A stretch of 64,000 bases of DNA from Christensenellaceae bacterium (lineage in GTDB: Bacteria; Bacillota; Clostridia; Christensenellales; CAG-138). The DNA is taken from assembly GCA_031261085.1 (NCBI GenBank), contig JAISKB010000004.1:124001-188000 (forward strand), read 5' to 3'. Shown here one piece after another: positions 1-64,000 of this stretch. Under the pieces are notes generated by a model that was not told the DNA's origin, searched no databases, and worked only from the letters and a program-made list of their open reading frames with translations. Within the stretch, counting starts at the first letter, position 1. Each line of letters starts with the position of its first letter. The position numbers and the translations under genes were made by a program.

Positions 1-1
1 C

Positions 2-607
2 GCAAATTATGATATGGTTTTGATGAACCAGGAAGAGACGGTTGCGAGCCAAGCAAAGTGGTTTACCTACATGAAGGCGGGGATGGATAGGATGTCCGGC
101 CTAATACGGGACCTGCTCGATTTGGCGCGGGTAGAAAGCGAAGCGCGCCCGCCGCGCCGCGCCGCATTCGATATCAGCGAAAAGCTGCGCGGCATTATGC
201 GCGCCATGGAGGCGGCTGCAAACGAAAAGGGGATATCGGTTTTGGAAGCCATGGAGCCCGGCATACTGCTGCATAGCGATGCGGAGCTTGTGCAGCGGGT
301 GTTTGCGGTGCTCTATGAAAACGCGATACAATACACCGATGCAAACGGTCAAATCGAGGTAACGGTTAAAAGGGTGAAAAAACGCGTTGCCTGCACGGTA
401 AAAAATACCGGCAAAGGCATTGCGCCGCAGGACCTGCCCAAGGTTTTTGACCGATTTTACCGCGCGGACGCCGCGCGCTCCGGCCAAGGCGGCGGCTATG
501 GGCTGGGGCTGGCGATTGCCAGGCAAACCATAGAGACGCTGGGCGGCAAGCTAACCGCGCAGAGCGCGGAGGGAACCACCTCGTTTACGTTTACGTTGGA
601 GGAGTAA
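2..607 (+). CDS. Sensor histidine kinase, C-terminal part (HisKA end + HATPase_c); 5' end lies outside the window
   Basis: Open frame runs to the left edge (ANYDMVLMNQEE...). N-box YENAIQY, G-boxes NTGKGI and GGGYGLGLAIAR, F-box VFDRFYRAD. Confidence 0.9.
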   Translation, partial: ANYDMVLMNQEETVASQAKWFTYMKAGMDRMSGLIRDLLDLARVESEARPPRRAAFDISEKLRGIMRAMEAAANEKGISVLEAMEPGILLHSDAELVQRVFAVLYENAIQYTDANGQIEVTVKRVKKRVACTVKNTGKGIAPQDLPKVFDRFYRADAARSGQGGGYGLGLAIARQTIETLGGKLTAQSAEGTTSFTFTLEE

Positions 608-695
608 TGCAAACTTCATTGCGGCATATGCGCAAACCCGGCGGGCTCGGCAGGCGGGTATGAAAGAAATATACAGCAATTTATCGTGAATCCGC

Positions 696-724
696 TTGAC
701 ATTTTCGCAAGCCGGTGATAATAT
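696..724 (+). promoter_or_regulatory. Sigma-A-like promoter of the T-box leader
   Basis: TTGACA (696-701), 17 bp spacer, TAATAT (719-724), immediately upstream of the T-box leader. Confidence 0.6.
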
Positions 725-729
725 TTCCG

Positions 730-1025
730 AAAGGCTTTGATGAAGAGAAAGACACAGCGGATGCCGGAACCACGTTTTGTGGGGCAGAAAGTCTGCGGTT
801 GCTGCGAGCAGATCCCGTGTAGCTGTGTGCAAATACACTTCGGAGCCGGCGCGTTGAACAAGCAGTAGGCGCGCCCGGGTGTTACCGTTACATGACGCGG
901 AATTGCTGGATTCCAATAAGCGGCGGTTCGGTTCGAATCGCAATAAGGGTGGTACCGCGGAAGATTTTACGCTTTCGTCCCTTAGAACAGAGGAGTTTGT
1001 TCTAAGAGGCGAGGGCTTTTTTATT
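730..1025 (+). ncRNA. T-box leader (tRNA-sensing riboswitch) with intrinsic terminator
   Basis: Canonical T-box sequence AATAAGGGTGGTACCGCGG (942-960), followed by a terminator hairpin CCCTTAGAACA...TGTTCTAAGAGGCGAGGGCTTTTTT (979-1022), upstream of an amino-acid lyase gene. Confidence 0.92.
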
Positions 1026-1085
1026 TACAAATTCCTCAACCCTATCCATCCAACCAAATCACAATTTTAGGGGAGGAAACAGGCA

Positions 1086-2543
1086 ATGGAAAACACAAAC
1101 AGCGTACAGTTCTTTTCGGGCGAAAACATACCCTTGGAGATGCATAAGGTGCGTATGGTGCAGCGGCTGCACCTGCCCACGGTAGAGGATCGCCTGCGGG
1201 CCATGCAGGCAGCCGGCAACAACACGTTTTTGCTGCGCAACCGGGATGTATACCTCGATATGCTCACCGACAGCGGCGTAAACGCCATGAGCGAGGCGCA
1301 ATATGCCGCCATGATGATGGCGGATGACAGCTATGCCGGCAGCGAAACCTTCTTTAGGCTTTCGGATGCTCTGCACGAGTTTTTTGGCAAGGATTACTTT
1401 TTGCCCGCGCACCAAGGCCGCGCGGCCGAAAACATCATCGCCAGCGCGTTTGTAAAGCCCGGCGACATCACCCCCATGAACTACCACTTCACCACCACCA
1501 AGGCGCTCATCACCCGCATGGGCGGCACCGTGGTGGAGGTGTTTTCGGAGGACGCGCTGGATTCCAGCGTGATTAAGCCCTTTAAGGGCGACTTGAATAT
1601 GGAAAAGCTGGAGGCCTGCGTGCAGGCGGCCGGCGCGAGCAAAATCAGCTTTGTACGCATCGAGGCGGGCACCAACCTCATCGGCGGGCAGCCGGTTTCG
1701 CTGCAGAACATGCGCGCGGTATCCAAGTTTTGCCGGGCAAAGGGCATACCCCTGGTGTTTGACGCGAGCTTGCTGGCCGATAACCTATTCTTCATCAAAA
1801 CGCGGGATGCGGAGTGCGCCGACAAAACGCTGGGGGCTATCGTGCATGAGCTATCCGAGCTGATGGATATCATCTACTTCTCCGCCCGCAAGCTGGGCTG
1901 CGCCCGGGGCGGCGGCATCGTCACCTCCGACAAGGCGCTCTATGAAGCCATGCGGGAATTTGTGCCGCTGTTTGAAGGCTTTTTGACCTATGGCGGCATG
2001 AGCGTGCGCGAGATGGAAGCCATGGCCGTGGGCCTGCGCGAAACGCTGGATTTGGAGGTAATCAACCAAACGCCCATGTTCATCGCCGCCCTGGGCGAGG
2101 CGCTGCAGCAAAAGGGCGTGCCGGTCGTCACCCCGTTTGGCGGGCTGGGCTGCCATGTGGATGCTTCCCGCTTTGTGGAGCATATCCCGCAGTCGCAATA
2201 CCCGGCGGGCGCGCTGGGGGCGGCCATCTACCTGGCCGGCGGCATACGCGGCATGGAGCGCGGCACGCTTTCGGAGCAGCGCAGGCCGGATGGCAGCGAA
2301 ACCTTCTCCGAAATGGAGCTGGTGCGCCTGGCCGTGCCCAAGCGGGTGTTCACGCTTTCGCAAATCAAGTTTGTCGCCGACCGCGTAGGCTGGCTGTATG
2401 AAAACCGCAATCTCATTGGCGGGCTTACCTTTGAGGAGGAGCCCTCCACGCTGCGCTTCTTCTTTGGCCGCCTTCGCCCCATCGGCGATTGGCAGGAAAA
2501 GCTGGCGGCAAAATTCCTTGCGGATATGCCGAACGGGCTCTAA
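1086..2543 (+). CDS. Beta-eliminating lyase of the tyrosine phenol-lyase/tryptophanase family (TPL-like)
   Basis: RNTFLL/NNTFLLRNRDVYLDMLTDSGVNAMS, PAHQGRAAEN, HFTTTKA, GGQPVS, FSARK, GIRGMERG, TLRFFFGRL motifs; T-box upstream. Confidence 0.9.
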   Translation: MENTNSVQFFSGENIPLEMHKVRMVQRLHLPTVEDRLRAMQAAGNNTFLLRNRDVYLDMLTDSGVNAMSEAQYAAMMMADDSYAGSETFFRLSDALHEFFGKDYFLPAHQGRAAENIIASAFVKPGDITPMNYHFTTTKALITRMGGTVVEVFSEDALDSSVIKPFKGDLNMEKLEACVQAAGASKISFVRIEAGTNLIGGQPVSLQNMRAVSKFCRAKGIPLVFDASLLADNLFFIKTRDAECADKTLGAIVHELSELMDIIYFSARKLGCARGGGIVTSDKALYEAMREFVPLFEGFLTYGGMSVREMEAMAVGLRETLDLEVINQTPMFIAALGEALQQKGVPVVTPFGGLGCHVDASRFVEHIPQSQYPAGALGAAIYLAGGIRGMERGTLSEQRRPDGSETFSEMELVRLAVPKRVFTLSQIKFVADRVGWLYENRNLIGGLTFEEEPSTLRFFFGRLRPIGDWQEKLAAKFLADMPNGL

Positions 2544-2700
2544 AATCCCCGCTCCCCGCACAACCCTGCGGAAGGGGGCGGCAAAGAGGCGCATGTGGAT
2601 AGGCTTTTGCCGCTCCCGTGCGCCTTTTGCGCAACAAAACAATTGGCGCACAATATGTATGGTTTTAAATTTTTTTGGGGGAATTAAGAAGCGCGGCGGC

Positions 2701-2729
2701 TGTGCAAAACGCCGTCCCTGTGCTATACT
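2701..2729 (+). promoter_or_regulatory. Candidate promoter for the fhs cluster
   Basis: TGTGCA, 17 bp, TATACT with TG extension (TGCTATACT). Confidence 0.4.
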
Positions 2730-2826
2730 GATTGAAACTAGACTATGAGAACGGCTATATTTTTATGGACGTTGCGGCGCGGCGCGCCAATAGATAGGAA
2801 TAATTGAAATAAGGGGACGAAGCAGG

Positions 2827-4497
2827 GTGAAAACGGATATAGAGATAGCACAAGGCACGCCGATGCTGCCTATTGGCGAGGTTGCGGCGGCATCGGGAAT
2901 AGACGCAAAGTATATCGAAGCGTATGGCAAGTATAAGGCCAAGATAGATTATAACCTGCTCACCGATATGGCTTCAGCGCCGGAGGGCAAGCTGGTGCTC
3001 GTTACCGCCATCACGCCCACGCCCGCGGGCGAGGGCAAAACCACCACCACGGTGGGCTTGGCCGATGGGCTGCGCAAGCTGGGCAAAAAAAGCTTTGTCG
3101 CCCTAAGGGAGCCCAGCCTGGGCCCGGTTTTTGGCATAAAGGGCGGCGCGGCGGGCGGCGGTTATGCGCAGGTGATGCCTATGGAGGATATAAACCTGCA
3201 CTTCACGGGCGATTTCCACGCGATAGGGGCGGCCAACAACCTGCTTGCCGCCATGCTGGATAACCATATTCACCAGGGCAACGCGCTGGGCATCGATGTG
3301 CGGCGCATCACCTGGAAGCGCGCGGTAGATATGAACGACCGCCAGCTGCGCAGCATCACGGATGGATTGGGCGGCAGGGCAAACGGCGTGCCGCGCGAGG
3401 ATGGGTTCGACATCACGGTGGCCTCCGAGGTGATGGCGGTGCTGTGCATCGCCTGCAATATTCAAGATTTAAAGCAGCGCCTTGCCCGCATCATCGTGGG
3501 CTATACGTTTGAGGATAAGCCGGTGACCGCAGGCGACCTGAAGGCGCAGGGGGCGATGGCCGCGTTGCTAAAGGATGCGCTAAAGCCCAACCTTGTGCAA
3601 ACCTTGGAGCACACCCCGGCATTTATACACGGCGGGCCTTTTGCCAACATCGCCCATGGCTGCAACAGCGTGATGGCTACCCGCATGGCGCTAAAGCTGG
3701 GGGAATATGCCGTGACCGAGGCCGGCTTTGGCGCGGATCTTGGCGCCGAAAAGTTTTTCGACATAAAATGCCGCATGGCGGGGCTTAGGCCCGACGCGGT
3801 GGTGGTGGTAGCCTCGGTGCGGGCGCTTAAGCACCATGGCGGGGTGGATAAAAAAGACCTGCCCTACGAAAATCTGGATGCGTTAACCAAGGGGCTGCCC
3901 AACCTGCTGCAGCATGTGGATACCATCAAGACGGTATTTGGCCTGCCCGCGGTGGTGGCCATCAACCGCTTCCCCGCCGATACCGAGGCGGAGCTGCAAT
4001 TGGTGGAGCAGGCGTGCAGGCAGCTGGGCGTGCCGGTCGCGCTGTCCGAGGTGTGGGCCAAGGGCGGCGAGGGCGGCATCGCGCTGGCCCAAGAGGTTGT
4101 GCGCCTGTGTGAGCAAGCAAACAAGTTCCGCTTCTGCTACGATTGCGATGCGCCTATACAAGAAAAGCTGCAGGCCATCGCCACCAAGGTATATCGCGCG
4201 CAGGGCATAAAGCTGACCGCTCCCGCGAACAAACAGCTTGCGCAGCTCGAGGCGCTGGGCTTTGGCGGCCTGCCCATCTGCATGGCAAAAACGCAGTACA
4301 GCTTTTCGGATGACGCGGCGCTGCGCGCCGCCCCGCGCGGCTTTACGCTGACCGTGCGCAATTTAAAGGTATCGGCCGGGGCAGGGTTTATCGTAGCGCT
4401 TACCGGCGACATTATGACGATGCCCGGCCTGCCCGCTTCCCCCGCGGCCGAGCGGATCGACATAGATGAAACCGGTAAGATTTTGGGGCTGTTTTAA
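2827..4497 (+). CDS. fhs: Formate--tetrahydrofolate ligase (GTG start)
   Basis: [21 protein letters not shown]-loop, [22 protein letters not shown], full-length 556 aa. Confidence 0.97.
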
Positions 4498-5139
4498 ATG
4501 GAACACGATAGGGACTTCATCGAGCAAAGCTGTGCGCAATTTGTGGCAGCGCTGGCCTCCAAGGCGCCGGTACCCGGCGGCGGCGGGGCCTGCGCGCTGG
4601 TGGGCGCCATAGGCATGGCACTGGGCAACATGGTGGGGAGCCTTACGCTGGGCAAGCCCAAATACGCCGCGGTGCAAGCGGATATCCTCCGCCTGCAAAC
4701 GGAGGCAACCGGCCTGCAAGGGGCGCTCCTGGCGCTGGTTGCGCGGGATGCCGCGGTGTTTGAGCCGCTCAGCCGCGCATATGGGCTGCCCACAGGCACC
4801 CAAGAAGAGAGCGCGCACAAGGCCCGCGTGATGGAAGCCGCGCTAAACGAGGCCGCCAGGGTGCCCCTCGAGCTGATGGAGCTGTGCTGCAAAGCCATAG
4901 GTCTGCACGAAGAATTTGCGGCCAAGGGCACGGCCATCGCCATCAGCGATGTGGGGGTGGGCGCGCTGTTGTGCGGCGCCGCGTTGCAGGGCGCCGCGCT
5001 CAACGTATTTATCAACACAAAATATATGGCAGACCGTGATCATGCGGCGGGCATCAACGCGCAGGCTAAGGATATGCTGCATGAGTATGCGGCGCGCGCG
5101 GGCCGCGTGTATGAAGACGTTGCCGCGCGGCTGCAATAA
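4498..5139 (+). CDS. Cyclodeaminase/cyclohydrolase family protein (FchA-like methenyl-THF cyclohydrolase/formimino-THF cyclodeaminase)
   Basis: ALASKAPVPGGGGACALVGAIGMALGNMVGSLT; sits between fhs and folD. Confidence 0.9.
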   Translation: MEHDRDFIEQSCAQFVAALASKAPVPGGGGACALVGAIGMALGNMVGSLTLGKPKYAAVQADILRLQTEATGLQGALLALVARDAAVFEPLSRAYGLPTGTQEESAHKARVMEAALNEAARVPLELMELCCKAIGLHEEFAAKGTAIAISDVGVGALLCGAALQGAALNVFINTKYMADRDHAAGINAQAKDMLHEYAARAGRVYEDVAARLQ

Positions 5140-5152
5140 GGCGGCATACGGT

Positions 5153-6019
5153 ATGGGAGATGCTTTCGTGAAATTGCTTCGGGGCGCCCCCGTGGTGGGG
5201 ACGATTGACGCAAAGCTAACACAGGATGTGGCGGCGTGCAGGGCACAAAACATCGTGCCTACGCTGGCCATCGTACGCGTGGGCGATAAGGAAGACGATG
5301 TGGCCTACGAAACCGGCGCCATAAAGCACTGTGAAAAGATTGGCATAGCGGCCCGGCGCGTTACATTGCCCGCAAGCGCCGGCCAGGAAGAGCTGCTGCA
5401 GTGCCTGCGCGCGCGCAACGCGGAAGCAGGCGTGCACGGCGTATTGCTGCTGCGCCCGCTGCCCCCCGGCTTTGACGACGAGCTGGCACGCAACACGCTC
5501 GCGCCAAACAAGGATGTGGACGGCATTACCGACGCTTCGCTCACGGCGGTATTTACTGGCTCGGGAGCGGGCTTTGCGCCCTGCACGCCGGAAGCGTGTA
5601 TGGAGATGCTGGCGCACTATGATATACAGCTGGATGGAAAGAGCGCGGTCGTGGTGGGCCGAAGCCTGGTGGTGGGCAAGCCTGCCGCCATGCTGCTGCT
5701 GAGTAAAAACGCCACCGTTACCATCTGCCATACCCATACGCCCAACATGGCCGAGGTATGCCGGGCAGCGGATATACTCATCGTGGGCGTGGGCCGGCCC
5801 GGTATGATCGATAAAGCATACCTGTCACCGGGGCAAATCGTGCTGGACGTGGGCATAAACGTGATGGAGGACGGTTCCTTGCGCGGGGATGTGGACTTTG
5901 CCGCGGCGCAAGGCATCGTGGTGGGGGGCGTCACCCCCGTACCCGGCGGCGTAGGACCGGTAACCACCAGCATATTGCTGCGGCATGTGGTGGAGTCGGC
6001 AAAGAAGTGCTTAAAATAG
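5153..6019 (+). CDS. folD: Bifunctional methylene-THF dehydrogenase/methenyl-THF cyclohydrolase (FolD)
   Basis: VHGVLLLRPLPPG, DVDGIT, GKSAVVVGRSLVVGKPAAMLLL, GGVTPVPGGVGPVT. ORF-track start 4916 is too early; ATG at 5153 gives MGDAFVKLLRGAPVV. Confidence 0.95.
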   Translation: MGDAFVKLLRGAPVVGTIDAKLTQDVAACRAQNIVPTLAIVRVGDKEDDVAYETGAIKHCEKIGIAARRVTLPASAGQEELLQCLRARNAEAGVHGVLLLRPLPPGFDDELARNTLAPNKDVDGITDASLTAVFTGSGAGFAPCTPEACMEMLAHYDIQLDGKSAVVVGRSLVVGKPAAMLLLSKNATVTICHTHTPNMAEVCRAADILIVGVGRPGMIDKAYLSPGQIVLDVGINVMEDGSLRGDVDFAAAQGIVVGGVTPVPGGVGPVTTSILLRHVVESAKKCLK

Positions 6020-6030
6020 TTTTTGCTTTT

Positions 6031-6053
6031 GGCCCCCGTTTGGGGGGCTTTTT
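6031..6053 (+). terminator. Intrinsic terminator after folD
   Basis: GGCCCCCGTTTGGGGGGCTTTTT. Confidence 0.75.
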
Positions 6054-6062
6054 ATATGAACC

Positions 6063-7463
6063 CTACCCCTCCTTCGGCAGCCGCAGGGTAAACCTGCACC
6101 CGCCTTCCGCCCGGTTTTCGGCTAAGATTTGCCCGCCGTGCGCCAGCACGACGGATTTTACGATGGCGAGGCCAATGCCCGCGCCCCCCGTTTTGCGGTT
6201 GCGGGAGGTATCGGCGCGGTAAAACCGCTCAAATATAAAGGGCAGCTCCTCCTCGGGTATCCCCGGGCCGGTATCCTCCAATATGAGCACGCTCTCCTGC
6301 GGGAAGTCCTGTATGCGGGCAAATATCGCCCCGCCCTGCGGCGTGTATTTTACCGCGTTGGAAAGCAGGTTGGTCAGCACGCCGCTGAGCCTGTCCTTAT
6401 CGGCCGCCAGCACCGTGGGGCGGCCCTCAACCGCAAGCCTAAGCCCCTTCCCCAGCAGCTCGCCCGCAAAGGCGTCGCCCACGCCGCGCATCAGCGCAAG
6501 CAGGTCCACCGGCGCCTTACATAGCTTTAGGTTGTCGCTCTCGGCGCGCTCCAGGCGCTCCAAATCCTCCACGATTTTGCCCAGCCGCAATATTTCCTCA
6601 TGGCAGCTGCGCAGGCGCTCCGGCGTAGGCTCCCACACGCCCTCTATCATGGCCTCCAAATGCGAGCCCAGCGTGGTGAGCGGCGTGCGCAGCTCATGGG
6701 CGACATCCGCCGTCAGCCGCTTGCGCAGCTTTTCTTGGTTCCCCAAGGCGTTGGCCAAGTGATTGATGGCGGATACCAAATTGTGCAGCTCCCACGTTTT
6801 GGTTCGCCCCTCAAATTGGATATCATACTTGCCCGCCGCTATCTGCAGGGCAATATCCGCCGTTTTCGTGATGGGCCGGGCTATGCGCTTGGCCAAGGCC
6901 GCCCCGGTAATAAACGAGAGCAGCAGCGCCGCGACGCCTACAATAACCAGCAATATGTTGAGCGAATGTAAAAAGGCAAAGTCGCTCTCGTTTAAAAAGT
7001 AGGGCCCAAAATAGCGTATCGCCACCGAGCCGATGGCGCCTCCCTCGCTTGCAAGCGCATATTCGTGGGATACAAAATCCCCCGTGGAGCCATGCTGCTT
7101 CATGCGGGTGGATATTTCCTCCATAATGTCGTGGCACAGCGCCATGTCGTGGTTTTCGGCATCCCACACGCTGTTGCCAAGGCCATCGCTCACCTTTATG
7201 ATGTACCCGTCATAGAGCGCATACATGCCCAGCATGTGGACCGAATCGGGGTTCCACACGCCGGTTTGCGCATTGTAGCACAGGCTTAGGTTATCGCGGA
7301 TATTCTGGGTTTTGGCGCTCTGCTGGTTTAGAATATAGGTTTCGAACTGCCGGTTCACCAGCGCGTTGGAAAACAGGCTGATGACCGCCACCGTAATGAA
7401 CACCACCAGCACAAACGCCAGGGATAGCTGCGAACGCAGCTTGCGCATACGCTTACCCTCCAA
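6063..7463 (-). CDS. Two-component sensor histidine kinase (HAMP, HisKA, HATPase_c)
   Basis: DVAHELRTPLTTLGSHLEA H-box, NLLSNAVKYT, DTGPGIPEEELPFIFERFYR, GAGIGLAIVK; two TM segments. Confidence 0.93.
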   Translation of the reverse strand: MEGKRMRKLRSQLSLAFVLVVFITVAVISLFSNALVNRQFETYILNQQSAKTQNIRDNLSLCYNAQTGVWNPDSVHMLGMYALYDGYIIKVSDGLGNSVWDAENHDMALCHDIMEEISTRMKQHGSTGDFVSHEYALASEGGAIGSVAIRYFGPYFLNESDFAFLHSLNILLVIVGVAALLLSFITGAALAKRIARPITKTADIALQIAAGKYDIQFEGRTKTWELHNLVSAINHLANALGNQEKLRKRLTADVAHELRTPLTTLGSHLEAMIEGVWEPTPERLRSCHEEILRLGKIVEDLERLERAESDNLKLCKAPVDLLALMRGVGDAFAGELLGKGLRLAVEGRPTVLAADKDRLSGVLTNLLSNAVKYTPQGGAIFARIQDFPQESVLILEDTGPGIPEEELPFIFERFYRADTSRNRKTGGAGIGLAIVKSVVLAHGGQILAENRAEGGCRFTLRLPKEG

Positions 7464-8151
7464 ACTTATAGCCCAGCCCGTGTACCGTTACTATATAATC
7501 GGGTTTTTTTGAATCGCTCTCTATTTTTTGCCGCAGGTTTTTTATATGGGTATCCACCGCGCGGTCATAGCCGTCGAACGCGCTGCCCAGCGCGATTTCA
7601 ATGAGCTCGGCGCGTGTAAATACCTTGCCGGGATATTTTACGAGCGCGGCGAGCAGGTTCATCTCGCTGGGCGTGAGCAAAACCTCCTCGCCCCGCTTTT
7701 TTACGGTGTTTTTTTCGAAATCCACAATCAAATCGCCATCCCCAAAGGCATGCTTCGCCAGCAGCGGCCGCACATCCTCATTGGCCCGGCGCAGCGCGGC
7801 TTCTATCCTTGCGCCCAGCGCCTTTAGGCTAAAGGGCTTGGTGATATAATCATCCGCGCCCATGCCCAAGCCGTTTAGCAGGCTCTCCTCCTCCACCTTG
7901 GCGGTAAGCATCAATATGGGCACGCGCGAGCTTTGGCGCAGCCTTTGGCAAACCGCTTCGCCCGGCATATCCGGCAGCATCAGGTCGAGCAGCACCAGCG
8001 AAATATTTTCCCTTTCGAATATCGCAAGCGCCTGCGCGCCGGTTTCCGCCCCAAACACGGCATAGCCGCCGCTCTCCAAAAACGAGGTTATGACCTCCAG
8101 TATTTTGGGCTCATCCTCCACCGCCAAAATGGTTTTTTGCTTTACCGCCAT
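7453..8151 (-). CDS. OmpR/PhoB-family response regulator
   Basis: VEDEPKI, LVLLDLMLPDMPG, GADDYITKPFS, winged-helix C-terminus; overlaps the kinase gene. Confidence 0.95.
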   Translation of the reverse strand: MAVKQKTILAVEDEPKILEVITSFLESGGYAVFGAETGAQALAIFERENISLVLLDLMLPDMPGEAVCQRLRQSSRVPILMLTAKVEEESLLNGLGMGADDYITKPFSLKALGARIEAALRRANEDVRPLLAKHAFGDGDLIVDFEKNTVKKRGEEVLLTPSEMNLLAALVKYPGKVFTRAELIEIALGSAFDGYDRAVDTHIKNLRQKIESDSKKPDYIVTVHGLGYKFGG

Positions 8152-8169
8152 GCCATACCCCCTGCTCGC

Positions 8170-10623
8170 TCAATGGAACCGTTTTAGCCGCAACGCGTTG
8201 GTCAGCACCGAAACCGAGCTTAGGCTCATGGCGGCGGCGGCTATCATGGGGCTTAGCAGCGGCCCGCCAAACAGGTGCAGCAAGCCAGCCGCTATGGGTA
8301 TGCCGATGGTATTATATCCAAACGCCCAAAACAGGTTCTGCTTGATGTTGCGTATGGTGCGCTTGGATAGGCGAATCGCGGTGGGCACATCCATCAAGTC
8401 GCTGTGCATCAGCACGATGTCGGCGGATTCTATGGCCACATCGGTGCCGGAGCCTATGGCGATGCCGATATCGGCCTGCGCAAGCGCGGGGGCGTCGTTT
8501 ATGCCATCCCCCACCATAGCGACCTTGCGGCCTTCCTGCTGCAGCTTTTTCACCTCGTTGGATTTATCCTGCGGCAGCACCTCGGCCAGCACCCTGCTGA
8601 TGCCCGCCTGCTTGGCTATGGCCGCGGCGGTCTTTTGGTTATCCCCGGTGATCATGGCCACCTCAATGCCCATTTCCTGCAGGCGCGCCACCGCGGCCCT
8701 GCTGCTGGGCTTCATCACATCGGCCACGGCCACAATGCCCGCCAGCCCGCCATCTATGGCCACATACATCGGCGTCTTTCCCTCCGCGGCCAAGTGGTCG
8801 GCCGCCTCTTCCATCTCACCCAAGGGGATGCCGCGCTCCTCCATCAGCTTGCGGTTGCCCGCCAGCACGGCCTGCCCCTCGATGGTGGCCTGTATGCCCC
8901 GGCCGGTTAGGGAGTTGAAATCCGCCGCCGCAAACAGCGCAAGGCCTTTGCTCTGCGCACCCGCGGCAATGGCCGCCCCCAAGGGGTGCTCCGAGCCCTT
9001 TTCGGCGGAAGCCGTAATCCGCAGCAGCGCATCTGCGCTGAGCCCCACCATCGGCAGCACATCGGTCACAGCGGGCTTGCCCTCGGTAATGGTGCCGGTT
9101 TTATCCAGCACGATGGTGTCTATTTTATGCGCGGTCTCCAGCGCCTCGCCGCCCTTGATGAGTATGCCGTTTTCGGCTCCCTTGCCGGTGCCCACCATAA
9201 TGGCGGTGGGCGTGGCCAACCCCAGCGCGCAGGGGCAGGCTATTACCAGCACCGATATAAATATCGTGAGCGAAAATTCCAAATCGCGGGTGGCGATATA
9301 CCAGCCCACGCCGGCCGCCAAAGCTATGGCACACACGATGGGCACAAAGTAGCCGGATACCACATCCGCCAGCTGCGCGATGGGGGCCTTGCTGCCCTGC
9401 GCATCCTCCACCAGCTTGATGATTTGCGCCAAGGCGGTGTCGCTGCCGATTTTATCGGCGCGGAACTGCACCGTGCCCGTGGTGTTGAGCGAAGCGGCGT
9501 ATACGCTGTCCCCGGCCTTTTTATCCACCGGCATGCTCTCCCCTGTCAGCATGGATTCATCTATTGCGGTATGGCCCGCCACCACCGTGCCATCCACCGG
9601 GATCTTCGCGCCCGGCTTCACGATGAGTATATCCCCTATTTCCACCTCGTCTATCGGGATTTCCTTCTCTTGGTCATCCTGCCACAGTATCGCGGTTTTG
9701 GGCGCCAGGCCCATCAATTTTTTAATGGCCTGGGAGGTTTTGCCCTTGGATACGGCCTCCAATGACTTGCCGAGCAAAATCAGGGTGATAATCACCCCGG
9801 CCGATTCGAAGTAGAGCGTGGGCATAGCCTCCATACCCATGCCCGCCATGCCGCTGGGCTTAAAGGTGAACATGCTGTATAGGCTATATAGCACCGCGGC
9901 GCTGGTGCCTATGGCAATCAGCGAATCCATATTGGGGCTTAGACTGAACAGCGCCTTAAAGCCCACGGTATAAAACCGGTAGCCCACCGCTATCACCGGC
10001 AGCACCAGCGCCAGCTGTACCCACGCGTGGGTCATGGGCGCCATATGCGGGAAGGGCAGCTTGGCGGATATCATGGGCGCCATCGCAAGGTATAACAACG
10101 GCAGGGCAAACACCGCCGCTATGATGAATTTTATCCACAGCGTTTTGACTTCTTTTTGCTTGCGCGCCGCGTCCTCGTCGGCGGCGTTGGCCTTGGGCGC
10201 ATCCAGCGCCTGATAGCCCGCCCGCACAATAGCCTCCTTTATGGCGGATAGCCGCACCTGCCCCGGGTCATAGGCGACCGTGGCCTTTTCGGTGGCGAGG
10301 TTTACGCCCGCGCTTATAACGCCGGGCAGCTTTTGAATCGCCTTTTCCACCCGCACCGCGCAGGCCGCGCAGCTCATGCCGCCAATCGTGATAGTCGCCT
10401 GGCTGTGGGCCGGCTTTTCAAAAGCCTCATAGCCAATCTTCGTCACCGCCGCCTTTATGGCGGCAAGCTCCAGCGCGCTCGCGTCATATTCCACAAACAG
10501 CTTTTCGCTGGCTAAGTTCACATTGGCCTGCGCAATGCCGGGCAGCTTGCGCACGGTTCGCTCTATGCGCCCCGCGCACGCCGCGCAGGTCATGCCCCGT
10601 ATGCTCAATATTTGATGTTCCAT
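8170..10623 (-). CDS. copA: Copper-translocating P-type ATPase with two N-terminal HMA domains
   Basis: Two GMTCAACA/GMSCAACA HMA motifs, CPCALGLATP, DKTGTITEGK, MVGDGINDAPALAQAD. ATG at 10623 preceded by an RBS. Confidence 0.94.
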   Translation of the reverse strand: MEHQILSIRGMTCAACAGRIERTVRKLPGIAQANVNLASEKLFVEYDASALELAAIKAAVTKIGYEAFEKPAHSQATITIGGMSCAACAVRVEKAIQKLPGVISAGVNLATEKATVAYDPGQVRLSAIKEAIVRAGYQALDAPKANAADEDAARKQKEVKTLWIKFIIAAVFALPLLYLAMAPMISAKLPFPHMAPMTHAWVQLALVLPVIAVGYRFYTVGFKALFSLSPNMDSLIAIGTSAAVLYSLYSMFTFKPSGMAGMGMEAMPTLYFESAGVIITLILLGKSLEAVSKGKTSQAIKKLMGLAPKTAILWQDDQEKEIPIDEVEIGDILIVKPGAKIPVDGTVVAGHTAIDESMLTGESMPVDKKAGDSVYAASLNTTGTVQFRADKIGSDTALAQIIKLVEDAQGSKAPIAQLADVVSGYFVPIVCAIALAAGVGWYIATRDLEFSLTIFISVLVIACPCALGLATPTAIMVGTGKGAENGILIKGGEALETAHKIDTIVLDKTGTITEGKPAVTDVLPMVGLSADALLRITASAEKGSEHPLGAAIAAGAQSKGLALFAAADFNSLTGRGIQATIEGQAVLAGNRKLMEERGIPLGEMEEAADHLAAEGKTPMYVAIDGGLAGIVAVADVMKPSSRAAVARLQEMGIEVAMITGDNQKTAAAIAKQAGISRVLAEVLPQDKSNEVKKLQQEGRKVAMVGDGINDAPALAQADIGIAIGSGTDVAIESADIVLMHSDLMDVPTAIRLSKRTIRNIKQNLFWAFGYNTIGIPIAAGLLHLFGGPLLSPMIAAAAMSLSSVSVLTNALRLKRFH

Positions 10624-10738
10624 ATATGCAGATCTCCTCTTGGCTTTTTTAAATCGGTTCCTCGCCTGTGCCGCGGCGGCCATCGCCTTATTTTACCACA
10701 GCTATTGCCCGGGCAATATGGCGGATGTGCGCAGCGCC

Positions 10739-11290
10739 TCAATATTCGGTTTTCCAATTGGCAAATATCACCTTTGCCTCGGTCAAAAATTCTTTCGAAA
10801 TCGTGATGGTTTCGGCGTCCACCGTTTTGTTCCCCGCAAATATGGGCACCGGGTTGCATCCGCCGGATTGCACCTCTACCTGCCCCATCGCAAAGCGGTT
10901 GCCGCAGTTTTGGCACACCAGCACATCCCCCTGCTGCTTATAGTAGCCGCGCCCCGAATCGTAGCACACCTGGCAGGTGTTGAACGCCGTGCGGATGCTA
11001 CCATCCGGCGCTTGTACCGCCAGCACCTCCAGCCGGGTGCCCTCTATCTCCACCGGGTAAAACGCGGCGGTCGTGGTGATGGCGCTTATCGGGATGACAA
11101 GGTCCTGATCCACCGCCACGGAAGCTTCGGCGGGGGCCTCAGCGCCGCCGCCTTGCGCGGCATCCGTTTTGCCCTGCAGCACTTCCGCGCCCACCGCTAC
11201 CAATGCCACGGCCACCAGCGCGATTGCCACCAGCAGCGGCCAATTGCTTCGCTTCGCCGCGGAAGCCTGCTTCTTTGTATATTGTGCCAT
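10739..11290 (-). CDS. DUF2318-type membrane-anchored Cys-rich (Fe-S or metal-binding) protein
   Basis: N-terminal TM; CQVC...CQNC...GGCNPVP cysteine pattern. Confidence 0.8.
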   Translation of the reverse strand: MAQYTKKQASAAKRSNWPLLVAIALVAVALVAVGAEVLQGKTDAAQGGGAEAPAEASVAVDQDLVIPISAITTTAAFYPVEIEGTRLEVLAVQAPDGSIRTAFNTCQVCYDSGRGYYKQQGDVLVCQNCGNRFAMGQVEVQSGGCNPVPIFAGNKTVDAETITISKEFLTEAKVIFANWKTEY

Positions 11291-11348
11291 GTTGTACACC
11301 TCCCAGTCAAAATATATAGAATTTGGAGCACAGCCTTTTAGGGCCGCT

Positions 11349-11468
11349 CTATTCATGTTGCTTTGGCGGTTTCGTCTTATCCTGCGGTTTATCCCGCAGC
11401 AGCAGCATCGCGGCCAACATAGCCAGCACGGGGAGTATGCAATGCCAGTGACTCAATAAAAATTCCAT
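11349..11468 (-). CDS. Small single-pass membrane peptide (39 aa) in the metal operon
   Basis: MEFLLSHWHCILPVLAMLAAMLLLRDKPQDKTKPPKQHE, with AGGAGG RBS upstream. Confidence 0.6.
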   Translation of the reverse strand: MEFLLSHWHCILPVLAMLAAMLLLRDKPQDKTKPPKQHE

Positions 11469-11491
11469 GGTTTTCCTCCTTCGCATAGCCG

Positions 11492-13336
11492 TCAATGGCA
11501 GCTCGGTTCCTCCTCTTGGCTGAACGTTTCCGGCGGCCATATCAGCGTTTGATAACCCGCCACCTCTTTTTTTATGGCGGCCTGGTCTATGCGGTTCAAA
11601 TCCCGCACCACCTTCACAAACCCATAAAAGGCGTTATCCCCCGTTGAAAAGTCGAAGCTGCTCGTAGGGTACAAATACAGCGGAATATCGCCAAAGTCCA
11701 TGGGCACCTGCGCAAAATAGGTCGGCACCAGCAGGGTTTCGTTCCCTGCGCGCGCGGATGTATTGTGAATCGTCCAATCGACATCGATGCCCGCCTGCAC
11801 CACCACAACGGCGGGAGAAAATCCCTCATCCGTTAATTCAATGTCTACATACTGTATATCGCCATCTATAGTGGCGATCGCAAGGGAATCCGCCGGTATG
11901 CTTACGTTTGCCGCGACAGGCTCCGTTTGTGCCGCATCCTCAATAATCGTGGGCGGCGCCACCGGCGCGGTGCCCGCGGCAGTCGTGTTCCCCTGCGCGC
12001 CCTCCCCTGCCACCACCGTAATGGAGCTGCGTATCATGCCCATCCAGCAGCTATATGGATATTTGCCCGCTGCCGTTGGCGTGAAGGTGATGATGTTCTC
12101 CCCGGTTTTAAATTGATATTCCACATCGTATGCCGGTATAAAAAGCCTGTTGTTGCAGCCGTTGATGCTGCCCTTGGGCGCGTCTATCGTCCATTTCACC
12201 GGGATGCCGGCAGCCACCGTGATGGCTGGGTACCGGCCGGAGGCGAGCGTGCTGTTTACGATTTGGTAGCCATCCTCCATCACGATTTCCGCCCTTGCCG
12301 GCGCGTCGCCCTCCAAGCCGGGTATCGCGCCAACGCGCAGGCCCGATAGGCTCCAGCCGTTCGTAAACATAAAGGCGCCCATCAGCACGACCAACGCCGC
12401 GCCCACCGTCATCACTCCGCGCAAAAACCTTTTGCTCAGCACGGCGCTCAGCGCGCCCAAGCCAAACATAAGCGGCACCGTGCCCAAGCTGAACAGCAGC
12501 ATGGAGAGCGCGCCCTTAACCGGGCTGCCGGTAGACAGCGCATAGATCTGCATCGCCTGCAACGGGCCGCAGGGCATAAGCCCGTTTAGCAGGCCCACAT
12601 AAAGCGCGCTGTCGCTCCCCTGCTTTTCCCTTTCAATCTTGCTGGAAAAGGCCTTCGGCAGGCGCGGCATGAGCTTTTTGAGCCACGGGAACAGCCCCAG
12701 CATATTCAGCCCCATGATGACCATGAACACGCCCGCAACAAGCTGCACCAGCCCCCGCAGCGCGCCGGTAAACTGTATGACCGAGCCCAGCGCCCCCACC
12801 AATGCGCCTATCACCGTGTAGGAGAGCACCCGGCCCAGGTTATATAAAATGCCGGGGCGCAGCGCTTGGCTGGCCTGTGCGCCAGCCGCCGCGCCGGGTA
12901 TGCACTGCGAAAGATTGATGCCGCCGCACATGGCCACGCAGTGCACCGAGGTAAAAAGGCCCGTCACAAACAGCATGCCATACCCCATGCCCGCTTCCGC
13001 CGTGGGGAACAGCTGCAGCAGCGTGGTTAAGCCCAAGCCCCGTGCAAGCATATAGGCAGCTAACAAGCACAAAAGTATGCCGGCCGCCCGCTTCCAATCC
13101 GTTGCGCGTTGGCCGTCGTAGAGCACGCTGTACCCCAGCCGTTCCACTACGCCCTCTATATCCTTTAGCGTGAGTATATCCGCGTCATATTCGATGGACG
13201 CGAGCCCGGCGCTGTAGCTGACCTCCGCCTTTTTGATGCCGGCGGTATTGGCAAGCTTTTTTTCGATGCGGTTTTGGCAGCTGACGCAGGTCATGCCGCC
13301 GATGCGCAGCGTTTTCGCTTTTACCCTTGATTCCAT
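11492..13336 (-). CDS. HMA domain + TauE/SafE (urease accessory UreH-like) transmembrane domain + two cupredoxin-like domains
   Basis: GGMTCVSCQNRIEKKL (HMA); VTGLFTSVHCVAMCGG and NGLMPCGPLQAMQ (SafE); NGCNNRLFIPAYDV...YPYSCWMGMIRSSITV (cupredoxin). Confidence 0.88.
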   Translation of the reverse strand: MESRVKAKTLRIGGMTCVSCQNRIEKKLANTAGIKKAEVSYSAGLASIEYDADILTLKDIEGVVERLGYSVLYDGQRATDWKRAAGILLCLLAAYMLARGLGLTTLLQLFPTAEAGMGYGMLFVTGLFTSVHCVAMCGGINLSQCIPGAAAGAQASQALRPGILYNLGRVLSYTVIGALVGALGSVIQFTGALRGLVQLVAGVFMVIMGLNMLGLFPWLKKLMPRLPKAFSSKIEREKQGSDSALYVGLLNGLMPCGPLQAMQIYALSTGSPVKGALSMLLFSLGTVPLMFGLGALSAVLSKRFLRGVMTVGAALVVLMGAFMFTNGWSLSGLRVGAIPGLEGDAPARAEIVMEDGYQIVNSTLASGRYPAITVAAGIPVKWTIDAPKGSINGCNNRLFIPAYDVEYQFKTGENIITFTPTAAGKYPYSCWMGMIRSSITVVAGEGAQGNTTAAGTAPVAPPTIIEDAAQTEPVAANVSIPADSLAIATIDGDIQYVDIELTDEGFSPAVVVVQAGIDVDWTIHNTSARAGNETLLVPTYFAQVPMDFGDIPLYLYPTSSFDFSTGDNAFYGFVKVVRDLNRIDQAAIKKEVAGYQTLIWPPETFSQEEEPSCH

Positions 13337-13428
13337 AGCGGGTTAAACCCCCTTTGCTGGATTACATGCAGTATACCAAGCATATGTGTAGAAATTATGT
13401 GGGCGCATATATTTTTTTACAAAGCGAA

Positions 13429-13450
13429 GGAGCCGCCATTTGGCGGCCCC
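13429..13450 (-). terminator. Terminator of giant surface protein gene 1
   Basis: GGAGCCGCCATTTGGCGGCCCC inverted repeat directly after the minus-strand stop codon; a near-copy follows giant gene 2. Confidence 0.6.
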
Positions 13451-13476
13451 CTGCTTGTTTAGTCTATTTGTTTTAG

Positions 13477-16400
13477 CTATGCCTGGTTCTTTTTGCGGCG
13501 GCTTACGCTCACCCAGCCCGCAATCGCCATCGCGATTATCAGTGTCGCCCACGGCGCTGTCACAGCATCGCCGGTCTTGGGCGGCAGGCCCGGTATCGGG
13601 ATAATCGGGGTCGGGTCGTCGGTGTCGTCCCGTCTCCGTTCCCACTTGGCGTCAAGATAGACATCTCGTGCCGGCATCCTCTCGCTATCAAAGTTCCATG
13701 CATGATCCGTTGCGCTTGCGTCAAGCGTATTGCTGGCCTTGAGATAATACCACGCATTGAACCTGTAGCCGGACCGCTTCGGATACGGCAGGGGTATCGG
13801 CACATGCCGCCCTTCGCGAACTATGATCTCCCACTTGCCGCCGTTTAGTACCCAGCCTGTGCCGGGGCCGGTGACATTCCAGGACTGACCATCATTCCGT
13901 GGGTCAAATATCGCCGTATGCTCCGGCAGCTCGTAGAAGCCGCAATCCATACCATCGGTGTGGGATCCCGTAAGCTGGAACTGCTCCGTAGCGCCTTCAC
14001 TATACCATAGATCATTCGGGTGACCCGGCGCATCTATAAACTCGATTACGTCGGAATCATTAACCGCGGTGCTGCCCGCCGCCTTCGCCTCAGTATAGAT
14101 ATACTTTTCGGGTTCCGGGTTTTCAAACACCAGCCAGTAGTGCACATTGGCGCGGGAATCCAGCCGATACTTTGTTCCCGTTGGATTGGTCGGGTCGGAC
14201 GCATTCCCCGAGGCAAACCGGAAGTACCCTGTTCCATTCGTTTCGGTGGTAGCAATCAGGAAGCCTTCGGCAGGGTCAAATGCCAGCGGCGTTGCCTGGA
14301 TAGGCCCGCGCTTGCCGAGCAGCTTCACCGCCGGGCTGGCGCCTACGCTAGCCCTTAGGCCCGTGCCCCCACCGGCCGGAACGCGCAGATCCACATCGCT
14401 GTACAGCCGCACCGTTACGCCGGATATTCCGGTTTCGCCCGCGTCTTGAATACCATTATTGTCTACATCCAGCCACACATAGTTGCCTATGGAGTTGGCT
14501 ACCGGCTTGATGCCAGCATTCTTCGTGGTGGTGGTCGTATATGGGGCAGTAGTATAGGCAATGGTAGTCGTCTTGGCATCGTCAACCGTTTCATCCGGGG
14601 TGAAGATGGTTGCGTCGGAATCGCCCGCCGGGTCAGTCCATGAGTACGTTTCAAAATTGTCCCTTACATTCGTCTTATTGAAGCGCACCTCATATACCGG
14701 GTTGCCCGCAAACGGTACGTTGCGGAACTCATACAGGCCGTCCGCGCCGGTCGTAGCGGTATATGCCGCCGCGCCTGTATAATAATCGTTCACCCTGTCG
14801 CCCGCGCTGGTGTACAAAGTCACCACAACGCCGGCCTGGCCGTCTTCGCCAAGCATCTGGCCATCATCGCTGTTGCGATCCAGCCACACCTTGCCCTTGA
14901 TGGTCACAAACTTGTATAGCCCGGCGTTCACATGCGCGTCGCCCGGGGCCGTTACGGTAAATGTGCCGGTATCGCCCGCGGTCTGCGCTGCGCCAGTCAC
15001 AGTCCTGTTCGCCACATCGGTATAGGTATCGTTTGTGCCGGCAGGCAGCTTGCTGAAGTTATACTGGTTGCCATTCGGGTTGGTGAACTCCACCTTATAG
15101 GTAATCGTCCTGCCCGGCGAGCTAACTTCAATATCGGTATAACCTGATGCAAAAGTTGCACCGCTGCCGTTGGCAATTGTGTAAGTGCCATCCGTTGTAG
15201 AGGATATAATCGTTGCGATTGGGGCGCCGCCGTTTTCTATCGTGCCATTTACATACATATACAGCTTAACCGTTGCGGCAATGCCCGTTGTTTCGCTCAC
15301 ATCCTGTATGCCATCCGCATTCACATCTTCCCACACAACGCCCGCTATGTAGTTGGGCAGCGGATAAATACCGGCATCCAGCTTCGTAGTGGTCGAATAC
15401 GCGGGGGTAACGGAAGCGGTATGCGAATCTGTGGCCGTCGCAAGTGTGAACTCCGCATCGGAATCCTTGTCCGGATCTGGGACTGCGGGCAGCGGTTCGG
15501 TTGCATGCAGCAGCGTCCACTCATACGTTTCAATGTTGGAGGTTAACCCTGCCTTATTGAAGCGCACCTCATATGCCGTGCCAGCGGCAAACGGCACATC
15601 CCGGAACTCATACACGCCATTTACGGTCGTCGTGGTAAAGTTCGCATTCGTGGTATAGTTCTGTACCAACGTACCGCCCGTGCCGCCCGTGGCGGTATAT
15701 AAGCCTACCGTAACGCCGGTTATGCCGACTTCTCCGGTACCGCCCTGTATGCCATCATGGTTGACATCCCGCCATACATAGCCCTTAATGGTCACGAACT
15801 TGTATAGCCCGGCGTTCACATGCGCCTCGCCGCCCGTGGCCGGTACGGTAAATGTGTCGGTGCTGCCCGAAAGCTGCGTTACGTTATCCGCCGCCTTCGT
15901 TGTGCTCGTCACATCCGTGGTGGTATTGCTGGCTGCGACGGACAGCTTGCTGAAGTTATACAGAGTACCATCCGGGTTGGTGAACTCCACCTTATAGGTA
16001 ATCGTCCTGCCTGTCGAACTGACTTCAATATCGGTATAACCTGATGCAAAAGCTGCACCACTGCCCTTGGCAATTGTGTAGATGCCACCCGTCGAGGTAA
16101 CCGTCGCAATCGGGGCGCCGCCGTTTTCTATCGTGCCATTTACATACTTATACAGCTTAACGGTTGTGGCAATGCCCGTTGTTTCGCTCGACTGTATGCC
16201 GTCCGCATCCTCGTCTTCCCACACAGCGCCCGCTATGTAGTTGGCTACCGGCTTAATGCCAGCATTCTTCGTTGTGGTGTTCTCGTATGTAGGCCCAACG
16301 GGATACGCAGGGGTAAAGGTTGTCGTCTTGGCATTGTCACCCGCTGCATTCGTGGTGAAGCTGGTTGCGTCGGAATCACCCGTCAGTTCGGTCCACGAGT

Positions 16401-19400
16401 ATGTTTCAATGTTGGATCTTACATTCTCTTTATTGAAACGCACCTCATATACCGGGCTGCCCGCGAACGGTACGTTGCGGAACTCATACAGGCCGTCCGC
16501 GCTGGTCGTAGCGGTAAATGCCGCCGCGCCTGTATAATAATCGTTCACCCTGTTGCCCGCACTGGTGTACAAGGTCACCACAACGCCGGTCACGCCGTCT
16601 TCGCCAGCCATCAGGCCATTATCGCTGTTGCGATCCATCCACACCTTGCCATTGATGGTTACGAACCTATATAGCCCTGCGTTCACATGCGCGTCACCCG
16701 GGGCCGCTAAGGTAAATGTGCCGGTATCGCCCGCGGTCTGCGCTGCGCCAGTCACAGTCCTGTTCGTCACATCGGTCCAGGTACCGCCGTCTGTGCCAGT
16801 AGTAGGCCGCTTGCTGAAGTTATACCTATTACTATTGGGGTTGACGAACTCCACTTTGTAGGTGATACCCGAACCAACCTCAATGCCATCCGTATAGCCG
16901 CCCGCAAACGTAGACGCTTTGTCGGAATCGAAGCGGTAGGAACCATCCGTTTCGGAGGATATAGTCGCAATCGGGTTGCCGCTGTTCTGTATCGTGCCAT
17001 CTACATACTTATACAGCTTAACAGTTGTGGCAATGCCCGTTGTTTCGCTCGACTGTATGCCGTCCGCATTCACATCTTCCCACACGACGCCCGCTATGTA
17101 GTTGGGCAGCTTCTTAATGCCCGCGTCCCAGTTGGTTTTGTGCGCATCGGTTGCGCCATAACCCAGGGCAATCAGGCCCGTCCGCGCCTCGGCATCGGTG
17201 CTGTTTGTGTAAGAAGCATCCGAATTTGTAGCATCCGTGCCTTGCCCCGTCGTCGTCCACTCGTAGGTGTGGGTGGCGGAATCGGCGGATACATCGCCCT
17301 TGTCGAACTTCACGACGTAGCTGGCATTTGGCTCCAGCCTGCTGAAGGTATAGGCGCCAGTCACGTCAGCGGTGGTAGATGTGCCCACCTGTGTCGTGCC
17401 GTCAGCCTTATACAGCGTTACATCCACATCGGCTTGACGGGGTTCGCTGCTGGGGTTATCCCGTATGCCATCAGCGGGAGCGGCATCGAGCCACGCGAGG
17501 CCCTGGATGCTGCCCAGCTTGTAGAACCCGCAATCGATATTGGAGGTATTGACGCTGGTCGTTGCCCACGCCGTTTTACCCACAACACCAAAGCCATCCG
17601 TAGTGGACGGAACCGCGTCAGCGGGCTTAACCGCGTCGGAATCCGTTGCATCGGCGCCCGTATTCGCTGTGGTAAACGCATACTGCTGCGCTATGCTGGT
17701 AGCGTGGCTGGGGTTGGTGAACACTACGCGGTAACCGTATATGCCCGAGAAATCCAGCCCGGTAACCGTCGACAGCTCGTTCGTTTCAGTGAACCTGTAT
17801 ATGCCATCGGAACCTGTCGTCGTGCTCGTCGTCGTGCTCGCAACCAACGTGCCGATGTCGTTTGTTGTATCTGCAACATCCCGCCGGTATAGCTTGACCG
17901 TTACACCCGTTATGGCCGGTTCGGACGGTGTATCGCTGACAAGACCCTGCTGGCCGTTGAGGTTTGCATCCTCCCACACATAGCCTTCAATGAAGTTGGA
18001 GAGCGGGTAAATGCCTGGGTCCGCCTTGGCGTTGCCGCCATACGGTACCGTAACAGCCGCGCTTGTGGCGGTAGCCTGCACACGATCGGTGCCGGTGAAA
18101 ACGGCGTCGGAATCGTTAGCGGCGGCCGCGGGGTTGGTCGCGTTGAGTACCTTCGCCCACAGGTAGGTTTCTGTTGGCGAGGCGGCAATGGTGCTCTTAT
18201 CGAACACGACCGTATAGTCGATGCCCTTTGGCAAGCGGCCAAAGCTATAGTTGCCGCTGGCATCGGTATAGGTTTCGTATACATAAGGGTTGGGGATGTT
18301 GTTCGCATCCGCATAGTTGACCCCGCCCTTTTTCAACGTTACCTTTATGTTGGCCACGGTGCCGGTTTCTGTACCAGCCTTTGTGCCATCGTCGTTGGTA
18401 TCGCGCCAGGCCGTGCCGGTTAGCGTGCTTACCTCGTAGAGGCCCGCGTTTACATATGTTTGGTCTTCATCCGCGCTGAACCAAGCGGTGCTGCCATCGG
18501 CATAGCCGCTCGAGAACGTCTCGGCGTCGGAATCCGTTGCTTCGGCACCCTGATTGGCTTTGGTGAAGTTGTAGGTAGCCGCAGCCGGGTTGGTGAATTT
18601 TACCAAATACTGCACATCGCTGCCATAGGAGGATTCCAGATTGGTAAACTCATAGTAGCCGCCTGTGCCGGTGGTGGTAGCGTCCACATAGGCGCCCGGA
18701 TCCGTAGATACGGTGCGCTTATACAGCGTAGCAGTAACACCCACCACGCCCGGTTCGCTCGCAGGAAGAGAGTCATCCCACGTGCCATCTACCGTGTAGT
18801 TATCTTCCCACGCATAGCCGCTTATGGCCACCGGGGGCGCCACAAGCCTGGCGGCAACGCGCGTGCTTTCCGCGGACGTTGGTTGGCCTGCGTATGTGAA
18901 GCGCGCCCAGAATGTATTATTCGCTACCTTTAGCGCGTTGTCTGTCAGCAGCCCTGCCCACGCCGCGTTGGTTGCCGCGGGCAGCTCCCAAGCGTAGTCT
19001 ACGGTTAGTATCGTATGCCCGGGCAAGCTATAGGTCGAGCTGGTGCCGGCAGCTTTAAATTCCAGCGCCACAATGTTTGCGGTAGCGCTTATGCCTGCAG
19101 TGCTAAGTCCATTCTCCGCCGCGCTAAGCGCCGCGGCGGCGCCGGTCAGCGTTGAGGAATAAACCGTTACATCAGGCGGCGTGGATAGGCCGGACACCGA
19201 AACGTTGGCTTGGCCGATTGTGAGCGGGGTCATGGCGCTGCGCAGCGCCGCGTTCCACTCTGTGCTGCGTCCATCGCCGATATTCGGCAGCTGATCCACA
19301 AAGCGGAATACCGGGATTGCTGCCGTATCCAGCGCGTTCAGCAGCCTGAGCTGGTAGTGGATGATATCCCCGGGATGCACCTCCTGCGGCGTGGTGGAGT

Positions 19401-22400
19401 TGACCCACGCGCTGAAGGTATGCGGGCTCTCATGGGTATGCTCGATTTGGATGAGTTTTTGCACCCGCGGCGCGCCGGCCACCTTTACCGGTATCCCCGA
19501 ATCTTCCGACCGCACGAACAGCCCTCTTAGCCCCAGCGGTGCGGAAATGCCGATCAGCTTATCGTAGTCACCCTGTGCACCCACGTTGGTGGTGCCATTA
19601 AATATGATGTCGCGATCGAGCGCACCCGCCTTAAACGAAGCGCCGGTCGGGTAGGCGATGGTGGGAACAAGCGCCGCGCCGCTGGTGGCATACGCCTCGT
19701 TATACGTTGTTAAGCCATCAATAAACGTCGCCAGCTTAATATACACATTGATAATAAGCGTCTCCCCCGGCTCAAGCGTATCGTTGGGGAAGGACCACAT
19801 CCAAACGTTGTCGTCCAGCTGAGCTGCGCTCATATCCGTCATATTCGGCAAACGGGTATTCCCATCCTCCAGCTTGCCAGTCACCAAATAGCCGTCCGGG
19901 GCGCCCACATTCGTGGTATCCAGCGCCATAACGTTGGGTTCCATATAATCGATAAGGATGGGGTGCACCAGGTTTGGTCCGCCCGCAGCGGAGGTATTTT
20001 TAAGCGTGAGCTGGAATACAGCCGTGCCGCCGTTGGTTACCTCCCCATTGGCCGGGATGGTCATCGCCTTGGTAAGGGTGACCGTAGGCCGCTCGGGCAC
20101 AGGCACCGTCACGGTTTCGTCATCGCTGCCGGTTTTCACAATGCCGCCATACGAACCGCTCACCACGGCCCCATTCCAAATGGTATCTACCTCGGGCTGG
20201 GTCGCATCGAGGGCGGGGGTGAACGAATCGAAGGTCACATCCAGCTCGATGTCGCCCGGCACAAATTCTGCGCCCACCTGGAACTGCGGGTATTGCTCCG
20301 CCAGTTCCGCGGTCGTAGGCTTTGTAGTATTATAGTCCACCGTAATGGTTTGGTTGGCGGGGTTAAGCCCGGTGGTAGGCAGCGTCCACTCGGCGGTATC
20401 ATCGAGCTGCTTCCACTCGCCTTGCCAGGCAACAGCGTCAACGCCGGTGAGGCCATTTGTGCTGCTTACACGCGCCCACACAAAGCCTTTGATATTATCG
20501 GTTGCAAGCGCAAACGCTGCCGATGGGAGCACCCGCACCTTGGTGATTGCATAGGTAGGATCGGGCGTGGGCACGGTAATCGTAGCATTGAGGGCATTTT
20601 TGCCCTTAAACACAAACCCGCCATCCACCACCTGATAATTGCTCAGCGGCAATTTGTTGCCGGTGCCGAGCGGGAGGTCGTCCGTACCCTTCTCGTCAGG
20701 CGGAGCTACCGCAATGGTATAGGTAGCATCAAAGCCGGAGCTGCGCAATGCCGGTATCGTAGCGGGTAGGGTGGTTGCGGTCTTGGAGATGTTAAAATCC
20801 GCCAGGGGCGCAAGCTTTTTATCGCGGAATATCGCCAGCGGCGTGTCGCCGATGCCGTTGGTTTGGCCGCCTACCACAGGCTTTAGGCGCGTGTCGAAGT
20901 ATTCGTTGATGACATAGCCCGGCGCGCTGATTTCTTTAATATAGTAGGTATAAGCGCCAGGCGACGCGAACTTGATGGGCGTAAACACCGCGTTACCGGC
21001 CGTATTGGTGGTAGCGGTTTCTATAAACCCGGTGGTAACGCCTGGGGTTTCGTTGCCTGCCTGCGCATTCTCCAAGGCCGTCTTACCATCCGTGCTCTCA
21101 TACAGCGCAAACACCGCGTCCTTCACCGCAGTTGTGGCGGTATCAAAATCTTGCTTGTGCGCGGCAAAGCGCACGCCCGAGAACTCGTGGTTGATGGTGA
21201 GGGTTTTCAGGTTGTCGGCAGGCTTCCATGTGCCATCGCCACCCGGCATCGTTAAATCAATGGTGTGGTCGATCTCCCAGCCGGAATCCGTATCCGTACC
21301 CAGCGTATCTTGCCCAGCGGGGGTGAATACCAGGGCGCCATCAACATAGGCCGCCGTAATCACAACATTGGAGGGCTGCGAGCTAAGCGTAGTTGCCGGT
21401 AGGATCGGTTCGCCGCTCACGGCAGTAGCAAAATGCGTGTTAACATCAAGCCAGGCATGGGTGCTGGGCATGGGGTTCCCCTCTACCACAGCGTATGTGC
21501 CTTCGCCCAGGTTTATAAAGGTAGCAAGGCCCGTGCCAATTGCCGTCGAGACGGTCTGTTGAAGCGTCCAGGTGCTGGTCCCCGTCTTTTGATACAGGTA
21601 TAGGGGCAGGCCAAACACTTTGCCCTTTTCTGCGGGAACAATTGTATTTAGAGGATTGTCTGGATCCTGGATGGCGGGATACGTAGTTGTAGCCACCACC
21701 TTAAAGCTCGCCAACACGGCATCCTGCACAACCAGCGTATTAACGCCGTTGTTGCCGCCGGTGCCATTGGTAGGCACCGTCGCGGCCAAAACCGTGATGG
21801 GGAACCGCCCGGTGCGCAAAGCATAGTTTGTGGGCGGCACGGTTTCTTCTACCCAATAGGTGCCCGCGGACAGCGTGATAGCATGCTCCAGTTTGTCAGA
21901 AGCCGCGTTCCAATAGGAGCTATTTGCCTTTACAACAAAGTCTTCGGTTCCACCCGTTTCGGAGCTGTATATATCAAATTCCGCGCCCGATAAGCGGTTG
22001 GCCGGTACGTCCTCGCTGCCCAAGAGCTTGTGTATTTTGAGTACGCCGCGTACATCGTTGTTGTAGAACTTGCGGTCTACATTGGCGGCATCACTGCCAG
22101 AGAGAACATCGCCCACCTTCAGCGGGTTTGCCTCCGTGCCGCGAGCTGCTGTAGCGTTGGCAAGGTACACCACCCGGCTGTTGCCAATGGTGACATACAC
22201 CGGCGTGGTATCTTTGCTGTAGTTGGCGTTATTTGTTACGCTTGTTTCCGTCACACGGTATAATCCCGCGTCGAGCAGCTGGGTAATGCCGTTTGTCCAA
22301 TCCGCAGTGGCCCAGGTAAAGGGAGAGCCTGCTATCGGGGCCCAGGTATCGCCGATATCGTCATATTTTTCAATCGCAAACTTGGCTTCCGTGAGGTTGG

Positions 22401-25400
22401 GCGATGTCGCGTTGTTCGGCGCGGTAGCTGCCGCGCTATGCTTAACGCCCAGTTCATCGATAAAGCCCTTTTTGATGGTCAGCGCGCCGCGAACCGGGTG
22501 GTTTACGGTAATAGGCCAAGCCGGGGTGTTGCCATCGCGGAATACATCATGGTTTGCGATAAACACAGCATCATTCGTTGCGGCAGGGGCACTGGTATAA
22601 ATGCTAGCGCCATCCACCTTGATTTGCGGCGATAGCACCACTATGCCATTCGCCACCGTAAAGGTGATTACCGCCGTATTGGTACGGTAAGTAGCCGTCG
22701 CTGCTCCGCTGATGGTAGTTTCGGTCAGCTCATAGTCGCCATCCACCAGGTGATCGAATACTCCGCTGTTGGAAGCCGTTACGGTAATCGGCGAGCCCGA
22801 TGCCGGGTAGGCCACAAAAGTATCCAAAACAGGATCCTTAAGCTTAAGCTGATAGGTAGCCGTTAGCGTAGTATCTGCACTATACGCATTGCCCCACCAG
22901 CTGCGCACATACAGCTTCGCCATCGGCACATCATATACATCTACATCGATGATCGTCGCGCCATCGCTGGGCAGGATGATGGGCCCGATGAGGCCGTTGA
23001 TAAATGTTGTGCCGGTAGCAGGATTGGCGGGTGTCCCATCAAACACCTTGGCCGTGTAGGTACCAAAGTCGTTGTACTCATCGAGGTCCGATTGCCCGGG
23101 AATTTCTTTTAAGAAGTAATACCCCGGCAGCAGCTGCGTGTAGGTGTTTAAATCGCGGTAGGTGGAACCATCACCATTTGCTTCGGGGTCGTTATCATTA
23201 TCCCCCGCAACAACATAGTCGGTCTTGGCCTCGAGAGACCCTTCACTATTGTCATGGCGTATCCCCTTCACCAGCTCCCAGGTGGTTTCATCCGGGTCAT
23301 AATTCCCAGTAGTAGGCCCCGTCTTTTTCCAGGGCGCCTTGTACAGCTCGAATTGGATGCCGGTAAGCTGATTTAGCGTTGCGCTCGGGCCGCCGGTCGG
23401 GAATTTTTCCACGTTCAGCTTGCCCTCGCCGGTATAGTTGCGCAAGGGCCCCAGCAGGGAATTGACGCCGCGGTGATCGATATTCGTCGTTTGCACCTGC
23501 GCGATAAGACCCGTTACCGCATTCGCCTCAAAGTTCCCCAGCACGTTTATGCAATAGGAGGGGGGGTTCATCGCGGCTATCACGCTGTTGGTGGCCACAT
23601 AGCTAGGCGGCAGCGGCCCTTTTTCTATCAACACCAGGTGGAAGCTCATGGCCGCGCGCATGCAATCTTCATCGCTTGCGGCCGCCAAATCAGTCGGGAA
23701 CGCCGCTTTAACGCCGTCGATTACATCCTGCGCGTTAAAGTCGATAACGCGATCAATGCTCCCGCCGTCATAGGCCTCATTGATGTGCGCGATCATCCCC
23801 GCGCCGTCGTTATTTTCCAAATACTTCAGGCCGGTGAAGCCCGCGCCGTCTTCCCAGGCGGCCGCGCCCGTGCCGTCGTCACTCGCTATGTTCCACCATT
23901 CCCACGGCACTACGCCTGCCCCAGTGCCGCCGTTTACGCCATTGTATGCGGGGAACGAATAATACTCTGTCACGAAGTCGCCCAGGTGGTTGATGCGTCG
24001 GCCGCCCTCGACCTCCGCATAGGCTATCGAGCGGGAGGTAACGGTTTCTTGCTCGCCGCCCAGCGTTTGATACTTGCCCTCGCCATTCACATAGCCATAA
24101 TACACGCCAAACGCTACGCCCGTCAGCGGCCCCTTGGTTATGGTGTCGCCGTTAGGCTGGATTTCGTAGCCGTATTTGGAGGCGTGCACGCGCGCCGCCC
24201 AGCCTATTATGCCGCCCGACGCGCCGTTATCGTAGTTGCCCACATCCATGCGCAAAAACTTGGAGCCGGTTTCGTCATCCGGCCAAATGTCATCGTTTTC
24301 ATCGTTTAATTCGAAATAGAGTACCTGCTTGCTGGGCGCAACGCCCGTGGCATTCCAGCCGGTGCTCATTTCAGCTTTGAAGTCGTTTGGGTTGTAAAGA
24401 GGGTTCCCATCCGCGTATGCGTTTGTGGCCGGCGCATGCGTGGCAAAGCCCGCATCCATACTAGCCAAGCCCCAAACGGAGGATTCGACCAATATATACC
24501 GCCCCGCGGGCAGCTGGCGCGAGTAAGCGCCCGGGTCGCCGTCGGCGCCGCCGCCGGTCGTAAGGTCATCCATCTTTTTGGCGACCGTGCCCAACCAGTT
24601 TACATCCCAATGATCTACTAGTCTGCCTTGTTTATCTTTATGTTCATAACCGTTTAAGGCTGCCGCGGTGGATACCAGATGCGGCTGGTTCGCATAAAGA
24701 GCATGCGCATCAGACGCCGCAGTATGGTTGTCTAAAGAGCCAAAGGAGAACAAAGCGTTTTCTACAGCAGTGTTTATTTTATCTTGGTCAGTTAAACCTG
24801 CGCCAACGCCAGTATCTTTAAGTTTCCAAATCTCAAACTTGATTTGGAAGGGATCTTCCGCGTTTTTCGGGTCAATTACATAATTCGGGTCGTTATTAAC
24901 GGGTGAATAGCCAGCGCCACCGGGTTCTCTGCTGATTGTGTGGGGGGCCTCATTCACGTCGTTAATATACCCCGAAAGGATAAGCCCACTCGATGAATTA
25001 TGCACCAGCCACTTGTTCAGGTTTACGAAGTAGGGGTCTAATTCGTTTACCAGCTCATATGGATTAGCATTATCGTTAGGATTGGTTCCAACCTGGTAGC
25101 TGCCAATCCAAATGCTGTCTGCATAGCCGTTCGCGCCGATATCAAACATAATATCACGCGTTTTTATAAACGTGTATTCCTCATCTTCGCTCCCAATTAC
25201 ATGGGGCGCCCATACTTCACTAAGCTTATACTTACTCCCAATACCGCCTATAGCATCAGGCGGGATGATAGAGTTTAAAAGCAAATTGCCGTTGTTATTC
25301 GCTGTGATAAGGGTGCTCAGCGCCGCTGGGCTGCCCCCTGCCGTTGGCGCGCCATCCGTCAGTATGATGCCGTCTCCATCCTCCGCAAACGTAACCTCAT

Positions 25401-28400
25401 CGGTGGTGAAGGTGCCGAGCATTCTGCCATCCTCGTCCCACATTGCGTAGTGCCGCACGGACCCCACTTCGTAATACAGCTGGAACAACGCGCCGGGCAG
25501 CGGGTCCCGCTTGCGCCTTGTGCTTGTAGACTCAGGAGTCGGATAGGGCTCCATGGTGTTGGTTTCGCCCAGCTTTTGGAACGTCAGCGAAGGCTTCAGG
25601 TGGTTCGCCGCCGTAATTTGAAGCTCGTTTTTGTTACCTGCAGTATCTATCGTGTAGCCGTCTTGGCTATACCTTAGCTCCGCATCCTCCCAATTGAATA
25701 TATCTTTACCGGCTGTTGTTTCGCCCGTAAGACCAACTATCGCGCCCGCGGCATTAAGCTGAATCATCGCAAAGGGGGTTTCTCCCCGCTTCAAATACAG
25801 GGGGTTCGCGGAGGTCTGCGTAATGGTATAGGTATGCCCCGGCTGCAGCACAAGGTCGACAGCCGGATCCGTTTCATCTTTAAACGTTATATAGGTAGCG
25901 CCCGTGGGCGTTGCGTCTGTGGCGGTGGCGGTGCCTTTAAGCGTGGCGCCCTCATATATTTTATATACCCACGGCCCTATTACGGCGGCGCTGTCGGCCG
26001 ATTTCTGCGTGCGGATAGAAATCGTAAGCGGGCGCACGTTGAGCAGGCTGCCATCGCCAAATTGTACCGTAGGCGTAGGCGTACCGGTGGCCGCATAATC
26101 GTCAGCCGTTACCTCAGCGGTAGGTACGCCGGTTGCGCTGGCCACCGACACGGTTTCGTTGTAGAAAGGAACCGTGTTCGTGGCCAACGTGTCATTCGCT
26201 ATAAACGCGGCGCTGTAAGGGGGCAGCGTATACCCGCCGGCAGGCGTTACAACCTCTACAACGGCATATTCGCCGATGGGCATGTTGGCAAACTGAATCA
26301 CACCAGTAATGGCAGCGGCGGTTGTCGTTTTGGGCGTGGTGCCATCCACCACCAGCTCCCAGTTGCCGCCGTTCTTTTTATACAGCGCATAGGTACCGCC
26401 GCTGATGGTTTTTGTTGTGTCGGCCGCCGGTCTCTTGATGGTTGTAAGGGTTGGCATAACCGCCTGCATAAACGCCGCGGTTTGCACCGATGCGTTCAAC
26501 GCCACGGTATGGAGAGTCCCATCCGCCGTAGAAGCATCGGCAGAGGCCGTACCCTCCGCAACGGTGACATCGGTACCCGCGGAAGCTACCACGGTGTAGC
26601 CAGTCCCGGGCAGGGCTGTTACGCGGTACTTGCCCGCGGGCAGCAGCTTTTTAAGCACGCCTCCCGCCGGTACGGTAACCGTAGTTGCACCGTTTGTCCA
26701 GACATCCCCGAGCGCCGTAAACGCGGTATCTACCGCGGAACCGTCGCTGGTCAGCCGCTCTATTCTATAGCTGCCGCCTAAGTTGGCTCCAGCATAGTTA
26801 TAGCCATGTATCGCCAGCTCGCCATAAACCGAGCGGTTGATGATTTTGCTGCTCGTTTCGTCTATGTTACTCGCGCCGTTGATATTTATGGGGGCAGCGC
26901 CGTATAGGCTGGCCTGCACCGTTACCTGCACATTGGTAGCGGCGCCCAGCGGGGTATACCGCGCGGCATTTGTGCCATTCGTAATGTACAGGGCTGTTTC
27001 TTTTATGTAGTACTCGCCCGCCGGGAACGCATACTGCACCACCTCCGCAGTAGCCGAATCTGTGGCCGTGCCGGCATAGGGTACCCGTATCGTCTGTGGG
27101 GTAAAGAGCGGGTCGGTTTTGCCGGACACCTCAAACTCCACATAGAAGCTGCCTACGTTATCGGCCGTACCATCCGGTTTTAGGAATTGCTTGCCCAGCA
27201 AAAAGCTGCCGGTATTGCGGTTGTAGTTTTTCACATATCTGTTGTCCGCCGAGGTGGATACCCGAACCTGACCCAAGGCAATTTCGGCTATCTCCGCCGC
27301 GTCATTGGTAGGATCCAGCGCCGGTCCCAGTTTTTCGAGCGGGAGCGCTGTAAGCGTGTTGGGAACGGGATCTGCACCAACCAATATGGATACATTATAA
27401 AGACCTGACGGCAGGCTTTTGAAGTTAAACCAACCATCGCCCGTTGGGTTTATGTTCGTGATGGTATGGGTTTCAGCGGTGCCATCCTTTGTTAGCGTCA
27501 CCGTCAGCCCCACATCGTTATATGGACCGTAGGTTATCGCATCCGCAACCCACTGATGCTGCCTCATCAGTTGAATGCTTACATCGCCCAAACCAATGGA
27601 GGTGTTCACGGCCTCGATTACGGGGTCGCCAATCACCGGCGACAGGGCGTTTGCCGGTGCTGCGTTGGGGCCCCAATTGCCTACCTGTACCGTGCTGGAG
27701 CCGTTCACATCAGGGTCCGATACGACGATTTGCTTGGCCGGCATACCCGCATAGTTGCTGGTGATGTAGCCGGTTTCGGTCAGCTTATAGGTACCGGGAG
27801 CCAGGTTGGCAAACTCTACTTTGGAACCAGCAGGGGCCGGAACCGAATAGAAAGCCAGATCTTCAGTCTGAGGGGCGCCGGTTGAGACGCCGTTTGTGTC
27901 GGTCGGCTGCAATATAAACTGTATTGTACCACCGGCGCCATGCATCAAGTCGCCATAAATGATATCCAGCGCGGAGGTATATTTTTGTGGTGGGCCCGAA
28001 ATTTCAATAAGCTTATTAACCGTCAGCTTGGGCTGATGGGGGTTATCCTGATAATACCCAATGGCGGCGGGCGCGCTGCCTGTATTGGTATACGTTGACA
28101 CGAGGGGGGTTATTACCTTGATTACGGCAGCCTGCGCCGTGTTGGTGATGTGGGTGAGCATGGTTTCCAGAGGCACGATGCCCGGTGTCCACGGGGTGGT
28201 ATACGCCAATTTATCATAGGTGACCTCTACCGTAAACGTGAGGTCGTTGGTAGGGGTGTTTGGGTTGATTGTCACATCGAAATCGATGCCTGTAGAAGTC
28301 GCATTGATAGGTGCAATCACAAGGTTGTTATCATTGGGATTATCGGGATCATCGATGGGTAGTGCGACGCCACCCTGTTTTACCACAATGCTTGTAGGCA

Positions 28401-29757
28401 CGCCCGCGCCCGCTTTATAGCCGCTTAAAACATCGTGTATATGCATGCTTTGTACATACTCACGGCCTGTGTTCACGTTTTCGTTGTCGCCGCTCGTATT
28501 CACCTTGATGGTATAGGTTTGCGTAAGGGTTTCGTGAGCCCCACCGTCTATCTCACCGGCTACCACCGTATACTCCCGCGCGGCCGCCGTGGTGAATTCG
28601 CTGCCCGGTGCGGCAGTCTTTTCAACAGACCAAACTTCATCGGTCTGGCCAAAAAGGGTATAGCTGCTGGTGGCTGCCGCCGTATTGCCACCGTTCGCTT
28701 CCGGCTTTTGCTCCCAACCAATAATTGCATTCCCTTCATCGAGCACCGGCTGCGCATCCAAAATATAGCCGGTTATGGATATGGTAGAATCGTTGGGCGT
28801 AACGCCGTTATCAAAATAATAATTGAGCGCAAAGGTGCCAAACAGCGGGTCCTCATGCTCGGGGTTCGGCAGGGTATACACCATGCAGGGGCCCACTATT
28901 GCCTCCCCATTATAGGTAAAGGAGTACGCGGGAACATATTCGAGGGTCGCGCCCGCAATCTCGCTCCCATGAATTACTGGATCGCAATGCGCAAACGCAG
29001 CCGTCGGCACGGGTATCGCGACAATCACGCTCTCGCCGCCGTGGCCTACTACGACCATATCAAACTCGATACCGTTCGCGGCGCCTGTCTTCACTTCGAT
29101 GCTGACGCCATCATCCTCCGGCGTTGCGGTCGTTGGCGAAATGGCCAATGTGAGCGGGGCCGTTTGGGAGCTCCTCAGCTTCGCCCACTTAATGACCGCG
29201 CCCTCGTAGCTTACCTGCAGCAGGTCGGGGATAGCGCGAACGCCCGCAATATCTCCCGCCGGTACCGTAATTATATATTCTTGGGTGAAGCCATTCCCCG
29301 CCGCCATGGAGGCGGGCAGGGTAATTGTTGGGCTAACCAAGGACGGGTAGCCAGTGAACACCAGCTCTGCCGTGAGGCCATCGTAGGTATCCTCTTCTGT
29401 AACGGTGCCAACGGCCACGGCATTGATGGTAACCCTCACAGTCAGGTCTTCCCCAATGTAGCTTACCTCTTCCAATAATATCTCGAGATCCAACTGGCCT
29501 GGATCAAAGGGTGAAATAGCGGAAAGGGCCATAAAGCCTCCGCCTTCGCCTTCACCTTCACCCGCGCCTTCGCCCGCACCTTCGGACGGCGGCGGCGTGC
29601 CGGTATCTTCGCTGGTGTTGACGGGCGTGCCCTCATCGCCGGCTTCCGCAAACGCGATGCCCAGGTCGCTCAGCGTGCTGACCATCATCAGCACAACCAG
29701 CAACAACGATAGGAATGAACGCCAACCTCTTTTTTTGCTTCCCTGATGCTTATTCAC
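13477..29757 (-). CDS. Giant LPXTG-like anchored surface protein 1 (SpaA/Cna-B-like, DUF11-like, SdrD-B-like, InlB-B-like repeats)
   Basis: Single ~5.4 kaa frame; signal peptide NKHQGSKKRGWRSFLSLLLVVLMMVSTLSDLGIAFAE; C-terminal PGLPPKTGD + TM + RRKKNQA. GTG at 29757 preferred over ATG at 29772 because that ATG lies inside the RBS (ATGGAGGG). Confidence 0.93.
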   Translation of the reverse strand: MNKHQGSKKRGWRSFLSLLLVVLMMVSTLSDLGIAFAEAGDEGTPVNTSEDTGTPPPSEGAGEGAGEGEGEGGGFMALSAISPFDPGQLDLEILLEEVSYIGEDLTVRVTINAVAVGTVTEEDTYDGLTAELVFTGYPSLVSPTITLPASMAAGNGFTQEYIITVPAGDIAGVRAIPDLLQVSYEGAVIKWAKLRSSQTAPLTLAISPTTATPEDDGVSIEVKTGAANGIEFDMVVVGHGGESVIVAIPVPTAAFAHCDPVIHGSEIAGATLEYVPAYSFTYNGEAIVGPCMVYTLPNPEHEDPLFGTFALNYYFDNGVTPNDSTISITGYILDAQPVLDEGNAIIGWEQKPEANGGNTAAATSSYTLFGQTDEVWSVEKTAAPGSEFTTAAAREYTVVAGEIDGGAHETLTQTYTIKVNTSGDNENVNTGREYVQSMHIHDVLSGYKAGAGVPTSIVVKQGGVALPIDDPDNPNDNNLVIAPINATSTGIDFDVTINPNTPTNDLTFTVEVTYDKLAYTTPWTPGIVPLETMLTHITNTAQAAVIKVITPLVSTYTNTGSAPAAIGYYQDNPHQPKLTVNKLIEISGPPQKYTSALDIIYGDLMHGAGGTIQFILQPTDTNGVSTGAPQTEDLAFYSVPAPAGSKVEFANLAPGTYKLTETGYITSNYAGMPAKQIVVSDPDVNGSSTVQVGNWGPNAAPANALSPVIGDPVIEAVNTSIGLGDVSIQLMRQHQWVADAITYGPYNDVGLTVTLTKDGTAETHTITNINPTGDGWFNFKSLPSGLYNVSILVGADPVPNTLTALPLEKLGPALDPTNDAAEIAEIALGQVRVSTSADNRYVKNYNRNTGSFLLGKQFLKPDGTADNVGSFYVEFEVSGKTDPLFTPQTIRVPYAGTATDSATAEVVQYAFPAGEYYIKETALYITNGTNAARYTPLGAATNVQVTVQASLYGAAPININGASNIDETSSKIINRSVYGELAIHGYNYAGANLGGSYRIERLTSDGSAVDTAFTALGDVWTNGATTVTVPAGGVLKKLLPAGKYRVTALPGTGYTVVASAGTDVTVAEGTASADASTADGTLHTVALNASVQTAAFMQAVMPTLTTIKRPAADTTKTISGGTYALYKKNGGNWELVVDGTTPKTTTAAAITGVIQFANMPIGEYAVVEVVTPAGGYTLPPYSAAFIANDTLATNTVPFYNETVSVASATGVPTAEVTADDYAATGTPTPTVQFGDGSLLNVRPLTISIRTQKSADSAAVIGPWVYKIYEGATLKGTATATDATPTGATYITFKDETDPAVDLVLQPGHTYTITQTSANPLYLKRGETPFAMIQLNAAGAIVGLTGETTAGKDIFNWEDAELRYSQDGYTIDTAGNKNELQITAANHLKPSLTFQKLGETNTMEPYPTPESTSTRRKRDPLPGALFQLYYEVGSVRHYAMWDEDGRMLGTFTTDEVTFAEDGDGIILTDGAPTAGGSPAALSTLITANNNGNLLLNSIIPPDAIGGIGSKYKLSEVWAPHVIGSEDEEYTFIKTRDIMFDIGANGYADSIWIGSYQVGTNPNDNANPYELVNELDPYFVNLNKWLVHNSSSGLILSGYINDVNEAPHTISREPGGAGYSPVNNDPNYVIDPKNAEDPFQIKFEIWKLKDTGVGAGLTDQDKINTAVENALFSFGSLDNHTAASDAHALYANQPHLVSTAAALNGYEHKDKQGRLVDHWDVNWLGTVAKKMDDLTTGGGADGDPGAYSRQLPAGRYILVESSVWGLASMDAGFATHAPATNAYADGNPLYNPNDFKAEMSTGWNATGVAPSKQVLYFELNDENDDIWPDDETGSKFLRMDVGNYDNGASGGIIGWAARVHASKYGYEIQPNGDTITKGPLTGVAFGVYYGYVNGEGKYQTLGGEQETVTSRSIAYAEVEGGRRINHLGDFVTEYYSFPAYNGVNGGTGAGVVPWEWWNIASDDGTGAAAWEDGAGFTGLKYLENNDGAGMIAHINEAYDGGSIDRVIDFNAQDVIDGVKAAFPTDLAAASDEDCMRAAMSFHLVLIEKGPLPPSYVATNSVIAAMNPPSYCINVLGNFEANAVTGLIAQVQTTNIDHRGVNSLLGPLRNYTGEGKLNVEKFPTGGPSATLNQLTGIQFELYKAPWKKTGPTTGNYDPDETTWELVKGIRHDNSEGSLEAKTDYVVAGDNDNDPEANGDGSTYRDLNTYTQLLPGYYFLKEIPGQSDLDEYNDFGTYTAKVFDGTPANPATGTTFINGLIGPIILPSDGATIIDVDVYDVPMAKLYVRSWWGNAYSADTTLTATYQLKLKDPVLDTFVAYPASGSPITVTASNSGVFDHLVDGDYELTETTISGAATATYRTNTAVITFTVANGIVVLSPQIKVDGASIYTSAPAATNDAVFIANHDVFRDGNTPAWPITVNHPVRGALTIKKGFIDELGVKHSAAATAPNNATSPNLTEAKFAIEKYDDIGDTWAPIAGSPFTWATADWTNGITQLLDAGLYRVTETSVTNNANYSKDTTPVYVTIGNSRVVYLANATAARGTEANPLKVGDVLSGSDAANVDRKFYNNDVRGVLKIHKLLGSEDVPANRLSGAEFDIYSSETGGTEDFVVKANSSYWNAASDKLEHAITLSAGTYWVEETVPPTNYALRTGRFPITVLAATVPTNGTGGNNGVNTLVVQDAVLASFKVVATTTYPAIQDPDNPLNTIVPAEKGKVFGLPLYLYQKTGTSTWTLQQTVSTAIGTGLATFINLGEGTYAVVEGNPMPSTHAWLDVNTHFATAVSGEPILPATTLSSQPSNVVITAAYVDGALVFTPAGQDTLGTDTDSGWEIDHTIDLTMPGGDGTWKPADNLKTLTINHEFSGVRFAAHKQDFDTATTAVKDAVFALYESTDGKTALENAQAGNETPGVTTGFIETATTNTAGNAVFTPIKFASPGAYTYYIKEISAPGYVINEYFDTRLKPVVGGQTNGIGDTPLAIFRDKKLAPLADFNISKTATTLPATIPALRSSGFDATYTIAVAPPDEKGTDDLPLGTGNKLPLSNYQVVDGGFVFKGKNALNATITVPTPDPTYAITKVRVLPSAAFALATDNIKGFVWARVSSTNGLTGVDAVAWQGEWKQLDDTAEWTLPTTGLNPANQTITVDYNTTKPTTAELAEQYPQFQVGAEFVPGDIELDVTFDSFTPALDATQPEVDTIWNGAVVSGSYGGIVKTGSDDETVTVPVPERPTVTLTKAMTIPANGEVTNGGTAVFQLTLKNTSAAGGPNLVHPILIDYMEPNVMALDTTNVGAPDGYLVTGKLEDGNTRLPNMTDMSAAQLDDNVWMWSFPNDTLEPGETLIINVYIKLATFIDGLTTYNEAYATSGAALVPTIAYPTGASFKAGALDRDIIFNGTTNVGAQGDYDKLIGISAPLGLRGLFVRSEDSGIPVKVAGAPRVQKLIQIEHTHESPHTFSAWVNSTTPQEVHPGDIIHYQLRLLNALDTAAIPVFRFVDQLPNIGDGRSTEWNAALRSAMTPLTIGQANVSVSGLSTPPDVTVYSSTLTGAAAALSAAENGLSTAGISATANIVALEFKAAGTSSTYSLPGHTILTVDYAWELPAATNAAWAGLLTDNALKVANNTFWARFTYAGQPTSAESTRVAARLVAPPVAISGYAWEDNYTVDGTWDDSLPASEPGVVGVTATLYKRTVSTDPGAYVDATTTGTGGYYEFTNLESSYGSDVQYLVKFTNPAAATYNFTKANQGAEATDSDAETFSSGYADGSTAWFSADEDQTYVNAGLYEVSTLTGTAWRDTNDDGTKAGTETGTVANIKVTLKKGGVNYADANNIPNPYVYETYTDASGNYSFGRLPKGIDYTVVFDKSTIAASPTETYLWAKVLNATNPAAAANDSDAVFTGTDRVQATATSAAVTVPYGGNAKADPGIYPLSNFIEGYVWEDANLNGQQGLVSDTPSEPAITGVTVKLYRRDVADTTNDIGTLVASTTTSTTTGSDGIYRFTETNELSTVTGLDFSGIYGYRVVFTNPSHATSIAQQYAFTTANTGADATDSDAVKPADAVPSTTDGFGVVGKTAWATTSVNTSNIDCGFYKLGSIQGLAWLDAAPADGIRDNPSSEPRQADVDVTLYKADGTTQVGTSTTADVTGAYTFSRLEPNASYVVKFDKGDVSADSATHTYEWTTTGQGTDATNSDASYTNSTDAEARTGLIALGYGATDAHKTNWDAGIKKLPNYIAGVVWEDVNADGIQSSETTGIATTVKLYKYVDGTIQNSGNPIATISSETDGSYRFDSDKASTFAGGYTDGIEVGSGITYKVEFVNPNSNRYNFSKRPTTGTDGGTWTDVTNRTVTGAAQTAGDTGTFTLAAPGDAHVNAGLYRFVTINGKVWMDRNSDNGLMAGEDGVTGVVVTLYTSAGNRVNDYYTGAAAFTATTSADGLYEFRNVPFAGSPVYEVRFNKENVRSNIETYSWTELTGDSDATSFTTNAAGDNAKTTTFTPAYPVGPTYENTTTKNAGIKPVANYIAGAVWEDEDADGIQSSETTGIATTVKLYKYVNGTIENGGAPIATVTSTGGIYTIAKGSGAAFASGYTDIEVSSTGRTITYKVEFTNPDGTLYNFSKLSVAASNTTTDVTSTTKAADNVTQLSGSTDTFTVPATGGEAHVNAGLYKFVTIKGYVWRDVNHDGIQGGTGEVGITGVTVGLYTATGGTGGTLVQNYTTNANFTTTTVNGVYEFRDVPFAAGTAYEVRFNKAGLTSNIETYEWTLLHATEPLPAVPDPDKDSDAEFTLATATDSHTASVTPAYSTTTKLDAGIYPLPNYIAGVVWEDVNADGIQDVSETTGIAATVKLYMYVNGTIENGGAPIATIISSTTDGTYTIANGSGATFASGYTDIEVSSPGRTITYKVEFTNPNGNQYNFSKLPAGTNDTYTDVANRTVTGAAQTAGDTGTFTVTAPGDAHVNAGLYKFVTIKGKVWLDRNSDDGQMLGEDGQAGVVVTLYTSAGDRVNDYYTGAAAYTATTGADGLYEFRNVPFAGNPVYEVRFNKTNVRDNFETYSWTDPAGDSDATIFTPDETVDDAKTTTIAYTTAPYTTTTTKNAGIKPVANSIGNYVWLDVDNNGIQDAGETGISGVTVRLYSDVDLRVPAGGGTGLRASVGASPAVKLLGKRGPIQATPLAFDPAEGFLIATTETNGTGYFRFASGNASDPTNPTGTKYRLDSRANVHYWLVFENPEPEKYIYTEAKAAGSTAVNDSDVIEFIDAPGHPNDLWYSEGATEQFQLTGSHTDGMDCGFYELPEHTAIFDPRNDGQSWNVTGPGTGWVLNGGKWEIIVREGRHVPIPLPYPKRSGYRFNAWYYLKASNTLDASATDHAWNFDSERMPARDVYLDAKWERRRDDTDDPTPIIPIPGLPPKTGDAVTAPWATLIIAMAIAGWVSVSRRKKNQA
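14450..18830 (-). repeat. Tandem array of 11 SdrD-B-like domains in giant 1 (5 dyads + 1); the three proximal units are conserved at the DNA level with ~0.87 kb period
   Basis: ISGYAWED, LTGTAWRD, IEGYVWED, IQGLAWLD, IAGVVWEDVNADG, INGKVWMDRNSD, IAGAVWEDEDADG, IKGYVWRDVNHDG, IAGVVWEDVNADG, IKGKVWLDRNSD, IGNYVWLDVDNNG. DNA block starting cgtgcca(t/c)..acatac..atacagctta recurs at 15241, 16132, 16993. Confidence 0.9.
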
Positions 29758-29816
29758 AATAATACCCTCCATACCGTAAAGTAAAATTAATATTTATCTT
29801 GTAAGTCCGTGTAACG

Positions 29817-29832
29817 CGGGCCGCGCGGCCCG
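29817..29832. repeat. 16-bp perfect GC-only palindrome in the giant 1 leader
   Basis: CGGGCCGCGCGGCCCG. Confidence 0.8.
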
Positions 29833-29894
29833 TTCTACCGGTTTATACCTTTGATTACGATGTCATTTTTTGGTAACCCCATTTTGCGCATTTA

Positions 29895-29929
29895 GTCCAA
29901 AGCATCGGAAACACTCCGTTGCTTCGGAC
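29895..29929 (-). promoter_or_regulatory. Long leader hairpin upstream of giant 1
   Basis: GTCCAAAGCATCGGA-AACAC-TCCGTTGCTTCGGAC; 13/15 complementary at DNA level, one G-U and one mismatch in the minus-strand RNA. Confidence 0.6.
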
Positions 29930-30214
29930 AACTTCCGTTGGCGCATTTACTACAAATCACAATACATTTATAACAAACATGCCCCACTCGAAGTAAAATT
30001 CAAGTATAATCTCAGATAATAAGTGAATATTTTGCTTATACCTTGTGCCGGCACCTCTTACCTTAAAGGGGTTTGCAGGGTTAATGGTAGCGCCTTTAAG
30101 ATGGAGATTGTGTCCTTTCTTATCGTATTAGTGACCAATTCCGTTTCAAAAGTGTAGTTTTGTTTTTTAAGGTATACTTCTGTTATAACAATTTATAACT
30201 TTATAACTGGTCGA

Positions 30215-30243
30215 ATTATACTACACTTACATTAAACTGTAAA
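30215..30243 (-). promoter_or_regulatory. Strong sigma-A-like promoter upstream of giant 1
   Basis: Minus strand TTTACA-17 bp-TATAAT. Confidence 0.6.
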
Positions 30244-30797
30244 CTGTTTTTTTATTTTATATTACATGTAATTCGCATTTACCATAAACGCAAAGTGTAG
30301 TGTTTTTTCAACGACATGGCAATTCGCTCCCTGGGCGGCAACAATTTTGCGGCACTTATTATTCAATTTTTTGTATTTCTATTGTTTTTGCTTCTATTTC
30401 CGCATGCCGTACCCGCGGTTTTCGCTTGCCGAAAAAACCAAGGAATAATTGAGTTTTTCTCTTTTCTCTCAACGGGTATATGATTCTTGGAATTTCCTCC
30501 TCCACCCTGCCGCATATTTATAGATTTTTTGGCCTTCCAAAAAAACACTTTCGGATAAAAAATCACCACCGCCATTTCCTCAATTCCAGGGCTCCGAATC
30601 GTAAAAATTTCAAAATTGCATTTTTTGTCTGATTTTGATTTTTGTTTTCTTTTTCGTATTGTATGTATTTTTTCCAACATATATTTGCTTTTTTGTCAAT
30701 GTATTGCGCTTTTATTGTAAATACGCAAAAGGCGATTTGAGCTATCCAGTCATACGGGTAAGCGCGGCCAATTGCGCGGGCAAACCGCCGCAAACGC

Positions 30798-30821
30798 AAA
30801 AAAGTGGCAAAGCCACTTTTT
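30798..30821. terminator. Bidirectional intrinsic terminator downstream of the aldo/keto reductase
   Basis: AAAAAAGTGGCAAAGCCACTTTTT. Confidence 0.75.
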
Positions 30822-30885
30822 ACCGCGCCGCGCTATGCAGTTAAACCCGGCGGCCATCCGCCGTTACATGAATATGGCTGCCGCT

Positions 30886-31806
30886 TTAGGGCAATACATT
30901 CCCCGCCGCCAAATAGATCGCGTACCATTCCTCCCGCGTCAGGCGAAGCTCCGTCGCCTTGGCGCAATCCCGAAGGCGGGCCGTGTTCATGGTGCCGGTA
31001 ACGGGCTGCAGGTTGGCGGGGTGCCGCAGCAGCCACGCCAGGGCGATGGTGGTGTTAGGTACCCCATAGTCCGCGGCAAGCGCATCTATCTTCGCGTTGA
31101 GCCGCGGGTACTTGGGGCTGCCCAAAAACACGCCTTCAAAGAAGCCATATTGAAAAGGCGACCAGGGCTGTATCGTAATATCCTGCAGGCGGCAAAAATC
31201 CAGCACGGAGCCATCGCGGTTTATGGCGGCGTCGTCCGCCATATTCACATGCAAGCCCTGCGATATCATATTGGCGTTGGTGATGCTAAGCTGCAGCTGG
31301 TTGGCCACGATGGGCTGCTTTACGAATTTTTGCAGCAGCTGCATCTGCATGGGGTTTTGGTTAGAAACCCCAAAGTGGCGCACCTTGCCGCTATGCTGCA
31401 GCGCGTCAAACGCCTCGGCCACTTCCTCCGGCTCCACCAGCAGGTCGGGCCGGTGCAGCAGCAGCACATCCAAATAATCGGTCTTAAGCCGCCGCAGGCT
31501 CCCCTCCACCGCGCGCAAAATGTGCTCCTTCGAAAAATCGAACGCGACCTCCCTGCGTATGCCGCATTTGGATTGCAGTATCACCCGCTCGCGCACGGCG
31601 GGCGTCATCCCAATGGCCTCGGCAAACAGCTCCTCACACGCGCCGTCGCCATACACGTCCGCATGGTCAAAAAAGTTGGTTCCCAGCTCCAGCGCGGTTT
31701 GCACAAAGCGCGCCGCCTCCGCTTTGCTCAGCCCGCCTATACGCATACAGCCCACCGCCATCGGCGGTACCTGCAGGCCGGATTTCCCTAAAGCAATTTT
31801 ACGCAT
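30886..31806 (-). CDS. Aldo/keto reductase
   Basis: GKSGLQVPPMAVGCMRIGG, FFDHADVYGDG, DYLDVLLLHRPD, RHFGVSNQ. Confidence 0.93.
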   Translation of the reverse strand: MRKIALGKSGLQVPPMAVGCMRIGGLSKAEAARFVQTALELGTNFFDHADVYGDGACEELFAEAIGMTPAVRERVILQSKCGIRREVAFDFSKEHILRAVEGSLRRLKTDYLDVLLLHRPDLLVEPEEVAEAFDALQHSGKVRHFGVSNQNPMQMQLLQKFVKQPIVANQLQLSITNANMISQGLHVNMADDAAINRDGSVLDFCRLQDITIQPWSPFQYGFFEGVFLGSPKYPRLNAKIDALAADYGVPNTTIALAWLLRHPANLQPVTGTMNTARLRDCAKATELRLTREEWYAIYLAAGNVLP

Positions 31807-31926
31807 ACGATTCGTCCCTCCCTATTGTTTTCGTGTTTTGCCCTCAAGCCTTACAGAGTTCTTTCTATAATATACAGCGTCTGCTGTTACATAGTCTTTC
31901 CTTAAACAATTGCTTTACAGGCGCCG

Positions 31927-33105
31927 TCACAGCGCCCGCTGGTAGATGGCCCATACATCCTGCCAATATAGCTTTTGCAAACCGCCCAGCGGCTGCTCCG
32001 CGCCAAACGCCGCGCAGGTCGCCCGTTTCGCCATCCATTCCAGCTTGCCATCATCTATACCCAGCCCGGTTAGCGTGCCGGGCAGGCCCAGCCCAGTGAA
32101 GAAGGCGCGCAGCCGCGCAATGCCCTCCCGCACCAGCGCCTCCGGTTCGCGATAGCTGCCGCGCACGCCCATCACGTTTACGGCGAACTGCACAAACATA
32201 TCGATATTGGTCTTATACACATATTCCATCCAGCTCGGGGTCAGCACGGCCAGGCCCGCGCCGTGCGCCACGTCATACAACGCGCTAAGCTCGTGCTCCA
32301 TGCCATGGCAGGCCCAATCCTGCTGCCGCCCCATGCCCACCAGACCGTTATGCGCCACGGTGCCGGCAAAGCCCACCTCGCACCAGGCATCATAATTGGA
32401 AGGGTCGGCATATACGATGGGCGCGCTTTTTATTATGGTGCGCAGCACCGTTTCGCATAGGCCATCCGTTAGGTCGGTATGCGCGGTGTTGGTAAAGTAG
32501 CGTTCAAACACATGGCTCATCATATCCGCCACGCCGTTGGCGATTTGCTCTTTGGGTAGCGTCATAAACAGCGCGGGGTTCACGATGCTCAGCAGCGGGC
32601 GCAGATGCGGGCTGCCATACCCCAGCTTGCGCCCCGTTTCCTCATTGGTCACCACGCTATCCCCGCTGCCCTCGCTGCCCGCCGCCGGTATGGTGAGTAT
32701 AACCGCCACCGGCAGCGCGCTTTCTATAGGCCGCTGCGTTTCGTACATATCCCAAACATCGCCGTCATAGCGGGCCCCCATGGCGATGGCCTTGCCCGAG
32801 TCGATAGCGCTGCCGCCGCCTACGGCGAGCACCAGATCCACGCCCTCTTTTTTGCACAGCGCGATGCCCTCGCGCACCAGCGCAAGGCGCGGGTTGGGCG
32901 CTACGCCGCCCAGCTCCACATATTCCAACCCGGCGCGCCGCAGCGAGGCCGTGACCGCATCGTATAAGCCGCTCTTTTTAATGCTGCCCCCGCCATAGTG
33001 CAAAAGCACCTTTTTAGCCCGCGGCTTAAGCAGCGCGCCCACCTTATCCTGCTCCCCTTTCCCAAACAGCACGCGGGTCGGCGCGTAAAAATCGAAATTG
33101 AGCAT
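31927..33105 (-). CDS. Iron-containing alcohol dehydrogenase (BDH/YqhD-like)
   Basis: NFDFYAPTRVLFGKGEQDKVG, LAVGGGSAIDSGKAIA, HGMEHELSALYDVAHGAGLAVLTPSWM. Confidence 0.95.
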   Translation of the reverse strand: MLNFDFYAPTRVLFGKGEQDKVGALLKPRAKKVLLHYGGGSIKKSGLYDAVTASLRRAGLEYVELGGVAPNPRLALVREGIALCKKEGVDLVLAVGGGSAIDSGKAIAMGARYDGDVWDMYETQRPIESALPVAVILTIPAAGSEGSGDSVVTNEETGRKLGYGSPHLRPLLSIVNPALFMTLPKEQIANGVADMMSHVFERYFTNTAHTDLTDGLCETVLRTIIKSAPIVYADPSNYDAWCEVGFAGTVAHNGLVGMGRQQDWACHGMEHELSALYDVAHGAGLAVLTPSWMEYVYKTNIDMFVQFAVNVMGVRGSYREPEALVREGIARLRAFFTGLGLPGTLTGLGIDDGKLEWMAKRATCAAFGAEQPLGGLQKLYWQDVWAIYQRAL

Positions 33106-33134
33106 ATCCCGTTCTCCTTTTTATGTGTTTTCGT

Positions 33135-33163
33135 TTGACAAAGCCCTGGCTTCCTTTTATACT
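33135..33163 (+). promoter_or_regulatory. Promoter of the merR-family gene
   Basis: TTGACA (33135-33140)-17 bp-TATACT (33158-33163). Confidence 0.7.
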
Positions 33164-33167
33164 TCTC

Positions 33168-33198
33168 ATCATAAAGCTTAACCTTAACTCTAAGTCAA
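33168..33198 (-). promoter_or_regulatory. MerR-type promoter/operator for the alcohol dehydrogenase
   Basis: Minus strand TTGACT-19 bp-TATGAT; spacer holds the imperfect dyad CTTAGAGTTAAGGTTAAG. Confidence 0.8.
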
Positions 33199-33234
33199 GC
33201 GTTACTTTTGCAAAATAATGAGAGGGTTTTTGTG

Positions 33235-33666
33235 ATGGGCTACACGATCAAGCAGGTATCCGAGCGCAGCAATTTAACCGCGCATGTGCTGCGGTATTAC
33301 GAAAAGGAGGGGTTGTTGCCCCCTGTGCGCCGCAGCTCCAGCGGCATACGGCATTATACCGAGGAGGACCTGGAGTGCCTCGATTGGATCTGCTGCCTGA
33401 AGAACACCGGCATGTCCATCAAGCAAATTAAGGCGTTTATGGCGCTGCACGCCGCCGGGCCAAACACCCTGCCCCAGCGCTGCGATATGCTGCGGGCGCA
33501 CAAGCTGCAGGTGGAGGCGCAGATGCTCGAGCTGCAAAGGCATCTCGAAAAGGTCTCCCACAAAATCGAATATTTTACGGGCCAATACGCGGCCTATCTT
33601 GCTGGGGGTGGTTCTGCCCGCCCCGCTGCGGGCGATGCGCAGCTGGCGGAAAGCCCTATAATTTGA
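33235..33666 (+). CDS. MerR-family transcriptional regulator (AdhR/NmlR-like)
   Basis: YTIKQVSERSNLTAHVLRYYEKEGLLPPVRRSSSGIRHYTEEDLECLDWICCLKNTGMSIKQIKAF; RBS GAGAGGG upstream of ATG 33235. Confidence 0.9.
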   Translation: MGYTIKQVSERSNLTAHVLRYYEKEGLLPPVRRSSSGIRHYTEEDLECLDWICCLKNTGMSIKQIKAFMALHAAGPNTLPQRCDMLRAHKLQVEAQMLELQRHLEKVSHKIEYFTGQYAAYLAGGGSARPAAGDAQLAESPII

Positions 33667-33743
33667 TATGATAAGAGCATGATTTTAGCGCGTTACCGGC
33701 GCCGGGCAACCCCGCGCCAAAGCGCTGGTTTTAGGAGGCGTCT

Positions 33744-34793
33744 ATGCAGGTTCAGCAATATGGTTCACTGCCCGGCGGGGAGGATATCCTCCTCTACCGG
33801 CTGGAAAACGCAAATGGGATGTCGGTAGAAATACTCAACTGGGGCGGGGTCATCCGATCCCTTCGCGTGCCGGGCCGTGACGGTACGTTTGCCGATGTGG
33901 TGATGGGGTTTGACACGCTGGCGGAGCAGCTGCAGCGCGGCGGCTGGAACTGCGGCATCGTGGGCCGGTGCGCCAACCGCCTGGCCGGCGGCAGGTTTTA
34001 TGTGCGCGGCAAGGAATATCAAATCGACATAGAGCCCGGCGCGCCGCATGTGCTGCACGGCGGCAGCGGCAACTATGCGCGCAAGCGCTTTTGCGGTGAA
34101 GCCGATGCCGATGCCGAGGGCGAAAAGCTGACTCTCTCTTACCACGACCATGGCGAGGGCGGCTTCCCGGGGGAGGTACAGGTGTGGGTCACCTATGTGC
34201 TCACGCCCCATAACGAGCTGGTGCTGCGCTACCGCGCGCTGCCCAGCGCGGATACCGTATTCAACATCACCAGCCATTGCTATTTTAACCTGGCCGGGCA
34301 CGGCAGCGGGCGCATAGATGAGCAGGTTCTCCAGCTGGACGCCGATTATTACCTGCCCACCGCCGCGCATTCCCTGCCCAGCGGCGAGACGCTGAGCGTA
34401 GAGGGTACCCCGTTCGATTTCCGCACCCCGCGCCGCTTGGGGGAGGGGCTGGCCTCCGACCACCCGCAGATACTCAAGCAGAACGGATACGATCACAACC
34501 TATGCCTGAGCGGCGGCGGCTACCGCAGGGTGGGCTACGCCTGCGACCCCGCGAGCGGCCGCAAAATGGAGCTGCTTACCGACCTGCCCGGCGTGCAGCT
34601 GTATACCTCGGGCAACGAAAAGCCGGGGCAGGGCTGCTATAAAGACGGCGCAAGCTACGACAGGTTCCATGCTTTCTGCCTAGAGACGCAATATTTCCCC
34701 AACGCCACGGCATATTCCCACTTCCCCCAGCCGGTGTTATTGGCCAATGTGCCCTTCACCTCGCAGACGGCGTTTCGGTTCAGCGTGGAATAA
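33744..34793 (+). CDS. galM: Aldose 1-epimerase (galactose mutarotase)
   Basis: EILNWGGVIRSLRVPGRDG, GRCANRLAGG, NITSHCYFNLAGHG, GVQLYTSGN, LETQYFPNA. Confidence 0.92.
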   Translation: MQVQQYGSLPGGEDILLYRLENANGMSVEILNWGGVIRSLRVPGRDGTFADVVMGFDTLAEQLQRGGWNCGIVGRCANRLAGGRFYVRGKEYQIDIEPGAPHVLHGGSGNYARKRFCGEADADAEGEKLTLSYHDHGEGGFPGEVQVWVTYVLTPHNELVLRYRALPSADTVFNITSHCYFNLAGHGSGRIDEQVLQLDADYYLPTAAHSLPSGETLSVEGTPFDFRTPRRLGEGLASDHPQILKQNGYDHNLCLSGGGYRRVGYACDPASGRKMELLTDLPGVQLYTSGNEKPGQGCYKDGASYDRFHAFCLETQYFPNATAYSHFPQPVLLANVPFTSQTAFRFSVE

Positions 34794-34825
34794 GTGGGAT
34801 AAAAGGAACTCGACGGCCGTTCCCC

Positions 34826-34855
34826 CTCCTCCCTTTGCACAAAGGGAGGCTTTTT
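34826..34855 (+). terminator. Terminator after aldose 1-epimerase
   Basis: CCTCCCTTTGCACAAAGGGAGGCTTTTT. Confidence 0.75.
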
Positions 34856-34893
34856 GTTTCGCGCGTTCTGCGCTCAACCCTCTCAAGCCATAG

Positions 34894-34919
34894 CAAAAGG
34901 GCCGCCCAATGGCGGCCCC
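34894..34919 (-). terminator. Terminator of giant surface protein gene 2
   Basis: Minus strand GGGGCCGCCATTGGGCGGCCCTTTT; paralogous to 13429-13450. Confidence 0.7.
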
Positions 34920-34944
34920 TGCTCGTTTGGTCTATTTGGTTTTA

Positions 34945-37900
34945 CTATGCCCGGTTCTTTTTGCGGCGGCGCACGTCCATCCAGCCCATGATTGCTATTG
35001 CGAGTATCAGCACCGCCCACGGCGCCGCCGCGGCATCGCCGGTTTTGGGCGGCAGGCCCGGTATCGGGATGACCGGGGTCGGGTCGTCGGTGTCGTCCCG
35101 CTTCCTCTGCCACTTGGCATAAAGCTCGATATCCCTGCCCGGCATCCTCTCGGCTGTAAAGCTCCAGCTATGGTTATCATCCAGCAAGAACCATCCGCCG
35201 TTAAAGGTATAGCCGTCGCGCTTCGGGCTCGGGTTGGGCATAGGCACACGCCGCCCTTCGCGGACTGTGATTTCCCACTTGCCGCCATTCAGCGCCCAGC
35301 CCGTGCCGGGGCCGGTCACATTCCAGGCCTTGCCGTCATTGCGCGGGTCAAATATCGCCTTATACTGCGGTATTTCATATAAGCCGCAATCCATATCCTC
35401 GGTGTACCCCCCGGTGAGGGTAAACCGCTGCGTGCTGCCCTCGCTAAACCAGTTGTCGCCCGGGTGCGCCGGGTCCTCCACCAAGTTTGCGGGGATGGGC
35501 CCCACGTCCGAATCCGCAGCGGCAGCGCCGCTATGATACAGCGTATACCCATAGTTCTCACCGTCCGGGTTTTCAAACACCAGCCAATACCGCACATCCG
35601 CGCCGGAATCCAGCTGATACGCCGCGCAAGTGGCAAATTGGAAGTACCCGGGCAAACCGCTTGTGGGGTGATTCTCCGTAACGGCGGTGGCCAGTAAAAA
35701 GCCGTTTGCGGCATCCACCTCGCCATACGTTGGCCCCGTGCGCAAGTCCTTGGTGCTGTACAGCCGCACCGTTACAGCGTTTATGCCCGTTTCGTTCGCA
35801 TCCTGTATGCCATCGCGGTTCGCATCCAGCCACACATAGTCGCCTATGGAGTTGCCCAGCGGGTAAATGCCCGCGTCCGCTTTGGCGTTGCCGCCATAGG
35901 GCACCGCAATGGCCGCGGTCGCGGCCGTGGCCTGCGTGCGGGTCCCGGTCCCCTCTACATAGTCGGCGTCGGAATCCGTATCGCTTAAGGTAGGATAGCC
36001 CGGGTTGTTCACCCTCGCCCACAGGTAGGTTTCTACCAGCGAAGCGGCAACGGTGCCCTTATCGAACACGACCGTATAATCACCGGCGGCGGGCAGACGG
36101 CTGAAGCTGTAGGTGCCATCTGCACTGACGACTGCGTTCGCATACGCGCCGCCGTTTGCGCCGGTGGTATAATTGACGCCGCCCTTTTTAAGCGTTACCG
36201 TCACGCCGGGCACAAGCGTCGTTTCACCGGCATCCTTTGTGCCGTTATCGCTGTCGGCCGCTTCCAGCCAAGCCCAGCCGGTTAACGTGCTGAACCTATA
36301 CAGGCCCGCATTCACGCCCGTTTGGCTGGTTTCCGCCCTAAACCATGCGGTGGTACCCGCGCCATAATCGGCATCGATGGCTTCCGCGTCCGAATTTACC
36401 GCCTCGCCAACCCCGCTCGCCTTGGCTGGGGTAAAGTTGTAGGCATCCTTATCCGGGTTGGTAAACACCACCTGGTACGTTAGGCCGCTGCCATAAGACG
36501 AGGGCAGGTTGGTAAACTCGTAGTGACCATATGCATCGGTCGTTGTGGTGCCCACGGCCTGCGCGCCGGTTATGGTCGGCGTCCCAAGCACCACCTCTTC
36601 CACACCCTCATACAGCGTCACCGTAGCCGCGGGCAGCGGGCGCGCGCTATCCCCAAATTGGGGCTCGGCGGCCGACCACTCGCCATCGATATTGGTATCT
36701 TCCCACACATACCCGGCTATGGTCACGGGCGGCGCCACCAGCTTGGCGGCAACGCTGTTGCTCTTTATTTGGGTAAATGTGCTCATATACGCGGTAAAGT
36801 TATTGACGCCCACCTGCAGCGCGTTATTTGCGAGCAGGCCCGTATCCCAAGCCGGGTCATTCGCCGCGGGCAGCTCCCAATCATACGTTACCGTAAGCAG
36901 GTTGCCCTGCTCCAGCCTGTAGCCGCCCGCAATATCGACGGTAAGCGTCTTGGCCTTGGTGGTGGGGTTTTCTATAACGTTCGGCGCGATGGTTTGGGCT
37001 GTTGCGCTGCCGCCGCCGGCCCGCGCTATGGCGCTGACGCTGCCCATGTTCACCGTGGTCGCCTCAATCAGCTCCTTCGTCCACATGGAGGCGCGGCCAT
37101 CGCCTATAATGGGCAGCTGATCCGCAAACTGCGTTACGACAGGCACCTGCGCGTATGGCAGATCTATGCCGTTATCGACCTGCAGCCTATAGTGTATGGT
37201 ATCGCCGGGGTGCACATCCACCGGCGCCTTGCTGCTCACCCAGCCGCTGTCATAAGGCGTGCTGTCCGCGTTCACGCCCGTAACCCGTATGGATTTTTGC
37301 GCATGGGCCATAGCGCTGGGCACAACCAGCAGGCCCTCCTCGGCGGCGCGTACAAACAGGCCCTTATTCCCCAGCAGCGAATCGGCCGCGATGAGCTTTG
37401 CATAGTCGCTCGCGGCAAGCCCATTCGGCGCATTCTCAAAAATGGTGTTGCGCGCGCCCGTAAAGGGCTCCAGCCCCGCAAACGAAGCGCCGGTCGGGTA
37501 TTTGAGGGAGGGGCTTAACGGCGCATCGCTGGTGGCAAACGCCTCGTTATCCACCGTGGCGCTATCCGACATAACGGCCAGCCTGCCCAGCAGCAGTATC
37601 GTAATCGAATCCCCCGGGTGCAGCGTCGTGCGCGGGAAGCTCCACATCACGATGCTGCCCGCCGCATCCACCTGCCTAAACGGGTTTACGGTATCCTCCT
37701 CGTGGATAACACCCGGCGCCGCGGATAGCGTATACAGCGGCTTGCCGTCATCCCCATATTCCAGCGTGAGCAGCTCCGGCTGCATAAAGTCCACAATACG
37801 GGGCGCTTCCAAGTCCGCCTGGGACTCGGCGCAGTTGGTGAGCGTAAGTTCATATTCAACCAAAGAACCCAAAATCAGCGGCTGCCCGGCGGGCGGCGCT

Positions 37901-40900
37901 TTGCCGTCCCTGCCATCCTCACCCGGCTTTAAGGCCTTGGTGAGCTTAATGATGGGCCGCGCGGGCACCGGCACGGCAATGACTGCCTGCGCCGGGAGCT
38001 GCAGCGTTTGTATCGTGCCAATAGCGGTTTGGCGCGTAACGTGCAGCGTGGCGTTGTTTTTTATCGTATCCACTTCGGGCTGCAGCTTTGTGGGCTGGAA
38101 CGCATCAAACGCCACGCGCAACTCTATATTGCCGGGCCTAAAGTCATTGCCTATCCAAGGCTCATAGGTATAATCGCCCGGAGCCCTCATAATTCTGGTG
38201 GCATATTCGACTTCAACGCCGCTCCAAACGGCGGGCGCTGTCGGCGTCCATGCCTTGTAGGGCTCGCTCAATTCCTGCCAGGCGCCGCCGTTTACCCGCG
38301 CGTATACGGGGGCCAGGCTCGCCGTGCTCGAAGGCTTTGCCAGCGAAGGATATACGCGAACCTCCGTGATGGCATACCCGGGCGCGGGCGCGGCGGGGGT
38401 AGCTGTGGCATCCTCCACCGCTTCCACGGTTGCGTCATTGGCATCCTTGCCATAGAACCGCAGCCCGGCATCCGTTACCTTATAGGCATCCAGCGGGATG
38501 GTGTTGTTCAGGTTGGGCACCGCGATGGTAAATACCGCGTCAAACCCGCTCTCGCGCAGCGGCAGCGCCGCGGCGGCAGCATCTACGGTTTTCGTCACGC
38601 TCGGGTCGGGCTGACCCTCGTGCTTTTTATCCTTAAATATCTGTATAAGCGTATCGGGGCCCGGGGTTTTGCCGCCCACAACGGCCTTTGTAAGCGTATA
38701 GTCGCTGTCGAAGTATGCGCTTAGAATATAGCCGCTAGGCGCCGCTGCCTCCTGAATATAATAGGTATAACCGGCGGCGGTGCGCGACGCGGAGGGTATC
38801 GCAATGGGGTCGAATACGGCGAAGCCATACGCGTTGGAAACCTTCGTATCCACGAGCGTCATGTCCGCATCATACAGGTTGAACGTCGCGCCGGACAGCG
38901 GCGCGCCCGTATCATAATCCACCTTTTGCGCGGCAAACCGCATCCCGGCAAACGCGTGGTCGATGGTGAGCGTGTGGGTTGTATCCGCAATGCCCAAGTC
39001 CGCCGCATGGTCGAGCTGCCAGCCGGATAGGCGGGCGTCGCTCCCCTCCACAGGCTTATACTGCCACCTGTCGGCCGAGCCGCCCCCCACCTGGTCGCCG
39101 GGGGAGGCCGGGGCGCACGCGATTTGGAGCGCGTCGGCAGCATACGAAACCGTGAATATGGCCGGGAGCCTGCTATCGTTATAGATGGGGTCAAACCACT
39201 CGTTGGGCTTAAGCCACCCATGCGCGGTAAGGTTCTCTTCCACCACGCGGTAGGTGCCCACATCCAGCCCGCTAAACGCAGCGATGCCGGATACGCTGTT
39301 GGTGTTCACCGTTTTTATAAACACCCAGTCCGCGGCGACCGCGGCGGAACCGCCGGCCCGCAGCTTATATAGGCTGATCGGCAGGTTGGCTACCCGGCCC
39401 TTTTCGGCGGGCACGACGCCGCCGATCGAATCGTAATTGACGGTGGCCAGCACGTTGAGCCCGGTTAGCGGCGCGTTTTCTATGGCCTTTTTCAGCGTTG
39501 CGTTGCGCGCGACCTCAACCTTTACGGGCGCCGCAAGGGCCGCGTAATCATCCGGCGCCTTGGTCTCTTTAATCCAGTACTCGCCCTGCGGCAGCGGCAC
39601 GCTATAATAGTGGCCGGCCGCGTTCCAGTTGGTAGGCGTTGGCGCGGCCGCCTCATAATCCAGCGTCGCCGCCAAATTTTGGCACGCCGCATCGCTGTAT
39701 ACCTCAAACTTAACGCCCGTAAGGCGGTCGGCGACTACCGTGTAATCCTTACCCGCCGGGATTTTGTATACCTCGAGCACGCCGCATTGATCCGGATTGT
39801 AGAAGACGCGGCCGCTGTTGCCGGTATCCGCCGCCGCGATGGGGGCGTTTTCGGTATCGCCCACATGGGCGGCGGCATCCGCGTTTTGCAGGTATACGAT
39901 GCCCGTTTCGCCTATGGTGAAATACACCGGCGCGGCGTCTATGCCATAAACCGTGCTGCTTTGGCCATCGCTGCCCTTCACATCGGTTTCCTCTATGCTA
40001 TAGCTGCCCGCGGGCAGGTTTACGCGCAAGCCCTCCGGGGTGTCGCTCGCCTGCGTCCAGGTGACGGAGCGATAGGCCGCATAGTTCCCGGTTCCATCGT
40101 CCTTTTTAATATCGAATGTGGCCGAGGCCATGCTGCCGGCGGGGTCGGCGGCCGTTACCGCGTGCTTTATGCCCAAGTAATCGGTATAGCCCTTTTTGAT
40201 GAGCAGCGCGCCGCGGTAAGGGTGGTTTACCGTAATAACCTCCACATCGGCAACCTTGTTCGACAATACGTTATCGGCGCCCAGCGTGGCAGGCGGTATC
40301 GCAGCGGGGGTATTTACCCCGGTCTTCGACTTGATGTCGCTTATAACGCCGCCCTCTACCGTGAAGGTGACCACGACCGCGTTGTGAACATACTTATACG
40401 CCGCCGCGGTGGTGTCGGTATCCGGGCCGCTTATCGCGGTTTCGGTGAGCGTATAGGCGCCGTCCACCAGGTTGATGAAGGTATTGGCGGTGGTATTGGC
40501 GGTGTTGTTGTTGCCGGCGGCCACCGTGCCGCTCACCACCGTGATGGATGCATCGTATGCCGCGGCCGTACCCGCCCCCTGTAAGCGGTAGGTAGCCGTG
40601 AGGTTGTTGTCGGCGCTGGCGGCGCCGTTCCACCAGTTGCGCGTGCTCAGCTTTGCCAGCGGCTTATCATATACCTCCACCTCTACCACGGCCTTGCGGC
40701 TTTCGGCGTTGGAGCTATCCACCGTGGCGGGGCCGCTGCCCAGAGTAATGGGCCCGATGATGCCGTCTTTCGCTTTAGTCCATGCCGTTTTAACGCCGCC
40801 CGCCTGCGTGCTTATGGATTGCTGGCCAAACTTGTTATAACCGGCCGGCGCTGTTTCTTCCACCAAAAAGTAGTAGCCCGGCAGCAGCTTCGATGTTGTA

Positions 40901-43900
40901 TTGGCCGCATAGTTTGCGGGCACCGGCGTGCCATTCGTGGCGGGGCTGGCATCGTTATCCCCCGCCGTGATGGTCGCCACCTCTACCCAGGTAGCCATCT
41001 GCGCCGCACGCGCGGTGGGGTCGGCCTCCAAAGCGGCATCCGTTGGCGCCCTGTAAAGCTTAAACTGCGCCCCCGTAAGCTGCGTTATGCCGGTTATATC
41101 CGCAAATTTTTCTACGTTGATGCGGCCCTCGCCATTGTAGTTGCGTATGGCTTTCACATCCTCACCATGCACCAGTTCGCTGGGGTCTATGGTTACATAG
41201 GTGGTGTTGCGCGCCCAATATGTTTCCTGCGCCGTGCCAAAGTGGAAATCGGGCAGAAGGTTTACGCCATAGGCGGGGTACCGGCCCGCCGCGATTTCGG
41301 CATTGGTGGCCACATAGCTTGTGGGCAGGGGGCCCTTTTCCTCCAACAGCAGGCAGAAGCTGCGCGCAGCCTCGATTTTATCCAGTGTGCTCCGCCCGCT
41401 CATCTCGGCAGGGTAGGCATCCGCAATAGCCTGCAGATACAAGGTAAGCGCGCCCGGCTCCGCCTGCGCCGCGATTTGGTCAGGCGTCAGCGCCATGTAT
41501 GCCGCCCATTTTTCTCCATTGCTCATGGGCCGCAGGGTGCCTGTGCCGTCATCCACTTCCAAATCCGTTACGCCCGGTATCTCCAGCATATAGGGTACCT
41601 GGGGGAAGCTGTAGAACGGGCTGATGAATTCACCAAACCGCATCGTCTCACCCTCCTGCACGATGCGGGTGGAGATCGTATCCAGCACGCTCCCCAGCTT
41701 ATGGTACTTGCCATCGGCCCCTACATAGGCATAGTAGATGTCGAAATTGACGTTCATCAGCGGCCCAAGCAGCGTGGCGGTGCCATCCGCGCGCATATTG
41801 TAGCCCTTTTTGGCCACCTGTATGGTGGAGCGGTTTAAGAGCGGTACGCCCGGCTCGGCATTGTCATAGTTGCCCAAATTCAGGTTGAGGTATACGATGC
41901 CCGTCACCGGGTCCCTTTGTGAAAACCGGTTGGCCAGGCGGTCGGGGTTATTCGGATCCTCATTGAGCTCGAAGTAATAGAACATGGCTTGGGAGGCGTT
42001 CGCCCAGCCCTGGTTCATATTCGCGGCGGTTTGCGGGTGGCTGGTGCCGCTATGGATTGCCAGGCCCGCGCTCGGATCCGCCAAGCTCCACAGTTTGGAT
42101 TCCACCAGCACATAGCTGCCCGCGGACAGCTGGGTGGAGTAGGCCGAGCGCAAGGAGCCCCCGCCCTCTCCATCGTTGCCGCCGGTACCCGTGGTCATCT
42201 CATCCTTCTTTATACCGTTGGGTATGGGGTTCCCGTTTGAATCGACCTGCCCGGAAGGCGTGTTGAACCAGGCGTGCAAATTGGCCAGCCATGCATCGTA
42301 AGCATTATAAGCATCCTGATGCAGCGGGCCAGCATCCGTAGGCGAGCCATACCCATAGGGCGAGGCCGGCGTGAGGTGGGGTTCGCGCAGAGAGAGCGGT
42401 ATATCATCCCGCGTTAAGCCGGGGGCCAGCTTCCAAATTTCAAATTCAAGATCCGGCGCCGGTTCGGCGTCGCCTATCTTCGTCAGCTCCTCGGCATCAT
42501 CCACAGAGGCGGACGGTTTATATGGGTTCGCCGGGCGGTCATATTTTTGGGAATCACTGTTAAAGCCCGAAAGTATAAGGCTGCCGTTGCCGCCCTTGGC
42601 GTGTATGAGCCACTTTTTGAGGTTCACATAGTATGGGTCTACTGTGTTGATCAAGCTATACGGCTCCGGGTCGGTAAGCGTATAGGAACCAAGCTTAACC
42701 CTCGCCTCATACGACATGCCGTCGTCGGAGCGCACGAACTCGAGGGTGTGCTTCTTTGCAAACGCATACTGCTCGCCCGGCATATCTATGATATCCGGCG
42801 CCCAAAGCTCGTTTAAGTCATATTTATCTACGGTCGGATCCACCTTGTTCAGCCGTATGAGGCCCGCTTGGGGCGCTTCGCTCGCCGTGAGCAGGGTGGC
42901 GGTTACCGCCGCGTCGGTGCCGGGGGCGGGCTCACCCGCCGGCGTAAATTGCAGCGATGCGCCGCCCGCGGCATTGTACGCGCCCTCTGCCATGCTGCCG
43001 GTCATATTGCCGGTTGCGGCATCGAACTGCGCATAATAGGTAACGCCGCTTTTTTCGTATGTGAGCTGGAACACCGCGCCGGGCAGCGGCTCTAGGTACC
43101 GGCTGCCGTCGATGTTATAGGTGTTGGTTTCGCCATACTTCACAAACGTCACATCCGGCTTGATGATATTCGTTATGGTAAGCTGGTGCGCGTTGTTGGC
43201 GGCAATCGGGGTATCCCATTCAAAGTCAGTAGGCGCTCCGTTCCCGATTGGCCCACCAAAGCTGTTGGTAATCGCAGCCACGCCCTTCGCGTTTACGCTG
43301 ATGGCCACGATGGGCGCCTCCGTGCGCTTTACATAGTCGGCATGCGCCGCGCTCTGCGTGATGCTGTAGCTGCCGCCCGGCGCCAGCGTAATTTCTTGCG
43401 CGGTATCGATGGGGTCATAAAAGGCGATATATCCTGCCCCCATCGGCTTGGCAATGCCTATTACCGTGCCGCCCGCATCGCGCAGCTCATATTCTGCCCC
43501 GGCCGGGAAAACAGCCCTGCTATCCGCCTGCGCCGTGCGGATGGCCAGCTTGACGGGCCGTATGTTGACGAGCTTGGTTTCATCGGCGTTGACGGGCACC
43601 GTTTGCGCGGTTACCCCATACTGCGCCGTGGTTATGGTATAGGTAGGCAGCCCCGCCGGCGTGGTGCTCACGCTGGCGGCAAAGTCGGCCAGCGCAACGC
43701 CCGTGCCGGTATGGAAATCAGCGGCATAGCCGGGCAGCGCATAGGGCAGCCCCGTGCTGGCCGGCACGGCAAACTCCACCAGCGCGTATTCGCCCGCCGG
43801 CAGGTTATTAAAGGTGATGGCCCCGGTCGCTGCGGCCGCGGTTTGCGTCAGCGGCGCCGTACCGGCGGCGTTTGTAACCAAATCCCAATTTGCGCCGTTC

Positions 43901-46743
43901 TTTTTATACAAAACGAAGCTGCCGCCCGAAAGCTTGGCGCCGGTATCGCCATTCTCCTTCGTCCACCGCAAATGGGGCATGGTCGCCTGCACAAACCCGG
44001 CTACCTGCCTGGCGGAAGGATCCAGCGAAAGCGAGGCGGGGTCGTTGCCCACAACCGTGGGCGCGCCTATGCTGGGCGCACCGGCCACGATCGTGACGGG
44101 CGTGCCCACCGAGGACAATACCGCGTTGGAGGCCGCGGCGGGCGCAACGGTATAGGTGCCCGCGGGCAAATACCACCTGCCGCTGCCAGCTGCCGGTACC
44201 GTATAGTTTTTGCTGAAGGCATCACCTGCCGCCGTGGTGCCCGACACGATAAACTCCGCGCCCGCGGGCGTGCCGGTGTAGCCATAATTATATAGGGCCA
44301 GCTCGCCATAGCTCGAATTGTTTATAAACAGGCCTTCGGCGTTTATGCTGCCGCCCGTGGGCCGCGTATCGTACCTGCCCGCGGTTATGGTGACCGAAGC
44401 GGTGCTGCTGCTCACCCCATATTGCAGGTTATAATCGTTGGCAGCGGCAAGGCCGGTCAGCCCCACTTCTTTTATAACATAGGTGCCCGGCGTGAGCGCA
44501 AGCTGCACCACCGCGGTATCGAGCGCAACGTTTGTGCTTTGGTTTACCGTTATGGGCGCGGGGTTAAGCGGCGTTGTAAAGCCGGTGTCGCCCGCCGCAT
44601 ACACGTTAAACGCTGCGCTAAAGTTACCCACGTTAACGGGCAGGCCGCTGGGGGATAAGAACACCTTGCCCAGCACAAAGCTGCCGGTATTGCTTGCGTA
44701 TTGTATGGAATACACGCTCGGCCCCGCATCGCTGGCCGTGATTGTGCCCCCGTCGACCGTAGCCTGGTTGCCCGCAACGCCGGGCTGCACAAACACCTCG
44801 CCCGGCGTATAGTCCGCCAGCGTGGCCGAAATGCCATCCAGGTCTACCGTATAGGTTTTGGTCGTATCTACGTTATGGAAGGTATACCAGCCGCCGCCGT
44901 TATTCGTAAAGGTGACGCCTGTGGGCGCGGTGCCCGTAGCGCTATCCTTAAGCACAGGCTCGCCGGCGCCGGTATACGCCCCAAACACGGGCGAACCCAC
45001 CAGGTTTTGCCTCTGCTTGCCCACATACAGCTTGATGCTGCCCAGCGTTTGCTCTTGGTTTACCACCTTCACCTCGGCGGGGTTCATGGTGGTCGGGCCG
45101 TCAAACTCGCCCAAGGCGTCGGCTCCGTCCGCCCAGTCCCCAATCGTGAGCGTGGAATATCCATCGGCATTGGGTTCGGATACGACAACCCGTTTGGCCG
45201 TTGCCATGCCATAAAAATATGGTATGCCCGTGGATTCGGTAAGCTTATAGGTACCGGGCGCCACATGCGCAAAGGCGGCGATACCGGCCGCATCCACCTC
45301 CACCGTGCTCGTTGCGCCACCGGTGGCGGAAACCCGTTCGAGCTTAAATGCCGTGGGCGGGTTTGGCGCGGGGTTATAGATGGCCGCGACCGTGCCGGTG
45401 TATAGCGACTCCACGCCGGTGGCCGTGTTGATATGCTTTTTAACCGCCAGGCTGGGGAGCTCGGGGGCCTTTTGCTTATACCCGATATGGAGCACGACCG
45501 GCGCGTCCGTCGTCACCGTGCCGCCTGTGCCCGCGATGGGGACGTTGGTTGCCTGCGCCGTGTTTTGCGTGGCCTTCGGCAGGCCCGAGGGCGCGGCGGC
45601 GTTCCACGCTTCGGTATAGTCATCCTTATTATAAGTGGCCACGACCGTGAAGGTGCGGTTCTCCATCGGCACGGCAGGGTCCACGTTTGGCACGTCGAAT
45701 TCGATGGTGGTCGCACCCGCGCCACTGGGGGTGATATTCGCCGACGCGGTAAGCTCCACCGCCGGTAATATGGTGGTTTCAAATACTCCAATCGCAGGCT
45801 GACCGGCGGCCAGGTAGCCGCTGAGAACATCCTTAATATGTATGGCGCTCTGGTTCACGCGGCCCTGATCCTTGCCGTTGCCGCTCGTGTTGAGGTGGAT
45901 CGTATAGGTGACCGCATAGCTGTCGTTGGCGCTTTCGGGCACATCGATATAGTCCCGCTCCACCAATGCGGGGGTATCGGTTTTATCCACCGACTTTGTG
46001 ATTTCCCAAATTTCATCGGCGGACGCCCTAAATATATAATCCTCTTCGGAGGATGCGGATGCGCCGCCCGCCTTAATCTGCCAGCCGCCCGCGCCGTTGG
46101 GCTCGGCTTCCATAATAAAGGCCGTGACGGGCAACGCATCGCCGTTGGGCGTGGTGCCGCCGTCGAAGTAATAGTCCATCGTAAAGTAGCCTATCGTGCT
46201 TACGGCAGGGTCATCAATGGGCACGGTAAGCATCCAGTAGCGGCCGGGCGCCAGCCCCGCAGGATTATCCACGGCGGCATAACTGGCCCCGGATATGGAC
46301 ATGTTATTCCTCAATACATGCTTATTCCCAGTCCCCGCCGCAGGTACCGGGATAGCCACAATCACGCCCTGTACCTCACGCGCTTGCAGCAAAAAGCCCA
46401 CCGTTATCTTATTTGCCAAGCCGGAGGGGCGCTCTATAACACCGCCCGCATCCACGGCATCTATAGGCGTCACGGTGATGGACAGGTTTTCGTTCGCGGA
46501 TGGCGCGTCCAGCAGCGCAAACGGCCCTTCTAAACCCTCTTCCCCTGTATTTTCACCGTCTGCAACGGTTTCTTCAACCTCGTTGCCGCCGGGGCTTTCG
46601 CTCACGATTTCTTCGCCCGCATCGCCGGTTTCCGCAAACGCGATGCCTAAATCGCTCAGCGTGCTGACCATCATCAGCACCACCAGCAGTAGCGATAAAA
46701 ATGAACGCAATCCTCTTCCTTTGCTCTTCTGATGCTTATTCAC
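34945..46743 (-). CDS. Giant LPXTG-like anchored surface protein 2, paralogue of giant 1
   Basis: Signal peptide NKHQKSKGRGLRSFLSLLLVVLMMVSTLSDLGIAFAE; C-terminal PGLPPKTGD + TM + RRKKNRA; domain order collinear with giant 1. GTG at 46743 preferred over upstream in-frame ATGs (RBS GGAGGA). Confidence 0.93.
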   Translation of the reverse strand: MNKHQKSKGRGLRSFLSLLLVVLMMVSTLSDLGIAFAETGDAGEEIVSESPGGNEVEETVADGENTGEEGLEGPFALLDAPSANENLSITVTPIDAVDAGGVIERPSGLANKITVGFLLQAREVQGVIVAIPVPAAGTGNKHVLRNNMSISGASYAAVDNPAGLAPGRYWMLTVPIDDPAVSTIGYFTMDYYFDGGTTPNGDALPVTAFIMEAEPNGAGGWQIKAGGASASSEEDYIFRASADEIWEITKSVDKTDTPALVERDYIDVPESANDSYAVTYTIHLNTSGNGKDQGRVNQSAIHIKDVLSGYLAAGQPAIGVFETTILPAVELTASANITPSGAGATTIEFDVPNVDPAVPMENRTFTVVATYNKDDYTEAWNAAAPSGLPKATQNTAQATNVPIAGTGGTVTTDAPVVLHIGYKQKAPELPSLAVKKHINTATGVESLYTGTVAAIYNPAPNPPTAFKLERVSATGGATSTVEVDAAGIAAFAHVAPGTYKLTESTGIPYFYGMATAKRVVVSEPNADGYSTLTIGDWADGADALGEFDGPTTMNPAEVKVVNQEQTLGSIKLYVGKQRQNLVGSPVFGAYTGAGEPVLKDSATGTAPTGVTFTNNGGGWYTFHNVDTTKTYTVDLDGISATLADYTPGEVFVQPGVAGNQATVDGGTITASDAGPSVYSIQYASNTGSFVLGKVFLSPSGLPVNVGNFSAAFNVYAAGDTGFTTPLNPAPITVNQSTNVALDTAVVQLALTPGTYVIKEVGLTGLAAANDYNLQYGVSSSTASVTITAGRYDTRPTGGSINAEGLFINNSSYGELALYNYGYTGTPAGAEFIVSGTTAAGDAFSKNYTVPAAGSGRWYLPAGTYTVAPAAASNAVLSSVGTPVTIVAGAPSIGAPTVVGNDPASLSLDPSARQVAGFVQATMPHLRWTKENGDTGAKLSGGSFVLYKKNGANWDLVTNAAGTAPLTQTAAAATGAITFNNLPAGEYALVEFAVPASTGLPYALPGYAADFHTGTGVALADFAASVSTTPAGLPTYTITTAQYGVTAQTVPVNADETKLVNIRPVKLAIRTAQADSRAVFPAGAEYELRDAGGTVIGIAKPMGAGYIAFYDPIDTAQEITLAPGGSYSITQSAAHADYVKRTEAPIVAISVNAKGVAAITNSFGGPIGNGAPTDFEWDTPIAANNAHQLTITNIIKPDVTFVKYGETNTYNIDGSRYLEPLPGAVFQLTYEKSGVTYYAQFDAATGNMTGSMAEGAYNAAGGASLQFTPAGEPAPGTDAAVTATLLTASEAPQAGLIRLNKVDPTVDKYDLNELWAPDIIDMPGEQYAFAKKHTLEFVRSDDGMSYEARVKLGSYTLTDPEPYSLINTVDPYYVNLKKWLIHAKGGNGSLILSGFNSDSQKYDRPANPYKPSASVDDAEELTKIGDAEPAPDLEFEIWKLAPGLTRDDIPLSLREPHLTPASPYGYGSPTDAGPLHQDAYNAYDAWLANLHAWFNTPSGQVDSNGNPIPNGIKKDEMTTGTGGNDGEGGGSLRSAYSTQLSAGSYVLVESKLWSLADPSAGLAIHSGTSHPQTAANMNQGWANASQAMFYYFELNEDPNNPDRLANRFSQRDPVTGIVYLNLNLGNYDNAEPGVPLLNRSTIQVAKKGYNMRADGTATLLGPLMNVNFDIYYAYVGADGKYHKLGSVLDTISTRIVQEGETMRFGEFISPFYSFPQVPYMLEIPGVTDLEVDDGTGTLRPMSNGEKWAAYMALTPDQIAAQAEPGALTLYLQAIADAYPAEMSGRSTLDKIEAARSFCLLLEEKGPLPTSYVATNAEIAAGRYPAYGVNLLPDFHFGTAQETYWARNTTYVTIDPSELVHGEDVKAIRNYNGEGRINVEKFADITGITQLTGAQFKLYRAPTDAALEADPTARAAQMATWVEVATITAGDNDASPATNGTPVPANYAANTTSKLLPGYYFLVEETAPAGYNKFGQQSISTQAGGVKTAWTKAKDGIIGPITLGSGPATVDSSNAESRKAVVEVEVYDKPLAKLSTRNWWNGAASADNNLTATYRLQGAGTAAAYDASITVVSGTVAAGNNNTANTTANTFINLVDGAYTLTETAISGPDTDTTAAAYKYVHNAVVVTFTVEGGVISDIKSKTGVNTPAAIPPATLGADNVLSNKVADVEVITVNHPYRGALLIKKGYTDYLGIKHAVTAADPAGSMASATFDIKKDDGTGNYAAYRSVTWTQASDTPEGLRVNLPAGSYSIEETDVKGSDGQSSTVYGIDAAPVYFTIGETGIVYLQNADAAAHVGDTENAPIAAADTGNSGRVFYNPDQCGVLEVYKIPAGKDYTVVADRLTGVKFEVYSDAACQNLAATLDYEAAAPTPTNWNAAGHYYSVPLPQGEYWIKETKAPDDYAALAAPVKVEVARNATLKKAIENAPLTGLNVLATVNYDSIGGVVPAEKGRVANLPISLYKLRAGGSAAVAADWVFIKTVNTNSVSGIAAFSGLDVGTYRVVEENLTAHGWLKPNEWFDPIYNDSRLPAIFTVSYAADALQIACAPASPGDQVGGGSADRWQYKPVEGSDARLSGWQLDHAADLGIADTTHTLTIDHAFAGMRFAAQKVDYDTGAPLSGATFNLYDADMTLVDTKVSNAYGFAVFDPIAIPSASRTAAGYTYYIQEAAAPSGYILSAYFDSDYTLTKAVVGGKTPGPDTLIQIFKDKKHEGQPDPSVTKTVDAAAAALPLRESGFDAVFTIAVPNLNNTIPLDAYKVTDAGLRFYGKDANDATVEAVEDATATPAAPAPGYAITEVRVYPSLAKPSSTASLAPVYARVNGGAWQELSEPYKAWTPTAPAVWSGVEVEYATRIMRAPGDYTYEPWIGNDFRPGNIELRVAFDAFQPTKLQPEVDTIKNNATLHVTRQTAIGTIQTLQLPAQAVIAVPVPARPIIKLTKALKPGEDGRDGKAPPAGQPLILGSLVEYELTLTNCAESQADLEAPRIVDFMQPELLTLEYGDDGKPLYTLSAAPGVIHEEDTVNPFRQVDAAGSIVMWSFPRTTLHPGDSITILLLGRLAVMSDSATVDNEAFATSDAPLSPSLKYPTGASFAGLEPFTGARNTIFENAPNGLAASDYAKLIAADSLLGNKGLFVRAAEEGLLVVPSAMAHAQKSIRVTGVNADSTPYDSGWVSSKAPVDVHPGDTIHYRLQVDNGIDLPYAQVPVVTQFADQLPIIGDGRASMWTKELIEATTVNMGSVSAIARAGGGSATAQTIAPNVIENPTTKAKTLTVDIAGGYRLEQGNLLTVTYDWELPAANDPAWDTGLLANNALQVGVNNFTAYMSTFTQIKSNSVAAKLVAPPVTIAGYVWEDTNIDGEWSAAEPQFGDSARPLPAATVTLYEGVEEVVLGTPTITGAQAVGTTTTDAYGHYEFTNLPSSYGSGLTYQVVFTNPDKDAYNFTPAKASGVGEAVNSDAEAIDADYGAGTTAWFRAETSQTGVNAGLYRFSTLTGWAWLEAADSDNGTKDAGETTLVPGVTVTLKKGGVNYTTGANGGAYANAVVSADGTYSFSRLPAAGDYTVVFDKGTVAASLVETYLWARVNNPGYPTLSDTDSDADYVEGTGTRTQATAATAAIAVPYGGNAKADAGIYPLGNSIGDYVWLDANRDGIQDANETGINAVTVRLYSTKDLRTGPTYGEVDAANGFLLATAVTENHPTSGLPGYFQFATCAAYQLDSGADVRYWLVFENPDGENYGYTLYHSGAAAADSDVGPIPANLVEDPAHPGDNWFSEGSTQRFTLTGGYTEDMDCGLYEIPQYKAIFDPRNDGKAWNVTGPGTGWALNGGKWEITVREGRRVPMPNPSPKRDGYTFNGGWFLLDDNHSWSFTAERMPGRDIELYAKWQRKRDDTDDPTPVIPIPGLPPKTGDAAAAPWAVLILAIAIMGWMDVRRRKKNRA

Positions 46744-46752
46744 AATAAAATC

Positions 46753-46946
46753 CTCCATAGCGCCGCAGCGCAAAATTATATATAATTTTAAGCCGTATTC
46801 GCGGCCCCTGTGGCTTGTTCTGACTTGTTCCTTTTAATTACAAGAACAATTCTTATTATTCTTGTTGGGTAAAAGCAACCCGGCGCATCAGACTACTTCT
46901 GCTGCCCCGGGCAAATCATCCTCAAGCCCTACTTTGCTCTTTACCG
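46753..46946 (-). ncRNA. Candidate structured 5' leader RNA of giant 2
   Basis: Minus strand GGTAAAGAGCAA...TTGCTTTTACC closing helix (46868-46945) enclosing two hairpins, plus downstream alternative CAAG/CTTG pairings. Confidence 0.4.
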
Positions 46947-46952
46947 GACAAC

Positions 46953-46981
46953 TATATATTTGTTTTAATAATACTCTGAAA
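46953..46981 (-). promoter_or_regulatory. Candidate promoter of giant 2
   Basis: Minus strand TTTCAG-17 bp-TATATA; would start transcription at about 46946, at the leader's 5' edge. Confidence 0.4.
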
Positions 46982-47178
46982 TTTCCTCAAATAGACATCT
47001 TTGCTGTGAGCGCGGCAATATTTGTTGTAAACGCTCAAAGCGGTGTAAATTTTCTGATTGAAAAAAATATGGGGCATGAAAGGATAAAATAAAACACATA
47101 TCGGGTAAATATCCGTAAACAAAAAGTAATAGATTCTCATTTTTAAGCGTTCGCGGGGGCTTGCGGCGCGGCGCAACA

Positions 47179-47216
47179 AAAATACCCTCTCCTTGGGCAA
47201 GGAGGGGGAGAGGGTA
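47179..47216 (-). terminator. Terminator after the dnaI-like gene
   Basis: Minus strand TACCCTCTCCCCCTCCTTGCCCAAGGAGAGGGTATTTTTG. Confidence 0.65.
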
Positions 47217-47231
47217 AGCGAACCCGATGCC

Positions 47232-48164
47232 TTATGCTCGCAAATTCTTACCAAACAGCCGAATCGTCAGCGTATTCCGCGGCGAAAGCAGGCGGAAGGC
47301 GAACCGCTCGCCATATTCCTCCACGATGGTTTCGGGCGAAAGGTTGCTGGCCATGGCGGTGGGTTTGTTGGCGCGCTGGCGGCCATCCAGCAGGGCGCAA
47401 AGCTGCTCGCGGGTGATGTTGTTGAGCATGGGCTCGGTGCCCAGGTCGTCTATCACCAGCAGATCCGGCGCGATCATATCCGGCAGCGGCGCGCGCGTTT
47501 GGATGCGCTCGAGTATGGTGGCAATGAGGTCATACGCCGTTAAAAACACCACACCATAGCCCCGCTCCAGCACGCGCCGGGCCACGGCATGCAGCAAAAA
47601 GGTTTTGCCCAGGCCGGATTGCCCCAGCAGCAGCAGCCCCGCCGGGCTGTTGTTGGGGAAGCCGCCCGCATAGGCTTCGCAGGCTTGCTTGGCCTTGCAG
47701 GTGGCCTTTTTTTGCTTTTCATCCGCAAATATATCCGTGCGGAAGGTATCAAACCTATCGGCATCGCCGATGCCCGATTTTGCGAATTCCTCCTCGAGCA
47801 TGCGCTGGCGCAGGCACCCGCAGAGCGTGCGCGGCTGAAGGCCCACATAGCCGGTATCCTCGCACAGCGGGCAGCGGAAAACCGGCTGCAGCAGCGCTTT
47901 GTCGATGCCGGCCTCCGCGAGCAGCGCCTGCTCTTCCTTCATCAGCGCGGCCATATTCATAGCATACTGGTGGCGGGCGGCCTGCCCGTTTTCGGCGTGC
48001 AGCAAAGCCTGCCCCAGCGCATAGGTGGCCTGCTTGCGCGCGGCGGCAAGCTCTTGCAGGCGGGGCAGCGCGGCATAGGCGGCGCGCTTGCGCGCCTCGC
48101 ACGCGCGCAGGGCCTGTGCGCGCGCGGTATGATATTCTTCCAGCAGCAGGGGAGAAGGTTTCAT
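47232..48164 (-). CDS. DnaC/DnaI-like helicase loader ATPase
   Basis: LLLLGQSGLGKTFLLHAVARRVLERGYGVVFLTAYDL Walker A; LLVIDDLGTEP Walker B; Cys cluster CPLCEDTGYV...CGC. Confidence 0.92.
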   Translation of the reverse strand: MKPSPLLLEEYHTARAQALRACEARKRAAYAALPRLQELAAARKQATYALGQALLHAENGQAARHQYAMNMAALMKEEQALLAEAGIDKALLQPVFRCPLCEDTGYVGLQPRTLCGCLRQRMLEEEFAKSGIGDADRFDTFRTDIFADEKQKKATCKAKQACEAYAGGFPNNSPAGLLLLGQSGLGKTFLLHAVARRVLERGYGVVFLTAYDLIATILERIQTRAPLPDMIAPDLLVIDDLGTEPMLNNITREQLCALLDGRQRANKPTAMASNLSPETIVEEYGERFAFRLLSPRNTLTIRLFGKNLRA

Positions 48165-49345
48165 TCTATATCCTCATCGTCTAGCAGCTTGATGCCAATG
48201 CTCTTGAAGTCATCGGCGGAGTAGGCGCGCTGCGAATAGTTTAGCGCGCGGGGCTTGGTTGCGGGCGGCCCCGAAGGCTTGGGCTGCCGCTCAAACGCGC
48301 GCGCCGCGCTTACCACGGTAACGCCGTTATCGTGCCAAAGCGTGATGCGCCTATCCATATCGTGGAACTGCTTGCTGGAGGCGGCGGCATATTCGGCGGC
48401 CAGCAGTATAAGCTCGGGAGGCATGTGCCAGGTGTATACCCAGGTTTCCAGCTGCATACGCTGTGTGGCGGTGGCCTTGCGGGGGATGCCCGCCCGCTCA
48501 AAAGCCTGGGTGGCCAGGTCGCCTATGGCGGATTGCCGACGGGCATATTCCTGCGTGCCGCCCGAGAGCTTCGCGTTTTGCAGCACCGCGTCCAAATAGG
48601 CGAAGGTAGGCTTTTCGGCGGCGGTGAGCGCGGCGCAGGCGGCCAGTATATCCTCTAGGCTCAGGCGCCATTCCCGCGTCCATTTTTGATAAAGCTCCAG
48701 CTCATCCTCGGTGGCCAGCCTGCTTTTGCGCCAGCGGCGCAATATGGCCTGCGCGCCGGACTGCAGCTCGCGCTCAAATTCGATGCGCCGCGTGGCGTCA
48801 TCCGCCGAGAGTACACCCTCGTTGGCCCAGGAGCGGGCGATTTTATCGATATATTGTATCTTTACGCGCGGCCCTTTTTGCGATATGGCATATTGCACCA
48901 GCAATACCGCCGCCGCTTCGTCGAAGCCATATACCTCTACCCAGTCGTATATTTTGCTCAGCTCGGCGGGTGTAAGCACCCGCGCGCCGATGACGTTTTG
49001 CAGTGCGGACACCAGCGCGCCATAGCGCCGTGCGCCGCCCACCGCCACCGTAGCGCCGCTCGAGAGGCCGGAATACTCCACGCACAGCGGTTCATCCTGC
49101 GCAATGCGCACCAAGCCCTGCGTTTGCCAGTATAGGAAAGCTTCCACCACCTGCTGCTCGCTCAGGCCCAGCGCAAACGCCATATCCACCCCGCCCAGGG
49201 CAGGGCAATAGCACTGCATCAGCCCGTAGAGGTATACCTTGGCATAATTCTCCGGCGCTTTGGGCAGGTATTCGATAAGGAATATGTTTTGAACCGGCGT
49301 CACGTTCATCATGGCCGATTCGGAGGAAAAACTGCATTGCGGCAT
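48161..49345 (-). CDS. DnaD-domain replication initiation protein
   Basis: FLIEYLPKAPENYAKVYLYGL N-terminus and DnaB_2/DnaD repeats (SKIYDWVEVYGFDEAAAVLLVQYA); overlaps dnaI-like gene. Confidence 0.85.
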   Translation of the reverse strand: MPQCSFSSESAMMNVTPVQNIFLIEYLPKAPENYAKVYLYGLMQCYCPALGGVDMAFALGLSEQQVVEAFLYWQTQGLVRIAQDEPLCVEYSGLSSGATVAVGGARRYGALVSALQNVIGARVLTPAELSKIYDWVEVYGFDEAAAVLLVQYAISQKGPRVKIQYIDKIARSWANEGVLSADDATRRIEFERELQSGAQAILRRWRKSRLATEDELELYQKWTREWRLSLEDILAACAALTAAEKPTFAYLDAVLQNAKLSGGTQEYARRQSAIGDLATQAFERAGIPRKATATQRMQLETWVYTWHMPPELILLAAEYAAASSKQFHDMDRRITLWHDNGVTVVSAARAFERQPKPSGPPATKPRALNYSQRAYSADDFKSIGIKLLDDEDIE

Positions 49346-49451
49346 AAGGCTGTTCAGCTCCGTTCCGTTTGCAAAAGTATATCATACCCGGCACAAAAGC
49401 TCAATTGCCCCGCGCGCCCAGCCAGGGGCGTGCAGGCCCGTTGCCCGGCCC

Positions 49452-50342
49452 TTACTTCCCTATTTCCAGCGCAAATTCCGCCACCGCATCGGCGGTAAAA
49501 TAATAGCGCCCGTCCGCCAGTTGTTGCATGCTGCCGCTGCCGGCCGGCACGCCCGCGGCTTCCACCAGCACGCGGTAATCGGCAATCGGCGCATACTCCA
49601 GCTCACCCATTTGCGCATCCTTAATCCAAACCAAATCGTAGGCCGCCGCCGTGGGCAATATGCCGTTTAGGCCAACGCCCCTGGCGTTTTGCGGGGCGCT
49701 GAGCCCCTCCTTGGGCAGGGCCGCCTCAAATGCGATATAAACCCGCGCCGCTTCCCCGCTGCGCAGCTCATTCAGCAAGGGTATACGCAGCAGTTCGCCG
49801 TCTATGCCCTCCAGGGTATAATACGCGCGCACGCCATCCAGCGATACCCGCAGTATGGTAAGGCTGCCCGGCAGCGCTTTATTGGGGTATAGATGCAGCC
49901 AAAGCGCGTACAGCGTGCCCTCGTCATGGTTCACATAGGTAAGCGACAGCGCGCCCTGAACCGTATTTTGCTTCGCATCCACCCTGAGCGCCGCCTGATA
50001 CAAGCTGCGTGAGAGCTGGCTGGGCCGCAACGGCAGCGTGGGCTGCGGCGTGCGCAAGGGTTCGGGCGCGGGCGTTGCCTGCGGCGCGGGCAAAGCCGTG
50101 TCTTCAACCTCAAGCGCGGGCGGCTCCGCAGCCTCCTGCGGGGGCGGCTCCACCTCCGCTGGCGCGGACGTTGCCATAGCCGAGGGTGTAGGCTTTGGCG
50201 CTGCGGCATTTGCCGTTTTGCGGCGCTGCCCCCAGGCCAGCGCGCCGCCCAGCAGCGCCAAAGCCGCCAGCACGCAGGCTATCACAATGCGTCTATGCTT
50301 TTTTCTTCTTCGCGGCGATATCGTCATATCAAGCCTCCGCAT
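49452..50342 (-). CDS. Membrane-anchored protein with Pro-rich linker and M1-aminopeptidase N-domain-like region; no catalytic domain
   Basis: TM followed by Pro/Glu/Ala-rich linker, then LYQAALRVDAKQNTVQGALSLTYVNHDEGTLYALWLHLYPN; no HExxH seen. Confidence 0.6.
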   Translation of the reverse strand: MRRLDMTISPRRRKKHRRIVIACVLAALALLGGALAWGQRRKTANAAAPKPTPSAMATSAPAEVEPPPQEAAEPPALEVEDTALPAPQATPAPEPLRTPQPTLPLRPSQLSRSLYQAALRVDAKQNTVQGALSLTYVNHDEGTLYALWLHLYPNKALPGSLTILRVSLDGVRAYYTLEGIDGELLRIPLLNELRSGEAARVYIAFEAALPKEGLSAPQNARGVGLNGILPTAAAYDLVWIKDAQMGELEYAPIADYRVLVEAAGVPAGSGSMQQLADGRYYFTADAVAEFALEIGK

Positions 50343-50395
50343 TTATTATAGCATATCGCGCGCCGGTACCCCCGCGCTCAAATGATAATAAACGC

Positions 50396-50427
50396 AAAAA
50401 AAGCCCTCTTTTTAAGAAGGCTCTTTT
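50396..50427 (-). terminator. Terminator of the V-type ATPase operon
   Basis: Minus strand AGCCTTCTTAAAAAGAGGGCTTTTTTT. Confidence 0.75.
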
Positions 50428-50458
50428 GTATGCTTGCGGGCGCCAGCTTATTAAAGAA

Positions 50459-51088
50459 CTATTCCCGGCCGGCGATCATCTGTTTGGTTTTCATAAGCCG
50501 TATGAGGTTGCCGCGCTCGTTTTCATCGAGCTTCATGGTGATTTGGCGTATCGCCTCATCGTATTGCGGTATCATCACATACTCCAGCGCGTTTACGCGG
50601 CGGCGGGTCTTTTCGATTTCGTCGGCCAGCCGGTTGCAAACCTTTTCTACCTCGGCCAGTTCCATGAGCATCGGCAGCGCTTCGGAAAATATCTGCACCG
50701 CGCCATCGAGCTCGGCGCTGGTGGTCATAAAGCCATAGGGGTAGCTGAAGCCTTCGGCGGCGGCCAAGCGCAGCTGCGGCACCTCGATGGAAAGCACATG
50801 CTGCACGCCCGCTTCCACCGTTGCGGGCCGCGCGGGGTAGCACAGCGCTTCCTCCACCGCCTCGGCGCTCATGGTGGCGCGGGCCAGCACAAAGCGCTGC
50901 ATGGCCGCGGCCAGCTTCTCTTCGACCTGCTCGCGCAGCACGCGGTTGCGCCGCACATAAATGATGAACCGGCGCACCAATTCATCGCGCTTATCCTTCA
51001 TGAGCTTATGCCCGCGCACGGCCACCTTCTTTTTCCTCTTCAGGTTGGAAAGCTCCATGCGGGTGGGCTTTACTTGCAGCGTGACCAT
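50459..51088 (-). CDS. atpD (V-type): V/A-type ATP synthase subunit D
   Basis: PTRMELSNLKRKKKVAVRGHKLMKDKRDEL...TRRRVNALEYVMIPQ. Confidence 0.95.
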   Translation of the reverse strand: MVTLQVKPTRMELSNLKRKKKVAVRGHKLMKDKRDELVRRFIIYVRRNRVLREQVEEKLAAAMQRFVLARATMSAEAVEEALCYPARPATVEAGVQHVLSIEVPQLRLAAAEGFSYPYGFMTTSAELDGAVQIFSEALPMLMELAEVEKVCNRLADEIEKTRRRVNALEYVMIPQYDEAIRQITMKLDENERGNLIRLMKTKQMIAGRE

Positions 51089-51091
51089 GGA

Positions 51092-52474
51092 CTAAGCCTC
51101 CTCTTTTTTAGGGAGATAGGTATCCAAATAGGCATCCTTAATGCGCTTGAGCTCGCTGCGCGGCAGTATGGATAGCAGCTTCCAGCCAATATCCAGCGTC
51201 TCTTCGATGGAGCGGTTGGTATAGTAGCCCTGGGATATATACCGGCTCTCAAACGCGTCGGAAAACCGCGCGTATAGTTTATCCACATCGCTCAGCGCGG
51301 CGTCGCCCAATATCACCGCCAGCTCCTTTGCGTCCTTCCCGCGGGAATAGGCGGCGAACAGCTGGTTCATGGTGTCGGCGTGATCCTCGCGGGTTTTGCC
51401 CTTGCCGATGCCCTTATCCTTTAAGCGGGAAAGCGAGGGCAGCACGTTGATGGGCGGCGTGATGCCGCGGCGGTGCAGGTCCCTCGAAAGTATAATCTGC
51501 CCCTCGGTGATATAGCCGGTCAGGTCGGGGATGGGGTGGGTAATGTCGTCCTCCGGCATGGAGAGTATGGGGATCATCGTGATGGAGCCGGGGTTGCCCT
51601 TTATGCGCCCGGCCCGCTCATACATGGTGGCCAGGTCGGTATATAGGTAGCCCGGGTACCCGCGGCGGCCCGGCACCTCTTTGCGCGCGGCGGATACCTC
51701 GCGCAGCGCCTCCGCGTAGTTGGTGATATCGGTGATGATGACCAGCACATGCATGCCCAGATCATATGCCAAATACTCCGCGGCGGTAAGCGCCATGCGC
51801 GGCGTGGCAATGCGCTCTATGGCCGGGTCGTTTGCCAGATTGATGAACGTGACGGTGCGGTCTATCGCGCCGGTGGCGCGAAAATCGCTGATGAAAAAAT
51901 CCGCCTCCTCAAAGGTGATGCCCACGGCGGCAAATACCACCGCAAAGCTTTCATCGGTGCCCCGCACGCGGGCCTGCCGGGCTATTTGCGCGGCCAGGTT
52001 GGCATGCGGCAGCCCGCTGCCCGAAAACACCGGCAGCTTTTGCCCGCGCACCAGCGTATTGAGCCCATCGATGGCGGAGATGCCGGTTTGTATAAACTCG
52101 TTGGGATAATCCCGCGCGGTGGGGTTTATGGGCGCGCCGTTTATATTCAGCATCTTTTCGGGCAGCAGCGCGGCGCCGCCATCCTTGGGGCGGCCCATGC
52201 CGTCAAACACGCGGCCCAGCATATCCGGCGCTACGCCCAGCTCGATGGAGCGGCCCAAAAACCGCGCCTTGGAATCGGATATCCTAAGCCCCTGCGAGCC
52301 CTCAAACAGCTGGAGCAGCGCCTTATCGCCCTGTACCTCCAGCACGCGGCCGCGGCGGATTTCGCCGCTCGCCTGCTCTATTTCGACCAGCTCATCGTAC
52401 TTAACGCCCTCCACCTTTTCGACCATCATCAAGGGGCCGGCTACTTCGTTGATTGTGCGGTATTCTTTACGCAT
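51092..52474 (-). CDS. atpB (V-type): V/A-type ATP synthase subunit B
   Basis: [54 protein letters not shown]. Confidence 0.97.
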
Positions 52475-54242
52475 CCTCGTTACCTCCCTCGGTCAAGGCG
52501 CTTATATCTTTGCCAAGCCGCGCCAGCAGCGCTTTATACTGCGCTTCGCACTCCGCTTCGGGCACATATTTATAGCGGCCTATATCCTCGCGCACCGGCA
52601 GGGACGAAAGCTTTGCAAAGGACGCATCCTTGCCCAGCGCATCCAGGCCCATTTCGTAATAAGAAATGATGAGCTTTAGCAGCATATACTGCTTGTGGGG
52701 CGACGAATAGGTATCCACCTCGTGGAAGGCGTTTTGATGCAGGTAATCCTCGCGGATGGAGCGGGTGGCCTCCAGCGTAAGCCTATCCTTAAAGCTGAGC
52801 GCGTCTATGCCTACCAGGCGCACGATCTCCTCGAGCTCGCTCTCCTCCTGCAGCATAACCATCGTCCTTTGCACCAAATCGCTCCAGCCCGCGTTCACCT
52901 CTTTGTTGAACCAGTCGTTGAGCCTATCCTGGTAGAGCGAGTAGCTCTGCAGCCAGTCGATAGCCGGGAAGTGGCGGGCATACGCCAGCTTGGCGCTCAG
53001 CCCCCAAAATACCTTTACCGTGCGGAGCGTCGCCTGCGAAACCGGCTCACTGATATCGCCGCCCGGCGGTGAGACCGCGCCTATGGCGGTGACCGCCCCG
53101 GTTCTACCCTCGCTGCCCAGCGTAACCACCATGCCCGCGCGCTCGTAGAACTCCGCCAAGCGGCTGCCCAAATAAGCGGGGTAGCCCTCCTCGCCCGGCA
53201 TCTCCTCGAGGCGGCCGCTCATCTCGCGCAGCGCCTCGGCCCAGCGGGAGGTGGAATCCGCCATGATGGCCACCTTATAGCCCATATCGCGGAAGTATTC
53301 GGCGATGGTGATGCCGGTGTAAATGGAGGCTTCCCGCGCCGCCACCGGCATGTCGGAGGTGTTGGCTATGAGCACGGTGCGCTTCATGAGCGAAAGCCCG
53401 GTGCGGGGGTCCTTAAGCTCGGGGAACTCCATGAGCACATCCGTCATTTCGTTGCCGCGCTCGCCGCAGCCCACATATACGATAATATCGGCATCCGCCC
53501 ACTTGGCCAGCTGATGCTGCACCACGGTTTTGCCGCTGCCGAAGGGGCCGGGCACCGCCGCCACACCGCCCTTTGCCACCGGGAACAGCGTATCGATAAC
53601 GCGCTGGCCGGTGATCATAGGCTCGCTGGGCGCCAATTTTTGGGCATAGGGGCGGCCGCGGCGTACAGGCCACTTTTGCAGCATGGGCAGCGCCACCTCC
53701 CCCTCCTTTGTTTTGAGCTTGGCAATGGGGGTAACGATGTTATAATCGCCCTCGGCAATGTGGGTAAGCTCGCCCAAAGCACCGGGCGGCACCAGCACCT
53801 TGTGCAGCACCGCCTCGGTTTCCTGCACGGTGCCCAATATATCCCCGGCCTGCAGCTGGTCGCCCACCTTGGCCACCGGCACAAAGTGCCACAGCTTTTG
53901 GTGGTCGAGCGAATCCACCACGATGCCGCGGGTAATGCGATCGCCCAGCTGTTCTTTTATTTTAGCCAGCGGGCGCTGTATGCCATCGTAAATCGCTTCT
54001 ATAAGCCCCGGCGCCAGCTCGACCGAAAGCGGCGCGCCGGTGCTCTCCACAGGTTCGCCGGGGCCTATGCCGCCGGTTTCTTCGTATACCTGTATAGAAG
54101 CCTTATCGCCGTGCAGCTCGATGACCTCGCCTATCAGCTTTTTGTCGGATACGCGCACAACGTCATACATCTGCACATCCGCCATGCCGCTCGCCACGAT
54201 TAAGGGCCCGGAAACCTTGACTATAGTGCCTTGTGTTGCCAT
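52467..54242 (-). CDS. atpA (V-type): V/A-type ATP synthase catalytic subunit A
   Basis: [72 protein letters not shown]. Confidence 0.98.
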
Positions 54243-54587
54243 CTATTTCTCCTCCGCAAAAAGAATATCCGTACCAATCGCCTTTTCGACATTGGCTTTG
54301 ATGTTGGCCATCGATACCCCGGATGCGCCGTGCGAATCCGGTATGGGGATAATGGCCGGGTAGGTTTCGGTTTTATATTTTTCGACCGCTTCGCCGCAGG
54401 CCGCAAACAACGGCTCCGTGATGAAGATGACTTTATATTCCTGCCGCGCCAGGCGATGTATGAGGTGCGAAACCTTATCGGCATCCGTCTCGTCAAACAC
54501 CCTTAGGCCCACAGCCTTGGCCAGCAATACGGAGTCGCGGTCGCCTATGATTGCAATATCCGCCCGTTTATCAGCCATACAACTCAC
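54243..54587 (-). CDS. atpF (V-type): V/A-type ATP synthase subunit F
   Basis: Size, position, IAIIGDRDSVLLAKAVGLRVF...VIFITEPLF. Confidence 0.9.
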   Translation of the reverse strand: MSCMADKRADIAIIGDRDSVLLAKAVGLRVFDETDADKVSHLIHRLARQEYKVIFITEPLFAACGEAVEKYKTETYPAIIPIPDSHGASGVSMANIKANVEKAIGTDILFAEEK

Positions 54588-55551
54588 GCAGCCTTTCTGT
54601 AATCACGCTCTCAAGCAGCCCGTTGCGCTTGGCCGTGAGCACCAGCCGCACGCAAAGCGCCTCCTGCTCCCGGGCCAGCACATACCCTATGACGGGCGCG
54701 ATGCTCTCGTTATCGAACTTTGCGCCGGCGCACTTGCGTATGAGGTAATTATCCCTCTCGCGCTCCAGCACATGCAGTCCCTCGCCCTTGCCCAGCGCCT
54801 CGAACGCGCGCAAGATGCCCTCCCGCGCGCTGCCGGTGGCAATCAACCGCCCCACGCCCTCGATGGGCGCTTCCAACGCCGCCGCCAAGCGGGAATGCGG
54901 TATTTCCCCCGCGGGCAGCAGCGCGGCGCGCAGCCCTTGCGCATCGCCGTGCATGGCCCGCATCCGCAGCAATATGAGCACGTTGTCAAAATCGGCCCGC
55001 GCTTTAAAATAGCCCACCACAAACGGGTCTTTCGTATCGTAGGCATATTGTACATACGCCCCGTCCAAGGCCGTGGATATCCGCGCCGGGTCCACCCCGC
55101 CCGCAAAGCTCTGCTCCAAAGCGTCCAGCGCCCCGCGGAAGATATCCGGCAGGCCGCGATAATCCGTCGTTTCTACCATGTGCTTAAGCACGCCCGGGTC
55201 ATAAACGCCACCCTGCATCAGCGCGGGCGCCTCCTTGCCCTGCGTAAGCCGCAGCTTTAACAGCAGCTTTAGGTTATGCACATCGGCCTTCATCAAAAAA
55301 ACATCCGTGAGCGTTGGCGCAAACGAAACCTCCCGCGCCAGCGTATAGGCGGCGTCCACCTCGTTGGCCACCATCCGCTCGGCATCCAGCAGCGTAGCAT
55401 CCGGCATGCCGCCATAGCCCACATCCAAAAGCTGGCGCAGGGCGTCTGGGCCGCTGCCCTCTATCATGCGCTGCAGCCTGTCGCGGCCGAGCAAGTCCTT
55501 TTCGTGGCAGCGTATGCGCGATATGCCGTAAATGGCGCTGCTCTGTGGCAT
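54571..55551 (-). CDS. atpC (V-type): V/A-type ATP synthase subunit C (d-like)
   Basis: AIYGISRIRCHEKDLLGRDRLQRMIEG...LMKADVHNLKLLLKLRL. Confidence 0.9.
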   Translation of the reverse strand: MPQSSAIYGISRIRCHEKDLLGRDRLQRMIEGSGPDALRQLLDVGYGGMPDATLLDAERMVANEVDAAYTLAREVSFAPTLTDVFLMKADVHNLKLLLKLRLTQGKEAPALMQGGVYDPGVLKHMVETTDYRGLPDIFRGALDALEQSFAGGVDPARISTALDGAYVQYAYDTKDPFVVGYFKARADFDNVLILLRMRAMHGDAQGLRAALLPAGEIPHSRLAAALEAPIEGVGRLIATGSAREGILRAFEALGKGEGLHVLERERDNYLIRKCAGAKFDNESIAPVIGYVLAREQEALCVRLVLTAKRNGLLESVITERLRELYG

Positions 55552-55566
55552 ATGGCTACCTCTCTT

Positions 55567-56169
55567 TTATTGAAATAATATTTGGGCCACACCGGCCGTT
55601 TCGGCCCCGCGCAGGTCGCGCAATATCGCCTCAAACGAGCAGTTGATCTCGTACCCTTCCGCTATCAAAAAGAACCCGCCGCAAATACCCGGCCGGGGCT
55701 GGCCCAGCGTGAGCGCGGCCTTGCCCTTTTGCAGCAACGCGGCGTTTACGGCCGCGAGCAGCGGCTCTATGCGCGCCGCATCCGCCTGCGCGGGCTCCAC
55801 CCGTTCGCCGCCCTCGCTGTTTTCTTGCAGCAAGCGATTGAGCAACGCATCCCGCGCCGGCCCGCTTTCGCCGCCCAGCTGTTTTAGCGCCTCGTCGAAG
55901 GCCGCGTCCACCACAACGTGCTTTTGCGCAAGCGCGTACTTGCGGCTGTCCAGCTCGGCATTGGTGCGGCTGCGCTCGAGGATATCCGCATGGGCGCGCT
56001 TGGCGCGCTTGGCGGCGTCATCCTCTATGCGGCGCACTTCGGTTTCGGCGCGCTCCGCAACCACGGCGGCCTGCGCCTTCGCATCGGCTATCATGGAGTC
56101 GGCCTCCACGCGGGCGGAATCCAATATGCAGGACAGGAGCTTTTCGCCGTTGTTCAAATCGTTTGCCAT
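55567..56169 (-). CDS. atpE (V-type): V/A-type ATP synthase subunit E
   Basis: Coiled-coil N-terminus, GGFFLIAEGYEINCSFEAILRDLR, operon position. Confidence 0.88.
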   Translation of the reverse strand: MANDLNNGEKLLSCILDSARVEADSMIADAKAQAAVVAERAETEVRRIEDDAAKRAKRAHADILERSRTNAELDSRKYALAQKHVVVDAAFDEALKQLGGESGPARDALLNRLLQENSEGGERVEPAQADAARIEPLLAAVNAALLQKGKAALTLGQPRPGICGGFFLIAEGYEINCSFEAILRDLRGAETAGVAQILFQ

Positions 56170-56199
56170 ATCAAATCTCCCACAGTTCTTTCAAAAAGC

Positions 56200-56694
56200 T
56201 CAAACCTGCACGCCATTGACCATCAGGAAGGAGAACAGCAGCGCAAGCACCGCGTAGGTTTCTACCATGACGGTGAATATGAGCGCCTTGCCGGATTCTT
56301 CGGGGCGCTTGCCCACCAGCATGATGCCCGCCGCCGCGGTTTTGCCCTGCGCGATAGCCGAAAGGAACCCGCCAAACGCGGCAGGCAGCGCGGCGAAAAA
56401 CAGCTGCAGGCCCGCCGCTGTGGAAATAGCGGCGCCGCCGCCCCCCAGCAGGTGCGCCTTGGATGCGATGACGAAGCCTATCAGCAGGCCATAGATGCCC
56501 TGCGTACCCGGCAGCAGCTGCAGCACCAGCACCGAGCCGAACTTATCGGGATCCTCAGCGATAATCGCCGCACCGGCTTCACCGGCATGCCCCACGCCTA
56601 TAGCCGAGCCTATGCCCGCAAACATGGCGGAAAACACCGCCCCGGCCGCCGCCAAAAGCTGCCCGTTGCTGCCGATAAAATTGAAAAATGTCAT
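56200..56694 (-). CDS. atpK (V-type): V/A-type ATP synthase subunit K (proteolipid, 4 TM)
   Basis: LLPGTQGIYGLLIGFVI, LSAIAQGKTAAAGI, VETYAVLALLFSFL. Confidence 0.96.
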   Translation of the reverse strand: MTFFNFIGSNGQLLAAAGAVFSAMFAGIGSAIGVGHAGEAGAAIIAEDPDKFGSVLVLQLLPGTQGIYGLLIGFVIASKAHLLGGGGAAISTAAGLQLFFAALPAAFGGFLSAIAQGKTAAAGIMLVGKRPEESGKALIFTVMVETYAVLALLFSFLMVNGVQV

Positions 56695-56779
56695 TGCCCT
56701 AACCCTCCAAATAGTATTAATTTCGATTGTATAGCGGTTAAATCGTATGTATCTTCAGCGAAGCCTCGCTGTATAAATG

Positions 56780-58702
56780 TTATTCCTTCGCTATTTCTAC
56801 ATGCCGGGGCGCATACTTAAGCGGGGTAAACACATTGCTGCCAACCTCGTAGAACTTGCCAAAAAACTCGACATATTGCAGCCGCGCCGTGTGTATGAAG
56901 CAGCCCAGCGTGCTGATTGCCATCATGAACAGATGCAGCCCTATCGAGAGCACCGCCGTAATGGCAAAGCCTATCGCGGTAAGCACGATGTTGCCCTTAA
57001 ACGCCGCAAACAGCATATCCCAGCACAGCGTGTTGAGCACCAGCCCAATCACCCCGGTAGAAAGCCCCAGCGCGAAAATACGCGCATATGACAGCACATC
57101 GCCCAGCCACGCGGTCACATCATAGAGCTTGCCCGCGCCGGATACAAACCGCCCCGGGGTAAAGCCCTTGGCCCGCCCGGAAAACAAAAATACCGCCGCC
57201 GCCGCGCCAATCGCCATCCATTGCCCCACCGTGGCCACCGCCTTGGGGAAGCCTACCGCGGGCGACGCCAGCATCAGCAGGCCGGATATGATGATCAGCC
57301 AGCAGAAGTTATCGATGATGGCCCCCCACCAATCCTTTTGCTGTATGCAGCGCCAGGTGGCGATGCACACCGCGAAGAACATATGCACGATGCCCAGCCC
57401 CGCGCACACGGCCAGCATGGGTATGGGCTGCGCCGCGGAGTCGATGAGCGGGAACCAGCTCGCAAACGGCAGGCCCTTAAATATATCGGGCCACGACATA
57501 CCGGCAAACGTGCCAAACAGCAGCCCCATAAATATGGTGGAAATGCCGCCCTGCAGCAGCACCCTGGCCAGCGATTCCATCATGCCCTTGGGCCTGATGA
57601 AGCGCAAAAACAAGTAGGCGCCCACCGCCAGCACGATGCCGTAGGCGGTATCCGAAAGCATCATGCCAAAAAAGATAAAATAGAACGGCGCAAACAGCGG
57701 CGTGCCATCGATGCCGCTTGCCGCCGGCATGGAATATAGGCCGGTGACCGCCTCGTAAGGGGCAATCAGCCTGGAATTTTTAAGCACCGTGGGCACATCG
57801 TCCTCCGGCCCCGGGTCGGCAAAGGCAATGTAATACTTGGAGGTCAGCCGCTCCAGCGTCTCGTGTATCAGCTCCGTCTGGTCGCTGCGCGCCCAGCCCT
57901 CCAGCAAAAACGTGGTGTGGGTGCCGCCCAGGCTGGCACACCCCACCGCCAGGTCGCGCTCTATAATGGCGGCGTCCTGCGCACAGCACAAGGCCGCGCG
58001 CTGTGCGCCCAGCGCGCCCAGCTCCGCAAGCAGCGCCTCTTCCTTTTGCGCCAGCGCCTCGATTTCGGCCGTTAAGGCCGTTATGTTTTGCTGCGGCGTA
58101 CCGCTAAGCTGCGGGAAGTTATATTCTTTAAACGCCATGTTTTTAAGCCTTGCCGTCACCTCGGCATAGGCCGGCGCCAAGCAGGCAATAAGCACGGCTC
58201 TGTCCTTTTCGCCGCCATATACCTCGGCCGCTGCGCCAAGCTCCTGTAACGCCTGCAGCCCCTCTTCGGGCAAAAAGCCCGTGATGTAACGTATGGATTC
58301 GGTAGCGTGGATACTTTCGATGCCGCTCGTGAGAGAGCGCCAAGGCTCCAGCGCCGCAATCAGCGCCCGCCGCTTATCGATATCGCCGCGCAGGCCGCCG
58401 CGCGCCCTGTCCAGCTCTTCCACCTGCTCGCACAGCTGCATCGCCGCGGGCAGCCCCTCCTTTAGCGCCTTGGCGCCATATATGGGCTTGGGCCCCAGGC
58501 CCGCTTTGGGCGCAAACGGCTTTAGCTGCTGCTGCGCGCTCTGCAGCCTTTGCACGCGGCTTTCGAGCAGCGGCAAATCGCCGCCCTCCGCCGTTTGGGA
58601 GGATAGTATTTCTACCGCGCCCAGCGCCTGCAATGCCCCGAGTATTGATTTTTCTTCGGATTTGAGCCCAAGCAGCGTGAGCCGTTTCATGGGTACAATC
58701 AT
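56780..58702 (-). CDS. atpI (V-type): V/A-type ATP synthase subunit I
   Basis: MIVPMKRLTLLGLKSEEKSILGALQALGAVEI; FYFIFFGMMLSDTAYGIVL; ARIFALGLSTGVIGLVLN. Confidence 0.95.
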   Translation of the reverse strand: MIVPMKRLTLLGLKSEEKSILGALQALGAVEILSSQTAEGGDLPLLESRVQRLQSAQQQLKPFAPKAGLGPKPIYGAKALKEGLPAAMQLCEQVEELDRARGGLRGDIDKRRALIAALEPWRSLTSGIESIHATESIRYITGFLPEEGLQALQELGAAAEVYGGEKDRAVLIACLAPAYAEVTARLKNMAFKEYNFPQLSGTPQQNITALTAEIEALAQKEEALLAELGALGAQRAALCCAQDAAIIERDLAVGCASLGGTHTTFLLEGWARSDQTELIHETLERLTSKYYIAFADPGPEDDVPTVLKNSRLIAPYEAVTGLYSMPAASGIDGTPLFAPFYFIFFGMMLSDTAYGIVLAVGAYLFLRFIRPKGMMESLARVLLQGGISTIFMGLLFGTFAGMSWPDIFKGLPFASWFPLIDSAAQPIPMLAVCAGLGIVHMFFAVCIATWRCIQQKDWWGAIIDNFCWLIIISGLLMLASPAVGFPKAVATVGQWMAIGAAAAVFLFSGRAKGFTPGRFVSGAGKLYDVTAWLGDVLSYARIFALGLSTGVIGLVLNTLCWDMLFAAFKGNIVLTAIGFAITAVLSIGLHLFMMAISTLGCFIHTARLQYVEFFGKFYEVGSNVFTPLKYAPRHVEIAKE

Positions 58703-59007
58703 GCCTTTGCCCTCTCCAATATATAGGCGGCCGCGCCCGGAAGGCGCGCCATGGCCGCTTCCTTGGCGGCATCCGCCTCCCGCGCGTTCTTTTCGCGTAT
58801 CCCTTCGGCTATGCGCTTGCCCTCTTCCTCGGCGTTGCTCGCGGCGGCCTGCACCGCGGCCCGCCCCTGTGCGGCGGCCTGTTCTACTCGCTGCGCCGCG
58901 CGCGCGCCGGCCGCGGCGAGCAGCTCCCGCCCTTGCCGCTGCGCATCCTTTTTAAGCGCCGCCGCCTGCGCCTCGGCGTTGGTTACCTGTTCGATGATGG
59001 ATGGCAA
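58699..59007 (-). CDS. V/A-type ATP synthase subunit G/H
   Basis: Ala/Glu/Lys-rich coiled coil (VTNAEAQAAALKKDAQRQGRELL), first gene of the operon. Confidence 0.8.
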   Translation of the reverse strand: MPSIIEQVTNAEAQAAALKKDAQRQGRELLAAAGARAAQRVEQAAAQGRAAVQAAASNAEEEGKRIAEGIREKNAREADAAKEAAMARLPGAAAYILERAKA

Positions 59008-59121
59008 AACCCTTTACCTCCCTAATAAAATATATGGTGATTAGGCATGGTGCCGTAACGGTTTAAAAACGCATTACGCGCAAAAAACGGCTTAACTGAT
59101 TTTTAACATAGATGTATATGT

Positions 59122-59150
59122 ATTGTACCTTGAATTTGGACTTGGGGCAA
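59122..59150 (-). promoter_or_regulatory. Candidate promoter of the V-type ATPase operon
   Basis: Minus strand TTGCCC-17 bp-TACAAT. Confidence 0.5.
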
Positions 59151-59221
59151 GCCAATTTGACAACTTTCTGCCAAAATTCCAATTAGATCAAAGAATTCTT
59201 GTCAAGGTTAATAAACGGAGC

Positions 59222-59262
59222 AAAAAAGCGCGGCTTCAAGAACCCCTCTTTAAAAGCCGCGC
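59222..59262 (-). terminator. Terminator after upp
   Basis: Minus strand GCGCGGCTTTTAAAGAGGGGTTCTTGAAGCCGCGCTTTTTTG. Confidence 0.75.
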
Positions 59263-59288
59263 AAGCCATCCTTTGGTTGCCAACGGTT

Positions 59289-59918
59289 TTATTTCGTCCC
59301 AAACAGGCGGTCGCCCGCATCGCCAAGGCCGGGCACAATGTATCCATGGTCGTTGAGGTGGTCGTCTACCGCGGCGATAAACACATCCACATCCGGGTGC
59401 GCCGCCCGCACCGCTTTGATGCCCTCCGGCGCGGCGATGAGGCAAACCAGCTTCACGCTTTTGCTGCCGGCGCGCTTTACCACGTTGATGCCCGCCACCG
59501 CGGAACCGCCCGTGGCCAGCATAGGGTCTACGATGAAGATATCCCGCTCGCTGATATCCGGCGGCAGCTTGCAGTAATAATCCACAGGGGTGAGTGTTTC
59601 CGGGTCGCGGTAGAGGCCGATATGCCCCACCTTGGCCGCAGGGATTAACGAGAGCATACCATCCACCATGCCCAGCCCCGCGCGCAGTATGGGCACGATG
59701 CCCAGCTTTTTGCCCGAAAGCACCTGGGTTCTTGCCTCCGCCACCGGCGTTTTAACGGTGGTTTCGCTAAGGGTCAAGTCCCGCGTGGCTTCGTAGGTAA
59801 GCAGCATGGCCAGCTCGCTGACCAGTTCACGGAATTCCTTTGAGCCGGTTTTTTCATCGCGCAGCAGGGTAAGCTTGTGCTGCACCAACGGGTGGTTGAT
59901 AACCGTAACGTTTCCCAT
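59289..59918 (-). CDS. upp: Uracil phosphoribosyltransferase
   Basis: [49 protein letters not shown]. Confidence 0.97.
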
Positions 59919-59965
59919 AATTTTTCAATCCTTTCGATTTTAACACGCGCCCGTCCGTGATTGGG

Positions 59966-60409
59966 TTACCTCTCACTTTCGTAGCGCGTGATTTTATCTA
60001 TGCGGTTTTGATGCCGTCCGCCGGTGAAATCGGTGGCCAGCCATACGGCCACAATTTCTTTGGCAAGCTCTATGCCTATTATGCGCCCGCCCAGGGCGAG
60101 CATATTGCTGTCGTTGTGTTCGCGGGTAAGCCGCGCCATCAGCGGGTCGGTACACAGCGCGCAGCGTATGCCCTTCACCTTGTTGGCGGCGATGCTCACG
60201 CCTATGCCGGTGCCGCATATCACAATGCCCCTATCGGCTTCGCTCCGCGCCACCGCTTCCCCGCAGGGGAGGGCAAAGTCGGCATAGTCCACACTGCCGC
60301 TATCGTGGCAGCCCAAATCGACCACGCTGTGCCCCAGCCCTTGCAAAAACGGGATGAGAATTTGTTTATACTCATACCCGCCGTGATCGTTTGCTATCGC
60401 TATGTTCAT
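59966..60409 (-). CDS. rpiB: Ribose-5-phosphate isomerase B
   Basis: MNIAIANDHGGYEYKQILIPFLQGLGHSVVDLGC, GIVICGTGIGVSIAANKVKGIR. Confidence 0.97.
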   Translation of the reverse strand: MNIAIANDHGGYEYKQILIPFLQGLGHSVVDLGCHDSGSVDYADFALPCGEAVARSEADRGIVICGTGIGVSIAANKVKGIRCALCTDPLMARLTREHNDSNMLALGGRIIGIELAKEIVAVWLATDFTGGRHQNRIDKITRYESER

Positions 60410-60438
60410 AGTATGCTCCTACGCTTCTATTCTATTTA

Positions 60439-60858
60439 TTATACAAGCTGCCCCAGCAGCTGTTCAATGGCGGATTGGATTTGTTCCATTGTGCTTTTAT
60501 ACGAATCGAGCGCTTTGCCATAAGGATCCTGTATATCCTGCGCGCGCAGCGTGCCGATTTTTTGCCCGGACAGCGCCTGCCCAAGCGCGCTTTGCTGTGC
60601 GCGCGTCATGCACAGCACCAAGTCCGCTTCCCGCAGCATGCGCGGCGTAATTTGGCGGGACAGCCTATCGGGGATTGGCACCCCCGCCGCCCGCAGCGCG
60701 GCTTGCGCTTCATCCGAAACCGGCTCGCCACCCGCAGCAAGCCCGGCGGATGCCGCCCGCCAGCCCATACCCAACGCCTGCGCCCTATGGTTAAACAGCG
60801 CTTCGGCCATGGGGCTGCGGCAGGTATTGCCGGTGCATACAAACAGCACGGTCTTCAT
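60439..60858 (-). CDS. Low-molecular-weight protein (arginine/tyrosine) phosphatase
   Basis: VLFVCTGNTCRSPMAEALF; DPYGKALDSY. Confidence 0.94.
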   Translation of the reverse strand: MKTVLFVCTGNTCRSPMAEALFNHRAQALGMGWRAASAGLAAGGEPVSDEAQAALRAAGVPIPDRLSRQITPRMLREADLVLCMTRAQQSALGQALSGQKIGTLRAQDIQDPYGKALDSYKSTMEQIQSAIEQLLGQLV

Positions 60859-61913
60859 AGCGGCACCCCCGGCTGCAGCACCGCAAACCCCGCCGCCCGC
60901 AGCAGGCGGTTCATGTAGGCCAGGCCCATATCGCTTTCATCCAGGGGTTCACACAAAATCAGGTCGGCCGCGCCATCGTCATAGCTGCGCAGGGCGGCAA
61001 ATAGATTGGCGCAGAGCGTTGACGGGTTTTTTCTGTCGCCTATTATAGCATATTCGCGGTTGCAATAGAAGCCCCGCGTTTGCTCCGTGGCAAAAATGAC
61101 GCAGCGCTTGCCCGCCCTGCCCGCAACATCGTACGCGGCGCAAATGCTGGAGGCTATGGCGCGGGGCGAGCCGGGCGGCGCGATGCGCACCTCGGCCTGC
61201 GGGGCATAGTGCTTATACTTCATGCCGGGCGACGCGGCGGCTTCCCCTTCTTTTAAGGGCGACAAAATAGCGGGGGAGAGCGCCACGGCGCCTATAACGG
61301 CTTCTATCATCTCGCGCGTGATGCCGCCGGGCCGCAGTATGGTGGGCTGGCCAAGTAGGGATAGCACGGTGGATTCCACCCCCACCTCGCAGGGCCCGCC
61401 ATCGAGTATCACGTCGATTTTACCATCCAAATCCCGCTTTACATGCGCGGCCGTGGTGGGGCTGGGCTTGCCCGAAAGGTTGGCGCTGGGCGCGGCCACC
61501 GGCACCCCCGCCGCGCGCAGGAGCGCGAGCGCGGTTTTATGGCTGGGCATGCGCACGGCCACGGTGCCCAGGCCCGCCGTTACCGCATCGGGCACACAGG
61601 CCGCGCGGTCATACACCAGCGTGAGCGGGCCGGGCCAAAACGCGTCCATCAGCTGCCGGGCCTTTTCGGGCACGCGCGTCCACAAATCCTTGGCGTCGCT
61701 CTTGCGCGCAACGTGCAAAATAAGCGGGTTATCGCCGGGGCGGCCCTTGGCCTCGAATATGCGCAGCACGGCTTCCTCGTTTAGCCCATCCGCGCCCAGG
61801 CCATACACCGTTTCGGTCGGGAACGCCACCAGCCCGCCGGCGCGCAGCACCTGCCCGGCCAGCTTGGTCCCGTTTTCTTTTTGGGTGACGGCGTTATAAT
61901 ACTGCGTTTTCAT
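60855..61913 (-). CDS. L-threonylcarbamoyladenylate synthase (Sua5/YrdC/YwlC)
   Basis: AFPTETVYGLGADGLNEEAVLRIFEAKGRPGDNPLILH; SANLSGKPSPTTAAHV; Sua5 C-terminal domain MKYKHYAPQAEV. Confidence 0.96.
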   Translation of the reverse strand: MKTQYYNAVTQKENGTKLAGQVLRAGGLVAFPTETVYGLGADGLNEEAVLRIFEAKGRPGDNPLILHVARKSDAKDLWTRVPEKARQLMDAFWPGPLTLVYDRAACVPDAVTAGLGTVAVRMPSHKTALALLRAAGVPVAAPSANLSGKPSPTTAAHVKRDLDGKIDVILDGGPCEVGVESTVLSLLGQPTILRPGGITREMIEAVIGAVALSPAILSPLKEGEAAASPGMKYKHYAPQAEVRIAPPGSPRAIASSICAAYDVAGRAGKRCVIFATEQTRGFYCNREYAIIGDRKNPSTLCANLFAALRSYDDGAADLILCEPLDESDMGLAYMNRLLRAAGFAVLQPGVPL

Positions 61914-61916
61914 AGC

Positions 61917-62993
61917 TTACGCCTGCGCGTCTTCGCCCGAAAGCTGTGCGGCGCGCTCCGCGATATTGAGCGCGTCTATCACCTCGTCCATATCCCCATC
62001 CAAAAAGCTCTCCAGCCTATATAGCGTGAGGTTAATGCGGTGATCCGTCACCCGCCCTTGGGGGAAGTTGTAGGTGCGTATGCGCTCGCTGCGGTCGCCG
62101 CTGCCCACCATGGATTTGCGGGCCCCGGCCTCCTTGGCGTTCTTCTCGCTTTGATACAGCTCCAGCAGGCGGCTCTTGAGCACCCGCATGGCCTTATCTC
62201 TATTTTTAAACTGGCTGCGTTCATCCTGGCATTGCACCACCAGCCCGGTGGGCAGGTGCGTGATGCGGATGGCGCTCTCGGTTTTATTCACATGCTGGCC
62301 CCCCGCGCCCCCCGCGCGGTAGGTATCTATTTGTAACTCCTTCGGGTCGATATCCACCTCCACATCCTCGGCCTCGGGCAGCACGGCCACGGTAGCCGCG
62401 CTGGTGTGTATGCGCCCCTGCGACTCGGTTTCGGGCACCCGCTGCACGCGGTGTACGCCGCTCTCGTATTTCATGCGGGAATATGCGCCCCGGCCCGAGA
62501 GCGAAAGCGTCACTTCCTTTACGCCGCCCATCTCGGTCATGTTGTCGTTTAAAAATTCCGCCTTGTAGCCGTGCCGCTCGGCATAGCGCTGGTACATGCG
62601 CAGCAGGTTGCCGCCAAACAGCGCGGCTTCATCGCCGCCCGTTCCCGCGCGTATCTCGATGATGACGTTCTTCTCATCGTTTGGGTCCTTGGGCAGCAGC
62701 ATGACCTTGAGCTGCTCGGTGAGCTGCTCGGCCTTTTGGCTCAGCTCGTTGAGCTCGGCATGCACCAGCTCGCGCATCTCGGCATCCAAGTGCTCGTTTA
62801 GCATAGCCTTGCAATCCTGCGCGGCGCAAACCGCCCCGTTATAGGCGTCGTAGGCCGTCACAAGCTCCTCCAGCCCCGCGCGCTCCCGGCCCATATCCCG
62901 CCACAGCGCCGCATCCTGCATGGCGTCGGGCTGGCTCAGCAAGCGCGTCAGCTCCTCGTATCTGTCTTTTATTCCCTGTAATTTGCCCAGCAT
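61917..62993 (-). CDS. prfA: Peptide chain release factor 1
   Basis: [78 protein letters not shown] 62993 ([15 protein letters not shown]); the ORF-track N-terminal extension is spurious. Confidence 0.96.
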
Positions 62994-63016
62994 AGCTTCT
63001 TCTCCCGGTTTCGCAT

Positions 63017-63835
63017 TTATAGGCCTTCGCCCTTTACATAGAGCACCACGCGCTCCACGCCGCAAACATCCTTTTTTGTTTCGCCGCCGCCCAGCAGCCG
63101 CAGCACGGCTCCAGCCTGGCCTTGGCCCACCTCCAGCGCCAGCAGCCCGCCCGGCTTTAGGTGCGCCGCGTAGCCCGCCGCAATGCGGCGGTAGTACGTT
63201 AGGCCATCCTCGCCGCCGCAAAGCGCTAGCTTAGGCTCCCTTTGTACCTCGGGCTGCAGCGCGGCCAGCTCCCCGGCGGGTATATAGGGTGGGTTGCAGC
63301 AGATTACGTCATACCCCTCGCCCACCGCCTGGAACATATCGCTGCGCAGCACCTTGGCCCGCACCCCGTGGCGCGCGGCATTTTGCGCGGCCAGCTTTAG
63401 GCAGGCGGGGCTGATATCCGCCAGCGTCACCTCGAAGCCGCCCAGCACCGCCAGGCTTATGCCTATGCACCCGGTGCCGCAGCACAAATCCAGCAGCCTG
63501 CCCCCGTCGACCTTGGCGAGCACGGCCTCGCACAGCGTTTCGGTATCCTGCCTGGGTATCAGCGCGCCCTCGCGCACCGCAAACGGCAGGCCCATAAATT
63601 CCCACTCGCCCACTATATATTGCAGCGGCTCGCGCGCAAGCCTTCGCCTTATACAAGCCTGCAGCGCCGCCTGATATTGCGCGGGAAATACCGTGTGCAG
63701 TTGGGCGGCCAATGCGCTTGGGTGTAATCCCAGCACATGGCACACCAGCAGCCGCGCTTGCTGCGCGGCCTCCTCACCGGCGGCAGGCAGCAGTTCGCTT
63801 GCCGTTTTGTGCAGCGCCTCGGCCACGCTGCTCAC
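63017..63835 (-). CDS. prmC: Peptide chain release factor N5-glutamine methyltransferase (GTG start overlapping upstream TGA)
   Basis: [44 protein letters not shown] motif. Confidence 0.95.
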
Positions 63836-64000
63836 GCCGGGCTTTGCTCCGGCTCCGCCGCTTGCTCCCCGGCCTGCCCGGCCGCCTCGCGCTCCGCCTT
63901 GTTTTTCGCCACGCAGGCGCGGGCTTCCTCATCCGGCAGCATCGCCAGGTTAAAGGCGGCTATCGCCACCTCTATCATATCCTCGGTGGGTTCCTTGGTG
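63832..64000 (-). CDS. DUF1385 family protein, C-terminal fragment (truncated by window end)
   Basis: Minus strand translates to TKEPTEDMIEVAIAAFNLAMLPDEEARACVAKNKAER...QSPA*, upstream of prmC-prfA as is common in Firmicutes. Confidence 0.65.
   Translation of the reverse strand, partial: TKEPTEDMIEVAIAAFNLAMLPDEEARACVAKNKAEREAAGQAGEQAAEPEQSPA

Follow-up and report, generated by a model that had tools for sequence, protein, structure and literature searches.

The window, by which we mean the whole 64,000-nucleotide stretch of DNA analysed here, carries two giant genes on the minus strand (Table 1), which are diverged tandem paralogues: their signal peptides are 87% identical, their bodies with SpaA-type domains 41-44%, and their anchor tails 71%. 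For giant 2, the ATG at 46758 is more likely to be the true start than the upstream TTG, because giant 1 opens with MEGIIVNKHQ and giant 2 reads MEDFIVNKHQ at that point. Both proteins end in LPPKTG followed by a hydrophobic stretch and an RRKKN tail, an LPXTG-like (PPKTG) but non-canonical anchor motif. In giant 2, Pfam places a Listeria-Bacteroides (Flg_new) repeat ahead of the LPPKTG end, and the C-terminal segment of giant 1 resembles this repeat. Across the two giants, SpaA, SdrD_B and Flg_new were the only families above the Pfam cut-off. The same scans returned neither an Sdr head family, as would be expected for an Sdr-type N2N3 Ig-like ligand-binding head, nor any known adhesive family in either giant, with most of the body receiving no Pfam assignment, and a serine-aspartate repeat region was absent from both translations. 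The combination of stalk domains (SpaA and SdrD_B) and a wall anchor (the LPPKTG end) that characterizes fibrillar adhesins was found in both proteins, and six sortases are encoded elsewhere in the same genome. Judged from their sequences, the giants are probably sortase-anchored surface fibres.

Table 1. Giant genes, stalk domains and the recombination breakpoint, in window coordinates (g1, giant 1; g2, giant 2).
Feature	Position	Strand	Description
giant 1	13477..29772	minus	5431 aa; signal peptide, SpaA-type body, 11 SdrD-B, LPPKTG (translation, Pfam, alignment)
g1 A1	18424..18825	minus	SdrD-B; orthologous to g2 A1, 50% identity
g1 B1	17992..18423	minus	orthologous to g2 B1, 58% identity; ends VPYGGNAKADPGIYPLSN
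g1 A2	17509..17991	minus	diverged extra domain; SdrD_B E = 1.1e-8 alone; 27-44% to other A domains, alignment-dependent
g1 B2	17098..17508	minus	diverged extra domain; SdrD_B E = 5.1e-10 alone
g1 A3	16657..17097	minus	77% to A5, 63% to A4
g1 B3	16237..16656	minus	77% to B5, 50% to B4
g1 A4	15790..16236	minus	73% to A5
g1 B4	15349..15789	minus	older branch; 47-50% to B3/B5
g1 A5	14902..15348	minus	mosaic; 5' two-thirds A4-like, 3' third A3-like (0/10000 permutations)
breakpoint within A5	15024..15028	minus	inferred recombination; breakpoint test
g1 B5	14491..14901	minus	close copy of B3; 77% aa, dS 0.23
g1 C	13936..14490	minus	last SdrD-B; orthologous to g2 C, 55%; insert absent from giant 2
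giant 2	34945..46773	minus	3942 aa from TTG; SpaA-type domains, 3 SdrD-B, Flg_new repeat, LPPKTG
g2 A1	36286..36720	minus	SdrD-B
g2 B1	35848..36285	minus	SdrD-B
g2 C	35380..35847	minus	SdrD-B

Each giant is predicted to carry a wall-proximal stalk in which A-type and B-type SdrD-B (CnaB-like) domains alternate and a C-type domain comes last, in the order A1 B1 A2 B2 A3 B3 A4 B4 A5 B5 C in giant 1 and A1 B1 C in giant 2. The initial annotation had counted eleven domains against three, and translation, domain listing and Pfam all confirmed this count; the motifs that it quoted were likewise found, with IAGYVWED, LTGWAWLE and IGDYVWLD in giant 2 and VPYGGNAKADPGIYPLSN and VPYGGNAKADAGIYPLGN at the two B1 ends. 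Scanned in context, Pfam SdrD_B (PF17210) matched 10 of the 11 domains of giant 1 and all three of giant 2; B2, which was missed, reached E = 5e-10 when scanned alone, and A4 and g2 B1 scanned alone scored 27.1 and 29.2 bits, respectively, against a curated cut-off of 29.7 bits. Cna_B and SpaA appeared as weak secondary hits to these tail domains. Residues of an EF-hand-like loop (WxDxNxDG..E) are present in most stalk domains, and a DSDA/V-like motif occurs in all of them except A3-A5. Neighbouring domains are 24-35% identical, with next-but-one identities of up to 77%.

The stalk accounts for most of the 1489 aa by which giant 1 exceeds giant 2. Because A1, B1 and C each have a counterpart in the other giant, the difference can be located exactly between B1 and C, where MAFFT places one gap; both the common first pair and last domain and this precise insertion point had been proposed in the initial annotation and held up. 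The block that fills the gap, A2-B5, comprises residues 3928-5094 (1167 aa; window 14491-17991) in dyads with a mean length of 292 aa, close to the ~290 aa previously estimated, and makes up 78% of the length difference, which bears out the claim that the eight extra domains explain most of it. Scattered indels, many of them near the N-terminus, and the insert in domain C account for the other 322 aa. The span earlier assigned to the expansion, 14450-18830, corresponds roughly to A1-B5 (14491-18825), being slightly wider, and misses most of domain C.

Kinship among the dyads is uneven. A3-A5 share 63-77% pairwise protein identity; B3 and B5 share 77%, with B4 at 47-50% to each, and A2 and B2 reach only ~30-38% identity with their counterparts in dyads 3-5. 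In the all-domain tree, A3-A5 formed a clade with support of 100/100 and B3-B5 one with 93/90, and A2 sat beside C. Neither the A nor the B part of this best tree united all four extra dyads, although such a clade was not rejected (AU p = 0.14 for A and 0.22 for B). In a tree of the six dyads, the extra dyads separated from the dyad-1 pair (97/97); as this tree is unrooted, we dropped it as an arbiter between expansion and loss and used the all-domain AU tests instead. By these comparisons, dyads 3-5 are close relatives, and dyad 2 is not grouped with them by the trees. The expectation that the extra dyads are each other's closest relatives is supported for dyads 3-5. The description of a dyad expansion at one position holds for the position, for the dyad as the unit and for the length share, but not for four similar copies, since dyad 2 is diverged and dyad 5 is a mosaic.

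The DNA of dyad 5 tracks dyad 4 through most of the A domain and then dyad 3 to the end of the B domain. To the left of the breakpoint, 54 informative sites unite dyads 4 and 5 and 18 unite dyads 3 and 5, and to its right the counts are 26 and 138, a split that was reached in 0/10000 permutations. Third codon positions alone gave the same picture (24:5 on the left and 12:54 on the right, 0/10000), and first and second positions agreed with them, with a breakpoint near window 15024-15028. Selection at the protein level would not be expected to leave such a split at silent sites. Upon estimating synonymous divergence, we obtained a dS of 0.37 for dyads 4 and 5 against 1.69 for dyads 3 and 5 in the middle of the A domain, and the reverse in the B domain (0.23 for dyads 3 and 5 against 0.87 for dyads 4 and 5), where B5 DNA at 14557-14856 is 87% identical to B3 DNA at 16312-16611. 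Over their first 36 codons, A3, A4 and A5 resemble one another in every pairing (dS 0.13-0.17), which we read as a further homogenised tract. Dyad 5 is a recombinant whose A domain starts like A4 and ends like A3 and whose B domain resembles B3, or else it was the donor to both, as three sequences do not separate receipt from donation. A single unequal crossover in a dyad 3-dyad 4 array was rejected as the source of the dyad 4/dyad 5 order: one crossover would put the hybrid between dyads 3 and 4 and not after dyad 4, and therefore at least two exchanges are needed. We take these patterns as showing that the like domains of dyads 3-5 have recombined with one another.

The age of the extra dyads bears on whether giant 1 grew or giant 2 shrank. 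If dyad 1 of giant 1 had been copied after the split of the giants, the A (and B) domains of giant 1 would be expected to group to the exclusion of those of giant 2. A clade of g1 B1-B5 excluding g2 B1 was rejected (AU p 0.0005-0.0075, six runs), and the matching A-domain topology was rejected weakly or marginally (AU p 0.017-0.054). The oldest divergences were those of dyad 1 from dyads 2 and 3 (dN 0.60-0.78). B4 differs from B3 and B5 by a dN of 0.43 and a dS of 0.9-1.0, and the giants differ in A1, B1 and C by a dN of 0.36-0.41, or, for B1 and C, by a dN of 0.30-0.36 and a dS of 0.8-1.1, a dating that assumes that these domains were not homogenised between the giants. The youngest pairs were B3-B5 and A4-A5 (dN 0.13-0.15). 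As the divergence of B3 and B4 is close to that of giants 1 and 2, and the dyad-1-derived topology is rejected, most of the extra length may predate the split or have been imported. No more than about one dyad, dyad 5 (286 aa), is clearly a recent addition, and the other extra dyads look about as old as the giants, or older. The dating assumption can itself be compared with silent sites: at fourfold sites, the giants differ at 397 of 753 positions in the body and at the same level in A1 (20/38), but at fewer in domain C (14/44, Fisher p = 0.008) and in the anchor tail (13/54, p = 6e-5), with B1 borderline (19/50, p = 0.057). Conversion between the paralogues may thus have made C, the tail and B1 look younger.

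We favour, with a probability of roughly 0.58, an ancestral stalk that was already long and is kept in giant 1, with loss of dyads in giant 2. On this view, the forerunners of dyad 2 and dyads 3/4 would have been present when the giants diverged, the short stalk of giant 2 would probably have arisen by dyad loss through recombination, and the stalk of giant 1 would consist of inherited length and roughly one dyad added recently. The direction is read from a tree with no root from an outside orthologue and from AU tests of which the A-domain one is marginal; loss in giant 2 explains the data no less well than gain in giant 1. The opposite course, in which the ancestor was A1 B1 C and giant 1 acquired its four additional dyads after the split through duplication at a single point, followed by fast divergence, would explain the single clean gap position, the mutual closeness of dyads 3-5 and the somewhat higher identity of A2 to g1 A1 than to g2 A1 (44 vs 34%). 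We nevertheless consider it unlikely, given the rejection of the dyad-1-derived topology for B and, weakly, for A, the failure of the trees to place dyad 2 with dyads 3-5, and a distance between B3 and B4 about as large as that between the giants. The expansion reading of the initial annotation was therefore right on position and unit and over-confident on direction and mechanism; more generally, paralogues of unequal length call for a rooted comparison before expansion is concluded.

The domains between B1 and C may also have come by recombination from a different SdrD-B protein, either a paralogue or a foreign one, with later reshuffling. Giant 2 contains nothing closely matching dyads 2-5, and the anchor tails are common to other genes of the genome, which makes exchange between genes plausible. 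No donor was found, however: a DNA search of the genome yielded no second copy of the array, and the only other SdrD-B gene found there, on contig C10, has differently arranged domains, such that we regard import as less probable still than the late duplication. Searches further afield returned no orthologue of the giants in 103 family genomes, among them the other two members of the genus (queried with the N-terminal half), in ~400 genomes sampled from the order and ~390 from the class (queried with the mid region), or in genome-collection scans and a viral-contig scan; the weak hits were short partial matches, probably SpaA-like. A plasmid search gave no full-length relative, its only matches, at 26-35% identity, being SdrD-B proteins from staphylococci, Spirosoma and Methanohalobium. 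Genus mate G002 keeps the DnaB_2-DnaI pair that flanks giant 2 here, with no giant-like or other window gene found in the 17 kb beyond it, and genus mate G001 showed no match even to DnaB_2. That the copy number or the mosaic reflects mis-joined repeats in the assembly is very improbable, even in a draft genome of 28 contigs with several similar giant genes. The array contains no exact repeat of at least 60 nt, so that short-read assembly should resolve it; the reading frame is open across 5431 codons; and the halves of the mosaic differ by ~5-15% from their nearest relatives in most stretches, where a mis-join would give identity.

What such a stalk may do can be considered from its predicted fold. 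The best PDB match of a dyad-5 model (mean pLDDT 68.7, low global TM-scores) was S. aureus SdrD A2-A3-B1-B2, with E = 1.6e-10. B domains of the SdrD type make up a stalk that is stiff and stabilised by calcium (PMC6232131; PMC13174682), and in an SdrD model the N3-to-B centre distances span 62 to 224 Å across B1-B5 (PMC13174682), from which spacing we derived ~4 nm per B domain. By analogy, the stalk of the giants would serve as a spacer, and with its eight extra domains giant 1 would hold its head roughly 30 nm beyond that of giant 2. Calcium sites may differ between the domain types, given the absence of the DSD-like motif from A3-A5. Large multidomain proteins usually keep adjacent domains below 50% identity (PMC8201768), and here this rule is kept while like domains recombine because the A and B types alternate. 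We tentatively suggest, as a possibility that we rate below even odds, that alternation acts as a rule of stalk lengthening, in which A recombines only with A and B only with B, such that whole dyads are gained or lost and similar domains never become adjacent. If so, the stalk could grow and shrink by recombination with misfolding of like neighbours avoided, and were other proteins to follow the rule, this would account for the escape of long stalks from such misfolding. Overall, the giants provide a dated, domain-level case of stalk-length change in giant surface proteins, by exchange of like domains in an alternating array and not by clean block copying.

Among the closest known systems is the B stalk of Staphylococcus aureus SdrD (B1-B5; PDB 4JDZ, 10PS; PF17210), which belongs to the same family by sequence, likewise keeps the EF-hand-like loop, and, as in the giants, places its tandem domains between a head region and the wall anchor. 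The giants differ from SdrD in the alternation of A and B domains with low identity between neighbours, in their number (11 rather than 5 in giant 1), in having neither a serine-aspartate region nor a detected Sdr-type N2N3 head, and in the lack of the DSDA/V-like motif in A3-A5. Cna B-repeat and SpaA-type pilin stalks would share the CnaB/transthyretin-like fold, and SpaA domains occur in both giant bodies, whereas the tail domains match SdrD_B foremost. The Periscope Proteins (Sgo_0707 SHIRT, SasG, Rib) also have wall-anchored stalks of tandem folded domains that differ in copy number by recombination, and SasG, too, alternates two domain types (E and G5). Neighbouring SHIRT domains are 82-100% identical (PMC8201768). 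In giant 1, by contrast, the closest like domains reach only 63-77% for A and 77% for B, with neighbours far below, so the highly identical tandem repeats that define Periscope Proteins were not found, and among the genomes searched the array was seen in this one. With repeats this diverged and exact runs this short, fast copy-number change of the Periscope type is not expected. The stalks of the giants are ordinary examples of a type already known, with that of giant 1 containing a clear mosaic.

Within giant 1, the A-type SdrD-B domains of dyads 3-5 (A3, A4 and A5) were nearly alike over their initial ~36 codons in 3/3 pairs, while the domain middles were not. These initial ~36 codons constitute a separate, homogenised tract. 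At the wall end, fourfold-site likeness between giant 1 and giant 2 was higher in the last SdrD-B domain, C (13936-14490), and in the anchor tail (13477-13935) than in the body, which suggests gene conversion between the paralogues at this end or else a stronger codon constraint.

Further copies of the giants' anchor tail (LPPKTG...RRKKN) were found in the same genome at 75-79% DNA identity. Contig C17 terminates in such a copy, located at its very end, and the carriers include a 2805-aa open frame on contig C27. Proteins with a giant-type tail in the source genome form a family that is similarly anchored. Sortase matches numbered six in the whole genome, with none of the six near the giants within the window.

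Coordinates of the homogenised tracts and anchor-tail copies
Feature	Location	Basis
A5/A4/A3 initial tracts (in this order)	window 15241-15348, 16129-16236, 16993-17097 (approx.)	
Anchor-tail copy L089	G000:C27:63007-63116	DNA identity to giants' tail
Anchor-tail copy L090	G000:C17:64029-64130	DNA identity to giants' tail
Anchor-tail copy L091	G000:C22:25893-25961	DNA identity to giants' tail

Elsewhere in the window, a T-box leader (728-985) lies upstream of a beta-eliminating-lyase gene, and a stretch of positive AT skew (+0.164; 56001-58000), flanked by negative stretches, lies over a V-ATPase subunit I gene.

A 1543-aa open frame on contig C10 of the source genome (G000; L071) is a further SdrD-B gene; its two SdrD-B domains lie near the N-terminus and not beside the wall anchor. 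In another genome of the same family, a 1895-aa frame (G119:C189:60158-62380; L073) contains eight SdrD_B-like matches spaced by ~290 nt, a short-period array that differs from that of the giants.
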